Made by a program: the position numbers and the translations under genes | Shown: in pieces, positions 1-54,380 of the stretch | How positions within the stretch are numbered: the first letter of the stretch is position 1 | How the letters are laid out: every line of letters begins with the position of its first letter | Assembly: GCA_017541035.1 (NCBI GenBank) | Contig: JAFXZW010000073.1 | Span: 1-54,380 of the forward strand | Direction of reading: 5' to 3' | DNA from: Eubacterium sp. | Lineage (GTDB): Bacteria > Bacillota > Clostridia > Lachnospirales > Lachnospiraceae | Length of the DNA stretch: 54,380 bases | Notes under the pieces: generated by a model | The model's input: the letters and a program-made list of their open reading frames with translations, nothing else | What the model was told of the DNA's origin: nothing | Database searches by the model: none

Positions 1-68
1 AAACAAACTGTTCACAACCCCTTTATTCTGCTATTATTATGAATGAACATGATTACTAACTTAATGAC

Positions 69-94
69 ATTGGGGACGCCCAGAACCGTCCCCA
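69..94. repeat. GGGGACG inverted repeat downstream of lysR
   Basis: The arms TTGGGGACG and the complementary CGTCCCCAA enclose an 8-nt loop. A second short dyad (CGTTCCAC / GTGGAACG, about 97-124) overlaps the lysR stop codon. Read on the minus strand, both hairpins follow lysR but have no T-run, so a classical terminator is not clear. From memory, hairpins built on GGGGACGG are dispersed intergenic repeats in many Clostridia; this was not checked by search. Confidence 0.5.
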
Positions 95-111
95 ATCGTT
101 CCACGGCATGG

Positions 112-987
112 TTAGTGGAACGATGTCTTGATCTCGGCAAGAAATTGTTCAGCTATAGGCATAAAGGAAGGGAATTTATGCCAGATTAAGTATAGCTCAG
201 ATGTCTGCTTCGGAGATAATGGACGAAATACCAGACCATTCTCATCTGAGCATTCGACCAAATGCTTAAAGGTCAGGAGAATTCCGAGACCTTCCCGTGC
301 AAAAAGTGATCCGTTATAAGACAGGCGGAATGAGCCTTCAAGATGCAGCCTTTCAAAATCATCACCGGCCCAATCCGGTATTTCATTGTTCCAGCTCTGT
401 TCAGAGCAGAAGAGCGGCTGACCGATGAGATCCTTTACCTTAACGGCTTTTTTTGCGGCAAGAGGATGGCCCGCAGGCATGACAGCTCCCCATATATCAG
501 CCTCCGGGAATTTGACATAGTCATATTTCGCCGTATTTGGCTTTTCACACAAAACCGCAAAATCAAGAAGCCCCTTATCAAGTTTCTCCGTTACCTGTTC
601 GGTATCACCGCTTGTGATATGGTAGGTAAAACCCGGATAACGTTTTTTTAACTTACGGATTTCCTTCGCAAGGTACCTGATCTGATAGCTTTCGGCCAGT
701 CCAAAGTAGATATCACCGCCTGTGATGTCGTCCAGCGTGATGAATTCCTGCTCAATCCGGTCAGCCATTGCGATAAGGTCTTCCGCACGGTCACGTAGAA
801 GCATCCCCTCATCTGTAAGGGATATACTGAAGCTGTGGCGTATGAACAGCTTTTTCCCAAGTTCATCTTCAAGTGATTTTAATGTTTTTGAAAGTGTAGG
901 CTGCGTGACATGAAGGATGTCCGCAGCTTTTGTCATATTCTCTTCTCTTGCGATGGCAAGGAAGTATCTCAGGCTTTTGATCTCCAT
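112..987 (-). CDS. LysR-family transcriptional regulator
   Basis: This 291-residue protein has the LysR layout. An N-terminal winged helix-turn-helix (about residues 1-60) contains the typical AADILHVTQPTLSKTLKSLE stretch. A periplasmic-binding-protein-like effector domain (about 90-290) follows. The start is taken at 987 because AAAGGA lies a few bases upstream and the protein then begins exactly at the usual LysR N-terminus (MEIKSLRYFL). The open frame extends 46 codons further upstream, but that part is not LysR-like. The gene is divergent from the small protein, hydrolase and aldo/keto reductase genes, which suggests it controls them, as LysR regulators often do with divergent neighbours. 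The effector is unknown. Confidence 0.93.
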   Translation of the reverse strand: MEIKSLRYFLAIAREENMTKAADILHVTQPTLSKTLKSLEDELGKKLFIRHSFSISLTDEGMLLRDRAEDLIAMADRIEQEFITLDDITGGDIYFGLAESYQIRYLAKEIRKLKKRYPGFTYHITSGDTEQVTEKLDKGLLDFAVLCEKPNTAKYDYVKFPEADIWGAVMPAGHPLAAKKAVKVKDLIGQPLFCSEQSWNNEIPDWAGDDFERLHLEGSFRLSYNGSLFAREGLGILLTFKHLVECSDENGLVFRPLSPKQTSELYLIWHKFPSFMPIAEQFLAEIKTSFH

Positions 988-1010
988 GGTGTTCCTTTCT
1001 GTTTCTGCAG

Positions 1011-1029
1011 AAAAATGCTTCGCATTTTT
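1011..1029. other. Hairpin in the lysR leader
   Basis: AAAAATGC and GCATTTTT form an 8-bp stem with a 3-nt loop, 24 nt upstream of the lysR start. It ends in a T-run on the plus strand and in T-rich sequence on the minus strand. It may be a weak bidirectional terminator or a leader structure; its role is uncertain. Confidence 0.4.
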
Positions 1030-1131
1030 TCGTTCTTCGACATTCGCTGAATATATGTATTTATAATTCTGTGCGAATGTGGGCAAGCTCCCAACGCACA
1101 TTATAAATACAAATGCACTGTTCATTGCTGT

Positions 1132-1156
1132 ATGATATTCCGTTTTGGAATATCAT
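1132..1156. promoter_or_regulatory. Perfect 10-bp dyad, candidate LysR operator
   Basis: ATGATATTCC and GGAATATCAT flank a 5-nt spacer (GTTTT) in the 236-bp gap between lysR and the divergent small gene. The centre, TTCCGTTTTGGAA, fits the T-N11-A rule for LysR boxes. Its position, 145 bp from lysR and 68 bp from the divergent start, suits an autoregulatory and target site. Binding is inferred, not shown. Confidence 0.6.
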
Positions 1157-1223
1157 GATATTCATTTTATTCATTAGCGAAGAATTCGTCAAGGGAATAA
1201 AATGAGAATACGAGGTATAACGG

Positions 1224-1451
1224 ATGGAAACGAAAGTATTGATAGATAATCTTACAGACAACGGATGCAGCCGGGAAGGAGTTTCCAGGGCGAAGGCTCT
1301 TTATGAAGCCGGAGATATGAACGGACTCATAATGCATCTTCGAAAATACCGATGCGACCTGGTGGAGGAAATGCACGACAGTCAGAGAAAAGTTGACAGG
1401 ATGGACTATCTGATACGGCAGGTACAAAAAGAAGCCGGAAAACAAGTATAG
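1224..1451 (+). CDS. Small helical protein of unknown function
   Basis: The gene encodes 75 residues with no signal peptide or membrane segment. Residues about 17-70 look almost entirely helical and charged, ending in a coil-like stretch (EEMHDSQRKVDRMDYLIRQV) that could support oligomerisation. A GAGG box lies about 9 nt upstream of the ATG. It ends 23 bp before the hydrolase gene, so the two are probably co-transcribed. Two cysteines are present but show no metal-binding pattern. I do not recognise a named family. The tail resembles the dimerisation coil of MerR-type regulators, but no DNA-binding part is present. Confidence 0.7.
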   Translation: METKVLIDNLTDNGCSREGVSRAKALYEAGDMNGLIMHLRKYRCDLVEEMHDSQRKVDRMDYLIRQVQKEAGKQV

Positions 1452-1474
1452 CAAGAGATTGGAGGACGCAAATC

Positions 1475-2476
1475 ATGATCAAAAAGGAAGAACTGGTACT
1501 GGTAACTGAATGGGATAAAACATTCCCCCAAAGCAACAAGGTGGAACATAGCAAGGTGACCTTCGTAAATCGTTACGGCATCACTCTTGCAGCGGATATG
1601 TATGTTCCCAAAGACAAAGAGGGTAAGCTTCCCGCTATCGCGGTATGTGGTCCATTTGGCGCGGTAAAGGAGCAGTGCAGTGGATTGTATGCGCAGAACA
1701 TGGCAGAGAGAGGATTTCTTACAATTGCCTTTGATCCTTCTTTTACCGGAGAAAGCGGCGGGAATGTCAGATATATGGCCTCTCCGGATATCAATACAGA
1801 GGACTTCATGGCGGCAGTTGATTTTCTTTCGCTGAATGAAAGAGTAGATCCTGACAGGATAGGGATCATAGGCATTTGCGGATGGGGAGGAATGGCAATA
1901 AACACTGCTGCGCTCGATACCAGGATAAAAGCTACTGTTGCATCCACTATGTATGATATGACCAGGGTGAATGCAAAGGGTTACTTCGATAGTGAGGACA
2001 GTGAAGAAGCGCGCTATGAGAAGAAGAAAGCCATGTGTGCCGAGAGGCTGGAGGATCTGAAGTCGGGTGATTATAAGCTTGGCGGGGGTGTGGTTGATCC
2101 GCTTCCGGAAGATGCACCTTTCTTTGTTAAGGACTACTTTGACTACTACAAAACCGACAGAGGATATCATAAGAGAAGCCTAAATTCTAATGGTGGATGG
2201 AATGTCATTGGGTGCGAGTCTTTCATAAACCAGCCTATTCTTAAATACAGCAATGAGATCAGAAGCGCAGTGCTTCTTATCCATGGAGAAAAGGCGCATT
2301 CATGCTACTTCTCGAGGGATGCTTATGATGATATGACAAAGGACAGCAAGTATGCGGACAACAAGGAACTGATGATCATTCCTGATGCTGTACACACAGA
2401 TCTGTATGACGGCGGAGACAAGGATTATATCCCATTCGAAAAAATAGAGAGCTTCATGAGTGAGTATCTAAAATAA
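1475..2476 (+). CDS. Alpha/beta hydrolase, dienelactone-hydrolase-like
   Basis: The protein has 333 residues and no signal peptide, so it is probably cytoplasmic. The N-terminal half carries the hydrolase core strand FVNRYGITLAADMYVP. The nucleophile elbow reads GICGWGG, so the expected nucleophile is Cys rather than Ser, as in dienelactone hydrolase and YcjY-like proteins. A late His within DAVHTDLYD fits the catalytic histidine, and the helical insertion at about residues 180-230 may be a lid. GGAGG precedes the ATG. It sits 10 bp upstream of the aldo/keto reductase gene and opposite lysR, so a role in detoxifying or breaking down a small carbonyl or ester compound is plausible. The substrate is unknown. 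Confidence 0.85.
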   Translation: MIKKEELVLVTEWDKTFPQSNKVEHSKVTFVNRYGITLAADMYVPKDKEGKLPAIAVCGPFGAVKEQCSGLYAQNMAERGFLTIAFDPSFTGESGGNVRYMASPDINTEDFMAAVDFLSLNERVDPDRIGIIGICGWGGMAINTAALDTRIKATVASTMYDMTRVNAKGYFDSEDSEEARYEKKKAMCAERLEDLKSGDYKLGGGVVDPLPEDAPFFVKDYFDYYKTDRGYHKRSLNSNGGWNVIGCESFINQPILKYSNEIRSAVLLIHGEKAHSCYFSRDAYDDMTKDSKYADNKELMIIPDAVHTDLYDGGDKDYIPFEKIESFMSEYLK

Positions 2477-2486
2477 AGGTGGATGA

Positions 2487-3893
2487 ATGAAAAGAGCAAA
2501 GAGCGTTATTTGTGCGGGTCTGATGATGCTTGTGATGTCGGCGTGCGCAGGGAGAACATCAAACGATAGTGCGGTTTCAACGAGTGATCGGGAAGAGATT
2601 TCCAAAGAAGCAGAGGAAATGACTTTGACCGCTATGCAGGAGAATGACAGAATGCCGGAACAGGAAGGATCAAAGGAAGAGGCAGTAATTATGAATGAGT
2701 TACTCCTTTCGGTGGGAGACAAAAGATTATCTGTTGAATGGGAAGATAACGAGAGTGTGGATGCCCTCAAGGATCTTGCCGGACCCGGAATGAAGATCAA
2801 TATGGCTATGTATGGCGGATTTGAGCAGGTCGGAAGTATTGGTACATCTCTTCCGAGAAATGACAGTCAGACGACGACAAGTCCGGGTGACATTGTGCTT
2901 TACTCAGGAAACCAGATAGTCATATTTTACGGTTCAAATTCCTGGTCATATACGAGGCTGGGAAAGATTACGGGACTGAATGAAAAGGAACTTGAAGATA
3001 CCTTCGGAAACGGTGACGTTACGATCGGTTTAAGTGTCGGAGCACAAACAGCCACAGAAGCTGCGCAATCTTTTGATCTCGAGGACAGATCAGTCATGCT
3101 CAACAGCGGATATAAAATGCCCATCATGGGACTTGGAACGTATTCGCTTGATCATGACACCTGCGTAAATTCCGTGAAGACATTGCTGCAAAACGGAGGC
3201 AGACTGATTGACACGGCATATATGTATGGAAATGAAGATGCCGTAGGAGAAGGTGTCAGGCAGGCAATGGAGGAGTATGGTATTCCCCGTGAAGAGATTT
3301 TTGTGATCACAAAGATATATCCAAGCCAGTTTAGTGATCCTGAAGCTGCCATAGACATGGCACTTGAAAAACTCGATATCGGATACATCGACATGATGCT
3401 TTTGCACCATCCGGGAAACGGAGATGTGGAAGCATACAAAACGATGGAAAGATATGTGGAAAAGGGAAAGATACGGTCTCTTGGTCTGTCGAACTGGTAT
3501 GTGGAAGAACTGACGGAGTTTCTGCCACAGATTACCATTACTCCGGCTCTTGTTCAAAATGAGATCCATCCGTATTATCAGGAGCAGGAGGTTGTCCCCT
3601 TCATTCAGGAGAAAGGTATCGTGGTCCAATGCTGGTACCCGCTGGGAGGAAGAGGACATACATCGGAACTTCTCGCTGATGAGACTATAAAATCTATCGC
3701 AGAAGCTCACGGAGTATCATCTGCACAGGTCATTTTGCGATGGGATCTGCAAAGAGGTATCGTGGTAATACCGGGATCAGGAAATTCGGATCATATAAAA
3801 GAAAACCTCGATCTGTTCGGGTTTGAACTGACAGAAGATGAAATGAAGCAGATTTCCCTGTTGGATCGGGGCGAAAAGCATGACTGGTATTGA
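2487..3893 (+). CDS. Lipoprotein: cyclophilin-like domain fused to aldo/keto reductase
   Basis: The 468-residue protein begins with a lipoprotein signal (VMSAC, predicted lipidated Cys20). A cyclophilin-like fold (about residues 70-190; core features AMYGGFEQVG, LPRNDSQTTT and PGDIVLY) comes next. A complete aldo/keto reductase follows (about 205-468). The reductase has the tetrad motifs DTAYMYGNE (Asp, Tyr), VITKIYP (Lys) and LLHHPG (His), plus the C-terminal IPGSGN cofactor loop, so NADPH binding is expected. An extracytoplasmic NADPH enzyme would be odd, so either the signal is non-functional or the fusion joins two proteins that usually act separately. AAGGTGG precedes the start. It is co-directional with the hydrolase. 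Confidence 0.88.
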   Translation: MKRAKSVICAGLMMLVMSACAGRTSNDSAVSTSDREEISKEAEEMTLTAMQENDRMPEQEGSKEEAVIMNELLLSVGDKRLSVEWEDNESVDALKDLAGPGMKINMAMYGGFEQVGSIGTSLPRNDSQTTTSPGDIVLYSGNQIVIFYGSNSWSYTRLGKITGLNEKELEDTFGNGDVTIGLSVGAQTATEAAQSFDLEDRSVMLNSGYKMPIMGLGTYSLDHDTCVNSVKTLLQNGGRLIDTAYMYGNEDAVGEGVRQAMEEYGIPREEIFVITKIYPSQFSDPEAAIDMALEKLDIGYIDMMLLHHPGNGDVEAYKTMERYVEKGKIRSLGLSNWYVEELTEFLPQITITPALVQNEIHPYYQEQEVVPFIQEKGIVVQCWYPLGGRGHTSELLADETIKSIAEAHGVSSAQVILRWDLQRGIVVIPGSGNSDHIKENLDLFGFELTEDEMKQISLLDRGEKHDWY

Positions 3894-3899
3894 TAGGAA

Positions 3900-3947
3900 A
3901 TATGTAGCATGTTACATTATATATGTAATGTGTTACATATTTTTTTA
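3900..3947 (+). terminator. AT-rich palindrome with T-run after the reductase gene
   Basis: Two arms of about 18 nt pair around TATAT (ATGTTACAT against ATGTAATGT and flanks) with three mismatches, followed by seven to eight T. This fits a weak intrinsic terminator directly after the stop codon. The repeated TGTTACAT could also be a protein-binding site. Confidence 0.55.
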
Positions 3948-4112
3948 TCTGATTAGGATAGATTACGATATGAAACTGGAAGATGCAGCGCAGTACATGA
4001 CTCTTTTCCTGCACAGCCTGTTTGTTGCGCTTTTGTTATGCGTATTGTGTTATATTATTAAGTGGAACAGTGTAAACGTACGAATGAACCCCAAAAAGAA
4101 ATCATGCGATAA

Positions 4113-4253
4113 ACGAATCCAAAGCAGTACCGGCAGAACAAGGGATTGGATTATCAGGAGTGGAAGGCTGTCGAACGTACCTCAGATGAGTTTATCCTGA
4201 AGCAAAGCAGTGAGATGCGTGCGGTAGATGCAGAGGGAAAGGATGTTGCCTGA
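4113..4253 (+). pseudogene. Coding-like remnant of an unrecognised gene
   Basis: This frame reads 46 residues from a stop at 4110-4112 to TGA at 4251-4253 with no start codon until late. The composition is protein-like (for example NKGLDYQEWKAVERTSDEF), with charged and aromatic residues typical of real genes in this window. I could not assign a family. It is probably the 3' end of a degraded gene. Confidence 0.4.
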
Positions 4254-4402
4254 CCGGGCATGAACCGGCATCCCGCCGCTCTGCTGCGAACAACCCGGTA
4301 GCCCGGGGTTCCGGCATGCATCACTAAGTTTTTTTGCCAAAGAAAGAGTAGACCGGGAGTGATTGAGGTCAGAATGTGATAAGCCAGGAAGGAAGTCTCA
4401 AA

Positions 4403-4936
4403 ATGGACCAGTACAGAGAAAAAATCGAACTTGCAGTTGAAGCGGACAGAAAAGAGATTCTGGCACTTTACCGCGCCCAGATTGGACGGGAATACTGTCC
4501 GTGGAATGAGCATTACCCGGGGGATGAAGAGATCACCTATGATCTCTCCAGAGATGCCCTTTATATAATGCGTGAAAAAGGAAGGATCATAGCTGCGATC
4601 TCTCTGGAGAAGGACCCACAGGTGGATGAACTTCCCTGTTGGACAAAGGAACTGCAACCGGGAGGAGAACTGGCACGGGTGGCGGTACATCCGGATCATC
4701 AGAATCGGGGAATTGCCCGAGAGATGGTCCGATTCGGATTGAACCGTTTGAAGGAGCTGGGTTATCCCAGCTTTCACGGAATTGTAAACCGTCTGAATGA
4801 GAAAGCACTTCGCTCTTATGCAGTTTTCGGATTTCAAATGGTAGGAGAATGTGAGATGTATGATCAGTCCTTTTACTGTTTTGAAAAGGATCTTAGAGGA
4901 CTACGATCTGACTCCGGAATGAGGAAAGACAAATGA
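4403..4936 (+). CDS. GNAT-family N-acetyltransferase
   Basis: This 177-residue protein carries the GNAT core. The strand LARVAVHPDHQNRGIAREMV supplies the acetyl-CoA pyrophosphate loop (Q-x-x-G-I-A), and the C-terminal half has the usual NEKALRSYAVFGF signature. The ATG at 4403 is preferred over an upstream GTG at 4376 because AGGAAGGAAG lies 7 nt before it. The acceptor substrate cannot be told from sequence. Its last four bases (ATGA) overlap the start of the next gene, so the two are translationally coupled and probably function together. Confidence 0.9.
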   Translation: MDQYREKIELAVEADRKEILALYRAQIGREYCPWNEHYPGDEEITYDLSRDALYIMREKGRIIAAISLEKDPQVDELPCWTKELQPGGELARVAVHPDHQNRGIAREMVRFGLNRLKELGYPSFHGIVNRLNEKALRSYAVFGFQMVGECEMYDQSFYCFEKDLRGLRSDSGMRKDK

Positions 4937-6585
4937 TTACAAATATAGAAAAAATAGCTGATAGTAGAAATCAGTCTGATGAGAATAAGGGAAGGAAAGA
5001 AGAGGAGTATGTCATCAGAAGGGTTGGGAAAGCGGATATTCCGGATTGTGTCCGTGTGATACGGCTCAGTTTCCGTACCGTGGCGGAGGAATTTGGGTTT
5101 ACCGAGAAAAATGCCCCGGGATTTACTGCATTTGCTACCACTGAAGAAAAGGTGGAATACTGGATGAGTGAGCAGCATCGGCCCATGTACGGATGCTTTC
5201 ATGATAATCTTCTGGTCGGTTATTATAATCTGCTTCCTGCGGAGAGTGGATATGAACTGGGCAGCCTTTCGGTTCTTCCGGAATACAGGCATGAGGGGAT
5301 AGGAAGAACTCTCCTTACGGATGCCATGATCCGTGCTGCAGCAGGGGATATTGACAGGATGGAACTGAGTATCGTGGAGGAGAATACCGTCCTTCGGAAA
5401 TGGTACGAGTCCATGGGCTTCATTCACACAGGGACTAAGAAATATGATTTCTTCCCCTTTACCTGCGGTTACCTGGAACGGAATCTTAATGAATGTCCGA
5501 TACGCGTTGAGAATCTGATGATCAGCAGAGGTCATATCATATTATGGCTGGAAAAGAAGGGATCGAAAGATACATCCTACCCACGATTTGTTTATATTTC
5601 AGGAGAACTGACCATGAACGGAAGGTTCTATGTTGACCTGTTCCGTGAGTGGTATTGGGTCGAAAAGCCCGAGGGTTCGGTGTATTTTCTGAAAGATCTT
5701 TCTGTTTTGAGACCGGTTACGGATGAGGAGAAGCTCCAGATCATCATAGCTTCGAAGGAAAGAAATAAAGCAGATCAGGAAAATGTGCAGATGGTCTATG
5801 AACCGGTTGCTTCCCCACGGACGGTTCAGGTAATGAAAAAGGTTCCGCGGCTGCAGGAAAAGGAAGAGTTCCCAATATATGACTTCAGCCGGGAGGCCGG
5901 ATACTTTTACGGAGTTTCCAGAGTTTTCTCAACAAAGGACGAAGAACAGTATCAGACCATTGGGGCCTTCTGGGACGAGATGTCGGCAAAGTACGGGCTC
6001 GAAAATCTTCAGGGACTCGGTTATTCATGGACAGAGGATACCATATCCTATGCCATAGGATTGAAGGACGATATGCTTGAGGACTATGATGTGGAGATCT
6101 GGCTGCCGAAAAAAGGATGGAAGGCTGTAAAAGGCAGAACAGAAGACCTCGGCCGGATCTATGACAGGATCTACAGGGATGGCAGTCTCACTTATGAGAT
6201 AGAGACTTTTTCATCCAACGGGGACTGCGAGATCTGCTTCTACAGGATGGGGGATGCATGGATGGACGGTGGTTTCGAAGTGAAAGGGATCCTGTTCGAT
6301 ACCGTGAAATGCTCAGCCTACTACCGCCCAAAGGAACCGGACAAAATAGTTTTGGCATCTAATTTTAGGTATACCCGGGATTCGTCCATAAAATGGTGGG
6401 ATGAAGCCAGTTACGGTATGTGTACCCATCCCTGTACGAAGGAGGAAACCGCTGATCTGTATCATATTCTACAGGATATACCATTGGACGAATGGCATTT
6501 CTCAGGCGCCTTCTCGAAAGTCAGGGTTACGGAAGAGATAAGGCAGAAAGCACTGGAGATCATCCGGAATTACGTACAGCAGTGA
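4933..6585 (+). CDS. Multidomain GNAT / GyrI-like effector-binding protein
   Basis: The protein has 550 residues. Residues about 25-185 form a GNAT domain with LGSLSVLPEYRHEGIGRTLL as the acetyl-CoA loop and LRKWYESMGF near its end. A middle part (about 195-280) is rich in Trp, Tyr and Phe and is unassigned. Residues about 305-430 resemble the GyrI-like or AraC effector-binding fold (IGAFWDEMSAKYGL, YAIGLKDD), which binds small ligands. A C-terminal domain of about 110 residues is unassigned. It starts within the stop of the preceding GNAT gene. A plausible role is sensing or inactivating a small molecule by acetylation, but this is inference. Confidence 0.82.
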   Translation: MITNIEKIADSRNQSDENKGRKEEEYVIRRVGKADIPDCVRVIRLSFRTVAEEFGFTEKNAPGFTAFATTEEKVEYWMSEQHRPMYGCFHDNLLVGYYNLLPAESGYELGSLSVLPEYRHEGIGRTLLTDAMIRAAAGDIDRMELSIVEENTVLRKWYESMGFIHTGTKKYDFFPFTCGYLERNLNECPIRVENLMISRGHIILWLEKKGSKDTSYPRFVYISGELTMNGRFYVDLFREWYWVEKPEGSVYFLKDLSVLRPVTDEEKLQIIIASKERNKADQENVQMVYEPVASPRTVQVMKKVPRLQEKEEFPIYDFSREAGYFYGVSRVFSTKDEEQYQTIGAFWDEMSAKYGLENLQGLGYSWTEDTISYAIGLKDDMLEDYDVEIWLPKKGWKAVKGRTEDLGRIYDRIYRDGSLTYEIETFSSNGDCEICFYRMGDAWMDGGFEVKGILFDTVKCSAYYRPKEPDKIVLASNFRYTRDSSIKWWDEASYGMCTHPCTKEETADLYHILQDIPLDEWHFSGAFSKVRVTEEIRQKALEIIRNYVQQ

Positions 6586-6632
6586 TCAGGCTCTCAAACT
6601 CGATTCAATTTGGCGGTAGTGGAACTTTAGAA

Positions 6633-6792
6633 ATGAGAGTATAATCTGACTATTTGTAAAGTGACGGATATTTCAGTGATTGATACGTCAGCAGGATTCT
6701 TCTTTGTTGGTAAAACGGATGAAGAGATTTCTCTGGTGTGCAGGATGGAAGATATTCCGGAAAAGATCGTAGATCGAGAGGATAAAAGATTT
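6633..6792 (+). pseudogene. Remnant of an ACT-domain (CASTOR-like) protein
   Basis: From 6640 one frame reads YNLTICKV, then residues such as AGFFFVGKTDEEISLVCR and EDIPEKIVDRED. These match what I remember of small ACT-domain proteins, whose next residues are usually GW-x-A-F. Here the match ends at about 6783. The likely start, ATG-AGA-GTA at 6633, is in another frame, consistent with a 2-nt deletion near 6640. The remnant runs in frame into the MMPL gene, which explains why that gene seems to have a longer open frame. Assignment is from memory and needs a profile search. Confidence 0.6.
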
Positions 6793-9219
6793 ATGAATAA
6801 GATCGCAAACTTTCTGGTGGAAAGAAGAATCATTTTGCTGGTTTTTTTCCTGCTTCTTGCAGTGGGAAGCATTTTTCTCATTCCAAAGGTCAAGGTCAAT
6901 ACGGATATGTCCTTATACCTTCCGGATGATTCTGAGATGAAACAGGGAAAGGATATCATGGCGGAGCAGATGCCTGATACACTGAATGTTCAGAGTCAGG
7001 TCCGCGTTATGTTTGATAACCTTTCGGATGCGGAAAAGAGTGAGATGGTTACCCGCCTCGGCAGTATTCCCGGTGTGGCCTCGGTTACTTACCGGCCTGA
7101 AAGCAAGGATTATAACAAGGACAATCATACCCTGTATATTCTGAAGTCGGATGAACCTTATGGATCGGATGGATTCCTCGGTATTGAGGAAAATCTGGAT
7201 AAGGAATTCTCCGGCTATACCATGATCCATGAAAATGATGATCTCAACAAAAATGCACTGACGGCAGGCATACTGCTGGGCGCTCTGGCAATCCTGCTTT
7301 TTGTTCTTCTTGTGATGAGCAATTCCTGGCTTGAACCCATCATTTTCCTTTTCTCCGTTGGAGTTGCGGTTGTGATCAATATGGGCACAAATGCATTCCT
7401 GCCCGATGTCTCCAAGAATACCAATTCCATAGCCGCACTGATGCAGCTGGTGCTGTCCATGGACTATGCCATCATTCTGTCAAACCGTTTCCGTCAGGCC
7501 GCAAAGAAGACGGAGGATCGGGTAGCGGCCATGAAGGAGGCAATAAGAAATGCCATTCCGGCCATGTGCAGCAGTTCTGTAACCACTGTCGTAGGTCTCC
7601 TTGCCCTGTGCTTCATGAGCTTTAAGGTGGGAGCGGATATGGGCATCGTCTTTGCAAAGGGTGTCTTTTTAAGCCTTCTGGGGTGTTTCCTCGTACTTCC
7701 GGCTATGCTGCTGATCTTTGATAAGCCGATCCGGGCTACGGCAAAGAAGTCCCTCAATATTCCTACAGGCGCTTTAGCCGGGTTCAGTGTAAAATGCAGA
7801 TATTTCATTCTGATTGCTTTTGTGGCAATCTTCGTTACCGTGTTTATCCTGAAGGGCGGATCGGGGATCTCTTATGTACTTCCGCTGAGTGATCGAGTTG
7901 CGGATGTTTTTCCGAAGGATAATAACATCGTGGTGCTTTACAGCAACACCGATGAGGCGAGTATCCCTGAGATGGCGGAAACCCTTGCTCAGGAGACCGG
8001 CGTCCGTTCCGTAAATGCATACAGTACCACTCTGGGAAAGAAGATGAGTGCGGAGGATATGGTAGGCTTTGTATCCGCAATGTTTAGTGTGGGACAGGTG
8101 GATTTTCTGGATCCTTCGATCTTCAAAGTGCTGTATTACATACATTATGCGGACCGTTCGGGAGAAAAACTGACACCGCAGGAACTGATCACATTTTTTA
8201 AGAAGGCTTCGGAGGAGAATCCGCTGCTTGCCTCCCGGATGAATGATGAAATGAAGGAAAAACTGGACCAGGCTTCAAAGTCCCCTCTGCTTCCGTCTCT
8301 CAGGCTTAACCCGGCGGAAATGTACACCATGATTCGGGATCTGACACCGGAACTGAACGAGAATATCCTATCGCTTGCCTATGCTTTTTATTTCAGTCAG
8401 ACCGCTTATGATGATTCCTGGAAGCTTTCTGTTGACGACCTGATTAAGGATGTGGCTGCATCGGAAGAGATCAATTCCCTTCTGGATGCGAAGACAAAAC
8501 TGATCCTTAACACGGCAGTGTCCGGCATAGAGAGTGGGAAGGGACAGATGGTCGGTCCTGATTACTCCCTGATGGCGGTAACCACAGAGCTGATCGACGG
8601 AAGCGATGAAGCCATGGATTTCACCAGAGCGTTGGATGATTACTGCAAGGAAAAACTTAAGGGTAAATACTACATCATCGGAAGCACGCCCATGGCCTAT
8701 GAGATGTCCCGTACCTTCGACAGTGAAATGAACCGCGTCACCATCATTACAGCTGTGGCCATTTTTATCGTCGTTCTCATCACCTTCCGGAACTTTATGA
8801 TTCCGCTTGTCCTGGTAGGACTGATTCAGGCGTCGGTTTACATAACTATGGTTGTTATGCGGGTGGCAGGTGCTTCCATGTATTATGTGGCGCTGCTCAT
8901 CGTGCAGAGCATCCTGATGGGGGCAACCATAGATTATGCCATTGTCTTCACCAATTTTTACCGGGAGAAGCGTAAGGAGAAGGAGCTTAAGGATGCCATG
9001 CGAAGTACATATAAGGCATCCATTCGTACGATCCTCACTTCAGGCCTTGTCATGGCGCTCTGTACCACGTTGCTGGGCTTTGCCTTTAAAGACCCCGGTG
9101 TCGGACAGATCTGCCATATTCTGGCTATCGGAACGGCCTCGGCTCTCGTGATGATCTTGTTTATTCTTCCGGGGGTACTGGCCGCCTTAGACCGGCTGGT
9201 CGCAGGGAAGAAGAGATGA
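6793..9219 (+). CDS. MMPL/RND-family membrane exporter
   Basis: With the start at 6793 the protein has 808 residues and begins MNKIANFLVERR, directly before the first membrane helix (about residues 14-34). That is the normal RND start; GAGAGG lies about 11 nt upstream. Two repeats each have one helix, a large external loop and five further helices, giving about 12 in all. The second half holds the typical MGATIDYAIVFTNFYREKR, matching MQLVLSMDYAIILSNRFR in the first half; the Asp-Tyr pair is the proton-relay motif of MMPL proteins. Such proteins export lipids or drugs using the proton gradient. It is followed at once by a terminator, so it is probably the last gene of its transcript. Confidence 0.92.
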   Translation: MNKIANFLVERRIILLVFFLLLAVGSIFLIPKVKVNTDMSLYLPDDSEMKQGKDIMAEQMPDTLNVQSQVRVMFDNLSDAEKSEMVTRLGSIPGVASVTYRPESKDYNKDNHTLYILKSDEPYGSDGFLGIEENLDKEFSGYTMIHENDDLNKNALTAGILLGALAILLFVLLVMSNSWLEPIIFLFSVGVAVVINMGTNAFLPDVSKNTNSIAALMQLVLSMDYAIILSNRFRQAAKKTEDRVAAMKEAIRNAIPAMCSSSVTTVVGLLALCFMSFKVGADMGIVFAKGVFLSLLGCFLVLPAMLLIFDKPIRATAKKSLNIPTGALAGFSVKCRYFILIAFVAIFVTVFILKGGSGISYVLPLSDRVADVFPKDNNIVVLYSNTDEASIPEMAETLAQETGVRSVNAYSTTLGKKMSAEDMVGFVSAMFSVGQVDFLDPSIFKVLYYIHYADRSGEKLTPQELITFFKKASEENPLLASRMNDEMKEKLDQASKSPLLPSLRLNPAEMYTMIRDLTPELNENILSLAYAFYFSQTAYDDSWKLSVDDLIKDVAASEEINSLLDAKTKLILNTAVSGIESGKGQMVGPDYSLMAVTTELIDGSDEAMDFTRALDDYCKEKLKGKYYIIGSTPMAYEMSRTFDSEMNRVTIITAVAIFIVVLITFRNFMIPLVLVGLIQASVYITMVVMRVAGASMYYVALLIVQSILMGATIDYAIVFTNFYREKRKEKELKDAMRSTYKASIRTILTSGLVMALCTTLLGFAFKDPGVGQICHILAIGTASALVMILFILPGVLAALDRLVAGKKR

Positions 9220-9241
9220 GTCACTGAAATATGCATAAGGA

Positions 9242-9277
9242 AGAGACCTCAGTCCACTGACCAAGGTCTCTTTTTTT
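9242..9277. terminator. Intrinsic terminator between convergent genes
   Basis: AGAGACCT and AGGTCTCT form a perfect 8-bp stem, followed on the plus strand by seven T. It ends the MMPL transcript and lies 1 bp from the stop codon of the convergent beta-glucuronidase gene, so it may weakly serve both. Confidence 0.88.
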
Positions 9278-9278
9278 G

Positions 9279-11024
9279 TTAATTGCATTCTGACAATTCC
9301 TGATAGAATTTCTGCAGTACATAGAAAGCCGGTTTGATATATTTTTTATCTGCCGAAAGAAGACCCTTGGTATTGTAATACTTCTGCAGGACAGAGGTAC
9401 GTCTCGGACATCGGAAATCATACAGGATCCAGGGAGTCATACCCTTGATGTAAGGAATCTTCCGGATCTGTTCCGTTTGCTTCCTGTATACGTAAGCCTG
9501 ACAGTCTTCGGTTCCTTTATCCGTCACGGTACCCCGTAAATGTGGCCGGGCATCCGCACCGAATTCCGTGATGATCACCGGCTTTGCGGGATGGCTGTTT
9601 TCAAAGAAATCCGGAAGTTTATTCCAGTCAGCGGTGTACCAGCCGATATATTCATTGACGCCGATGATATCAAGGGACTCTTCCAGCCGGTCCTCAATCC
9701 GGTTTTTTTCGAAATTCACAAGGCAGGCTGCCGAAACAGGGCGGGTAGTATCCAGACTGTGTGCGTGATTTACCAAACGGCTCATGAACCGGAAACGGTC
9801 ATCCGTGTCCGGATTTTCATTTCCTACGGACCAGATGATGACGCTGGCCCGATTGTAATCTCTTCTGATCAGTTCGGTCAGCTGATTCTCCGCATCGGCA
9901 TAGCTCTCCTCCAGATCAAAACGGATATCCCAATATACGGGAACCTCTTCCCAAAGAAGAAGTCCCAGTTCGTCGGCCAGCTGTGCCATCCGTTCGCTAT
10001 GGGGATAGTGTGCGATCCGCATGAAGTTGCAGTTCAGCTGTTTTGCGATCCGGATATTTTCCATCCGCTCTGCATCCGTAAGCAGCTTTCCACCATGAAT
10101 GCTTTCCTCGTGGGCACTGATTCCCCGGAGGAAAAGTGGCTTTCCGTTCAGAACGATATCCATGCCCCTGACTTGGATCTCGCGGAAGCCGACTTTGTCC
10201 AGAATACAGTCACCGTCGCAGGTCAGGGTCACATCATAGAGCTTCGGATCCTCCGGGGACCATAGTGTCGGAGAAGCGTCGAAGAGTAGTTCTCCATGCC
10301 CAAGCTCCACGTTGATGTCCAAAGCAATATCCAGTTCAGGGATCTCCAGCCGTGCCGGTCCGCTGTAGTCCTCCGACATGGTGACGGACGCCCGGAGCTT
10401 ATGAAATTCACTGCCCGGTTCCAGGGCAATCCGGAAATCCCGGATATGATCCTTCGGTACGCGGAAGATGTCGATATCCCGGTAAACACCGCCATAGTTG
10501 TACCAGTCTGTATTCATAGCGGGAATCTGCGTGGCACGCCGTGTATTGTCCACCTGAAGGAGGATACGGTTCTCCTTCTGCAGATAGTCGGTGATATCCA
10601 GATAACAGGGGGTGGAACCGCCCAGATGCATTCCCACAAACTTTTTGTTCAGAAAAACACGGCAGAGGTAGTTGGCCGCTCCGATCTTCAGGATAACCCG
10701 TTCCTCCGGATCCTCGCAGGAATAGGAGAATTTTCGTGTGAAGATCATGCTTCCTTCATACAGCAGATACATCCGGTCTTTCAGATTCCAGCAGCAGGGC
10801 AGTTCCATCAGCTCCCATTCGTCAAAGGAGTAATCCAGAGGAAGGGTATTTCCCTCTTCGTCGTACCGGAGTTCTTCAAACCAGCGCTGTCGGATGCAGG
10901 TGTCATATGGGTCTACGGCATAATGCCATTCGCCGTTCAGGGATTCTTTTTTTCGGAAACGGTCATAGATCATGGATGTTGCACCGGAGATCTTTTCATA
11001 CATATCGAATCTGACAGGTTCCAT
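9279..11024 (-). CDS. uidA: Beta-glucuronidase (GH2)
   Basis: The 581-residue protein has the three GH2 parts: sugar-binding jelly roll (about 25-190), Ig-like sandwich (about 195-285) and TIM barrel (about 290-581). The acid/base Glu is in SVGNENP and the nucleophile Glu in ITEFGAD. Near the C-terminus NTK fits the Asn-x-Lys motif that contacts the glucuronate carboxylate in gut beta-glucuronidases, which favours this over beta-galactosidase. The stretch between VPVYWDI and IIWSVGNEN is short, so the E. coli-type active-site loop 1 seems absent. No signal peptide is visible, so it acts in the cytoplasm on imported glucuronides. AAAGGAAG precedes the ATG. Confidence 0.9.
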
Positions 11025-11080
11025 ACGGATACTTCCTTTCTGATCATTTTTGGAAAATGAGGGTGGATGATGCTGACATC

Positions 11081-11109
11081 ATTATACCATTTGCATGCCG
11101 GTAAAGAAA
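11081..11109 (-). promoter_or_regulatory. Probable promoter of the beta-glucuronidase gene
   Basis: The minus strand has a perfect TATAAT (11086-11081) with TTTCTT 17 nt upstream as a weak -35. It lies about 57 nt before the start codon. No operator is obvious. Confidence 0.55.
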
Positions 11110-11179
11110 TCTGAAAAATGCAGAACGGATTTGCCTGTATGTAAAGCAGGTAAAAACGGAAAAACAATTGCTTTTTTTC

Positions 11180-11208
11180 TTGCTTAACATTTTGTCGTTT
11201 TATATAAT
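11180..11208 (+). promoter_or_regulatory. Promoter of the peptide-export cluster
   Basis: TTGCTT (11180-11185) and TATAAT (11203-11208) are separated by 17 nt, close to the SigA consensus. It lies 78 nt upstream of the STAS gene. No other strong promoter is obvious in the next 13 kb, so it may drive the whole cluster. Confidence 0.75.
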
Positions 11209-11285
11209 GAAAATGGAGCGGATGATTATTCGACCGTTACAAAAGGATTTTACAAAAAGGAATGCATGTCAGACTGGAGGTTATT

Positions 11286-11582
11286 ATGAAGATCAATAAG
11301 AAAAAGAACGGAACAGAACTTGTTGTTGAGGTTATTGGGAGACTCGATTCTCTGACTTCTCCGGAACTGGAGGATGAACTGGAGAATTCCTGTGAAGGAA
11401 TTACGAAACTGATCCTTGACCTGGGACAACTTGAGTATATCTCCAGTGCGGGCCTCCGTGTACTGCTCGGAGCTGCTCAGACAATGGATGATCAGGGAGA
11501 GATGGTTGTTCGAAATCTGACCCAGCCGGTGAGGGATGTGATCGAACTTGTCGGTTTTGACAGCGCACTGAATATCGAATAG
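11286..11582 (+). CDS. STAS-domain anti-sigma-factor-antagonist-like protein
   Basis: This is a 98-residue single STAS domain. LILDLGQLEYISSAGLRVLL contains the conserved DLxxLxxISSAGL motif, with the Ser that is phosphorylated in SpoIIAA and RsbV. The start at 11286 is chosen because GGAGG lies 5 nt upstream. No cognate anti-sigma kinase or SpoIIE-type phosphatase is encoded nearby. It is the first gene of the export cluster, 14 bp before the HlyD-like gene, so it may be a regulator of this system by partner switching with a kinase encoded elsewhere. That link is inferred from position only. Confidence 0.9.
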   Translation: MKINKKKNGTELVVEVIGRLDSLTSPELEDELENSCEGITKLILDLGQLEYISSAGLRVLLGAAQTMDDQGEMVVRNLTQPVRDVIELVGFDSALNIE

Positions 11583-11596
11583 GGGAGAGATGATGA

Positions 11597-12016
11597 ATGG
11601 GTGAAGAGAAAAAACAGATTTTCAGACAACAAAGTCTTGATCGCATTGCCTCTCCGGAACAGCTGAACGATTATCTTCGAACGACGAAACCGGGGGCATG
11701 GATTTTACTTTCCGTGATCATTCTCGTGCTTGTTGCTTTTTTCTCATGGGCATCTATCGGGCGGCTGGAGACGACGGTTCCGGGTAAGGCTGCGGTTGAA
11801 GAAGGCAATGCCCGGATCATAATCCTCAGTGATATGGATGTGAGCGTGGGAATGACGGTTCGCGTAGGTGAGTCGGAGTTTACCATATCATCTGTGGACA
11901 GAGATGAGAATGGATATCCCATCGCAAATGCACCGGTTACGATTCCGGCCGGCAACTATGATGTGGAGATCGTAGTCGAAAGTATATCTCCGATCAGTTT
12001 TCTTTTTTCATTTTAA
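11597..12016 (+). CDS. Short NHLM/HlyD-like secretion protein
   Basis: The protein has 139 residues. Its N-terminus (FRQQSLDRIASPEQLNDYLR) matches the start of NHLM bacteriocin-system secretion proteins, followed by one membrane helix (about 36-57) and a short beta-rich domain. Family members are, from memory, usually about twice as long, with a coiled coil and a full barrel-sandwich domain. Here only about 80 residues follow the helix and the coiled coil is absent. AGGGGAGAG precedes the start and the exporter gene begins 34 bp downstream. It probably acts as a reduced membrane-fusion partner of the two ABC exporters. Confidence 0.78.
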   Translation: MGEEKKQIFRQQSLDRIASPEQLNDYLRTTKPGAWILLSVIILVLVAFFSWASIGRLETTVPGKAAVEEGNARIIILSDMDVSVGMTVRVGESEFTISSVDRDENGYPIANAPVTIPAGNYDVEIVVESISPISFLFSF

Positions 12017-12050
12017 GGTGAAATAACAGAGTGATTCTTTAGGAGAGAAT

Positions 12051-14234
12051 ATGGAAGGCAGCAGAAAAAAGATCAAGCCCACGATCACCAAGGGAGCAGC
12101 GAAGGTGCCGGTTGTGATGCAGCTGGAAGCGCTGGAATGCGGAGCTGCATCCCTTACGATGGTTATGGCCTATTATGATAAATGGATTCCCCTGGAACAG
12201 GTGCGTTCGGACTGCGGAGTTTCCCGTGATGGCTCGAATGCGAAAAATATCGCTCTTGCGGCAAGGAGATACGGATTTAAGGTGTCCGCGTTTAAGCGAA
12301 GTCCGAAAACGATCCGGGAGAAGGGGCAGTTTCCCTGCATTATTCATTGGAATTTTAATCATTTTGTCGTCCTTAACGGCTTCAAAGGAAAATACGCCTA
12401 TATCAATGATCCGGCAAGGGGATTTGTCAAGGTCCCCATGGAGGAGTTTGACAAGGCGTTTACCGGAGTTACGATCTATCTGGTACCGGGTGATGACTTT
12501 GAGCCTTCGGGAAAAAGAAAAAGCACTATCGTATTTGCCCGGAAGCGGTTGATCGGGGCGGGTGCGGCAGTGGCTTTTGTTATGGCAGCGAGTGTGGTCA
12601 GCTATTCCTTCGGTTTAGTCAATCCGGTCATGTCCCGGGTATTCATGGATCGTATCCTGACGGGAACGAACGCAGGATGGTTGAACGGATTTCTACTCAT
12701 TCTTGCCGGTTTTGCAGCAATCCAGATTCTGGCAGAGTGGGTGCGAACGATTTATTCGCTTAAGATCAACGGGAAGATGGCACTGGTCGGCACTTCGACC
12801 TATATGTGGAAGGTCCTCAGAATGCCCATGGAATTCTTCTCACAGCGAATGGCAGGCGACATCCAGCTCAGACAGCAGCAAAATGGTCTTCTTGCCGCGA
12901 CACTTATCGATACACTTGCACCGCTGGCCATGAACACAATCATGCTGATATTCTATCTCATCATCATGTTGAGGTACAACCTTCTTCTGACGTTAATCGG
13001 TGTAGTAACAGTGCTCTTGAATATCGTCCTGTCCCGGGTGATCTCTGAAAAAAGAACGAATCTTACAAGAATACAGATGCGTGATGCCGGTAAGCTTGCA
13101 GGTACTACAGTTGCAGGAATTGAGATGATCGAAACCATTAAGGCAAGCGGCGCGGAGAATGGGTTCTTCCGCAAATGGTCAGGATATCAGGCTTCAGTGA
13201 ATACGCAGGTCGTACGGTTCGCCCGGTTGCAGCAGATCCTCGGTGCGGTACCGCAGCTGCTGGCTACACTTTCTGGCTATGCGGTTCTGATCATCGGTGT
13301 ATGGCTCTGCATGGACGGGAAATTCTCCCTGGGTGCGGTTATGGCTTTTCAGGGCTTCATGACCTCCTTTATGGTACCTGCGATGACGCTGATCACCGCC
13401 GGACAGACCATCCAGGAGATGCGCACTCAGATGGAGCGGATCGATGACGTGATGGAGTACCCATCGGATGTAAATGTCGTGAATGAGTCAGAAACCGAAC
13501 AGCCTCTTAAAAAGCTCCGCGGAAATGTGGAACTGAAGAATATCACCTTTGGTTATTCAAAGCTGGCGCAGCCGCTCATTAAGGATTTCTCCATGACGCT
13601 GACTCCGGGAAGTCGCGTTGCCTTTGTGGGTACCTCAGGCTGCGGAAAATCCACAATCTCCAAGCTGATTTCCGGTTTATATAATCCATGGGAAGGGGAA
13701 ATCCTCTTCGACGGAAAGCATCGCAATGAGATACCGAGAAGTATCATGACCGGATCCGTAGCGGTGGTTGATCAGGATATCATCCTCTTTGAAGATACCA
13801 TCGCGAATAATATAAAAATGTGGGATGATTCCATCAAAGATTTTGAGATGATTCTTGCCGCCCGTGACGCACAGCTTCATGAAGACATCATGAGGCGCGA
13901 CGGCGGTTACGAGTATAAGCTTACCTCCGGTGGCTGCGATCTCTCCGGCGGACAGCGCCAGAGAATGGAGATTGCCCGGGTGCTTGCACAGGATCCGTCC
14001 ATCATCATTCTTGACGAAGCGACATCGGCGTTGGATGCCAAAACCGAATATGAGGTGGTGAAGGCCATTAAGGAGAGAGGGATCACATGTATCGTTATCG
14101 CACACAGACTGTCCACGATTCGTGACTGTGATGAGATCATCGTCCTGGAACGGGGACAGGTAGTTGAGCGCGGAACACATGATGAGCTTATGGCAAATGG
14201 CGGTATCTATACCGAGCTCGTGTCGAACGAATAA
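12051..14234 (+). CDS. NHLP-type ABC exporter with C39 leader peptidase
   Basis: The 727-residue protein has an N-terminal peptidase C39 domain with Gln24, Cys30 (LECGAAS), His104 and Asp120 (NDPARG) forming a complete active site. It expects substrates with a double-glycine-type leader. A six-helix exporter domain (about 165-440) and an ATPase domain follow; the latter has Walker A GTSGCGKST, signature LSGGQRQR and Walker B IIILDEATS. AGGAGAG lies just before the ATG. It sits 17 bp before a second exporter gene, which is the paired layout of NHLP bacteriocin export systems. It should cleave the leader while exporting a peptide. Confidence 0.95.
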   Translation: MEGSRKKIKPTITKGAAKVPVVMQLEALECGAASLTMVMAYYDKWIPLEQVRSDCGVSRDGSNAKNIALAARRYGFKVSAFKRSPKTIREKGQFPCIIHWNFNHFVVLNGFKGKYAYINDPARGFVKVPMEEFDKAFTGVTIYLVPGDDFEPSGKRKSTIVFARKRLIGAGAAVAFVMAASVVSYSFGLVNPVMSRVFMDRILTGTNAGWLNGFLLILAGFAAIQILAEWVRTIYSLKINGKMALVGTSTYMWKVLRMPMEFFSQRMAGDIQLRQQQNGLLAATLIDTLAPLAMNTIMLIFYLIIMLRYNLLLTLIGVVTVLLNIVLSRVISEKRTNLTRIQMRDAGKLAGTTVAGIEMIETIKASGAENGFFRKWSGYQASVNTQVVRFARLQQILGAVPQLLATLSGYAVLIIGVWLCMDGKFSLGAVMAFQGFMTSFMVPAMTLITAGQTIQEMRTQMERIDDVMEYPSDVNVVNESETEQPLKKLRGNVELKNITFGYSKLAQPLIKDFSMTLTPGSRVAFVGTSGCGKSTISKLISGLYNPWEGEILFDGKHRNEIPRSIMTGSVAVVDQDIILFEDTIANNIKMWDDSIKDFEMILAARDAQLHEDIMRRDGGYEYKLTSGGCDLSGGQRQRMEIARVLAQDPSIIILDEATSALDAKTEYEVVKAIKERGITCIVIAHRLSTIRDCDEIIVLERGQVVERGTHDELMANGGIYTELVSNE

Positions 14235-14251
14235 AGACGGAGGACTGATCA

Positions 14252-16444
14252 TTGGGTTGGTTTGAAAAACAGGTAAAACAGAGAGAAGAACTGGATCAGC
14301 AGCTTTTCGAGGATGCCTTCTTTCGTGCAGCTGAGGTCGTGCTGGGGAAAAAAATCGCTTCGGAAATGAGTGATGACCGGATCATCACGAAACAGGCCAT
14401 CGAGGATATTTTGAAGTACTATCATTACAAGCCGGTGGAGATACCAAAGGCGGTGAAGGAGCATGAGGAGCAGCTGGATTACAGCCTGCGTCCTCACGGG
14501 ATCATGCGCCGGAATATCGATCTTACCGAAGGCTGGTACAGGGATTCCTATGGTCCGGTCATGGCATATTTCAAGGAGGACGGTACTCCTGTTGCTCTGC
14601 TTCCAAGGAAAATGGGCGGGTATTATTATACAGACCGGGCTACGGGGAAAATGATCCGGATCAATGCCAAAACCATGGAGAAGATTCGTACCGAAGCATA
14701 CTGCTTCTATAAACCTCTCCCCCAAAAGCCGCTTGGAATCCCGGATCTGATCATGTTTATGAAACGCAGCATGTCAGCTTCTGACATAGTATTTGTCGTG
14801 CTTGCAACCCTTGCGGGAACCGGGGTCGGCATGCTGATTCCGAAGATCACGAGGGCCCTCACCGGTCCGGTGCTGCAAAGCGGGAAAATGTCGGTTCTCT
14901 GGGGTGCAGCCATCAGCATGATATGTATAGCCGTGATTTCAGGGCTTATTACCGCCATTAGCGGTCTGCTTGTTCAGAGGCTCAATACAAAAACCTCCGT
15001 GAGTGTAGAGGCCGCGATGATGATGCGTATTCTGACGCTTCCGGCTCCGTTCTTCCGGGAGTACAGCGCGGGAGAACTGACGCAGCGTGCCCAGTCTGTA
15101 AAGATGCTGTGTCAGGTAATCATGACTGTGATTTTTACCATGGGACTGTCATCCCTGTTCTCATTGCTTTACATTACACAGATATTCGGTTTTGCGCCTT
15201 CATTGGCAGTTCCTTCTATGCTGGCAATACTGGCCAGTATAGTATGCTCACTGGCAGCCACGCTTTTACAGGTCAGGGTGAGCCGGCAGCGGATGAAGTT
15301 GCAGGCAAAGCAATCCGGACTTACTTATTCGCTCATTACCGGTGTTCAGAAGATCAAGCTTGCCGGCGCAGAGAAAAGGGTATTCTCCAAATGGCTTCAG
15401 TTGTATGCCGACGAAGCGGAAATGACCTATAATCCGCCGATGTTCTTAAAAATCCATGTAGTGATCAATCTGGCGATAACACTTATTTCCACCATAGTCC
15501 TCTATGGTATAGCGTCGAAAAACGGTATTGATCCATCCACCTACATTGCCTTCAATACGGCTTACGGATGCATGATGGGGGCATTCTCCATGCTTTCGAC
15601 CATAGCAATTCAGGTGTCGGATGTAAAGCCCATGCTGGAGATGGCTGAGCCCTTTCTGAAGGCTGAGCCGGAGGCTGCGGACAATAAGGAAATGGTGACT
15701 GCCATCTCCGGAGCCATTGAACTGAACAACGTCTTTTTCCGGTATGCGGAGAATATGCCATATGTCGTAAATGATATGTCACTGAAGATCAAGGCCGGTG
15801 AATATATCGCCATCGTCGGAAAGACCGGCTGCGGAAAGTCGACGCTGATGCGTCTGCTGCTGGGCTTTGAGAAACCGGAACGCGGTGCAATCTACTATGA
15901 CAACAAGGATATGAACAGCCTTGATCTCTGCTCCCTGAGGCGGAAGATCGGAGCGGTAACACAGAACGGCGGACTCTTCCAGGGAGATCTTTTTTCCAAT
16001 ATCGTGATATCCGCACCGGAGCTTACACTGAAGGATGCCTGGGAAGCAGCGGAGACCGCAGGGATTGCAGATGATATCCGTGCCATGCCCATGGGCATGC
16101 AGACCATGGTTTCCGAAGGGCAGGGCGGTATCTCGGGGGGGCAGAAGCAGCGCCTTATGATCGCCAGAGCTATTGCTCCGAAGCCGAAGCTTCTCATGTT
16201 TGACGAGGCGACCTCCGCTTTGGATAACCGGACACAGAAACAGGTCTCCGAGGCCCTTGACCGAATGGGATGTACCAGGATCGTTATCGCACACAGACTT
16301 TCCACCATCAAAAATTGTGACCGTATCCTGGTCCTTGATCAGGGGAGGATCATTGAAGACGGAAATTATGAAGAACTGATCCAAAAGGGCGGATTCTTTG
16401 CGGAACTTGTGGAACGGCAGAGACTGGATACCGCTGTAAAATAA
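14252..16444 (+). CDS. NHLP-type ABC exporter permease/ATPase, second subunit
   Basis: The 730-residue protein starts with TTG, supported by GGAGG 8 nt upstream. The first 160 residues are a soluble domain typical of the second NHLP subunit and contain no C39 cysteine motif. Membrane helices occupy about 180-450. The ATPase has Walker A GKTGCGKST, signature ISGGQKQR and Walker B LLMFDEATSA. Together with the preceding protein it should form a heterodimeric exporter in which only the partner carries the peptidase. A 64-bp gap follows before the next gene. Confidence 0.93.
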   Translation: MGWFEKQVKQREELDQQLFEDAFFRAAEVVLGKKIASEMSDDRIITKQAIEDILKYYHYKPVEIPKAVKEHEEQLDYSLRPHGIMRRNIDLTEGWYRDSYGPVMAYFKEDGTPVALLPRKMGGYYYTDRATGKMIRINAKTMEKIRTEAYCFYKPLPQKPLGIPDLIMFMKRSMSASDIVFVVLATLAGTGVGMLIPKITRALTGPVLQSGKMSVLWGAAISMICIAVISGLITAISGLLVQRLNTKTSVSVEAAMMMRILTLPAPFFREYSAGELTQRAQSVKMLCQVIMTVIFTMGLSSLFSLLYITQIFGFAPSLAVPSMLAILASIVCSLAATLLQVRVSRQRMKLQAKQSGLTYSLITGVQKIKLAGAEKRVFSKWLQLYADEAEMTYNPPMFLKIHVVINLAITLISTIVLYGIASKNGIDPSTYIAFNTAYGCMMGAFSMLSTIAIQVSDVKPMLEMAEPFLKAEPEAADNKEMVTAISGAIELNNVFFRYAENMPYVVNDMSLKIKAGEYIAIVGKTGCGKSTLMRLLLGFEKPERGAIYYDNKDMNSLDLCSLRRKIGAVTQNGGLFQGDLFSNIVISAPELTLKDAWEAAETAGIADDIRAMPMGMQTMVSEGQGGISGGQKQRLMIARAIAPKPKLLMFDEATSALDNRTQKQVSEALDRMGCTRIVIAHRLSTIKNCDRILVLDQGRIIEDGNYEELIQKGGFFAELVERQRLDTAVK

Positions 16445-16508
16445 TCAGTCCTGGAAAAGGGTACCGGTGCAGTTTGGTACAGGACAAGTAAAGAAAGTGG
16501 GGGATGCA

Positions 16509-17372
16509 ATGACGGAGAAGCTGTTATCTGATGAATATCACCTGAATGATGAAGAGAGGTCTGTCTTTCAGGAATACTCGAAGAATCTTTTTGCGGATGC
16601 GAAAGAGATAGAAAATCCGGACCTGCATTTCCTTGATTTTTGGGAAAGAATCCTGCTCTATTCGAATATGGTTGGCGTAGACAAAGCAATCAATGAGAGG
16701 GTTTGTGCAAAACGGCCGGTGGACTTTCGGTCGCCTGAGACGTTGAAGTTGGAGATCTATGATTCTCTGGCAGGAAAAATCCCCATCATCTATGTACGTG
16801 ACACAGAGGATTTCGAACAGCTGGTGACAAATCTCCTTCATCAGGGAATCCGGCCGAAGAACATTTCCACCACAGGAGCATCCTTTGTCTCCTCGAAGAG
16901 CACCCGGTTTATCATCCTTTCTGCGAAGCCCTACAGCAATGTTCCTGCCGTGGAACTGGGACTTCCGGATGAGACGGAGTGGGAAGAAAAGTCACTGATC
17001 CTGCGACGTGGGCATGAGTGCACCCATTATTATACGAAGCAGACCTACGGGATCACAAATAATAACCTGCATGATGAGATCATGGCGGATTTCATTGGAA
17101 TGTATGAGGCATTTGGGTTTTATAAGGCAGATTGGTTTCTCAGGTTTATGGGGATTATAAAAGGCAGCGGAGATCGGCTTCAATACTACACCGGAGCTCT
17201 TTCGGTGAATGTGCGAAATGCCGTATCGAAGCTGGCGGAGCTATGTGCTTATAAACTGGAAAAATGGTCGCTAACCGACAGTTTTCAGAACATGACCGTT
17301 GGTGGTAGGATCAAATATATGTGCAAAGCCGGATTTGACGGCCTTCTGCAGGAAACCTGGGATATTACATGA
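16509..17372 (+). CDS. Putative HExxH metallopeptidase of the export cluster
   Basis: The 287-residue protein has no signal peptide or membrane helix. Residues 169-173 read HECTH, a zinc-binding HExxH motif, and Glu190 within HDEIMAD lies 17 residues after the second His, as expected for a gluzincin-type third ligand. The rest of the protein is unassigned. The ATG at 16509 follows GTGGGGG and is preferred over GTG at 16467. The location directly behind the exporter pair suggests it processes the exported peptide or its leader. It could also be a catalytically inactive structural protein, but the motif is complete. Confidence 0.78.
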   Translation: MTEKLLSDEYHLNDEERSVFQEYSKNLFADAKEIENPDLHFLDFWERILLYSNMVGVDKAINERVCAKRPVDFRSPETLKLEIYDSLAGKIPIIYVRDTEDFEQLVTNLLHQGIRPKNISTTGASFVSSKSTRFIILSAKPYSNVPAVELGLPDETEWEEKSLILRRGHECTHYYTKQTYGITNNNLHDEIMADFIGMYEAFGFYKADWFLRFMGIIKGSGDRLQYYTGALSVNVRNAVSKLAELCAYKLEKWSLTDSFQNMTVGGRIKYMCKAGFDGLLQETWDIT

Positions 17373-17512
17373 TCCGTATGTCAGTATCCGGTCTTGCATC
17401 AGGATGTCGATCAATCGTTGGAATGAAGAAAAGTTGTCCGGAAAAAAATGGTTTGATGAAGAGGCAGATGAGTAGTCCCGGATTACGAAAAATTTTTTAG
17501 GAGGGCGAGGAA

Positions 17513-18787
17513 ATGTTTAGAAACCCCGATACTTATCTGCTTTACGAGTATATGGAGAAACTGTCATTTACAGCAAGGATAAAGGTCTGTCTCGATGATA
17601 CGGTTGACAGGAAGCTGTTGAAGGATGCGGCACAGGAAGCCATCAGCAGATTCCCGTATTTCAGTGTGAAGATCGGTCTGGATGAAGGACAGAACTACAT
17701 ACTGGAGCATAATGATAACCCGATCGCAGTAATCCCTGAAAAGGATATGAGGCTGACTTTGGGCAGTGATGACGTAAATGGACATCTTTTTGCAATTACC
17801 TACAGAGATAACTGCATCTGGTTTAATTTTTCTCATGCACCCTGCGGGGGTACGGGAGCCCTTTTCTGGGTTAAAACCACTCTTTATCAGTATATGGTTA
17901 AAAAGTACGGAAGCATTGAACCGCCAAAGGATATTAAGCTTCCGGGTACTCCTGTGACGGAAGGGGAGATGTATTACCCGGATGCAGATAAACTGCCGGA
18001 TGATGAGCCGATCTCGCGATATACGGGAGGCGACACCAATCTGCATCTCGGCAGGACGCTAAAGTATCTGCTGAATCCTTTTGTCAAGGATAATTACTAC
18101 TATCAGATTGAGATTCCGGCAAAGGATTTTATGGATTACGCGAAGAAGATTGACGGAAGCCCGAATACCATTCTGACGGCATTTATGTTTAAGGTGTCTT
18201 CCCGACTGTTTAAGGAGAAGAAGGATACATTTCTTTCGGGCAGGATTGCCGCCGATTACCGGAATGAGATCGGCGCGGATCTTTCCTACCGGGATTTCGT
18301 TCGTTTCATTCATGTAAAGTACGAATGGAGTATGAAGGATGAATCGATTCAGAAACTCAATATGCGTGCAAGAGGTCCGGCTATTGCACAGAACCTGCCG
18401 GAGCTTGGCGTGGAGAGATTTAAGAAGCTCGAGAAGGTGCATAGAGAGATTGATGAACAACCGAATCTGAAGGCAAAGAAGAAGTATGCTTCCCAAAACA
18501 GTACATTTCGAAGTGACCCCCGGGACACATATACCATCAGTTATGTAGGGCAGGTCGACTGGGGCGGAATGGATGCGCATATCAAAGGCGTTTATTCCAT
18601 CACGGACGGAGATCTTATGCTGGAGGTGAATGTCATTAGGGATGCCTTCTGTATATCTTATCAATTGATCAATAAAGATCCGAAGCCGCTGGAACTTTTC
18701 TGTGAGGAACTGAAGAAGGAAGGCGTTCCGTATAGTGTGTCAGAAAGGTTTGCACGGTATTTGCCGAAGATCAAGTTCCCGTCATGA
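17513..18787 (+). CDS. Acyltransferase-fold protein (CAT/condensation-like)
   Basis: The 424-residue protein resembles CoA-dependent acyltransferases of the chloramphenicol acetyltransferase and condensation-domain fold. The N-terminal strand-helix pattern and the phrase FNFSHAPCGGTGALFW occupy the place of the HxxxDG active site. The His (108) is kept but the usual Asp is Gly (112), so activity is uncertain. A late SYVGQVDWGG fits the DFGWG-like structural motif. AGGAGGGCGAGG precedes the ATG. It may acylate a peptide or lipid product of the cluster, or be a non-catalytic binding protein. Confidence 0.72.
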   Translation: MFRNPDTYLLYEYMEKLSFTARIKVCLDDTVDRKLLKDAAQEAISRFPYFSVKIGLDEGQNYILEHNDNPIAVIPEKDMRLTLGSDDVNGHLFAITYRDNCIWFNFSHAPCGGTGALFWVKTTLYQYMVKKYGSIEPPKDIKLPGTPVTEGEMYYPDADKLPDDEPISRYTGGDTNLHLGRTLKYLLNPFVKDNYYYQIEIPAKDFMDYAKKIDGSPNTILTAFMFKVSSRLFKEKKDTFLSGRIAADYRNEIGADLSYRDFVRFIHVKYEWSMKDESIQKLNMRARGPAIAQNLPELGVERFKKLEKVHREIDEQPNLKAKKKYASQNSTFRSDPRDTYTISYVGQVDWGGMDAHIKGVYSITDGDLMLEVNVIRDAFCISYQLINKDPKPLELFCEELKKEGVPYSVSERFARYLPKIKFPS

Positions 18788-18867
18788 GGAAATCGACGAA
18801 AGGATGTGGGATTATTCCGATCATGCGGAAGCGTCCCTCTTCGTAGAAGCACATTGAAAGGAAACCT

Positions 18868-20742
18868 ATGATTAAGGTTCTAAGGAGTAAAGGTTGGACG
18901 TTGGCTGCGATCGGGGTTACGCTGGTCATGTTGATCAGCGGAATCCTGATCGCTCTCAGGTTTTACGTCAAGACGGATCTGTATGATACCCCGGTATCCC
19001 TGCTGGAAGGTAAGTACTCCGTTGATGGCGGAGAGTGGAAGGAACTTAAGGCTGATCAGACCATCACGGATCATTTCCATAAGATTGAAATCCGGGGGAA
19101 GCTGACGAAGAATGTGCTTAAACTCTATGATGAGATCAATCTTATCACAAAGGACGTCTGGTTTGAACTGAGCACGGCCGGCGGGGAGACGCTGTCAGCT
19201 TATACCTTTGAATCCATGAAGACGGGATATGAACATCTGGTTGTCGGCCGCCCTTATGCGCTGGAGCTTCCGGACACCCCGGGTTACAGGATCTCGACGA
19301 TCAGGTCACTACAGCTTGTCAATCTATATGGGATCGATCCGGATACCGAACTGGTGCTTACCGTGGAGTATCCGTACAGCTCAAGTTGGAAGAGCTTCAA
19401 TTACTGCTTTCAGGTGACCTACAATTATACTGACGGTCTGTACATGCGTTTCTATTATGAAGCACTGCCTGTTGTTCTCCTTTTTGTCCTGGTATGCTTC
19501 TTTGGGCTTTTCTTCTTCCCCATAGCCGGACGGATCCTGGGAAAGATGGATTACCGGTATCTGACCTTCGGCGCCGTATGCTTCTTCTGGGGCACCTACA
19601 TGATCGTGCAGAGCCTGTCCGGTTATCTTAACATATGGATCATGGATCCTACGCTTTGCATGATGCTGGATCATCTGACGGAATTCGGATTCATCTCTTC
19701 CCTGTTGTTTTATTTTAAGACCAATATGCGGCGAAGCATTTCCCGTTGTATTGCAAACCTTACAGGTACCGTATATCTGGGAGTGGCTATCACCCTTCTT
19801 ATCCTGCAATTGACCGCGACGGCGGATCTTACGGCAACAAGCGGTCTGATGAATATCATTACCACGGCATTCATTCTTCTGATGATCGTTCTTCTTGTTA
19901 CAGAGGTGAAGGGAAATCGTGACACACTGTATTTCCTGCTGTCCTGTGTTCCGCTGATCCTTACCCTGGGCATAGACTTCCTGGACCGGTTTATCTCCAT
20001 CCCGGGAGCACATTTCTTCCGGTATGGCATGGCGATCACCATGCTGGTTCAGATCATAGCGCTCTGCTACGATCTCAGGCAGCAGTATCTGGAGCGGCTG
20101 CGTTACGAGAAGATGCAGAAGGAACTCTATGAGGCAAATGTGGCAGTGATGGTGAGTCAGATCCAGCCGCATTTTATGTACAATGCACTGACCTCCATAG
20201 CTATGATGTGCAAGCTTGATCCGGATAAGGCGCAGGAAGCCACGGTTACCTTCGCCAAGTATCTTCGCGGAAATATGGACTCCCTCAAACAGAAGGAACC
20301 CGTTCCCTTCGAGCAGGAACTGGAACATTTAAAGAAATACCTTTATATTGAGCAGCTCCGGTTTGGTAAAAAGCTGAACGTGGAGTATGATATCCGGGTG
20401 ACGGATTTCCGTCTTCCGCAGCTTTCCGTACAACCGCTGGTAGAAAATGCTGTAAAACACGGTGTGGGAATGAAAAAGAAGGGTGGTACGGTGACCATCG
20501 CCACACGGGAAACGGATGAGGCCTACGAGGTGGTTATTACAGATGACGGTGTGGGATTTGATGTAGAGGCTACGCGTGGGAATCAGGAGACGGACGGACG
20601 TTCCCACGTGGGAATGGATAATACGAAACGGCGGATCAAGGAAATGTGCGGCGGTGAGGTTGTGATCGAGAGTACGATCGATGTAGGGACAACCGCCCGG
20701 CTGATCCTTCCGAAGGATAACCAGCCGTCATTGTCATCCTGA
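18868..20742 (+). CDS. 7TMR-type sensor histidine kinase (LytS/YesM class)
   Basis: The 624-residue protein has an N-terminal helix (about 13-32), an external beta-rich domain (about 40-190), about seven membrane helices (about 195-400) and a kinase core. The H-box is SQIQPHFMYNAL, the N-box PLVENAVKHG and the G-box DDGVGF, all intact. The layout matches 7TMR-DISM sensors. It should sense an external ligand and phosphorylate the response regulator encoded 41 bp downstream. AAAGGA precedes the ATG. Its stop codon lies inside a dispersed repeat. Confidence 0.92.
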   Translation: MIKVLRSKGWTLAAIGVTLVMLISGILIALRFYVKTDLYDTPVSLLEGKYSVDGGEWKELKADQTITDHFHKIEIRGKLTKNVLKLYDEINLITKDVWFELSTAGGETLSAYTFESMKTGYEHLVVGRPYALELPDTPGYRISTIRSLQLVNLYGIDPDTELVLTVEYPYSSSWKSFNYCFQVTYNYTDGLYMRFYYEALPVVLLFVLVCFFGLFFFPIAGRILGKMDYRYLTFGAVCFFWGTYMIVQSLSGYLNIWIMDPTLCMMLDHLTEFGFISSLLFYFKTNMRRSISRCIANLTGTVYLGVAITLLILQLTATADLTATSGLMNIITTAFILLMIVLLVTEVKGNRDTLYFLLSCVPLILTLGIDFLDRFISIPGAHFFRYGMAITMLVQIIALCYDLRQQYLERLRYEKMQKELYEANVAVMVSQIQPHFMYNALTSIAMMCKLDPDKAQEATVTFAKYLRGNMDSLKQKEPVPFEQELEHLKKYLYIEQLRFGKKLNVEYDIRVTDFRLPQLSVQPLVENAVKHGVGMKKKGGTVTIATRETDEAYEVVITDDGVGFDVEATRGNQETDGRSHVGMDNTKRRIKEMCGGEVVIESTIDVGTTARLILPKDNQPSLSS

Positions 20743-20758
20743 GCGAAGCGAAGGATCT
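20732..20758. repeat. Dispersed GAGCGAAGCGAAGGATC-type repeat
   Basis: This 27-nt element overlaps the stop codon of the kinase gene. It belongs, from memory, to a widely scattered bacterial repeat with the core CCTGAGCGAAGCGAAGGA. Short complementary ends (TCCT / AGGA) allow a small hairpin. Only one copy is present in the window. Confidence 0.65.
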
Positions 20759-20783
20759 AATAAAACAGAGGAGAGAGTGTCAT

Positions 20784-21566
20784 ATGCGTATACTATGTCT
20801 CGATGATGAAGAACTGGCCCTCCGGATGCTGGAAATCTGTGTACGGGAGGTTAAGCCGGATGCGGAAGTGGAAGGCTTCGACGATCAGGATGAGCTGCTG
20901 GAGTCGGCAGAAAAAAACGGCTGCGATGTAGCATTTCTGGATATCCATATGCGCGGAATGACCGGTGTGGAGGTGGCAAAACGCCTTAAGGAGATCAATC
21001 CGAAGATGAATATCATCTTCGTCACCGGGTTCTCCGAGTATAAGGGAGATGCCATGGATCTGAAGGCCTCCGGATATATCATGAAACCGGTAACAAAGGA
21101 AGAGGTTGCCGAGGAACTGGATAATCTCCGCTTCCCCATCGTTCCGAAGAAGAATGTAAAGCTGCGTGTCCAGTGCTTTGGTAATTTTGATGTTTTCCTG
21201 CCAAATGGAGAGCATGTCCGTTTTGAACGGTCCAAGGCAAAGGAGGTTTTTGCTTATCTGGTGCATCGCCACGGAAGCTCCTGTACACTGCGGGAGATTT
21301 TCGCCGTGATCTTTGAGGACGAACCATATGAAAAGAAACTTCAGAATCTGCTGCAGACCTATATTTACGCGATGATCAAGAGCCTGAAGGAGATCGGCGC
21401 TGAGGATGTGATTGTCAGAAGCTACAACGCCCTTGCGGTGAATACAGACCTTCTCGATTGCGATTATTACCGTTTTAAGGAACTGGATCCGGGCGCAGTC
21501 AACGCCTATGAATCCGAGTACATGAATCAATATGAATGGGCAGATTTTCTTTTTAACGACTATTAG
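20784..21566 (+). CDS. Response regulator with winged-helix output
   Basis: The 260-residue protein has a receiver domain (1-120) with the acidic pair in LCLDDEE, the phosphoacceptor Asp in VAFLDIHM, Thr in FVTGFSEY and Lys in MKPV, all intact. The C-terminal half (about 128-245) looks like an OmpR/SARP-type winged helix (VKLRVQCFGNFDVFL, RSKAKEVFAYLV). That differs from the LytTR output usual for partners of LytS kinases. GAGGAG precedes the start. It probably controls the cluster or its exported proteins. Confidence 0.9.
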   Translation: MRILCLDDEELALRMLEICVREVKPDAEVEGFDDQDELLESAEKNGCDVAFLDIHMRGMTGVEVAKRLKEINPKMNIIFVTGFSEYKGDAMDLKASGYIMKPVTKEEVAEELDNLRFPIVPKKNVKLRVQCFGNFDVFLPNGEHVRFERSKAKEVFAYLVHRHGSSCTLREIFAVIFEDEPYEKKLQNLLQTYIYAMIKSLKEIGAEDVIVRSYNALAVNTDLLDCDYYRFKELDPGAVNAYESEYMNQYEWADFLFNDY

Positions 21567-21604
21567 AATCCATAAGATGGGGTAAGAGCGGAGAGGGGGA
21601 TTCG

Positions 21605-22615
21605 ATGAAGAAAAAAATCAAAATGGGAGTTCTGATCCTCGCCATGATGGTTTTATTCTCTGCATGCGGAGCAAAAGAGGAACCAAAAAGCAACGGGGAA
21701 AGCACACAGATCAGCAACTCCGATACTTCCGGAACGGAACCCGACAGTATATCGGGAAGCAGTACTGCGGATGATACGGATACGACCGCCCATGACAGGC
21801 TGATGTCAAAATGCAGGACATATCTTGAACGGGCGAACGACCTGGATGATGTGGGAAATGTTCTTACTGCCGAATATCTGCGTGGCTATGTACAGGCAGA
21901 TATATCGTCACTCCGGATGTGCATTGATACCATTCTGTGGCTGATGGGCGAAGGAGAATCCCTTTCCGATGTGATCGGAGCAGCACCCTATCCTTCGTGG
22001 GAAAAAATCATCGGAGCTGGTTTGAGTAATGATGCGCCGTTCTACTTCCAGGGCCTTCTCTATGAAATACAGGGAAAGAAAGAAGAGGCGGAGGAAAGTT
22101 ATCAGAAGGCAGCCATGAATCCCGGACATGAGGAGAGAGATTTTTATTACCTTCGACACATGTCGGTAGAGGAATTGCATCAGCTCAGAGAAAAGGTTCT
22201 GGAGATGGAGTATGACATTGCGGAGCAGTACACGCCGAGAACGGCCCTCCTGAAAGAACAGACCGGAGCGGAGTTTGCGCCGGCATTTCATCTGGCAATG
22301 ATGAAGGAGTATGAGGAGAGTCCGACGGATATGTATCAGTGTGCGGTGAACGCCCTGCTCACAAATCCTACGGATCCATCCCTGTACACGATTGCGGCGA
22401 CGGCTGCAATCAACGCCAATAAACCGGAGATGGCCTGCGAACTGATCAATGACGGACTTTTTCTCTTCCCTGATGACGCGGAGCTGAATTATTATGCAGC
22501 GCTGCTTTCGGTATCGGACGATGAGACAAAGGCGTTTCTGGAAAAGGCAAAGGAAAAGGCAGATGAGGAATTGAAGACGAAGATACAGGCTCTTTCAGAG
22601 CAGATCGGAGAATAG
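21605..22615 (+). CDS. Lipoprotein with TPR-like helices
   Basis: The 336-residue protein has a lipoprotein signal (LFSAC, Cys21), then a Ser/Thr/Asp-rich linker (about 25-65). A helical domain follows, with TPR-like pairs such as FYFQGLLYEIQGKKEEAEESYQ broken into short segments, and a second set near the C-terminus. It should be anchored outside the membrane and bind protein partners. GAGGGGG precedes the ATG. One base separates it from the next gene. The partner and exact role are unknown. Confidence 0.85.
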   Translation: MKKKIKMGVLILAMMVLFSACGAKEEPKSNGESTQISNSDTSGTEPDSISGSSTADDTDTTAHDRLMSKCRTYLERANDLDDVGNVLTAEYLRGYVQADISSLRMCIDTILWLMGEGESLSDVIGAAPYPSWEKIIGAGLSNDAPFYFQGLLYEIQGKKEEAEESYQKAAMNPGHEERDFYYLRHMSVEELHQLREKVLEMEYDIAEQYTPRTALLKEQTGAEFAPAFHLAMMKEYEESPTDMYQCAVNALLTNPTDPSLYTIAATAAINANKPEMACELINDGLFLFPDDAELNYYAALLSVSDDETKAFLEKAKEKADEELKTKIQALSEQIGE

Positions 22616-22616
22616 G

Positions 22617-23966
22617 ATGAAGAGATTACGTAAAACCATACTTCTTGCCGTTCTTACTCTTGTCTTGTGTTTTGGGGCGGGAAGTCCCGTCCATGCGGAA
22701 ACAATACGGATCGACGGGTATCTGCTCCCGGAGATTCCAAAGCCCCGCGGAAGTGCCACATATGATGCCGAGCTTCAGGTTGAAACACAAAACGGCAAAA
22801 TTGCTCTGAAAGGAACCTGCAGCTCGGAAGGTGAGCTTACGGATCAGGAGCGTGCCCAGGCAGTGTGGGATGCTCTGTACGCCGTTCCGGAATATGATAA
22901 AGTATCCGATGCCGCAGAGGAACAGAAATATGTTTCAGACCTTACGAAAAAATTAAAAACGGATCTTGAGGACCCTGGCCGCATTCTGAACAATTTCTTT
23001 AAATGTGCCGGAATCGACAAGGTTACAGATCTTTTGCAGGGGAAGATTCCGCAGTATTCCTGGGATGATATTGTCAAAATGTTTATCGCTGCCGCGCAGG
23101 ATAAGACTGCTGTGGAAGTATTCAGTCCTGTTCCTCTCGGCGTAGGTGATGCGGTGAGCGGCGCGATCATCGGGACGGCAAAAGTCTCCTGGGCAGAGTA
23201 CAAAAATGATCAAAAGAGATGGAAGAATATAGTGGATCTGGCGAATGCAAAAGCAAGACTCAGGGAGTATGACATGGCCGTAAAGGTTAATCTTTTGAAG
23301 CTTGCAGAAAAAAAGATGGAGTGGACGATCCGGATTCAGGATGAGTATTCTCAGGAGATCCTTTATGATCAGATGCTTAATGTAGAGGCTCCCATGATCC
23401 ACTCTGCAGATATTCTTCTGAAAAAGTCTGGGGATATGTCAACTCCGTACGGAACCTATACCGGGACGATCAGGTATAAAGGGGAAATGGATCTGAAGAG
23501 ATATGACAACAGACTCCCTTACTATTATTCCGTATTTTGGGACGGTTTTTCCGGCGACATTTCATATCTGGGTCATTATACCGGAACAGGAGTGAAGATC
23601 AACCGGCCTTCTGAAAATGTTCTCATTCTGGAACGGACGAATTTCAAGTACAGCATGATGGAGGGAGATAGTTTCGGCGGGATATTTGAAAATCCGATAG
23701 ATACCTCGAAAATGGAAGTAAAGGATTTCCATGTGCTTCATGATTATGTTGTTACCCTGCAAAGAAAGGAACCATCCGCCACCAGAACGGTTACGTATAC
23801 GAATATCCTGGATTCGAAAGCCGCAAAGGATCATAAGTCCTGGCTGGTCCACTATGTTACAAATTCGGGTGAAACCTATGATACGAAAGATCAGGCCAAT
23901 AATGACTATCCGGAGACGGATCCTCGTAAGTATCTGAAGCTGACGCTGATCATCAGAAAATTTTAA
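22617..23966 (+). CDS. Secreted protein of unknown function
   Basis: The 449-residue protein has a Sec signal peptide ending near PVHAE (about residue 28) and no membrane anchor. The first 200 residues are mixed helical; the C-terminal 200 look beta-rich with many Tyr and Thr. I recognise no domain. It lies between two lipoproteins in a tight gene string (1 and 13 bp gaps), which suggests that the three form an external complex. It is probably exported by Sec rather than by the ABC exporters, as it lacks a double-glycine leader. Confidence 0.82.
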   Translation: MKRLRKTILLAVLTLVLCFGAGSPVHAETIRIDGYLLPEIPKPRGSATYDAELQVETQNGKIALKGTCSSEGELTDQERAQAVWDALYAVPEYDKVSDAAEEQKYVSDLTKKLKTDLEDPGRILNNFFKCAGIDKVTDLLQGKIPQYSWDDIVKMFIAAAQDKTAVEVFSPVPLGVGDAVSGAIIGTAKVSWAEYKNDQKRWKNIVDLANAKARLREYDMAVKVNLLKLAEKKMEWTIRIQDEYSQEILYDQMLNVEAPMIHSADILLKKSGDMSTPYGTYTGTIRYKGEMDLKRYDNRLPYYYSVFWDGFSGDISYLGHYTGTGVKINRPSENVLILERTNFKYSMMEGDSFGGIFENPIDTSKMEVKDFHVLHDYVVTLQRKEPSATRTVTYTNILDSKAAKDHKSWLVHYVTNSGETYDTKDQANNDYPETDPRKYLKLTLIIRKF

Positions 23967-23979
23967 CGGAGGAAGGGAA

Positions 23980-24750
23980 ATGAAAAAGAGATACTATGCA
24001 TCGGCGTTGGTCGTTCTGGCACTTACGATGTCTGCATGTGGGAGCAGCTCCGGAAGCACCTCAGGGGCAGGAGTCGGGAGCGAAGCGTCAACGGTTTCCG
24101 CATCCGAAAAGGATGAACCGTTAACAAGGAAAGATACTTCAGAAGGGAAAAATGATACGCCCCTTACCCGGGAAGATGCTACGGAGAAAAAGACGGAAGC
24201 GGCTTCCGAACCGGACGAGGCTGCAAGGGGCATCAGTATTGAAGAGGCGTTATCCAGTAATACAATCTGGGCCAATCAGGATGAGGAGATAAAACAGGAA
24301 CTGATGGCGGAGGCAAAAAAACAGGGTGGAGAGATTTCCTTCGGTTCAGACGGAACGACGAAAATAGTAGATAAGGACGGAACAGTCTCCATTCAAAATG
24401 CCGATGGGTCATGGAACTTCCGGAATCAGGACGGATCCGCATCGCAATTTGGCGGAGACTGGCCGGAAAATGATTTTACAAAGCTTGTGCCCAAACCGTC
24501 ATTCCGGTTGATGGCTTCGGATACATCGGATACCGAATTCAATGTGCTGTTCTCCGATGCAGATATCGGTGCCATCCGGGAATACGCATTGAAGGTAAAG
24601 GACAGCGGCTTTGATAAGAACGAAACGGTGACTGATCAGGATCTGCAGGGAACTGCATTTTACTCGTATGAAGCTTCGAATGGAAAAGGCTACCGGATCA
24701 ATGTGTTCAGCTCTGCGAATGCGAGCGGAATGACGATCTCGAAAGAGTAG
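23980..24750 (+). CDS. Small lipoprotein of unknown function
   Basis: The 256-residue protein has a lipoprotein signal (TMSAC, Cys20). A low-complexity linker (about 22-80) follows, with a near-repeat PLTRKDTSEGK / PLTREDATEKK. Then comes a globular part with short repeated turns (DGTTKIVDKDGTVSIQNADG) that suggests a small beta-sheet. GGAGG precedes the ATG. It is the last gene of the export cluster. The last codons and stop lie in the first of three tandem DNA repeats, so the C-terminus has been copied into the downstream spacer. Confidence 0.83.
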   Translation: MKKRYYASALVVLALTMSACGSSSGSTSGAGVGSEASTVSASEKDEPLTRKDTSEGKNDTPLTREDATEKKTEAASEPDEAARGISIEEALSSNTIWANQDEEIKQELMAEAKKQGGEISFGSDGTTKIVDKDGTVSIQNADGSWNFRNQDGSASQFGGDWPENDFTKLVPKPSFRLMASDTSDTEFNVLFSDADIGAIREYALKVKDSGFDKNETVTDQDLQGTAFYSYEASNGKGYRINVFSSANASGMTISKE

Positions 24751-24828
24751 GGTCTCATGCGAGCGGAATGACGATCTCGAAAGAGCAGGGTCATGCAAGC
24801 GGTATGACGATCTCGAAAGAGCAGGGTT
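24719..24828. repeat. Three tandem 36-38-bp repeats at a convergent gene junction
   Basis: Copies lie at 24719-24756, 24757-24792 and 24793-24828, sharing the core ATGACGATCTCGAAAGAG. Copy 1 is coding and contains the TAG stop of the lipoprotein gene; copies 2 and 3 have CAG there. Copy 3 reaches the stop codon of the convergent GGDEF gene. The array looks like recent duplication of the gene's 3' end. Confidence 0.85.
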
Positions 24829-25912
24829 ATGGCTTCGAAACCTGCTTGCTGAGCTCACTTGCTTTGTAGAAAGCGGATTTATCCGCATACATTTTTTCGT
24901 CTGATTCCCTAAGCATATTATCAATGGCATCCGTCCCATTCGGATAGTAGCTGTATCCGATGGCGCAGTGGTATTCGGTTTTTGATAGATTGTTCCGGAT
25001 ACGTTCAATGAGCTGAAGGACATCCTCTTCTGTTGCACGATTGCAGATGATTACGAATTCGTCTCCGCCGATCCGGTAAGCAGACTGTTTCGATGTGACA
25101 GCCTGGAGGAAACAAAACGCAATCGTCGTCAGCGCCTTATCACCGGCAGCATGTCCCTGCGTATCATTGATTAACTTGAGACCGTTCATATCGATGGATA
25201 CCAGTGCGGTTATACTCCTTGCATCATTTTCCACCGAGGCGTAAAATGCCTGACGGTTGAGAAGGCCGGTAAGAGAATCCTTCTCCGTTAATTGCAGGAT
25301 AGAAAAAACATAATGGACAAAAACCGCTATGACAATGGTTACGCAGAACAGCTTTGAAAAATCCTTGCCAAGTACAAAAGGAAGGATCAGTCCGCATATG
25401 AATGCGAAACACAGGAACAGGATCGGAAAGATCTCCGAATAACGTTTATTGCTTCGCTTGATTAAAATGTAAACAAGAAATACAGAGTAGGCACCTACGA
25501 GAATGTAAGGCAGATAACCAAGCGGACCCCTGTTCAGCTGACCGTCTTTATCGAGGCTGAAAACAACCCCGTTAAAGAGCGATATGATATTGATTACGGT
25601 TAGAACCATGGCGGGAATAAAAACGAACCAGCGAATATTGATTGCCATCGTATAAATGATGAACGCAATAATGAAGGGTGTGGCGCTGTATCGGATGCAC
25701 ATCAACACAAGCCGGACATCCGGTGACGCCAACTGCGCTTCCAGATAAAACTCGAAAAAAACAATGACAGACAGGACAAAAAGCCCGGCGATCAGGGCAT
25801 ACATACACGTCTTGGTCTTCCTGTTCAGAAAAGCCGTGGTTCTGAGCAGGATGATAAAGGCCAGCAGGATCAGCATCAACGCCCAATTCTGCAGTAAAAA
25901 TTCTTTGATCAT
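24827..25912 (-). CDS. Membrane diguanylate cyclase (GGDEF)
   Basis: The 361-residue protein has about seven membrane helices in the first 200 residues, then a GGDEF domain (about 205-355) with the intact motif YRIGGDEFVII. It should make cyclic di-GMP at the membrane. The eight residues before GGDEF have no RxxD, so product inhibition through an I-site is not expected. AAGGAT lies 6 nt before the ATG. It stands alone, with its own promoter, and converges on the lipoprotein gene. No EAL phosphodiesterase is encoded in the window. Confidence 0.92.
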   Translation of the reverse strand: MIKEFLLQNWALMLILLAFIILLRTTAFLNRKTKTCMYALIAGLFVLSVIVFFEFYLEAQLASPDVRLVLMCIRYSATPFIIAFIIYTMAINIRWFVFIPAMVLTVINIISLFNGVVFSLDKDGQLNRGPLGYLPYILVGAYSVFLVYILIKRSNKRYSEIFPILFLCFAFICGLILPFVLGKDFSKLFCVTIVIAVFVHYVFSILQLTEKDSLTGLLNRQAFYASVENDARSITALVSIDMNGLKLINDTQGHAAGDKALTTIAFCFLQAVTSKQSAYRIGGDEFVIICNRATEEDVLQLIERIRNNLSKTEYHCAIGYSYYPNGTDAIDNMLRESDEKMYADKSAFYKASELSKQVSKP

Positions 25913-25938
25913 TTCAATATCCTTCTAACGAATCAAAA

Positions 25939-25961
25939 CCGGCTCTTAAAGCAAGAGCCGG
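25939..25961 (-). promoter_or_regulatory. Leader hairpin of the GGDEF gene
   Basis: CCGGCTCT and AGAGCCGG form a perfect 8-bp stem between the predicted promoter and the GGDEF start. On the minus strand it is followed by TTTTGATT, so it resembles a weak terminator or attenuator within a leader of about 65 nt. No riboswitch consensus is recognisable. Confidence 0.5.
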
Positions 25962-25982
25962 AGAAAGTGCTCATATGAAGTA

Positions 25983-26011
25983 AGTATATCATAACCCCGG
26001 GGGATAATCAA
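25983..26011 (-). promoter_or_regulatory. Promoter of the GGDEF gene
   Basis: On the minus strand TTGATT (26011-26006) and TATACT (25988-25983) are 17 nt apart. It lies about 71 nt upstream of the start codon. Confidence 0.7.
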
Positions 26012-26020
26012 ATCTCTCAG

Positions 26021-26043
26021 AAAAACCCGCCTGGCGGGTTTTT
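26021..26043. terminator. Bidirectional terminator-like hairpin
   Basis: AAAAACCCGCC and GGCGGGTTTTT form a compact hairpin with A and T flanks that would work on either strand. It sits between two divergent promoters, so it ends neither flanking gene; it may insulate them or be left from a lost gene. Confidence 0.7.
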
Positions 26044-26123
26044 CTTTTACAGATGAACGGATGTACATACCCGGTGATCCCTGATGGATAATCGAAAAAT
26101 GGCCATAAATCCGGGATATCAAG

Positions 26124-26152
26124 TTCACAGGCAGTTCATGCTATGATATAAT
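26124..26152 (+). promoter_or_regulatory. Promoter of the S1-domain gene
   Basis: TTCACA (26124-26129) and TATAAT (26147-26152) are separated by 17 nt, one mismatch from consensus at the -35. The leader to the start codon is about 115 nt. Confidence 0.75.
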
Positions 26153-26272
26153 GACTACACCGTTTGCTTTTGCAGGTCAGTTAAGATCTCATGCAGATAT
26201 TCATCAGTGTGGGATTTCCCCTGCATAGCGAGAAAGAAAATGGATGATTCAAGGGTGAAGGGAGATGCTGAA

Positions 26273-26983
26273 ATGGCAGAAACAATGAAGGATTATGAGG
26301 AAATGCTGGAGCAGTCATACAGCTTTATGGGGGATGGCGTCCATGATACGGATACGCTTCTGGCATGGAAAAAAGCCGAGGAGCTGAAGGATTCACAGGA
26401 GAATATTACGGTTACCGTCAATGGGGTAGTAAAGGGAGGAGTCGTAGCTGATTTTGAAGGCATAAGAGCATTTATTCCCATTTCAAAGCTTTCCCTTGAA
26501 AGAATTGACAGCTGTGATTCTTTTCTGGAAAAAGAGATTGAAGTCAGGGTTTTTGAGGCGGATATGGAGAGGGATAAATTGATACTGTCCGCCCGGGAGA
26601 TCCTGAAGGAGAAACAGGAGATCAGCAGAAAGAAAAAGCTATCCGATGTGAAGGAGGGACAGGTGTTCCATGGGGTGGTTGCCACCATCAAGGATTACGG
26701 GGCATTTATCGATCTGGGCGACGGCATGTCCGGACTGGTTCACATCTCGCAGATCTCACATAAAAGGATCAAACATCCGGGCGTAGTCCTGAAAGAGGGA
26801 CAGGAGGTGGATGTTAAGGTCATCGGGATCAAGGATGGAAAGATATCCCTTTCCATAAAGGCACTTCTGGAAGATCCTGACGAACAGACCTTTGAAGAAG
26901 AAGAAATCGCGCTCCCCGAAGTAGGTGAAATAGGAACCTCACTGGGAGATCTCCTGGCCGGACTGAAGCTTGACATAGATTAA
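26273..26983 (+). CDS. RNA-binding protein with two S1 domains
   Basis: With the start at 26273 (AAGGGAGA 8 nt upstream) the protein has 236 residues. It has an acidic N-terminal helix, one S1-like domain (about 38-105; VNGVVKGGVVADFEGIRAFIPIS) and a second canonical S1 domain (about 122-193; VFHGVVATIKDYGAFIDLG and LVHISQIS). An acidic tail follows. It is shorter than ribosomal protein S1, which has four to six such domains, and fits the S1-like proteins of Firmicutes thought to bind mRNA or ribosomes. An upstream GTG at 26207 lacks a ribosome binding site. Confidence 0.9.
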   Translation: MAETMKDYEEMLEQSYSFMGDGVHDTDTLLAWKKAEELKDSQENITVTVNGVVKGGVVADFEGIRAFIPISKLSLERIDSCDSFLEKEIEVRVFEADMERDKLILSAREILKEKQEISRKKKLSDVKEGQVFHGVVATIKDYGAFIDLGDGMSGLVHISQISHKRIKHPGVVLKEGQEVDVKVIGIKDGKISLSIKALLEDPDEQTFEEEEIALPEVGEIGTSLGDLLAGLKLDID

Positions 26984-27053
26984 AATGCATCGGCAAAACT
27001 TCTTTGTGAAATACAGCTTTTCGGAGAGAAGGAGGCTTGCTGAGGCGGCAGGC

Positions 27054-27091
27054 AAAAAAAGACTCGTCACGTAATGTGACGAGTCTTTTTT
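27054..27091. terminator. Strong bidirectional terminator
   Basis: GACTCGTCAC and GTGACGAGTC pair perfectly around GTAAT, with A-run before and T-run after. It ends both the S1-domain gene and the convergent envelope operon. Confidence 0.92.
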
Positions 27092-27108
27092 CGCACCATC
27101 AGATTCGA

Positions 27109-29151
27109 TTATTTTTCGATCAGAACATTGTCATAGTAATCACTGCTTTGCTCCAGCTGCTTTTTGTACTCCTGTACACCAAGCTCTTCGCTAAGCGTTT
27201 TTGTTGATGAGAAGAGGTCTGTTCCCAGTCCGAGTCTGTCACCCTTGATGGTTACCCCTATTGCGGACAGCGTCGTCGGGAACATATCAAGAGATGAAAA
27301 GAGGCGGTTCTTTGTATTGACCGGCTTTCTGGCAGGATTGATGAAGCAGTTGTAGGTGGTTCTTATGTAGTCATCATCAATATCCACCATGGCAGTTTTT
27401 TTATTACCGAGATGGTCACCCACAAGAATGACCGTAGTATTGTCATAATAGGGCTGCTGACGGATCCATTCGATGAATTCAGCCGTCTGATTCGCTGTGC
27501 AGTTAATGGCGGCCAGATACTCATTGCCGATGCTTTCATCACATTTTACGCAGCGATGACCGCATTCATAGGAATGGGTATCCATGGTATACATGGTGAC
27601 AAAAAACGGTTTATCCTCCTTTGAGGCATCGGTGATCAGCTCTTTTGTGATCTCAAAAAGCTTTCGGTCTTCAATTCCCCATTTCCAGATATAATCTCCG
27701 TCCTCCGAAGCATAGCCGAGCTCGGTCAGGTTGATCCGGTCGTATAACTTACTGTCCTCATATCTTCCGACATACTCGTCATACATCGAGAACTCACCCT
27801 TCGAACCCTCTATATAGATCTGATTGTATCCATTGTCATGAAGAATGTCTTCCAGCCTGATCATAGACGGATATTCCACAACCCCGTTCTGAGGGAGGAT
27901 CTGTGTGTTCAGCGATATTCCTGAGGTCTGTGCAACCGTTGAACCCTGGGTAAAGGTGATGGAGGGTACGAAGACGGATGCGCCTCCCACAAGCCCGGTA
28001 TTGGAAAAGTGCACGCAATCCTTTTCCTTTGTCAGCTCTGTCAGCGGGGAGATATAGTTCTTATCCTGAGAACCTCCTTCCTCACGAGAGGCGTAGGAGC
28101 TTTCAAAGGATTCCAGATAGATGAATACAAGATTGCGCTTTTTTGCCGGAAAGGTAATGACACTTTCATCGGGCTTGACATAATAGTCTTCATAGATGGA
28201 AGACTTGGTGCTTTTCATACTGATATAATGCAGAAAGTTCGTCTGCAGGGAGAAAAATGCAATACACCCGACTACCACCAGAACAGTGAAGACTATATGA
28301 AGAGCTCTTTTTTTCCGGGAGAGAAAAAGGGTATATTCACCGGCCGGATTTGTATCGGCAACGACTACCTTATTGCTCCGGAAGCTTTTGACCAGATTGA
28401 AAAAGATATACCCGGCGATCACCAGAAAGATCATGGTGTATTCAACGCCGGCAATCACATCTTCTACGGCAAGGCCTCCTTTTGCAAAACGGACGGTGAA
28501 GAGGATTCCCTCGAATTCCATGTTTGAGTATACGTTATACAGGAATAACGTAACGGCAAAAAGAAATACTGCGGGAGCGATGAAGAGCATGCTGATAACG
28601 ATCCCAACCCATTTCTTTTTTCCTTCTCTTTTATCCGAGCTGATGATCTTCTGCGGGGTAAACATGACGGTAAGATCGCGCAGGATGCCTGTTGTACGAT
28701 CCTCCTTTGAAAGGATCTTCGTGGCCGCATATTCCACTAACCGAAGGAGCAGATAGAGTATGATCATCCCCAGCCACCAAAGGGCAGCCCACTTGGGAAG
28801 GAAGCTGCCGGGGAAATGTTCCGAGTAGTAGATCGCCTTATCATGAGCAAAAAAGACAGGAATCCACAACAGCAGAATGGCAGGGGCGAAGATGATGTAG
28901 AGACATTTTAAAAACCAGAAGACAGAACGCGCAGGCCATTCCATAAGCAGATAGAACAGAAGAGCGGATACGAGGGGGAAGAAAATGAGCAGGATCCAGT
29001 TACCGGCGGTAAGTCTGGCAAGGTCTAAGGGGGCTTTGATTACCCCCAGACCGGCAATAAGCAAAGCCCCCAGTATAGCAAGAATGATGTGTTTTCCGGA
29101 TGTTGATCTGATCCTTTTCAGATCGTTTTTTATAACAGTGATTACTTTCAT
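27109..29151 (-). CDS. LTA-synthase-family phosphoglycerol transferase
   Basis: The 680-residue protein has five membrane helices in the first 300 residues, then an external sulfatase-fold domain (about 325-650). The expected Glu (VFIYLESFESS), the Thr nucleophile region (TFTQGSTVAQTSG) and the late metal site (GDHLGNKK) are visible. It should transfer phosphoglycerol from phosphatidylglycerol to a glycolipid or polymer at the outer face of the membrane. The ATG at 29151 overlaps the end of the preceding gene by a few bases; a TTG at 29175 is possible. It is the last gene of the envelope operon. Confidence 0.88.
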   Translation of the reverse strand: MKVITVIKNDLKRIRSTSGKHIILAILGALLIAGLGVIKAPLDLARLTAGNWILLIFFPLVSALLFYLLMEWPARSVFWFLKCLYIIFAPAILLLWIPVFFAHDKAIYYSEHFPGSFLPKWAALWWLGMIILYLLLRLVEYAATKILSKEDRTTGILRDLTVMFTPQKIISSDKREGKKKWVGIVISMLFIAPAVFLFAVTLFLYNVYSNMEFEGILFTVRFAKGGLAVEDVIAGVEYTMIFLVIAGYIFFNLVKSFRSNKVVVADTNPAGEYTLFLSRKKRALHIVFTVLVVVGCIAFFSLQTNFLHYISMKSTKSSIYEDYYVKPDESVITFPAKKRNLVFIYLESFESSYASREEGGSQDKNYISPLTELTKEKDCVHFSNTGLVGGASVFVPSITFTQGSTVAQTSGISLNTQILPQNGVVEYPSMIRLEDILHDNGYNQIYIEGSKGEFSMYDEYVGRYEDSKLYDRINLTELGYASEDGDYIWKWGIEDRKLFEITKELITDASKEDKPFFVTMYTMDTHSYECGHRCVKCDESIGNEYLAAINCTANQTAEFIEWIRQQPYYDNTTVILVGDHLGNKKTAMVDIDDDYIRTTYNCFINPARKPVNTKNRLFSSLDMFPTTLSAIGVTIKGDRLGLGTDLFSSTKTLSEELGVQEYKKQLEQSSDYYDNVLIEK

Positions 29152-29152
29152 T

Positions 29153-30961
29153 TTATTCTTCGATTTCTGTGACAAAGCCCTTCAGCTGTTCCATGTGTTC
29201 GGGCGCAGTGTTATAGGAAAGAGGTATGTGATACTCGGTCTCATAGATCTCCTTCCATGCTTCATAATTCTTTTTCATCATGCTTTCCGCCTGCTGACGG
29301 AGGGACAGGTCCTTCTCCGGGAAGATCGGAGGAGATACGTGAATGGTGTATTCCTGAACATAGAAGCCGTCCTCACCCATCACATCCGAATCCTTCATGG
29401 TGATAAAGCAGGGCAGTACGGGTGCAGCGGCTCTTGCGGCACACTGGAAGGCCCCTCTCTTTAACGGCTTGGGTTTGCGGTAGTTCCACCACATGCTCTG
29501 CTCCGGGTAGAAGAGGACATAATCGCCGTTTGTGATCAGTTCGGTGACACCTTTATAGAATTTCTTCATGGTGACCGGATTCGAGGAAAGCGGTAATGTA
29601 TTGCAATGGCGCATTAAGAAACCGTAGAATCCGGGGAAGGAAGTGTAGTTTCCTTCCCGGATCACGCGCCAGAAGCTTCTGTCCGGCTGTTCGGCAGCCT
29701 CATACGCCAGCTGGATGGCAAAGCTGTCAAAGGCGTTGAAATGGTTACAGGTGATCACGGCACCGCATTCCAGGGACTTGAAATTTTCGATTCCCTTAAA
29801 TTCTTTTACAATGAATTTTTTCTCTTCCACGAGCTGGTCGATGAATTTGTGCGCCATTTTGAAGGCCATTTTTGTTTTGAGCTTTTCGGCCTTGGTTTTA
29901 CGGACATATTCGATCTCATCAGGCATGAGCATTCTTCCCGGCGGGTCATTTTCAACGTCCTCGTCAAAGCGTCCCTCACGTTCATACTGCTCGATCTTGT
30001 TCAGAATATTGACACGGTCCTGATCCCGCTTATCCTGATTGATACGATTCATAAAATTGTCCTCTCTGTGTATTTCCGTTACGGCAAGTTTTATGAGATT
30101 CTCCGATGACTGCGCATCTCTGGCTTTTTCGGCACTGCTGTAGGAACGCTGCATGGCAAGAAGTTCTTCGTAGAATACCGTTTCTTTGGCGTATTTCCAA
30201 AAATACTCGCCGCATATACAGTACTCATAATGCCAAGGCTTGTTAACCATGATGTAGTGTATCATTTTTGCCTGATCGAGGGGATAGGGAATCTCTCCAA
30301 AGGTTTCGGTATTCCATCTCTGATCCAGCCAATAGACATGATCCTTACAGATCAGGTTCAGATAATCTTCATCCTGTGTTACCACAAAGTTGTAGTAATG
30401 CAGGTAGTCGATAAACTTATCCAGAACGAAATGCAGCCGGAACTGTTCGCAGTTGATCAGCATCATGCCGGCATTGAAAAAGTTGTAGCGTGATACGCCG
30501 ACAACCTTCTCCACATAGGTCCCGAACTCCTTGGTCTGTACCATAACCTGCTCATGGCAGGCACCGAGATAAGCATCCCGGATATCGGTAAGGTAAAGCT
30601 GACTGACATCTCCGAGGATAACCGTATCGCTGTCAAGGTAAAGAGCTTTGCTGTACTGTGGAAACATTTCCGCAATGAATAGCCGATAATAGGTGGTTTT
30701 CGAATAGTAGTCCCGAAGCGGAAGCTTGTCCGAGATCGATTGAAGGTAGTCGGAAACATCCACAAAGCGAATCTCAAAATTATCGTCAGCAAGATTGTAC
30801 ACGATCTCCTTCATCGGGTCGGAGATATCGGTGTAAAGGATATGCAGGATATACCTGTATTTCCGAGAGGCATTCCGGATCAGGGAATGCATGGAAACAA
30901 CGGTGAATTTTACAAAATTATCGTCGCAGGCATAAAATATGGGGATAATAGGTTCCTTCAT
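29153..30961 (-). CDS. GT8 glycosyltransferase fused to PlsC acyltransferase
   Basis: The 602-residue protein joins two enzymes. Residues about 1-270 form a GT8 domain with the DxD motif in ALYLDSDTVILGD and late His residues for metal binding. A charged helical linker (about 275-385) leads to a PlsC-type acyltransferase (about 390-570) with NHFNAFD (HxxxxD) and FYPEQSMWW. The protein has no obvious membrane helix. AAGGAG lies 5 nt before the ATG. One product, probably a glycolipid, may be built by glycosylation and acylation in one polypeptide. The combination is unusual; both active sites look intact. Confidence 0.88.
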   Translation of the reverse strand: MKEPIIPIFYACDDNFVKFTVVSMHSLIRNASRKYRYILHILYTDISDPMKEIVYNLADDNFEIRFVDVSDYLQSISDKLPLRDYYSKTTYYRLFIAEMFPQYSKALYLDSDTVILGDVSQLYLTDIRDAYLGACHEQVMVQTKEFGTYVEKVVGVSRYNFFNAGMMLINCEQFRLHFVLDKFIDYLHYYNFVVTQDEDYLNLICKDHVYWLDQRWNTETFGEIPYPLDQAKMIHYIMVNKPWHYEYCICGEYFWKYAKETVFYEELLAMQRSYSSAEKARDAQSSENLIKLAVTEIHREDNFMNRINQDKRDQDRVNILNKIEQYEREGRFDEDVENDPPGRMLMPDEIEYVRKTKAEKLKTKMAFKMAHKFIDQLVEEKKFIVKEFKGIENFKSLECGAVITCNHFNAFDSFAIQLAYEAAEQPDRSFWRVIREGNYTSFPGFYGFLMRHCNTLPLSSNPVTMKKFYKGVTELITNGDYVLFYPEQSMWWNYRKPKPLKRGAFQCAARAAAPVLPCFITMKDSDVMGEDGFYVQEYTIHVSPPIFPEKDLSLRQQAESMMKKNYEAWKEIYETEYHIPLSYNTAPEHMEQLKGFVTEIEE

Positions 30962-30970
30962 GATTACTCC

Positions 30971-31792
30971 TTATGGGGTAGAATTCGTTATTTTCAGGTA
31001 TTCGTCATAAATATCATCAAACTGCCGGTATCTGAAAACGGAGTGGACCTTTTCGATATGCCACTGCTTGATATTATCCGTATGAGGATACGGAAGCCAG
31101 AACAGTCGTTTTGAAAAATGCCGCACAACCGTGTGCTTATGCAGGAACTTCTGGTCGTTGAACCTTTGGGGAAGAACCTTACGTGTGGTGGTGGAGCGGA
31201 TCAGAGCGCTTTGATCGGCAAAGGTCAGTTTTTTCTTCTTGATCCACCATCTGGCCTTCTTGAAGAGTCCTGTCGCCCGGGAAAGCTTCATATTGAATAG
31301 CAGTACACCTGCGTTGATATAATTAGGGTACAGCAGGTATTTTCCGTAGTGATCCCGTGCGGCTGCATATTCATAATCCGTAAGATCCGTGTCCCAGAGC
31401 AGACGGATATCCCGGTTGAACATGATATCCGCATCGAGGTACAGAAGCTTGTCCGGGATTCCCTTAACCACATCGGCAAAGAGTCGGATGAGAGTATAGG
31501 GAGAGCAGTATGCCCCCTCATTGGGACAACCGGAGAAAGCCTTCATATAATATTTGCTGACATCATAAAGCTTTACGGAGTTTTCTTCATTGTATCGCTT
31601 TACTGCCGATTCCAGTGTGCGGATATGATCATCGGATATACAGGTGTATTTCTCGTCCAGGTGGGAAACGTCCATGGTGAAAATATGGAAGCAGAACGGC
31701 TCCCTGGTTTCCGTGCGCATCAGAATGGACAACGCACAGGTTAGCACTCCGTCAAATACTCCGTCATTTCCGCAGAACAGAATGTCGATCAT
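30971..31792 (-). CDS. GT8 family glycosyltransferase
   Basis: The 273-residue protein is a complete GT8 domain with the metal-binding DxD in LLYLDADIMFNRDI and the usual NAGVLLFN motif. It uses a nucleotide sugar, probably UDP-glucose or UDP-galactose, to extend a lipid or polysaccharide acceptor. Its start overlaps the stop of the acyltransferase gene by one base (TGATG) and nine bases separate it from the GT8-PlsC gene, so translation is coupled across the operon. GGAG lies 9 nt upstream. Confidence 0.9.
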   Translation of the reverse strand: MIDILFCGNDGVFDGVLTCALSILMRTETREPFCFHIFTMDVSHLDEKYTCISDDHIRTLESAVKRYNEENSVKLYDVSKYYMKAFSGCPNEGAYCSPYTLIRLFADVVKGIPDKLLYLDADIMFNRDIRLLWDTDLTDYEYAAARDHYGKYLLYPNYINAGVLLFNMKLSRATGLFKKARWWIKKKKLTFADQSALIRSTTTRKVLPQRFNDQKFLHKHTVVRHFSKRLFWLPYPHTDNIKQWHIEKVHSVFRYRQFDDIYDEYLKITNSTP

Positions 31793-32571
31793 CAGTTTTT
31801 CTCCTGTTTAATATATCTGATCTGTACATGGTCGGACCGCTCCGCCCGTCGGCACATACAGTTATATACCTTGTCGCGAAGCTCTTTCCTGCGGACTTTT
31901 ACAGGTTTACCCATGTCGGGGTAGAAGGGACCGTCGATATAGGTCACGATTCTCGGATGGGCAAAGAATCTACGCTTATGATAGGTGTTGGTAAAGCAAT
32001 ATACCGGAGTTCCCTGCTTTGCCGGATAGGCAAAGGAAGTGTCCGGGAAGTTGCGGATCTTCGTATAGTATGGCCAGATGTGCGCTTCGGGATAAATGAC
32101 AACGCAGTGTCCTTCGTCAATGCGCGTTTCAATAGCCGAAAGAAAGTTCTTGTATGCTGCCATGCCTTCGGGAATCGGCAGGGCACCCAGCGAGGGCGTA
32201 ACCTTCCCCAGCACCGGCATGGAGACATTATTCGGATGAACGACTATGTAGGCGGTTTTGGAGAAGACGGCCATGTTCGGTATGAAAGCGTCTCCGATAT
32301 CCTGTGTGTGATTTCCGTAGAAATAATACCCGTCATTCCTGTGCTTTTTCAGCTTCCGTCGTCCACGGATTCTGTGCCCGAATACGAGCCTGGTATATGC
32401 GAAGGCAATGGGCGTTGTGATCACACGGTACCAGAAAAAATGGGTAAACCGCTTGAAACGGGTTGTGTAGATATATACATAGTTCTCATCGATCTTCCGC
32501 GGAGTGATTTCCGCTATGGAGAATTCATCATTCAGTTCGTCGGAATAATAGATTACTTTGCGCTTGTCCAT
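31792..32571 (-). CDS. PlsC-like acyltransferase
   Basis: The 259-residue protein resembles 1-acylglycerol-3-phosphate acyltransferases. The catalytic block reads GNHTQDIGDAF; the distance from His to the last Asp is one residue longer than the classic HxxxxD, a variant I associate with Clostridia. The third block VVIYPEAHIW is intact. A membrane-facing segment is at about 33-55. GGGTG lies about 6 nt before the ATG at 32571, which is preferred over an upstream start at 32658. It is the first gene of the envelope operon. Confidence 0.82.
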   Translation of the reverse strand: MDKRKVIYYSDELNDEFSIAEITPRKIDENYVYIYTTRFKRFTHFFWYRVITTPIAFAYTRLVFGHRIRGRRKLKKHRNDGYYFYGNHTQDIGDAFIPNMAVFSKTAYIVVHPNNVSMPVLGKVTPSLGALPIPEGMAAYKNFLSAIETRIDEGHCVVIYPEAHIWPYYTKIRNFPDTSFAYPAKQGTPVYCFTNTYHKRRFFAHPRIVTYIDGPFYPDMGKPVKVRRKELRDKVYNCMCRRAERSDHVQIRYIKQEKN

Positions 32572-32605
32572 CTTTTCACCCGTTGGATTTTTCCATATCT
32601 TCGAG

Positions 32606-32634
32606 ATTATAACACAAAAAATGTTAATTGTCCT
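32606..32634 (-). promoter_or_regulatory. Promoter of the envelope operon
   Basis: On the minus strand a perfect TATAAT (32611-32606) lies 17 nt from AGGACA (32634-32629), four of six matches to TTGACA. The start codon is 35 nt downstream. Confidence 0.6.
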
Positions 32635-32767
32635 TAATCTTCTGTAATTCTTTTTCATATGTTAATATTTTATTGCCTCATTTTCGCTTTTTTCCTGTAA
32701 AATAAAGGGAAAAGAGGAGGAATAGCCGGCAAAAAAAATTATTCTTTTCTATGACAAAATGTTGTGG

Positions 32768-32773
32768 TATAAT
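32768..32773 (+). promoter_or_regulatory. Extended -10 promoter of the DUF4234 gene
   Basis: TATAAT is preceded by TGG, giving an extended -10 element, with no good -35. It lies 31 nt before the start codon. Confidence 0.6.
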
Positions 32774-32803
32774 AACACCATCTTTTTTGAAGGAGGGTTT
32801 TTT

Positions 32804-33145
32804 ATGAATCGTAACATAGGGTTATGTATCGTTTACTCCATCATTACGCTTGGCATCTATTCGTTCTACTGGATGTATAAGCTGAATGAGGAGACGGCTG
32901 CGGAGGCAGGACGGGAGCCGACTGTTTCCGGCGGTTTGCTGATTCTTCTCACAATCGTTACCTGCGGTATTTACTTCCTCTACTGGTGCTACAAGCAGGG
33001 CGAGTATATGACTGATATCTACACAAAGCATGGACAGCAGGCGAATAACCCTGGAACGCTGTATCTGATCCTCGGACTCTTTACTTTTATTATCGCACTT
33101 GTACTTATCCAGAATGATCTGAACAAGTTTGTTCCGGCACAGTAA
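32804..33145 (+). CDS. DUF4234-type small membrane protein
   Basis: The 113-residue protein has three membrane helices (about 6-22, 46-64 and 86-103), the first two ending in Trp/Tyr-rich FYWMYKLNEE and LYWCYKQGEY. This repeated aromatic pattern is typical of DUF4234 proteins. The start at 32804 follows AGGAGG by 7 nt. It is a single gene closed by a terminator. Its function is unknown. Confidence 0.82.
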   Translation: MNRNIGLCIVYSIITLGIYSFYWMYKLNEETAAEAGREPTVSGGLLILLTIVTCGIYFLYWCYKQGEYMTDIYTKHGQQANNPGTLYLILGLFTFIIALVLIQNDLNKFVPAQ

Positions 33146-33148
33146 CAG

Positions 33149-33179
33149 ACAGGAGGGGAATGATTCCCCTCCTGTTCAG
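33149..33179 (+). terminator. Terminator after the DUF4234 gene
   Basis: ACAGGAGGGGAA and TTCCCCTCCTGT form a 12-bp stem with a 3-nt loop (33149-33175), followed by TCAGTTTT. The stem is strong and the T-run is short. Confidence 0.75.
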
Positions 33180-33221
33180 TTTTCGCACCTGGGGACAAGC
33201 ACGATGTCAGCTCGACGCCCT

Positions 33222-33277
33222 TATCGCGCAATCAAAAACGGCGGATGTTCCCATCCGCTGTTTTTGATTGCGCGATA
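33222..33277. repeat. 26-bp near-perfect inverted repeat
   Basis: Arms of 26 nt (starting TATCGCGCAATC and ending GATTGCGCGATA) pair with one G-T position around TTCC. It would form a very stable hairpin in RNA or a cruciform in DNA. It lies between the DUF4234 terminator and the tenA promoter and belongs to neither gene. Confidence 0.85.
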
Positions 33278-33308
33278 GCAATACAACCTGATGATACCGA
33301 TAATCTCC

Positions 33309-33337
33309 TTGACTCAAAATAATACTTAAGATATACT
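33309..33337 (+). promoter_or_regulatory. Promoter of tenA
   Basis: TTGACT (33309-33314) and TATACT (33332-33337) are 17 nt apart. The leader to tenA is about 27 nt, too short for a TPP riboswitch. Confidence 0.8.
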
Positions 33338-33370
33338 ATTTCCGTTATTTTTTGCTTTCGGAGGAAAAAA

Positions 33371-34030
33371 ATGAAAGTGACTGAAAGGCTGCTAGCAGCG
33401 ACGAAGGAGATCTGGGATGCCTACAACGAGCACCCCTTTGTTCTGGGACTTCAGAACGGAACGCTGGATCGTGAGAAATTTCGCTTTTATATCATTCAGG
33501 ATTCCGTCTATCTGATCGATTTTGCAAAGGTATTCGCCATTGGCGTGGCAAAGGCGAAAAGTCTGGAAACGGCCAACCTTTTTGCATCATATATCCCTGT
33601 TATGAATGGGGAATTAAATGTACATGAGGGATATCTGGCCAGGCTGGGCGTGACCGAGGAGGAAATGAAGGCGGCGAGACCTTCACTGGATAATCTTTCT
33701 TATACATCCTACATGCTGCGCGTAGCCTATGAAGAGGGCGAGGCAGAGGTGCTGGTTTCGATCCTTTCCTGTGCCCTCAGCTATGAGCTGATCGGAAAGC
33801 GTATTGTGGAGAATCGACCGGAAGCGTTGGAGGATCCTTTCTACGGTGATTGGGTGAAAGGGTATTATTCCGAGGAGTATGCTGCGGCAAATCGGGAATT
33901 AACGGAAACACTGGAGAAGCTGACAAAGGATTACAGCGAAGAGCAGATTGCACATCTGATCGACATTTTCATCGCATGCTCACGGTATGAGATGGATTTC
34001 TGGGAGATGTCCTGGAATATGAAAATGTAA
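33371..34030 (+). CDS. tenA: TenA-family thiaminase II / aminopyrimidine aminohydrolase
   Basis: The 219-residue protein is an all-helical TenA. Asp44 and Tyr47 (QDSVYL) and the active-site Cys134 (ILSCALSYELIG) match the catalytic residues of Bacillus subtilis TenA, and the late Glu lies in SRYEMDFWEM. It hydrolyses aminopyrimidines from degraded thiamin so they can be salvaged into thiamin. GGAGG lies 6 nt before the ATG. No other thiamin gene is nearby and no TPP riboswitch precedes it, so regulation differs from the usual. Confidence 0.92.
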   Translation: MKVTERLLAATKEIWDAYNEHPFVLGLQNGTLDREKFRFYIIQDSVYLIDFAKVFAIGVAKAKSLETANLFASYIPVMNGELNVHEGYLARLGVTEEEMKAARPSLDNLSYTSYMLRVAYEEGEAEVLVSILSCALSYELIGKRIVENRPEALEDPFYGDWVKGYYSEEYAAANRELTETLEKLTKDYSEEQIAHLIDIFIACSRYEMDFWEMSWNMKM

Positions 34031-34097
34031 GATCGCAGGTTCACGGCAAGCTGCCTGAGTTTTGAAATGGACAAACAATTAATCAGGGAGACGAATA

Positions 34098-35318
34098 ATG
34101 GGAGTATATGAGGAATTACAGGAGCGAGGTCTGATCGCGCAGACAACAGATGAAAGTGAGATCCGGGAGCTGGTTAACAGCGGAAAGGCAGTATTCTATA
34201 TCGGCTTTGATCCGACAGCGGATTCTCTTCACGTGGGACATTTTATGGCCCTCTGCCTGATGAAGCGTCTTCAGCTGGCGGGAAACCGTCCTATCGCACT
34301 GGTAGGCGGCGGAACGGGAATGATCGGTGATCCTACCGGAAGGACAGATATGCGTCTTATGATGACGAAGGAAACCATTGAGCATAATTGCGAATGTTTC
34401 AAGAAGCAGATGAGCCGCTTTATCGATTTCGGTGAAGGAAAAGCCATGATGGTGAACAACGCAGACTGGCTTCTGGATCTTAATTATATTGATTTCTTAA
34501 GAGATATCGGTTCCCAGTTCAGCGTGAACAAGATGCTGGCTGCCGAGTGCTACAAGCAGCGGCTGGAGAGGGGTCTGAATTTCCTTGAATTCAATTATAT
34601 GCTGATGCAGAGCTATGATTTCTATATGCTGTATCAGAAATACGGCTGCAATATGCAGTTTGGCGGTGACGACCAGTGGTCAAATATGCTTGGCGGAACC
34701 GAACTGATCAGGAAGAAACTCGGGAAGGACGCCTACGCCATGACCATCACGCTGCTCCTCAATTCGGAAGGGAAGAAGATGGGCAAGACCGCCAAAGGCG
34801 CTGTATGGCTCGATCCCGAGAAGACCTCTCCGTTCGAATTTTACCAGTACTGGCGGAATGTTTCCGATGCGGATGTGATCAAATGTCTGAAGCTGCTGAC
34901 ATTCCTTCCGATGGAACAGATCCGCGAGATGGAGCAGTGGAAGGATGCGGAACTGAACCGCGCAAAGGAGATTCTGGCCATGGAGCTCACCACCATGGTT
35001 CACGGCGAGGAGGAAGCGAAAAAGGCGGAAGCCGGAGCAAAGGCTTTCTTTGGCGCGGGAAATGCGGCAGATATGCCGGAAACGGTTCTTACGGATGCCG
35101 ATTTCCAGGATGGAACCATTGATATTATCGGGGTTCTGGTGGCTTCCGGACTGGTGAAGACCCGTAGTGAAGGCCGGCGGAATATCGAGCAGGGCGGAGT
35201 TATGGTGAATCAGGAGAAAATCACGGATTTCCGGACGGTTTACACAAAGGATGATTTCCAAAATGAATTTGTGATCCAGAGAGGAAAAAAGAATTTCCGA
35301 AAGGTGACTGTAGAATAG
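34098..35318 (+). CDS. tyrS: Tyrosyl-tRNA synthetase
   Basis: The 406-residue protein is a class I synthetase. The HIGH-like motif is HVGH (about residue 46) and the KMSKS-like loop is KMGKT. The tyrosine pocket motif YMLMQSYDF and the QFGGDDQW block are present, and the C-terminal S4 domain (about 340-406) begins with [22 protein letters not shown] precedes the start. It lies 67 bp after tenA, too close for a T-box leader, so it may be read from the tenA promoter or have a weak one of its own. Confidence 0.96.
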
Positions 35319-35372
35319 CCCTGAAACGAGACAGAATGGCTTTTATGAGTTTTTGGTATGGGGGAGAAAAAA

Positions 35373-36530
35373 ATGCTGGGAAGCCTGAAAGAGGATATGA
35401 AGCGCAGGATCAACCAGATCAGAGGAATCGAGGAAGAACATGTTGAGGAACCGATTCCGGATTTTGTGATCGATAAGAATTATACGAAATGCTATGTCCT
35501 TTTGATCGACCAGAAGGGACAGGATCTGATCGATCTGAAAAAGCTTTCCGACAGAGTGGGCTGTGAGACAACCGTATCCCATACGGGCGTGACCTGCATG
35601 GAGCGGGTTCGCAAGGACAAATATGATGTCATTTTCCTGGCGAAAGAGCTTCCCCGGATGAACGGATTCCAGACCTTACGGAATATACGGAATACAAAGG
35701 ACAGCAAGTGCAAGGATACGGTGGCCTATGCGTTGCTTTCCGCAAATGATGATACGCCGGAGGAGGTTTTCCTTTCGGCAGGTTTTGCCGGTGCGCTGCA
35801 TATGCCGGTGGATGAAGCTCTTTTCATGCGTGAGATCGCGAAGCATGTGAACACAAAGGCTCTGCCGGAGGATCCGAGACTTTGGGCCAGGATCGAAGCC
35901 CGGGCAGATCTGGCGGAGAAGCTGCAACATTGCGGTGTTATTCTTGCTGATGGCCTCTGCGCATGCAAGGATGATATGGAAGAATACAGGCATCAGCTGA
36001 ACCGTTTCTGCGATCAGTACGAGAATAGCCGAGGCAAGATATCCCAGTATCTTTTTGAAAAGGATGTGAACGGATTTATGAACGGAACCCGCGAGGTGCG
36101 TGAGCAGGCAAAGCTTGTGGGAGCCCGTTATCTGGTGGATCTTTTTGATGACCATGTGAATATGAGCAAGGACGACAGTCTGGACATCGCTGAAACGACA
36201 TGGATGAAGACCATGCTGGACTGGGAAAAGGTTGTTGTCGGCGTCGCCTCCTGCCTTGGAAGAGACGTGGATCTTATTGCGTCTGAGATCGACAGAGATC
36301 AGACGAATGGCATCCGACTTACGGATCATGACGCAAAGGCCATGCTTATGGATGTCCTCAGGCTGATTGATAAGGGAGAAGAGAATGAAGTGATCGCCAG
36401 CATGGATCGAATGGTTACTTACGATATGTCGGAAACCATGCGCCTCAAGGTAATCCGTGTGGATTATTCCGTAAGACGTGGTGAAATGGAAGAAGCAAAA
36501 GAACTGATCACAGCCATAGTGGAATATTAA
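35373..36530 (+). CDS. Degenerate receiver-domain protein
   Basis: The 385-residue protein starts at 35373 (GGGGGAG 6-7 nt upstream). Residues about 42-165 form a receiver-like domain, but the phosphoacceptor position reads FLAKELPRMNG where FLD is usual, so Asp is replaced by Ala. The LLSAND block and a Pro in MPVDEA keep the fold recognisable. The C-terminal 200 residues are helical and unassigned; their Hpt-like length is suggestive but no clear phospho-His is seen. It should act without phosphorylation, perhaps as a scaffold or binding protein. It follows tyrS by 54 bp and ends at a terminator. Confidence 0.75.
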   Translation: MLGSLKEDMKRRINQIRGIEEEHVEEPIPDFVIDKNYTKCYVLLIDQKGQDLIDLKKLSDRVGCETTVSHTGVTCMERVRKDKYDVIFLAKELPRMNGFQTLRNIRNTKDSKCKDTVAYALLSANDDTPEEVFLSAGFAGALHMPVDEALFMREIAKHVNTKALPEDPRLWARIEARADLAEKLQHCGVILADGLCACKDDMEEYRHQLNRFCDQYENSRGKISQYLFEKDVNGFMNGTREVREQAKLVGARYLVDLFDDHVNMSKDDSLDIAETTWMKTMLDWEKVVVGVASCLGRDVDLIASEIDRDQTNGIRLTDHDAKAMLMDVLRLIDKGEENEVIASMDRMVTYDMSETMRLKVIRVDYSVRRGEMEEAKELITAIVEY

Positions 36531-36536
36531 GAAAAG

Positions 36537-36573
36537 GAAGCCCTCTTTTCGCGTGAAACGAAAGAGGGCTTTC
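36537..36573. terminator. Bidirectional terminator
   Basis: AAGCCCTCTTT and AAAGAGGGCTT pair around TCGCGTGAAACG with one bulged T. It closes the receiver-like gene and the convergent XRE gene. Confidence 0.8.
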
Positions 36574-36575
36574 TC

Positions 36576-37523
36576 TTATCGGCTTTTACGGGGATAAGGG
36601 GATTCTCTGGGAAACATTTCGTTGAGAAGTTCCTCCGGCATGGGAGGTTTGATCTCCTCCGCAACAATACTTTCGGCAATCCTTTTCCCCGGAATGGTCT
36701 TCGGGACCGAGGGGGATGCCGGAGAATCGGCTTTTTCTTCCGCAGCTTCCCTTTCCGATGGTTTATCTTCTGCCTTCTTTTTTGTTGGACGACCTTTCTT
36801 TTTCGGGGGCTCCTCCGGCTGAAGCAGTTTTCCGTAAAAGGCATTTTCATCAATGGCAGTTATCTTCGGGCGTTTTCCGCTGTAAAGAAGATCCACGGAG
36901 GTCATGCCTGAGGTGTTGTGATACCGAACGGCGGGTCCCCTTTTTCTTTTTTTCGGACTGGCAGTGATCACCTCTTTTCCGGACTCAGTTCCGATCTGCA
37001 GTGATACAGGTTCTTCAGTGACCGTTTCGGTCTGCAGTGACATGGGTTCTGCGGTGACAGGATCGGCCGGAAAGGGAGATCCGGGGGAAACCGGGTCATT
37101 CAGCGGGGAGGGCGCTTCTTTCGAAGAAGACTCGGATATCTTCGAAGCGGGCTCCTCTTCGGTATGGTTCACCTCATAATGACGTACGACTCCGCGCTGA
37201 GGAATAGCCAGGGTTTTGGTCTTTTTCTTTTTCTCTTCCTCTACCCGGACCTCCTGAACCCGTCTGGTCTGAAGGACCCGATAGGCCTTCTGCTCAGCAA
37301 CGAAGCCGGGAGGAAGACATTTTTGAACATACTCAAGTAGATTGACATCGTAAATGTAGGACAGGGCGGCAATCTGTTCAACAGAAGGCTGTGAACGCCC
37401 GTTTTCCAGATTGCAATAGCTCTGCCGGCTTGTATGCAGCAGGATTGCAACCTCCTTCTGCAGCATATAATGCTTTTCCCGAAGACCCCGGAGAAGGTCT
37501 CCCCAATATACTGTCGGGTACAT
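36576..37523 (-). CDS. XRE-type regulator with AT-hook-like tail
   Basis: The 315-residue protein has an N-terminal XRE helix-turn-helix (about 8-63; LREKHYMLQKEVAILLHTSR then QSYCNLENGRSQPSVEQIAA). The rest is mostly disordered, rich in Pro, Glu, Ser and Lys. Lys-rich PKKKRKRGPAVRY and PKKKGRPTKKK resemble basic DNA-contacting patches; the latter has the GRP core of an AT-hook. Such a long tail is unusual for this family. A perfect palindrome lies between it and thyA. A role as a DNA-binding or nucleoid-associated regulator is inferred. Confidence 0.8.
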   Translation of the reverse strand: MYPTVYWGDLLRGLREKHYMLQKEVAILLHTSRQSYCNLENGRSQPSVEQIAALSYIYDVNLLEYVQKCLPPGFVAEQKAYRVLQTRRVQEVRVEEEKKKKTKTLAIPQRGVVRHYEVNHTEEEPASKISESSSKEAPSPLNDPVSPGSPFPADPVTAEPMSLQTETVTEEPVSLQIGTESGKEVITASPKKRKRGPAVRYHNTSGMTSVDLLYSGKRPKITAIDENAFYGKLLQPEEPPKKKGRPTKKKAEDKPSEREAAEEKADSPASPSVPKTIPGKRIAESIVAEEIKPPMPEELLNEMFPRESPYPRKSR

Positions 37524-37588
37524 AGATTTGCTCCTTTCTTTCGTTTTATTCTATGTTTCATGATTGAAGATTTATCATGTAAAGTAAT

Positions 37589-37621
37589 TTGCATGCATGC
37601 AACTTTATGGTACAATATAAT
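37589..37621. promoter_or_regulatory. Palindrome and promoter between XRE gene and thyA
   Basis: TTGCATGCATGCAA (37589-37602) is a perfect 14-bp palindrome. On the plus strand it supplies TTGCAT as a -35, with TACAAT (37611-37616, preceded by TGG) or TATAAT (37616-37621) as -10. It is a good candidate operator for the divergent XRE regulator. Confidence 0.55.
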
Positions 37622-37763
37622 TTATGGATTTTGTTGATTTCGGATTGAATAGTATGATTCCGGGATTGAATTTTTCAAAAATAAGGCTTTTTCCCGGAAA
37701 GAAGCAAAATCCGATCCGTAAAACGGGCGATTCGATCCCGGAGATGAAAGGCGGTAAACAAAA

Positions 37764-38594
37764 ATGAGCCGAGCGGACAGGCTGTTTATTGATATGTGTC
37801 GTGATATTATTGACCATGGTTTCAGTACAGAGGGCGAGAAGGTACGCCCGAAGTGGGAGGACGGAACCAGCGCCTATACCATCAAACGCTTTGGCGTGGT
37901 AAACCGTTACGATCTGGAGGAGGAATTCCCGGCCATCACTCTCCGGAAGACTTATATCAAGTCGGCAATCGACGAGGTCTTATGGATCTGGCAGAAGAAG
38001 TCCAATAATGTACATGATCTGAAGAGCCATATTTGGGATGAATGGGCGGATGAGAATGGCTCCATCGGAAAGGCTTACGGATATCAGATGGGTGTAAAGC
38101 ACCATTACCGGGAAGGAGATTTCGACCAGGTTGACCGTGTGCTTTATGACCTGAAGGAGAATCCCTACAGCAGGCGGATCATGACGAATCTTTATGTACA
38201 TCAGGATCTGGCGGAAATGAATCTCTATCCCTGTGCCTACAGTATGACATTTAATGTGACGGGAGACCGGCTCAATGCCATACTGAACCAACGTTCACAG
38301 GACGTTCTGGCAGCCAATAACTGGAATGTTGTCCAGTACAGTGCGCTGCTTATGATGATCGCGCAGGTGACGGGCTTCCGGCCCGGGGAACTGGTTCATG
38401 TGATCGCGGACGCGCACATTTACGACAGGCATGTACCCATAGTGGAGGAACTGATCCAACGGCCGGTCTACCCGGCACCGAAGGTGACGCTGAATCCGGA
38501 AATCAGGGATTTCTATCAGTTTACTCCGGATGATTTTGTGGTGGAGGACTACGTGACAGGCCCCCAGGTTAAAAATATACCGATAGCGGTATAA
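37764..38594 (+). CDS. thyA: Thymidylate synthase
   Basis: The 276-residue protein converts dUMP to dTMP with methylenetetrahydrofolate. Catalytic Cys157 lies in MNLYPCAYSMTFN, where the more familiar sequence is PPCH; this is a variant seen in Clostridia. The phosphate-binding Arg pair is in YSRRIMTN, and the conserved NQRSQDVLAANNWN and HVIADAHIYDRH blocks are present. Start choice rests on AAAGGCGG upstream, a moderate site. It lies 92 bp before folA, which regenerates the folate it consumes. Confidence 0.95.
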   Translation: MSRADRLFIDMCRDIIDHGFSTEGEKVRPKWEDGTSAYTIKRFGVVNRYDLEEEFPAITLRKTYIKSAIDEVLWIWQKKSNNVHDLKSHIWDEWADENGSIGKAYGYQMGVKHHYREGDFDQVDRVLYDLKENPYSRRIMTNLYVHQDLAEMNLYPCAYSMTFNVTGDRLNAILNQRSQDVLAANNWNVVQYSALLMMIAQVTGFRPGELVHVIADAHIYDRHVPIVEELIQRPVYPAPKVTLNPEIRDFYQFTPDDFVVEDYVTGPQVKNIPIAV

Positions 38595-38686
38595 GCTGTG
38601 CAACGGCCTACTTTACCATTTGGTTAAAAACCGGTGCCAAAAACAGTTGACCCGGGGATTTCTATGATTGAATGAGGAGACAGGAC

Positions 38687-39193
38687 ATGATAGCAATTGC
38701 AGCAGCAGATAAAAACTGGGGGATCGGGCTCAAGGATCAGCTCCTGGTACGGATCCCCAGTGATATGAAGCAGTTCCGGAATCATACTCTGGGACATGTG
38801 GTGGTAACGGGACGAAAGACCCTGGCCGGTTTTCCCAACGGAATGCCGCTGGCCGGTCGGACGAACATTATTCTCAGCAGGAAGAAGGATTATGCCGTGA
38901 GAGGCGGGATCGTTGTTCACAGCAAGGAAGAGCTGCTTGCGGAACTCCGAAAATACAATTCGAACGAAATCTACATCATCGGCGGAGAGAGCGTGTATCG
39001 TATGATGCTTCCCTATTGTGACACGGCGATAATCACAAGGATCGATTATGCTTATGAAGCGGATGCCTTCTTTCCGAATCTGGAGGAGGAAGAGGGCTGG
39101 CAGCTGCAGGAAGAGGGAGAAGAGGAGACCTGTTTTTCCATAGAATACAGATATCAGACCTGGGTGAATGGGAATCCCCTCAGTCTGGCGTAA
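38687..39193 (+). CDS. folA: Dihydrofolate reductase
   Basis: The 168-residue protein has MIAIAAADKNWGIG at the start, the catalytic Asp in IPSDMKQFR, the VTGRKT cofactor loop and the IGGES motif. It reduces dihydrofolate with NADPH, recycling the cofactor oxidised by thymidylate synthase encoded just upstream. The start at 38687 follows GAGGAGA by 6 nt; an upstream ATG at 38672 overlaps that site. The C-terminal 30 residues are unusually acidic. Confidence 0.95.
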   Translation: MIAIAAADKNWGIGLKDQLLVRIPSDMKQFRNHTLGHVVVTGRKTLAGFPNGMPLAGRTNIILSRKKDYAVRGGIVVHSKEELLAELRKYNSNEIYIIGGESVYRMMLPYCDTAIITRIDYAYEADAFFPNLEEEEGWQLQEEGEEETCFSIEYRYQTWVNGNPLSLA

Positions 39194-39244
39194 GGAATCG
39201 GGAGGCATTGCTTCCCCAAAGGGATAAGGAGCCCTCTAAACGGT

Positions 39245-40165
39245 ATGGAACCGGATTTAGTGAAGAAGAAAAAAATAAAGGTGTTGATCATACTTGGGGC
39301 AGCTCTGGCGATTATCATTTTAACAGGGCTGCTCATACTTTTTTTCCGCCAGAAGGATAAGACCTATCGTCTGCTTAAGGTTTATGAAATGGCGGGAGAT
39401 GGGGAAGTGGAGAGAGAAGGAATCGGAAAGTTAGATCCTTACACGAATATGAATCTGGAATCCGGTGACCGGATCAAGCTGGATGAGGGCGTATTCAATA
39501 TCAAAGCGGACGATGATAAATACATTTTCCTGAATGAAAAAACAGAGCTGGTACTGGAAGCAACGGGAGATGAGAAGAACAGCAAGATTCGGATCAATCT
39601 GCTGTCCGGAGGTATTACGAACGATATCCGAAACAAGCTGACGGGAGATTCCTCTTACGAAGTCAATACTCCGAACTCCACCATGTCCGTTGTCGGAACG
39701 ATCTTCTTTGTATGCAACTATCAGGAGAACGGAATCGAGTATACCAAGGTAAGCGTTTTTGACGGAACGGTTTCGACAAAACTGAAATATCAGGATGGAA
39801 CCCTGTCCACTGAGGAAGTAAAGGTATCCAGCGGTAAGGAAGTGCTGATCTATCAGGACGAAAATACGACGGATTATATCATGAGAGATGTGGCTTATGA
39901 TGAACTTCCTGAAAATGTTCTCCGGATCCTGGGCAGACTTGCGGATGAGGACAGACCTCTGTCCATTACCAAGGAGGAGATTGTAAAGCTCCTGGAAGGT
40001 CCCTTCACGGTTATCTTTACCTATGAGGGAAGGGAATTCGGAAGACAGACAGTAAAGAAGGGCGAGTACGTAGCAAAGCCGACTCTTGCACCGGCATCCG
40101 GCGGGGAGTGGGATTATGATTTTACAAAACCGGTTGACCGGGATCTTATCATTGAGTGGAAATAA
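39245..40165 (+). CDS. FecR-domain membrane protein
   Basis: The 306-residue protein has one membrane helix (about 12-34) and an external FecR domain (about 60-215), recognisable by SGDRIKLDEG, NTPNSTMSVVGTIFFV and VFDGTVSTKL. The C-terminal 50 residues form a small beta domain. AAGGAG lies about 12 nt before the ATG. Eighteen bases separate it from the giant repeat gene, and a CHASE2 cyclase follows, so the three probably work together. FecR domains outside TonB systems are often paired with CHASE2 proteins. It should sense or scaffold at the cell surface. Confidence 0.86.
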   Translation: MEPDLVKKKKIKVLIILGAALAIIILTGLLILFFRQKDKTYRLLKVYEMAGDGEVEREGIGKLDPYTNMNLESGDRIKLDEGVFNIKADDDKYIFLNEKTELVLEATGDEKNSKIRINLLSGGITNDIRNKLTGDSSYEVNTPNSTMSVVGTIFFVCNYQENGIEYTKVSVFDGTVSTKLKYQDGTLSTEEVKVSSGKEVLIYQDENTTDYIMRDVAYDELPENVLRILGRLADEDRPLSITKEEIVKLLEGPFTVIFTYEGREFGRQTVKKGEYVAKPTLAPASGGEWDYDFTKPVDRDLIIEWK

Positions 40166-40182
40166 GCCTGGAGGTTTACGGT

Positions 40183-43100
40183 ATGACGGATGAGAATCTG
40201 AATAAATTTCAATATCAAAAAAAGCTGATCGCCCTTCTCATGACTGTGATCATGGCTATCAGTTCACTTTGGGGAATGAAGCCTGGTCAGGTAAAGGCAG
40301 AGGAAGAAGGAACGGGGATCATCACCATTGTGGGGATAACCAGAGTGCTGGGCGATTCCCCCGATGGGTACGAAGAGGATGACATGGGCAATCTCTGTAA
40401 GCTGACGGACATCAAAAAAATCATCGTGATGTCGAACGCCGATGATACCGGAGTCTGCGAGATCACCGGTGATAATCCGGTGGGAAGCAGCTCGCTGGAG
40501 ATTGTAACGATGAATGACGGTTATGTCATTGTAGATACAGATGCAACATTAAAAGCAGGATCCATTCGGGGTTATCTGAAAAGTAATAAGGGAGATATTT
40601 TCACGGATTCTCTGGATTTTTCCGCATCCTTATCCGGTGGAGATTATCCGGAACTGACAAACGAAGGAGATATTACAGTAAAGGGAGCTCTGGCATTCAG
40701 TTCCCAGGGCGGTAAGATCCTGAATAAGGGCACTCTTGAAGCCGGATCGCTCATCTTAAGCGCCGAAAGCGGGGAGATCACGAATCAGGGGAAAATTGAT
40801 GCTGATTCCATTGAGATGAATGGTACAAGCCTCAATGTTATCAATGAATCCGGTGCGGAAATCTCGACACAGTCGCTTCAGTATACAGGGCTTGCCAAGC
40901 TCAGTAATGATGGCCTGGTGGAGGCGGATTCCCTTTCCCTGTATGCAACAGGAGGATCCTATTTTACGGAGTTTTCCAATAACACATCAGGTGTACTGGA
41001 GACAACGGATCTGAATTGCTCGGATTTTACGATTGGTGAGTTTGCCAATTTCGGAACGGTTAAGGCGAAGACCGTTCATATGACTCCTCAGGTGGAATAC
41101 TATGATACAGCTGTATATGAGGTAAGTGAATCGTATACGACTTCCGGTTTTAATTCGGAATATATTGGAAAGGTGAAGGCCGGTCCTTTTGCAAAGATCA
41201 GCGGAACCGGCGGAACGGTACCACTTTCGGTGAATGGTTCCGATTATGAATTTGTTACCATTCCAAGTGAAAAAACGGATGCTTATTTGCTGGTTCCTTT
41301 GCCGATTGATTGTTTTGAAAAGGCGGATGGAACGAATTATCTGGCACTGTCAGGTGTGAATCAGGTGGATGAAACTTACTACGCGAAGGATAGTATCACG
41401 TTAACTCCGCACGAGGGCTATAAGGTGATGCCCGGAATTGGTGGCTATGATTTTGCAGATTCCGTTACCCTTACGAAAGAAGATCTCTATCCCGAAAGTA
41501 ATGGCGGCTATTTTTACAGTGATCTGACCTTTTATCTGATTGATCAAACAAATGGATTGTTTTCGAAACAGGAAGAGTATTACAACCTGATATCATCTCC
41601 TGATTTGGAGAATATCATTTTTGATGAGGAACCTCCAAACCTTACTGTTACGTCTGCGGTGGCGGATGAGGCGGCGGTTTCTCTTGCAGACGGAGATACG
41701 ATTACGGCAAAGAAGCTGACTGTTTCCATTCGGGTGAGCGACGACGATACATATCCGGATTTAACGGTTGATACCAGTCTGGGTAAAAAGACACTGACTC
41801 TGTCTGCTGAAGAAAAACCGGTGCTTGATCTTACATTTGAAGCCGTTCCGGGAGAGAAAAAGGAACATTACATCACGGTAAAGGATCTTTCCGGAAATGA
41901 AACGACTCTGAGTTTTGATCTTGTTTATGCAAAGGATGAGGTAGCTGCAACGGTTTCGGCAGATGATCTTTTTGTGGGTGAGACGGTGGAGCCGGTTGTG
42001 GTTACGAAATCCGGCGGAACGGTCACTTTTCAGTATAAAAAGGAAGATGATCCGGATACTGCATATACGGATACGGTACCGACAGCGGCCGGCAGATATT
42101 ATGTGAAGGCGACAATCGCTGAAACGGCTCTGTATGATGAGATTATATGTGTCAGCAGTACTCCCTTCGAGATTAAGAAAAAGAACGTAACGGCTGAGAT
42201 CACTGTGGGTAGTATTTATGTTGGGGAAACTCTTGCGCCGAAGGTGACCTGTAATTCGGGCGGAACGAAGACTGTTGAATACAAGCTGTCTTCCGATCCG
42301 GAAGAAAAGTATTCGGAATTAGTTCCGACAAAGGCGGGAACCTACTCTGCACGGGCCACCATCGGTGAGACGGCGGAGTATAAAGGTACCACCTGTGAGA
42401 CAGAGTTTACCATCAGTAAAAAAGATGTCACCGCAAGCGTTACGGTATCGGACATTTTTGTCGGAGAGAAGATATCGCCAACTGTTACGACCGTTTCGAC
42501 AGGGACAAGATCCTTTGCATATAAGGAGGAGGGGGATTCGGATTATTCGGCAACTGCTCCGACCGCAGCCGGCTCGTATTATGTCAGAGTAACCATCGCG
42601 GAAACGGATGAGTTTAGCCAGATCGTCTGCTACAGCAGCACCCCTTTTAAGATCAGTAAAAAATCCGTCTCAGCAACCATCAGTGTTGCGGACATCCTGG
42701 TAGGAGGAACGGTGGATCCGAAGGTGACCTGTGTATCGGACGGAATCAAGACGATTGAATTTAAACTCTACTCAGATCCCGAGGAAAAGTACACGGAAAC
42801 GGTACCGGAACTGGCAGGTAAGTATTCCGTAAGGGTAACGGTTGCGGAAACCGCAAAATATGAAGAAGCTGTAGCTGAAACCAGCTTCACCATCAGCAGA
42901 AAAACCACCACGGCAACCGTCAGTGTTGCTGGTTTTGAGGTGGGCGGAACAGCAGAACCGAAGGTGACAACGAATTCTGACGGCGAGGCGGTTATTGAAT
43001 ATAAAAAATTTACGGATCCGGATACGGCTTACGCTGAGACTGCCCCCACAAAAGCAGGAAAATGGTCTGTTCGTGCGACGCTTCCTGAAACAGATATGTA

Positions 43101-46100
43101 TGAGGGATATGTCTGTGAGAATACCTTCACCATCAGCAGGAAAACACCTGCCTATGCAACGGTAACAGTGAATGACATTACGGTGGGGGAAGTCGTAACT
43201 CCGTCTGTCAACTCGGATTCCGACGGTGCCGGGAAGGCGGAATTCAAGTACAAACGGTCAGCGGATACCGAGTATAGCGAAACGGTTCCCACGGCAGCAG
43301 GTGAGTATGATATCTACGCTTTCATTCCGGAAACAGACACCTATGAAGCAACAGACTGCACCGGTTCCTTTACCATCAGTAAAAAGGAGGCATCCGCTTC
43401 CGTGACGGTTTCGAACAGCAAGGTAGGCATGGACTATGAGCCTGTGATCACAACGGATTCAGACGGAAAGAGTATGGCGGATATCGCATACAAGGCAGAC
43501 GGTGCACCGGATGAGGCATACAATGATGAAAAACCGGTATATGCCGGAAGCTATCGTATCCGGGTGACGGTACCGGAGACGGATACCTATGAAAAGGTAA
43601 TCTGTTACGGCTCCTTCACCATCAGCAAGAATACACCAACCACAGCGACAGTACTTGTTGCCGATCTTACGGTTGGTGAGACGGTGACCCCGGTAGTCAC
43701 AACGGATTCGGACGGAAAAGAAGAAACAACATTTTTATTCAGACTGAAGGACGAAGATGATGAAAAGTATACGGATACCGTACCCACGGCAGCCGGGGAA
43801 TATGTCATTCTTGCTACGATTCCAGAGACACAAAAGTATGAGATGATCACCTGTCAGGGCAGCTTTACCATCAGTAAGGTAAAAAGCGCAACATCAAAGG
43901 TGGAAGTGTCTGACACCACAGTGGGAACGGATTATGAACCGGTTCTGACTACGGATTCCGACGGAAAGCTTTCAGCTGTTTTTGAATACAAAAGAGCAGA
44001 GGATCCGGATACAGCCTGGTCCGAAACAAAACCGGCCAAGGCAGGAACATGGCTCGTCCGTGTCACGATCCCGGCTACTGCAAAGTATGAGCAGATCATT
44101 TGTGAAAATGAATTTATCATCAGCAAAAAGACACCTTCCGTAGCTACGGTAACGGCAGCAGACATTATCGTTGGAGGAACGGTTGAACCTTCGGTTACCA
44201 CGGATTCTGACGGAAAAGCATCTTTCGAGTTTAAGAAAGACGGAGATACAACATATTCGGCAACGGTTCCGACGGCGGCAGGCTCGTATTCTATCCGGGC
44301 AACCATCGCGGAAACGGACAAGTTTAGTCAGATTGTTTGCTACAGCACCACTCCCTTTATGATCAGTAAAAAAACCACTACGGCGTCCATCAGTGTTGCG
44401 GACATTCAGGTGGGAGGAACGGTGGATCCGAAGGTGACCTGTAATTCAAACGGAACGAAGACCGTTGAATTTAAACTGTCTTCTGATCCGGCAGAAAAGT
44501 ATTCGGAAGAAGTTCCGACAAAGGCGGGAACCTACTCGGCAAGGGCCACCATCAGTGAAACGGCGGAGTATCAAGGTACCACCTGTGAAACAGAGTTTAC
44601 CATCAGTAAAAAAGATGTCACGGCAAGCGTTACGGTATCAGACATTTTTGTCGGAGAGACGATCTCATCGACTGTTACAACCGATTCGACAGGGGCAAGG
44701 TCATTTGCCTATAAGGAGGAGGGACATACGGATTATTCGGCAACGGTTCCGACAGCGGCGGGCTCGTATTATATCCGGGTAACCATTGCGGAAACGGACG
44801 AGTATAATCAGATTGTCTGCTACAGCAGTACCCCCTTTAAGATAAGTAAAAAATCCGCCTCAGCAACCGTCAGCGTTGCGGACATCCTGGTGGGGGGAAC
44901 AGCAGATCCGAAGGTGACGACGGATTCCGACGGGAAGGCGGAAATTAGGTACAAGCGGTCAGTGGATACCGAATATAGTGAAACGGTTCCCACGGCGGCA
45001 GGTGAGTATGATATCCACGTTTTCATTCCCGAAACAGATACCTATGAAGCGACAGAATGTACAGGATCCTTTACCATCAGAAAAAAGGAGGCGTCCGCTT
45101 CCGTGACGGTTTCGAACAGCAAGGTGGGTATGGACTATGAGCCTGTGATCTCAACGGATTCAGACGGAAAGAGCATGGCGGATGTCGCATACAAGGCAGA
45201 CGGTGCACCGGATGAGGCATACAATGATGAAAAGCCGGTATATGCAGGAAGCTATCGTATCCGGGTTACGGTACCGGCGACAGATACATATGAAACGGTC
45301 GTATGTTACGGCTCCTTCACCATCAGCAAGAATACACCGGCCACAGCAAAGGTAATTGTTGCCGATCTTACGGTGGGTGAAACAGTGAAGCCTGTAGTCA
45401 TAACGGATTCAGACGGAAAAGAACAGACGACATTTCTATTCAGACTGAGGGAAGAAGGGGATGATAAGTATACGGAGACTGTGCCCACAGAGATTGGGGA
45501 GTATGTCATACTTGCTACGATTCCGGAAACACAAAAGTATGAGATGATCACCTGCCAGGGCAGCTTTACCATAAGTAAGGTAAAACAAGGAATATCAAAG
45601 GTGGAAGTGCCTGATACCACGGTGGGAACGTATTTTGAACCGATCCTGACTACGGATTCCGACGGAAAGTCTTCAGCCGTGTTTGAATATAAAAGGGCAG
45701 GAGATCCGGATACAGCCTGGTCCAAAACAAAACCGGCCAAGGCAGGAACATGGGCAATCCGTGTCACGATCCCGGCTACAGCAAAGTATGATCAGATCAT
45801 TTGTGAAAGTATATTTACCATCAGTAAGAAGGTACCTTCCATAGCAACGGTAGCGGCAGCGGATATTATTGTTGGTGAGAAGGTTGTTCCTGTGGTAACC
45901 ACAGATTCCAACGGAAAGGCAGATTTCCGGTATAAGAAAGAAGGAGATCCGGATACAGCCTGGTCAGCTACTGAACCGACAGCAGCAGGAAGCTACTATG
46001 TCATGGCAGTCATCGAGGAGACAGATGAATACAGTAAAGTGATCTGTTACAGCGGCGCACCTTTCAAAATCAGTAAAAAAACAGCTTTGGCAACCATCCG

Positions 46101-47478
46101 TGTTGAGGATATCCATGTTGGCGAAACGGAAGATCCGAAGGTGACCTGCGATTCAGACGGAGAGGTGATATTTGAGTATAAGCTCTTCACAGATCCGGAT
46201 GGAAGGTATGATGGAACGGTTCCGACAGCTGCGGGAAGATATTCCGTACGGGCAACCGTTGCGGAAACCGCCAATTTTGAAAAGGCAGTCTGTGAGACCA
46301 GTTTTATCATCAGAAAGATAAAACCGGAGTCAGCCAGCGTCAGTGTGGCGGATATTAAAGTGGGAGACAATCCTGATCCGATAGTAAAAACCGATTCGGA
46401 CGGAACGAAGGTAATCGAGTACAAAAGAGCGGATGCCGGCAGTAACGCCTTCCGTTCTGCTGTTCCGGATAAGGCGGGAACCTACACGATTCGTGTATCA
46501 ATCCTCGAGTCGGATACCTATGAACCGATCAGCTGTGAGAGCAGCTTTACGATCAGTAAAAGAAAAGCGGAGGCCTCGGTTTCTCTGGAGAATCCTCTCG
46601 CGGGAACCACCTACACTCCGGTGATCAGCTCTGAATCGGATGGCGTGGAACGGGCAGAGTTCCGGTATTGCAGAGCCGATGACAGAACAGCATCATTCTC
46701 AAAGGAGCAGCCGAAATCAGTCGGTTCCTATGTTGTGCGTGCGGATATTCCCGAAACGGATATGTATCTGGGCGTCAGCTGCAGTGTGGAATATCAGATC
46801 CGATATCTGGATGCACCGGCTACCAGCTACGTAATAAAGGCTAATCTAGGGGCAAATAAATTCTATATCGAAGATGTGAGATTGGATGCTCCGGACGGAT
46901 TTTTGATCGCTGCATCCCATGGCGGTCCTTTTGTTTCAAGTCTTGATTATTCAGCGGATCTGACAAGCATTTATTTGAAACGTAAAATTGACAGTGCATT
47001 GACAGACGTGATCGAACTGGGTGAGATCAAGATCGATAAGCTTGCTCCGATGCTGCTTACGACTGAAAATGAGAATAAGGAAAAGGTTTCCATTGCTTCC
47101 GGTTCCATCGTTTATGAGGATATGCTGCTTATTTCCATTGAGGATGAGAATCTGGCATTTGTACGGATCGACGGTATCGGCGGCGCGGTGCAGGATCATA
47201 GAGCAGATATTATTCTTTCGGCTGAGGGTGGTAGCAGGAACGTTACCATCGTGGCTGAGGATCTGGCCGGAAATCTTTACGAGCTTTCCTTTACTCTGGC
47301 TGCCAAATGGAAGAAGAATAACCACCTTCCGGCAGGCATGAAGGTTCACCTGGAAAAGGGAGTCGGATACGAGCTGGAAGAAGGAACATGGAGGGTGAAC
47401 GGGGATCCGACCTCATACTCCGGTGGCCAGACTGTATATGTAAGAGAGACAAATGATTACACGTTCAGCCAAAACTGA
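40183..47478 (+). CDS. Giant repeat surface protein
   Basis: The 2431-residue protein starts at 40183 (GGAGG 8 nt upstream) and has a Sec signal peptide (about 1-40, cut near VKAEEE). Residues about 50-320 look like a right-handed beta-helix with rungs such as LTNEGDITV, ILNKGTLEA and ITNQGKIDA. An Ig-like domain (about 490-580) precedes 20 tandem repeats of about 81 residues (about 585-2208), each with VGxT...P, TDSDGK, EYK, PTAAGxYxVRATI and FTISKK. A C-terminal Ig-like region ends the protein with no LPxTG motif, so its anchoring is unknown. It may be an adhesin or matrix protein. Confidence 0.92.
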   Translation: MTDENLNKFQYQKKLIALLMTVIMAISSLWGMKPGQVKAEEEGTGIITIVGITRVLGDSPDGYEEDDMGNLCKLTDIKKIIVMSNADDTGVCEITGDNPVGSSSLEIVTMNDGYVIVDTDATLKAGSIRGYLKSNKGDIFTDSLDFSASLSGGDYPELTNEGDITVKGALAFSSQGGKILNKGTLEAGSLILSAESGEITNQGKIDADSIEMNGTSLNVINESGAEISTQSLQYTGLAKLSNDGLVEADSLSLYATGGSYFTEFSNNTSGVLETTDLNCSDFTIGEFANFGTVKAKTVHMTPQVEYYDTAVYEVSESYTTSGFNSEYIGKVKAGPFAKISGTGGTVPLSVNGSDYEFVTIPSEKTDAYLLVPLPIDCFEKADGTNYLALSGVNQVDETYYAKDSITLTPHEGYKVMPGIGGYDFADSVTLTKEDLYPESNGGYFYSDLTFYLIDQTNGLFSKQEEYYNLISSPDLENIIFDEEPPNLTVTSAVADEAAVSLADGDTITAKKLTVSIRVSDDDTYPDLTVDTSLGKKTLTLSAEEKPVLDLTFEAVPGEKKEHYITVKDLSGNETTLSFDLVYAKDEVAATVSADDLFVGETVEPVVVTKSGGTVTFQYKKEDDPDTAYTDTVPTAAGRYYVKATIAETALYDEIICVSSTPFEIKKKNVTAEITVGSIYVGETLAPKVTCNSGGTKTVEYKLSSDPEEKYSELVPTKAGTYSARATIGETAEYKGTTCETEFTISKKDVTASVTVSDIFVGEKISPTVTTVSTGTRSFAYKEEGDSDYSATAPTAAGSYYVRVTIAETDEFSQIVCYSSTPFKISKKSVSATISVADILVGGTVDPKVTCVSDGIKTIEFKLYSDPEEKYTETVPELAGKYSVRVTVAETAKYEEAVAETSFTISRKTTTATVSVAGFEVGGTAEPKVTTNSDGEAVIEYKKFTDPDTAYAETAPTKAGKWSVRATLPETDMYEGYVCENTFTISRKTPAYATVTVNDITVGEVVTPSVNSDSDGAGKAEFKYKRSADTEYSETVPTAAGEYDIYAFIPETDTYEATDCTGSFTISKKEASASVTVSNSKVGMDYEPVITTDSDGKSMADIAYKADGAPDEAYNDEKPVYAGSYRIRVTVPETDTYEKVICYGSFTISKNTPTTATVLVADLTVGETVTPVVTTDSDGKEETTFLFRLKDEDDEKYTDTVPTAAGEYVILATIPETQKYEMITCQGSFTISKVKSATSKVEVSDTTVGTDYEPVLTTDSDGKLSAVFEYKRAEDPDTAWSETKPAKAGTWLVRVTIPATAKYEQIICENEFIISKKTPSVATVTAADIIVGGTVEPSVTTDSDGKASFEFKKDGDTTYSATVPTAAGSYSIRATIAETDKFSQIVCYSTTPFMISKKTTTASISVADIQVGGTVDPKVTCNSNGTKTVEFKLSSDPAEKYSEEVPTKAGTYSARATISETAEYQGTTCETEFTISKKDVTASVTVSDIFVGETISSTVTTDSTGARSFAYKEEGHTDYSATVPTAAGSYYIRVTIAETDEYNQIVCYSSTPFKISKKSASATVSVADILVGGTADPKVTTDSDGKAEIRYKRSVDTEYSETVPTAAGEYDIHVFIPETDTYEATECTGSFTIRKKEASASVTVSNSKVGMDYEPVISTDSDGKSMADVAYKADGAPDEAYNDEKPVYAGSYRIRVTVPATDTYETVVCYGSFTISKNTPATAKVIVADLTVGETVKPVVITDSDGKEQTTFLFRLREEGDDKYTETVPTEIGEYVILATIPETQKYEMITCQGSFTISKVKQGISKVEVPDTTVGTYFEPILTTDSDGKSSAVFEYKRAGDPDTAWSKTKPAKAGTWAIRVTIPATAKYDQIICESIFTISKKVPSIATVAAADIIVGEKVVPVVTTDSNGKADFRYKKEGDPDTAWSATEPTAAGSYYVMAVIEETDEYSKVICYSGAPFKISKKTALATIRVEDIHVGETEDPKVTCDSDGEVIFEYKLFTDPDGRYDGTVPTAAGRYSVRATVAETANFEKAVCETSFIIRKIKPESASVSVADIKVGDNPDPIVKTDSDGTKVIEYKRADAGSNAFRSAVPDKAGTYTIRVSILESDTYEPISCESSFTISKRKAEASVSLENPLAGTTYTPVISSESDGVERAEFRYCRADDRTASFSKEQPKSVGSYVVRADIPETDMYLGVSCSVEYQIRYLDAPATSYVIKANLGANKFYIEDVRLDAPDGFLIAASHGGPFVSSLDYSADLTSIYLKRKIDSALTDVIELGEIKIDKLAPMLLTTENENKEKVSIASGSIVYEDMLLISIEDENLAFVRIDGIGGAVQDHRADIILSAEGGSRNVTIVAEDLAGNLYELSFTLAAKWKKNNHLPAGMKVHLEKGVGYELEEGTWRVNGDPTSYSGGQTVYVRETNDYTFSQN
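41935..46806 (+). repeat. Array of 20 tandem 234-249-bp coding repeats
   Basis: Twenty units encode Ig-like repeats. Units 2-10 (42184-44373) and 11-17 (44374-46080) are a higher-order duplication: 2 pairs with 11, 3 with 12, 7 with 14, 8 with 15, 9 with 16 and 10 with 17. Unit 13 (44854-45087) starts like unit 4 and ends like unit 6, so two units were lost from the second block. Confidence 0.9.
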
Positions 47479-47496
47479 TTTAGTGGGAGATGACGG

Positions 47497-49281
47497 ATGA
47501 AGAAGAAATGGAGTTTGATTCCGGAGGCTTTGGTTGCCGGCATATTGGTTTTCTTCCTGACTTTGACCAGTGCACTGTCAAGTCTTGACTATATGATCCG
47601 TGACCGGCTTTACCAGATTCCCAGGGGAATCGATGGGAGGATTAAGATCATCGGAATCGATGAGCACACCCGGGATGTTTACGGGCCCCTCCAGACCTGG
47701 TCTCGGGAACGGTATGCGGAACTGATCAAGGTCCTGAATAAGAATCCGGATGCCAAACCGATGCTGATCGGTTTTGATATCCTTTTTACCGGAAATGTGG
47801 ATGCCGGTGATGATGTTTTTGCAGAGGCCTGCCGGGAAAGCGGAAATGTTGTGGTTGTCGAACAGCTTGTTTACGATGACCGGATGATTGAAAATGAGGA
47901 AGGAGAGCTGATCAGGCAGGTAAAGAACATCTTCCGGCCATACGATGCACTCTATGAAGCTGCTTCGACAGGGTACAGTAATGTTGCCCAGGATTCCGAC
48001 GGTATCGTACGAAGGGTTGTGCCGAAGGAGAAGACAGGATCAGACGCGTATGATAAGCTTTTTGCCGGAGTTCTTTATGAGAAGTATTGTGGAATTACCG
48101 GTACACCGGTCGTGGAAATCCCAACGGACAAAACCGGTCGTTCCCTGATCAATTACTCGGGTCGTCCGGGAGATTATGAATACGTATCCATGGCGGATGT
48201 GCTGGAAGGAAAGATAGATACCAGGGCGTTTAAAAACTGTGTGATTCTGGTAGGGGCCTATTCACCCGGAATGCAGGATAATTTCAAGGTTCCCAACGGC
48301 GGGAGCAATCAGATGTACGGGGTAGAGATCCATGCCAATATCTTTCAGTCTTACCTGGAAAATCGTTTTGCCATTAACGGAAATACATTTATCTTCGGAC
48401 TGATCACGGCACTGATCGCCATGCTGCTGCATGTGGCTTTCCGAAAGCTGAAGGTATGGCAGTCTATTCTGCTTCTTGTTGCGGCAATCGGCGGAGAAGT
48501 GGCAGTCTGTATGCTGCTCAATAATATCGGATATACCTTCAGTATTGTTTACCTGCCGCTGGTGGCAATCCTGTCGTTCTTCTTTGCCCTGGCAATCCAT
48601 TATGTGGTGGAGAAAGCAAGAAAACAGGAGGTCCTGAACGCCTTTCGGAAATATGTGGCTCCTCAGATTGTGGAGGAGATCTCGAAGAAAGGGGAGTTCA
48701 CCATTAAACTGGGCGGAGAGAACAGAGATATCGCAGTCCTCTTTGTCGATATCCGTGGGTTCACGACAATGTCAGAGGCTCTGGAACCGGAGACAGTGGT
48801 GGAGATCCTGAATGAGTACCTGAGTCTTACCACAAAATCCATTTTTGATAATCAGGGAACTCTGGATAAGTTCGTGGGAGATGCAACAATGGCGGTTTTC
48901 AACTCTCCCTTCGATCTTCCGGACTATGAGTTCAAGGCCGTGTGCGCGGCGATGGATATCGTGGAGGGCGGTGAAAAGCTGGAAAAAGTGCTTTATGAAC
49001 GCTACGGAAGAAGCGTTGGTTTCGGCGTGGGCGTAAACTGCGGTCCCGCCGTTGTGGGAAATGTGGGATGCGAGTTCCGCATGGATTTCACCGCCATCGG
49101 TGATACGGTAAATACGGCAGCCCGTCTGGAGGCAAATGCAAAAAAAGGACAGGTTCTGATCAGCGACGCATTGTATGAAAGAGTGAAGGACCGGGTGGAA
49201 GTGAATGAGATCGGCCAGATCCCCCTGAAAGGAAAAAGCAACGGGGTTATGGTCTATGAAGTAACAAAGATTGACAGATAA
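47497..49281 (+). CDS. CHASE2-domain class III adenylate cyclase
   Basis: The 594-residue protein has a first membrane helix (about 10-30), an external CHASE2 domain (about 35-280), three membrane helices (about 290-375) and a class III cyclase domain (about 410-590). The metal-binding Asp are in LFVDIRGFT and VGDATMAVF; Lys in LDKFVGD and Asp in AIGDTVNTAARLE specify adenine and the Arg stabilises the transition state. It should make cAMP in response to an external signal. GGGAGA precedes the ATG. It follows the giant surface protein by 18 bp and ends the three-gene operon. Confidence 0.92.
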   Translation: MKKKWSLIPEALVAGILVFFLTLTSALSSLDYMIRDRLYQIPRGIDGRIKIIGIDEHTRDVYGPLQTWSRERYAELIKVLNKNPDAKPMLIGFDILFTGNVDAGDDVFAEACRESGNVVVVEQLVYDDRMIENEEGELIRQVKNIFRPYDALYEAASTGYSNVAQDSDGIVRRVVPKEKTGSDAYDKLFAGVLYEKYCGITGTPVVEIPTDKTGRSLINYSGRPGDYEYVSMADVLEGKIDTRAFKNCVILVGAYSPGMQDNFKVPNGGSNQMYGVEIHANIFQSYLENRFAINGNTFIFGLITALIAMLLHVAFRKLKVWQSILLLVAAIGGEVAVCMLLNNIGYTFSIVYLPLVAILSFFFALAIHYVVEKARKQEVLNAFRKYVAPQIVEEISKKGEFTIKLGGENRDIAVLFVDIRGFTTMSEALEPETVVEILNEYLSLTTKSIFDNQGTLDKFVGDATMAVFNSPFDLPDYEFKAVCAAMDIVEGGEKLEKVLYERYGRSVGFGVGVNCGPAVVGNVGCEFRMDFTAIGDTVNTAARLEANAKKGQVLISDALYERVKDRVEVNEIGQIPLKGKSNGVMVYEVTKIDR

Positions 49282-49289
49282 TGTTCATG

Positions 49290-49325
49290 GAAAAAGGGAT
49301 CCGGCGTCGACCGGATCCCTTTTTT
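49290..49325. terminator. Terminator of the FecR/cyclase operon
   Basis: AAAAAGGGATCCGG and CCGGATCCCTTTTT pair around CGTCGA, followed by more T. Flanking A and T runs let it act for the convergent GGDEF gene too. Confidence 0.92.
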
Positions 49326-49350
49326 AACTTACGCGATCAGGGCGAGCAGC

Positions 49351-51123
49351 TTACACGATTACACGGTTGCGGCCGCTTTCCTTTGCCTGATACAGCTTCG
49401 CATCGGCATCGCTGATATTTTCCTCAATGGTTTTTTCGGAATCGAATTCCGTAACGCCGAAGCTCATGGTATGACGGATGGTGTATCCGCAGGCATCGCA
49501 TACGGCTTCTTCGATCTGCTTTCGGATCGATTCGGCTTTGGCCGCACATTTGCTGATGTCCGCATCTGTCATGATCATAATGAATTCTTCTCCGCCCCAA
49601 CGGTAGATACCATCGGCCTCTTCCGTGTTATTCTGAAGGATGGAAGCAACATGCTTCAGGACCTCATCACCGGCATTGTGACCGTAGGTATCATTAACGG
49701 ACTTGAATTTATCAATATCGCAGATAAAAAGAGAAAGCTTTCTGCCGGGATCGGCGATTACGAGGTCGTAGGATTTGCGGAAATCGGCAAAGAAGCCCAT
49801 ACGGTTCTTCAGCTTTGTCAACTTATCGGTGTAGGACTCCTCCAGGAAAACATCGGATTCCAGGGCAAGACCGCAGATCACAGCGGCAAGGGACAGCTTC
49901 CGGCAGTCTTCAACCTCGTGGAATTTGCCGTCGCCTCCCAATTTGTTGATCACCTGGTAGGCACCGATGTACTCGCCCTTGATATTTGCCACGGGCATCA
50001 CAAGAATGGATTTTGTCACATATCCCGTCTTTTTATCAACGGCCGAGTTAAAATCCGGATCGTTATAGGGATCATTTGTTACGATCACACGGCCTTCCTT
50101 CAACGCTTTTCCGACCAGGCCTGTGGTATCCGGAATGGTGATCCTCTCCGTGCCGGTGGCAGCTGTGGTCCAAAGAGTGTGATTGCCCTTGTCCCATTTC
50201 CAGAAGCTGGCGCGGTCCGCCTCCGCCAGAATTCTTCCGAGAGTGGTCAGATGCTCAAAGATACCGGAATGATCGCCTCCGGTATCGCTGCTCATGTGGG
50301 CGTAGAGATTTTCGGATACGGTGAAAATGTCGCTCAGCATTTTTTCGGAATTCAGATTCATGGAAAGCTCCTTTCTCTCGGAGTGATATAAGGGCGCAAA
50401 ACGAAGGGCAGTCCCGCGTATTTCGTCCAGCATAAGTGTTTCGTCGTCAATATGCATCAGATAGATCTCAATCCCCTGTGCGGAAAGAGAAGTCAGCCGG
50501 TCCATCATTTCGGGAAGATAAAGATGAACGGGAGAGTGGAACATGGATGCTTCGGTGTAGAGGACATCAGCGCTACCGTCTTCCAGGTATGGAAGGAAGG
50601 GAGCAAGGGTGCCGGTATCACCGGTATAGATTACGGAGCGCCCGTTAACGGAAAGAAGATAACCGAAACAGCGCCCGTCCAGTTCCGGCGAATGCCGAGT
50701 CGGGATCACCGCCTGAATAATGTCAGCCTGCATTTCCGCCAGGATCAGGTTATAGCCGTGACAACCCTCCAGCCGGTCAAAGAAGAAGGAAAGGTCCTTT
50801 CGGACTTCCTCCGACGGTGCGATGACCACAACGGGAATGTGATAGACATAGTAGCAGTAATGAATCAGCATGGGAATTCCACCGATGTGATCTCCGTGCG
50901 TGTGTGTGACGATAACACGGATCGTACTGACTTTTGTACCGGTCAGCTGTTCCGGGCCGATCTCCTTCAACCTGTGAAAAGAGGACATGGGACAGTCGAT
51001 CAGAATGAGGTCGTTTCCTGATTGGAAAAATGCACTGTTCTGGGAAGCAGTGAATGCGGAACCGCGTCCGAAAAATGTAAGCAAATCTCTCACCACCCTT
51101 CGATGAAGCTTCCTTCCCATCAT
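49351..51123 (-). CDS. MBL-fold / GAF / GGDEF diguanylate cyclase fusion
   Basis: The 590-residue protein has a metallo-beta-lactamase fold (about 10-250) with THTHGDH and later metal-binding positions (YTGDTG, LMHIDDE), a GAF domain (about 285-425) and a GGDEF domain (about 430-590) with the active motif RWGGEEF. The I-site RxxD before it is missing. It should bind a small ligand or redox signal and make cyclic di-GMP; whether the MBL part is a hydrolase or a sensor is unknown. The start is uncertain because no clear ribosome binding site precedes the first ATG. Confidence 0.9.
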   Translation of the reverse strand: MMGRKLHRRVVRDLLTFFGRGSAFTASQNSAFFQSGNDLILIDCPMSSFHRLKEIGPEQLTGTKVSTIRVIVTHTHGDHIGGIPMLIHYCYYVYHIPVVVIAPSEEVRKDLSFFFDRLEGCHGYNLILAEMQADIIQAVIPTRHSPELDGRCFGYLLSVNGRSVIYTGDTGTLAPFLPYLEDGSADVLYTEASMFHSPVHLYLPEMMDRLTSLSAQGIEIYLMHIDDETLMLDEIRGTALRFAPLYHSERKELSMNLNSEKMLSDIFTVSENLYAHMSSDTGGDHSGIFEHLTTLGRILAEADRASFWKWDKGNHTLWTTAATGTERITIPDTTGLVGKALKEGRVIVTNDPYNDPDFNSAVDKKTGYVTKSILVMPVANIKGEYIGAYQVINKLGGDGKFHEVEDCRKLSLAAVICGLALESDVFLEESYTDKLTKLKNRMGFFADFRKSYDLVIADPGRKLSLFICDIDKFKSVNDTYGHNAGDEVLKHVASILQNNTEEADGIYRWGGEEFIMIMTDADISKCAAKAESIRKQIEEAVCDACGYTIRHTMSFGVTEFDSEKTIEENISDADAKLYQAKESGRNRVIV

Positions 51124-51226
51124 ACTACAAATAGGGTTAATCGTCTATTCATTTTAGGGGATCCGATGTCAGAAAAGAGGGTATGGGGAGGGGAGAACTT
51201 TTTTTAGCAATTCTGACGAAAACACA

Positions 51227-51254
51227 TTGAAAAAGACGGTGAATATGGTATAAT
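51227..51254 (+). promoter_or_regulatory. Promoter of the YbjQ-like gene
   Basis: TTGAAA (51227-51232) and TATAAT (51249-51254) are 16 nt apart, and TGG precedes the -10 as an extended element. Confidence 0.78.
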
Positions 51255-51311
51255 TTTAAGGATCGGTTTACACATTAGTAAACCACAGAACTAAGGGGAG
51301 GATATTTACTG

Positions 51312-52409
51312 ATGGCGGACGGAATCATGTTGACAACCGGGAACGGCTTTGACGGATATGAGATCAAGGAGTATCTGGGGATCGTATCGGGAGAAGCAAT
51401 TCTCGGTTCTAATTTTATTAAGGGCATTGCAGCCAGTGTGACAAATGTATCCGAGCAGGATATGGCAAAGGTGGAAAAGGCAAAGGAAGAGGCGGAAGGT
51501 CGTCTCCTCAGATCTGCTGCGGCAAAAAAAGCAAATGCCATTATCGGCATTCAGTCGGCTTATACTACACTTGAAGGTGGTTCATTCGGAGCCATTGTTA
51601 CAGGTACGGCTGTGATCATTGAGCCTGTTCCGAAGCCCCCGGCAAGACTGAAGAAGGACCTGGTGGTCATGAATTATTACGCACGTCTTGTTCCGCGCCC
51701 GGTCAAGGTAATGCTGGAGGAGATTGCACCGGATGATATCCAGATGAAGGTACTCTTCTTCAATTACAACAAAGAAGATATTCTTGCAATCCGCGGAAAT
51801 GTGGAATACACCAACCTTTATGATGAGCGATTGGTGGTAAAGGATGTGGATTTTGCATTCCGAAAGGGAAATGTAACACAGATCGAGTCCGAACCCCTTT
51901 CTGCACAGATCACGGCTAATGATGTGCTCCTTTTGAAGGAAGCCAGAGTGATCATCAGCAAATATGCGACTCCCCGCGGCGTTTTCGCCTGCAACGATTC
52001 ACCCATTAATGTCAGCATGAGCGTTCACCGTCTGGAAGCATTAAAAGCAAAACGCGGCATTGATGCCGTAGAGAAATACCAGACGGATGGCATGATCTGG
52101 ACTTGTAACTGCGGTCATGTCAATGAAGCCGGCACGGATGAATGTATCGTCTGCGGCAGAAAGCATGATGATATCCGGATCACGACATCATTTAACTATG
52201 AGGAAATGATCGATCGGATGAAGGAAAAGGAATATGTGATCGAAATCAAGGATGTTCTCATGGAGTACATCAAGTCCATCGATTCCAAGTATCGTCTCCA
52301 GCTGCTGGAGATCATGGAGTCCGGCCTTCAGTATGAAAAGACTCGCGGAAATATGAAAGATACCGTGATCGAGAAGGTGGAAAAGGTCTTCGAGGACGAC
52401 GATCACTAA
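51312..52409 (+). CDS. YbjQ-like protein with zinc ribbon
   Basis: The 365-residue protein starts with a YbjQ-type domain (about 1-105; LTTGNGFDGYEIKEYLGIVS and ANAIIGIQ), which forms pentamers in known structures. A beta-rich middle (about 115-245) precedes a zinc ribbon (about 258-280) of the form CNCGHVN...CIVCG. The C-terminal 85 residues are helical. AAGGGGAGG precedes the start. The combination suggests a stress or metal-related scaffold. It is followed 50 bp later by the acidic repeat gene. Confidence 0.82.
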   Translation: MADGIMLTTGNGFDGYEIKEYLGIVSGEAILGSNFIKGIAASVTNVSEQDMAKVEKAKEEAEGRLLRSAAAKKANAIIGIQSAYTTLEGGSFGAIVTGTAVIIEPVPKPPARLKKDLVVMNYYARLVPRPVKVMLEEIAPDDIQMKVLFFNYNKEDILAIRGNVEYTNLYDERLVVKDVDFAFRKGNVTQIESEPLSAQITANDVLLLKEARVIISKYATPRGVFACNDSPINVSMSVHRLEALKAKRGIDAVEKYQTDGMIWTCNCGHVNEAGTDECIVCGRKHDDIRITTSFNYEEMIDRMKEKEYVIEIKDVLMEYIKSIDSKYRLQLLEIMESGLQYEKTRGNMKDTVIEKVEKVFEDDDH

Positions 52410-52459
52410 GAAGAAATAACCGTAAACCGTTGCAGGTTTCGGGAGAAGAGGTGTAAGAA

Positions 52460-54380
52460 TTGGGCTCTGGACTGAGTATGACCAGTGTGAATAAGATTAA
52501 GGAACTGGCGGAGGCAAAGGAATACAGTGTTGCAGTAGAAATACTGGATTCCCAGAACCTGGAGGCCTCCTACAATCCCCAGTTCCTGCGTATCTGCGGA
52601 GAGGTCTATGAAAATGTAGGAAGACCCCGGGATGCACGGAACATGTACGTGAAAGCACACATCATGGGACCGGAATCCGGAAGAATCGTATTCTCACTGA
52701 TCAGGTTTTATCTGAAACAGGGATATTTCAAGCTGGCGGAGCTTTACAGAGAACAGTATATCAAATCTGTCCGCGGTGCGGAGCAGGAAGTAAAGAATCT
52801 GGATTATGTGATGGAAAAGGCAAAGGGAGCCTCCCTGCAGGAGCTGCGGGATTACCTGGACCCGTACTATACGCATGAACTGGATGAAACCTGGAGCTTT
52901 GAACTGTTTCTTCTGTACCGTATGATGGGACTGGATACGGAAATGCTGGCGTCGGATTATATGGCAACCTTCCGGAAAAGCCGGAGCAGAGAGCTTATGA
53001 AGGACGTGCTGGATGGAAGGGTGACTGCGGAAGAACTCTTTTACATTTACGCAAAAGAAGAAAGAAATGATGATGATCCCAGGGATGCGGAAATCCGTGC
53101 ACTGGAGATGGAGCAGCTGAAGCAGGATCGTCTGAGACTGCATCCGGAGGAAGATGCGGAGCTGGTTGAGGACGAGAAGGAAAATGTCGATGATGAGGGT
53201 GAGGCGGAAATTCTGGAAACCCCTGACCCGGAGACAAAATTCAAATCCTTCCTGAAGAGAAAATTCCGCAAGAAGGAAAAGGAAGAATCGGAAGAGGGTT
53301 CGGAGGAAGAAAAGGACGAAACCCCGAAGGAAGAAGCCGAGACCTCCGAAATGGAAGAGGATAAAGAGGAGGAGGGCGAAGCAGCCCCCGCAGAGGTCGA
53401 AGGACCGGCTGAAGAGAATACGGAGCCGGATGAAGAGAAGGAAGAAAAACGTGGAAGCTGGGTGAAGAAACTGGCAGGAACCATAGGCGACCGTGTTCGA
53501 AATAATAAAGAAGAGATGCAGGAGATCACGCCGGATACGGCGGGACTTCTGACAGTGGATTTTGATGATGGCTTTGCCGCCGAATCTGATACCATTACGG
53601 ATCTGGCACCTCCGCCTGAGACCAGCTATGAGAATCCGTTTGATATCATCAACGCATATAAGTTGGCGGGAAAGGATAAAGGCACTGAACCGATTTCCTT
53701 TAGTTTGAAGAAAAATGAGGTTTTCGACGATGCGGAACCGGAGGAAAGCAAGAAAACCGAACCGGTGGAAATGAATGAACCGGAGCCGGTGGACATGAGT
53801 GAACCGGAATCTCAAGCGATCGTTGGAAAGCCGGAGACGGTTCCTGAGGTAGAGCTTGAGTCCGAGTGGGAAGAACCCGAAACAACGGCAGAGCCTGAAG
53901 TGGCGGAAGAATCTGTAACGGAGCCTTTAGCAGAGAAACCGGAGGAAGAGCTTGAGTCCGAGTGGGAAGAACCCGAAGCAACAGAAGAATCTGTACCGGA
54001 GCCTGTAGCAGAGGAACCGGAGGAAGAGCTTGAGTCCGAGTGGGAAGAACCCGAAACAATAGAAGAATCTGTACCGGAACCTTTAGAAGAGGAACCGGAG
54101 GAAGAGCTGGAGCCCGAGTGGGAGGAACCCGAAGCAACGGAAGAATCCGCAGAGGCAGAAGAATCTGTACCGGAGCCTGCAGTAGAGGAACCGGAGGAAG
54201 AGCCGGAGCCCGAGTGGGAGGAACCCGAAGCAACGGAAGAATCCGAAGAGGCGGAAGAATCTGAACCGGAGCCTGCAGCAGAGGAACCGGAGGAAGATAC
54301 GAAGCCTGAGTGGGAAAAATCTGAAGCAACGGAAGAATCCGAAGAGGCGGAAGAATCTGTACCGGAGCCTGCAGTAGAGG
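52460..54380 (+). CDS. Acidic Glu/Pro-rich protein, partial at window end
   Basis: The frame stays open from 52460 to the window edge, giving 640 codons so far. The TTG at 52460 follows GAGGTG by about 7 nt; an in-frame ATG at 52478 is the alternative. The first 190 residues look like helical TPR-type repeats (EILDSQNLEASYNPQFLRIC). The remainder is strongly acidic and low in complexity, with short basic patches (KFKSFLKRKFRKKEKEE). From about 53850 it becomes a tandem repeat. No signal peptide is seen. It may be a cytoplasmic scaffold; I cannot assign a family. Confidence 0.8.
   Translation, partial: MGSGLSMTSVNKIKELAEAKEYSVAVEILDSQNLEASYNPQFLRICGEVYENVGRPRDARNMYVKAHIMGPESGRIVFSLIRFYLKQGYFKLAELYREQYIKSVRGAEQEVKNLDYVMEKAKGASLQELRDYLDPYYTHELDETWSFELFLLYRMMGLDTEMLASDYMATFRKSRSRELMKDVLDGRVTAEELFYIYAKEERNDDDPRDAEIRALEMEQLKQDRLRLHPEEDAELVEDEKENVDDEGEAEILETPDPETKFKSFLKRKFRKKEKEESEEGSEEEKDETPKEEAETSEMEEDKEEEGEAAPAEVEGPAEENTEPDEEKEEKRGSWVKKLAGTIGDRVRNNKEEMQEITPDTAGLLTVDFDDGFAAESDTITDLAPPPETSYENPFDIINAYKLAGKDKGTEPISFSLKKNEVFDDAEPEESKKTEPVEMNEPEPVDMSEPESQAIVGKPETVPEVELESEWEEPETTAEPEVAEESVTEPLAEKPEEELESEWEEPEATEESVPEPVAEEPEEELESEWEEPETIEESVPEPLEEEPEEELEPEWEEPEATEESAEAEESVPEPAVEEPEEEPEPEWEEPEATEESEEAEESEPEPAAEEPEEDTKPEWEKSEATEESEEAEESVPEPAVE
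53850..54380 (+). repeat. Tandem acidic repeats of 26 or 32 residues
   Basis: The motif (S/P)EWE(E/K)(P/S)E occurs six times, at spacings of 96, 78, 78, 96 and 96 bp, so units are 26 or 32 residues. Between them run EESVPEP and EEPEEE blocks. The array continues past the window end. Confidence 0.85.

Follow-up and report, generated by a model that had tools for sequence, protein, structure and literature searches.

The window, a 54,380-nucleotide stretch of DNA from Eubacterium sp. (Lachnospiraceae; contig JAFXZW010000073.1 of assembly GCA_017541035.1), contains a row of eleven genes on the forward strand; the genes, proposed in an earlier sequence-only reading, are real and lie where that reading placed them. 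The first five form a compact unit that is kept in a close relative and parts of which turn up again across several bacterial phyla: a STAS protein (98 residues; 11286..11582; PF01740, 60 bits; start with a GGAGG site in a frame open from 11262), a short HlyD-like adaptor with a membrane helix and a small C-terminal domain (11597..12016), an ABC protein with C39 peptidase, permease, and ATPase parts (ABC1; 12051..14234), its partner permease/ATPase (ABC2; 14252..16444), and an HExxH protein of the DUF7005 family (16467..17372; PF22541, 168.8 bits; homologues begin at ~16509). These are followed by a CAT/condensation-like protein (17513..18787), a 7TM LytS-like histidine kinase (HK; 18868..20742; PF06580 and PF07695, 7TMR-DISM), a response regulator (RR; 20784..21566; PF00072), and three exported proteins, that is, a TPR-like lipoprotein (21605..22615; TPR matches below cut-off), a rare protein of unknown family (22617..23966), and a lipoprotein with a weak DUF6591 match (23980..24750; 23.8 bits, cut-off 27.1). 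Matches above the Pfam cut-offs bear out that reading's STAS, C39 (PF03412), response regulator, and histidine kinase (with 7TMR-DISM) and place its HExxH protein in DUF7005; two of the exported proteins have lipoprotein-like signals and the third a signal-like segment, judged by eye. Rfam gave no match inside the window at gathering scores.

The row had also been given a single promoter. A promoter-like site upstream of the STAS gene (TTGCTT, 17 nt, TATAAT; 11180..11208, forward strand), found by reading, does contain a perfect TATAAT (11203-11208); however, its −35 hexamer is poor (3/6 matching), the promoter scan did not list it, and the CAT-like gene is set off from its neighbours by 140 and 80 bases. 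The single promoter is not confirmed. Across the region the scan found 23 promoter-like sites with 19.0 expected (sd 3.9), that is, no clear excess.

By its sequence, the exporter is of the NHLP/LahT type (PCAT): ABC1 scores 918.3 bits with NCBIfam TIGR03796 (cut-off 853.3) and ABC2 scores 722.2 bits with TIGR03797 (cut-off 709.4). The sequence-only reading was right that this is a peptide exporter whose C39 domain looks intact, but the exporter is of a known kind and not of a 'new type'. Of the 421 positions of TIGR03794, the 139-residue adaptor matches only 1-84, and its 30.6 bits fall far short of the cut-off (156.2). Residues 4-150 of ABC1 are identical to the LahT domain (PDB 6mpz) at 98/147 positions (67%); according to the excerpted text of PMC6363468, LahT150 cuts Nif11-type and nitrile-hydratase-type GG leaders, and its cleavage is impaired by Lys or Asp at −7, by most changes at −12, and by Asp, but not Lys or Thr, at −4.

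The sequence-only reading held that a leader peptide must exist and that no gene for one is recognisable. A leader peptide should indeed exist; the second statement is true for the cluster and false for the genome. Two filters of the cluster's small frames, which looked for ribosome sites and GG motifs, yielded no convincing precursor, and two coding-like gap stretches (17359-17472 and 18780-18854) were rejected as precursors because they had no convincing relative among the fetched loci. Elsewhere in the genome, contigs C8, C18, and C109 together carry at least four precursors of the Nif11 type with LahT-like leaders. A TIGR03798 search exceeds the cut-off on C109 and C8 and falls below it on C18 and C10; the leader profile A3, which includes the genome's own four precursors among its sequences, matches C8, C18, and C109 at E 1.4e-30 to 2.6e-36. 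All four of these A3-type precursors have V-4, L-7, and L-12 as well as GG and, on sequence, would suit LahT-type cleavage. A genome-wide NHLP leader match on C113 (E 2e-5) was set aside, with no RiPP-like neighbour recognised.

Candidate maturation enzymes are also located outside the window cluster. Contig C59 encodes a LanM (PF13575 above cut-off) that is 96% identical over 910 residues to the LanM (PF13575 and PF05147) on contig C51 of genome G011, where the gene stands 1.2 kb ahead of an A3-type precursor and the 14 kb read contain no exporter; the G011 contig that carries the same precursor as the window's genome is 20 kb long. C109 encodes a radical-SAM/SPASM enzyme whose closest counterpart in the compared set is that of locus L087 (59%). 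The location of C8, C18, C59, and C109 in trans is read from draft contigs, the window's genome (G000) being in 139 of them.

Two loci join exporter genes, DUF7005, and precursors. The order in L090 is HlyD-ABC1-ABC2-sigma-DUF7005-precursors, with the leader type of the window's genome; the order in L087 is ABC2 end-sigma-DUF7005-six such precursors-LanM part-radical SAM-STAS-PP2C-RsbW, and its contig begins at the ABC2 end, which is 88% identical to the window's over 185 residues. G027 carries two Nif11-like precursors after STAS-HlyD-ABC1-ABC2. The ABC1 tree places the window together with L090 in a clade of nine rows (six distinct sequences; support 100/99). We infer the exporter-precursor pairing from these loci; it is not one-to-one across genomes. 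A3-type precursors occur without a DUF7005 match in G016 and G029, and G347 likewise has the A3-type leader with nothing matching DUF7005 at E 1e-12. Conversely, a close DUF7005 is present in G002 and G019, which have neither an A3-type precursor nor a LanM match. In G051, a draft that is 88% complete, the exporter is close (84%), but searches for DUF7005 and for an A3-type leader found nothing. Among 98 genomes without the window's own, co-occurrence is not significant (p 0.09; p 0.007 with it). In 397 genomes of the family searched at E 1e-12, the A3-type leader occurs in 2, DUF7005 in 9, and both only in the window's own; this search does not strengthen the pairing.

The exporter's own substrate might instead be a short diverged precursor, with the C18, C109, and C8 peptides leaving by another route. 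The window's genome has four exporter pairs in total, and the pair on C136 also has no precursor beside it, making it a competing candidate for precursor export; furthermore, G029 has its A3-type precursor and LanM adjoining a different exporter (48% identical), and in G019 the exporter and DUF7005 are present but A3-type leaders are not. However, L090 and L087 join the A3 leader type to close relatives of the window's exporter, the exporter on C10 has its own precursor with a different leader subtype, and the other three exporters of the genome, including those on C136 and C10 (long branches of uncertain placement), fall outside the window's ABC1 clade. We judge this reading, with export through C136 or C10, rather unlikely; the peptides exported by the window's exporter are probably encoded elsewhere in the same genome.

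Because the precursors, LanM, and radical-SAM enzyme are encoded elsewhere and the corresponding parts occur in one row in L087, we consider it likely that the RiPP system is split and that the first five genes serve its export and processing. In such a system, the LanM and/or the radical-SAM enzyme would modify the core peptides; ABC1 would bind the leader and cut after GG; and ABC1, with ABC2 and the short adaptor, would export the core. Genome mining that considers one cluster at a time would list this exporter as substrate-less and the C18, C109, and C8 precursors as exporter-less; linking the two is a simple, testable rule.

DUF7005 is the new element beside a known kind of exporter; no mention of it was found in the literature searched. 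Its HExxH-x16-E-x3-D motif is invariant in 52/52 aligned sequences (the window and 51 of 80 loci), and we take the HExxH with its downstream Glu to resemble the motif of thermolysin. The structure model is confident (pLDDT 94.4) and has 0 PDB matches at E 0.001; the second-ranked match is a putative zinc peptidase (E 0.25, TM 0.18). PADLOC gave a weak match (E 0.004), which we discarded. We propose that DUF7005 is a putative cytosolic peptidase acting on precursors; it would be a gluzincin-like zinc enzyme whose target may be the precursor, leader, or core.

From 107 confirmed DUF7005 loci we took the best 80 (neighbours by tblastn at E ≤ 1e-6) and counted an exporter when ABC1 scored ≥350 bits, ABC2 scored ≥300 bits, or a C39 stretch had ≥35% identity. 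Exporter genes occur in 40/80 of these loci, many of which are cut by contig ends, and in 30/48 of those that are ≥15 kb; STAS occurs in 20/80. The precursor pattern flagged 27/80; three (L112, L137, L145) are not precursors by eye, leaving credible GG precursors in 24/80 within the available stretch, with short leaders undercounted (e.g., L100, L103). The 80 are not independent: L080, L081, and L089 are G011, G002, and G019 again, and L083/L084/L085, L103/L104, L121/L128, and L151/L154 are near copies. DUF7005 is linked to precursors with differing maturation enzymes or none seen, including radical-SAM clusters (a set that includes some fragments), and is a useful marker gene for loci with an exporter and GG precursors. 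This link, whatever the maturation enzyme, is expected of a general accessory, including an immunity protein that breaks down mature or misdirected peptide within the cell. A peptidase acting on leaders would give the same pattern, and we regard an immunity function as unlikely.

The STAS protein, which we liken to the partner-switch proteins SpoIIAA/RsbV, has an 89% identical counterpart in the same place in G011. In relatives, STAS lies beside an RsbW-like kinase and a SpoIIE phosphatase; small sigma-70-type genes adjoin the exporter in L083, L087, and L090. The window's STAS differs from SpoIIAA/RsbV in being tied to a peptide exporter with no sigma gene adjoining. It may be an anti-anti-sigma-type switch with the RsbW and SpoIIE encoded on C42 of the same genome as kinase and phosphatase partners, and it may act on a small sigma factor like those that adjoin the exporter in relatives. 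Our literature search found no paper linking a STAS domain with NHLP or bacteriocin export.

The genes that follow DUF7005 had been taken together with the exporter as one set; the full set of eleven does not co-occur in relatives. Exporter, STAS, and DUF7005 recur, and HK-RR is displaced downstream in two relatives, whereas in the DUF7005 loci the CAT-like gene is rare and the three exported proteins are absent. The 'CAT-fold' was read by eye from a motif-like SHxxxGG stretch; the protein has no Pfam match up to E 0.1, and a three-sequence profile has no PDB match below E 0.3. Among the best 80 of 107 DUF7005 loci, the CAT-like gene occurs in 1/80, HK in 6/80, RR in 10/80, and the three exported proteins in 0/80; the exported protein at 22617..23966 is found in 3/99 genomes, one being the window's own. 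The eleven genes could nevertheless be one self-regulated operon, in which an exported signal is read by HK-RR, which in turn drives the operon and the exported proteins: all are on one strand with mostly short gaps; in G011 (85/94%; ~10.5 kb) and G002 (65/88%; ~5.4 kb), HK-RR orthologs follow DUF7005 at a distance and share its strand, suggesting a possible sensing-export link; relatives of RR (30-34%) lie just upstream of the exporter in five Synergistaceae/Synergistales loci (L122, L123, L138, L153, L156); and the C10 exporter has HK-RR relatives in its vicinity. The G019 contig is too short to show a downstream HK-RR, and the best RR of that genome (69%) is on another contig. Against an operon, in addition to the 0/80 and 1/80 counts, the interval from DUF7005 to HK in G011 is taken up by unrelated genes, several of them in the opposite orientation; G002 has HK-RR near DUF7005 and no exporter in 29 kb read, and G002 (AC2029) also has a CAT-like gene (62%) next to HK-RR, with no exporter in the 16 kb read; and four further RR copies in the window's genome (68-73%) have no exporter on the stretches read, some of 4-10 kb. 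We therefore judge such an operon quite improbable; at most a regulatory link would tie the CAT-like gene, HK-RR, and the three exported proteins to the recurring unit, outside which they lie.

Many DUF7005 homologues come from rumen or other gut samples, by their record titles, and the gut bacteria that carry them are strict anaerobes, so an oxygen-dependent step is unlikely. That DUF7005 is an α-ketoglutarate-dependent HExxH oxygenase (as in IPR026337) modifying the peptide, not a peptidase, is very improbable: such HExxH enzymes do occur in RiPP pathways (excerpted text of PMC12636437), but DUF7005 has no NCBIfam match up to E 0.1. As a broader and tentative proposal, DUF7005 might found a new family of intracellular metallopeptidases for GG-leader RiPPs that acts alongside the C39 exporter irrespective of how the peptide is matured; with the STAS/RsbW/PP2C switch and a sigma factor, it might mark a regulated export platform that gut Bacillota, Spirochaetota, and Synergistota have in common and that lets one exporter serve precursors scattered through the genome.

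Besides the partner-switch proteins likened to STAS above, three known systems are closest to the split RiPP system that we favor. The lah cluster of Lachnospiraceae bacterium C6A11 (LahT, an AMS/PCAT transporter), as described in the excerpted text of PMC6363468, shares Nif11-type GG precursors, which LahT150 was shown to cut, and a C39 domain 67% identical to the window's; it holds its own nine lahA precursors, whereas the window's are on other contigs, and that text yielded no mention of DUF7005 or STAS. Export of NHLP/Nif11 bacteriocins (TIGR03796, TIGR03797, TIGR03794, TIGR03798) is alike in both ABC subunits and in the Nif11-type leaders of the genome; the window differs in its 139-residue adaptor, which corresponds to the first fifth of TIGR03794, and in the addition of STAS and DUF7005. 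Finally, Myxococcus fulvus combines a PCAT with the M61 peptidase MfuP for a class II lanthipeptide (PMC10885120), that is, a C39 exporter with a zinc peptidase, as is putative for DUF7005. MfuP cuts the core and not the leader; DUF7005 belongs to a different family (PF22541) and is linked also to radical-SAM clusters, and the window's LanM is encoded in trans.

The cluster comprises eleven genes on one strand (window 11286-24750). ABC1 and ABC2 exceed the NCBIfam cut-offs for an NHLP exporter pair, and the STAS, C39, DUF7005 (the HExxH protein), histidine kinase (HK) and response regulator (RR) matches pass those of Pfam; the HlyD-like adaptor (139 aa) matches only the first fifth of its NCBIfam model. 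The CAT-fold label of the sequence-only reading finds no support in Pfam or in PDB sequences. As to the promoter proposed ahead of the cluster, a TATAAT is present upstream, but its paired -35 is weak and promoter-like sites are in no clear excess in the region. Three copies of a 36-bp repeat (24719-24828) lie where the last lipoprotein gene ends; copy 1 carries the TAG stop codon of that gene, and the other copies have CAG at that place. Further along, at 40156-47478 and 47497-49281, are the genes of a 2440-aa MBG-domain protein and, immediately after it, a CHASE2-adenylate cyclase; a FecR-domain gene immediately precedes the former.

All eleven genes had been taken as one set; gene order in relatives upholds this for the first part only. 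STAS-HlyD-ABC1-ABC2-DUF7005 is conserved in G011 (80-90% identity), as is ABC1-ABC2-DUF7005 in G019, on a short contig starting within ABC1; in both genomes similarity to the window is lost immediately past DUF7005. Draft genome G051 has an 84% identical exporter on a 5.9-kb contig, and DUF7005 was not found there. A search for DUF7005 across 84,980 species, each represented by one genome, confirmed 107 places, of which the best 80 were used; these belong to Lachnospiraceae, Ruminococcaceae/Oscillospiraceae, other Clostridia, Treponema, Synergistaceae and a few further groups, and record titles trace many of them to the rumen or other gut sources. An exporter is present at 40 of these best 80 of 107 loci (30 of 48 among loci of at least 15 kb), HlyD at 32, radical SAM at 26, STAS at 20, RsbW at 11, PP2C and RR at 10 each, HK at 6, CAT-like at 1 and each of the three exported proteins at none. 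In 30 of the 40 loci DUF7005 and exporter share a strand, and in 21 they are within 2 kb of each other; from the four exporter pairs in the window's 2.98-Mb genome, we estimate that such closeness would arise by chance in ~3%. These counts and this closeness place the recurring unit, as judged from gene order, among the first five genes.

We read these five genes as the export part of a split RiPP system with its precursors on other contigs. The missing precursor of the sequence-only reading has candidates, albeit outside the cluster: a TIGR03798 search finds Nif11-type precursors above cut-off on contigs C8 (one) and C109 (one, adjoining a radical-SAM/SPASM gene), and below cut-off on C18 (two in tandem, close to the contig end) and C10 (one, with its own exporter). 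A link is provided by L087, a locus of a Clostridia draft genome that carries in a row an ABC2 end (88% identical over 185 aa, where the contig begins), a sigma-70 region 4 frame, DUF7005, six precursors of leader type A3, part of a LanM, a radical SAM gene, STAS, PP2C and RsbW; its radical-SAM enzyme is, among those compared, the closest to that of C109 (59%). L090 has HlyD-ABC1-ABC2-sigma-DUF7005-two precursors, and in the ABC1 tree it shares with the window a nine-row clade (six distinct sequences; support 100/99), outside which fall the exporters of C136, C10 and C62 of the same genome (C136 and C10 are long branches of unsure placement). In G027, of the same genus, two Nif11-like precursors come after STAS-HlyD-ABC1-ABC2, with no DUF7005 match. 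The window's C39 domain is identical to that of the PCAT exporter LahT at 98 of 147 positions. The LahT peptidase domain, LahT150, is reported (PMC6363468) to cleave Nif11- and nitrile-hydratase-type leaders, with cleavage impaired by Lys or Asp at -7, by most changes at -12 and, at -4, by Asp and not by Lys or Thr; all four C8, C18 and C109 leaders have L-12, L-7, V-4 and GG.

The A3 profile combines these four leaders with six of L087/L090; among 99 genomes it has hits at E <1e-12 in four (that of the window, G011, G016 and G029) and weaker ones in G006 and G050. In G011 the precursor begins 1.2 kb past a LanM sharing 96% identity with one on C59 of the window's genome; C59 stops ~1.2 kb past LanM and C18 stops 280 bases past its precursors, and we infer that these unjoined contigs would form one LanM-precursor locus. 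Across genomes, exporter/DUF7005 and precursor do not pair one to one: the leader type occurs without DUF7005 (G016, G029, G347), DUF7005 without leader type or LanM (G002, G019), and the exporter without either DUF7005 or leader type (G051); in G029, an A3-type leader and LanM are joined to a distant exporter. The co-occurrence p is 0.007 including the window's genome and 0.09 excluding it.

In DUF7005, the H, E and H of HExxH-x16-E-x3-D and the downstream E and D are invariant in 52 aligned sequences (the window and 51 of the 80 loci; 3 of 54 tried were left out for stops). The AlphaFold2 model (mean pLDDT 94.4, pTM 0.91) has a few strands, then a long helix with HExxH, and the second Glu in the following helix, the same layout as in gluzincin peptidases. 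Among solved structures there is no match by sequence up to E 5 or by fold at E 0.001; the poor fold matches are led by a Tam41 structure (E 0.04, TM 0.20) and a putative zinc peptidase (E 0.25, TM 0.18). Inspection by eye shows no secretion signal in the protein. G050 has two DUF7005 copies, each immediately upstream of GG precursors (locus L049, on its contig C8), with no exporter found within the 20 kb read. Among the best 80 of 107 loci, 27 were flagged for precursor-like genes, and at 16 of these 27 such genes lie no more than 2 kb from DUF7005; three flags were judged false by eye, all at loci other than those 16. Loci L143, L146, L149, L151 and L154 each have four to ten GG precursors, differing in their cores, in an array that is a few hundred bases away from DUF7005. 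A role as an HExxH oxygenase of the kind described in PMC12636437 is unlikely in anaerobes; we take DUF7005 to be a putative cytosolic peptidase acting on precursors or leaders.

STAS adjoins RsbW-like and SpoIIE genes in some relatives, and C42 of the window's genome (L188) has a 69% identical RsbW-like kinase gene amid three SpoIIE-type phosphatase genes, a possible partner-switch hub. Small sigma-70-type genes adjoin the exporter or DUF7005 at L083 (16968-17459), L087 (899-1126) and L090 (9585-10007), with region 4 in all three and region 2 in two; these may be the target of a STAS/RsbW switch. A partner switch may act on the exporter system.

HK, RR and CAT-like genes occur together in G002 (AC2029; 69% over part of the length, 72% and 62% identity, respectively), with no exporter within the 16 kb read, and RR has four further copies in the window's genome (68-73%); the best RR match of G019 (69%) is on a different contig. 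HK-RR may have a regulatory tie to the exporter unit, since the nearest orthologs lie on the same strand downstream of DUF7005, by ~10.5 kb in G011 and 5.4 kb in G002. Between DUF7005 and HK-RR in G011, a TIR-domain protein with beta-propeller-like and weak ThsB-like (Thoeris) matches is encoded on the opposite strand (L047 10534-13683, on its contig C13). Counting that of the window, three of 99 genomes encode the exported protein at 22617. HK-RR or RR paralogs (~70% identity) at L191-L195, several near genes for signal-bearing proteins by eye, perhaps reflect a sensor-secreted protein theme in the genus.

Our literature search found no paper on DUF7005 or on STAS with NHLP or bacteriocin export, so as far as that literature goes the associations of both are new; a term search of the abstract and main text of the Hungate1000 bacteriocin survey (PMC13289728) met neither Nif11 nor NHLP. 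PCAT export of GG-leader RiPPs is already known, as is, for some RiPP systems, a distal location of the precursor genes (PMC4603692). PCAT with a metallopeptidase has one precedent, MfuP, which cleaves the core (PMC10885120).
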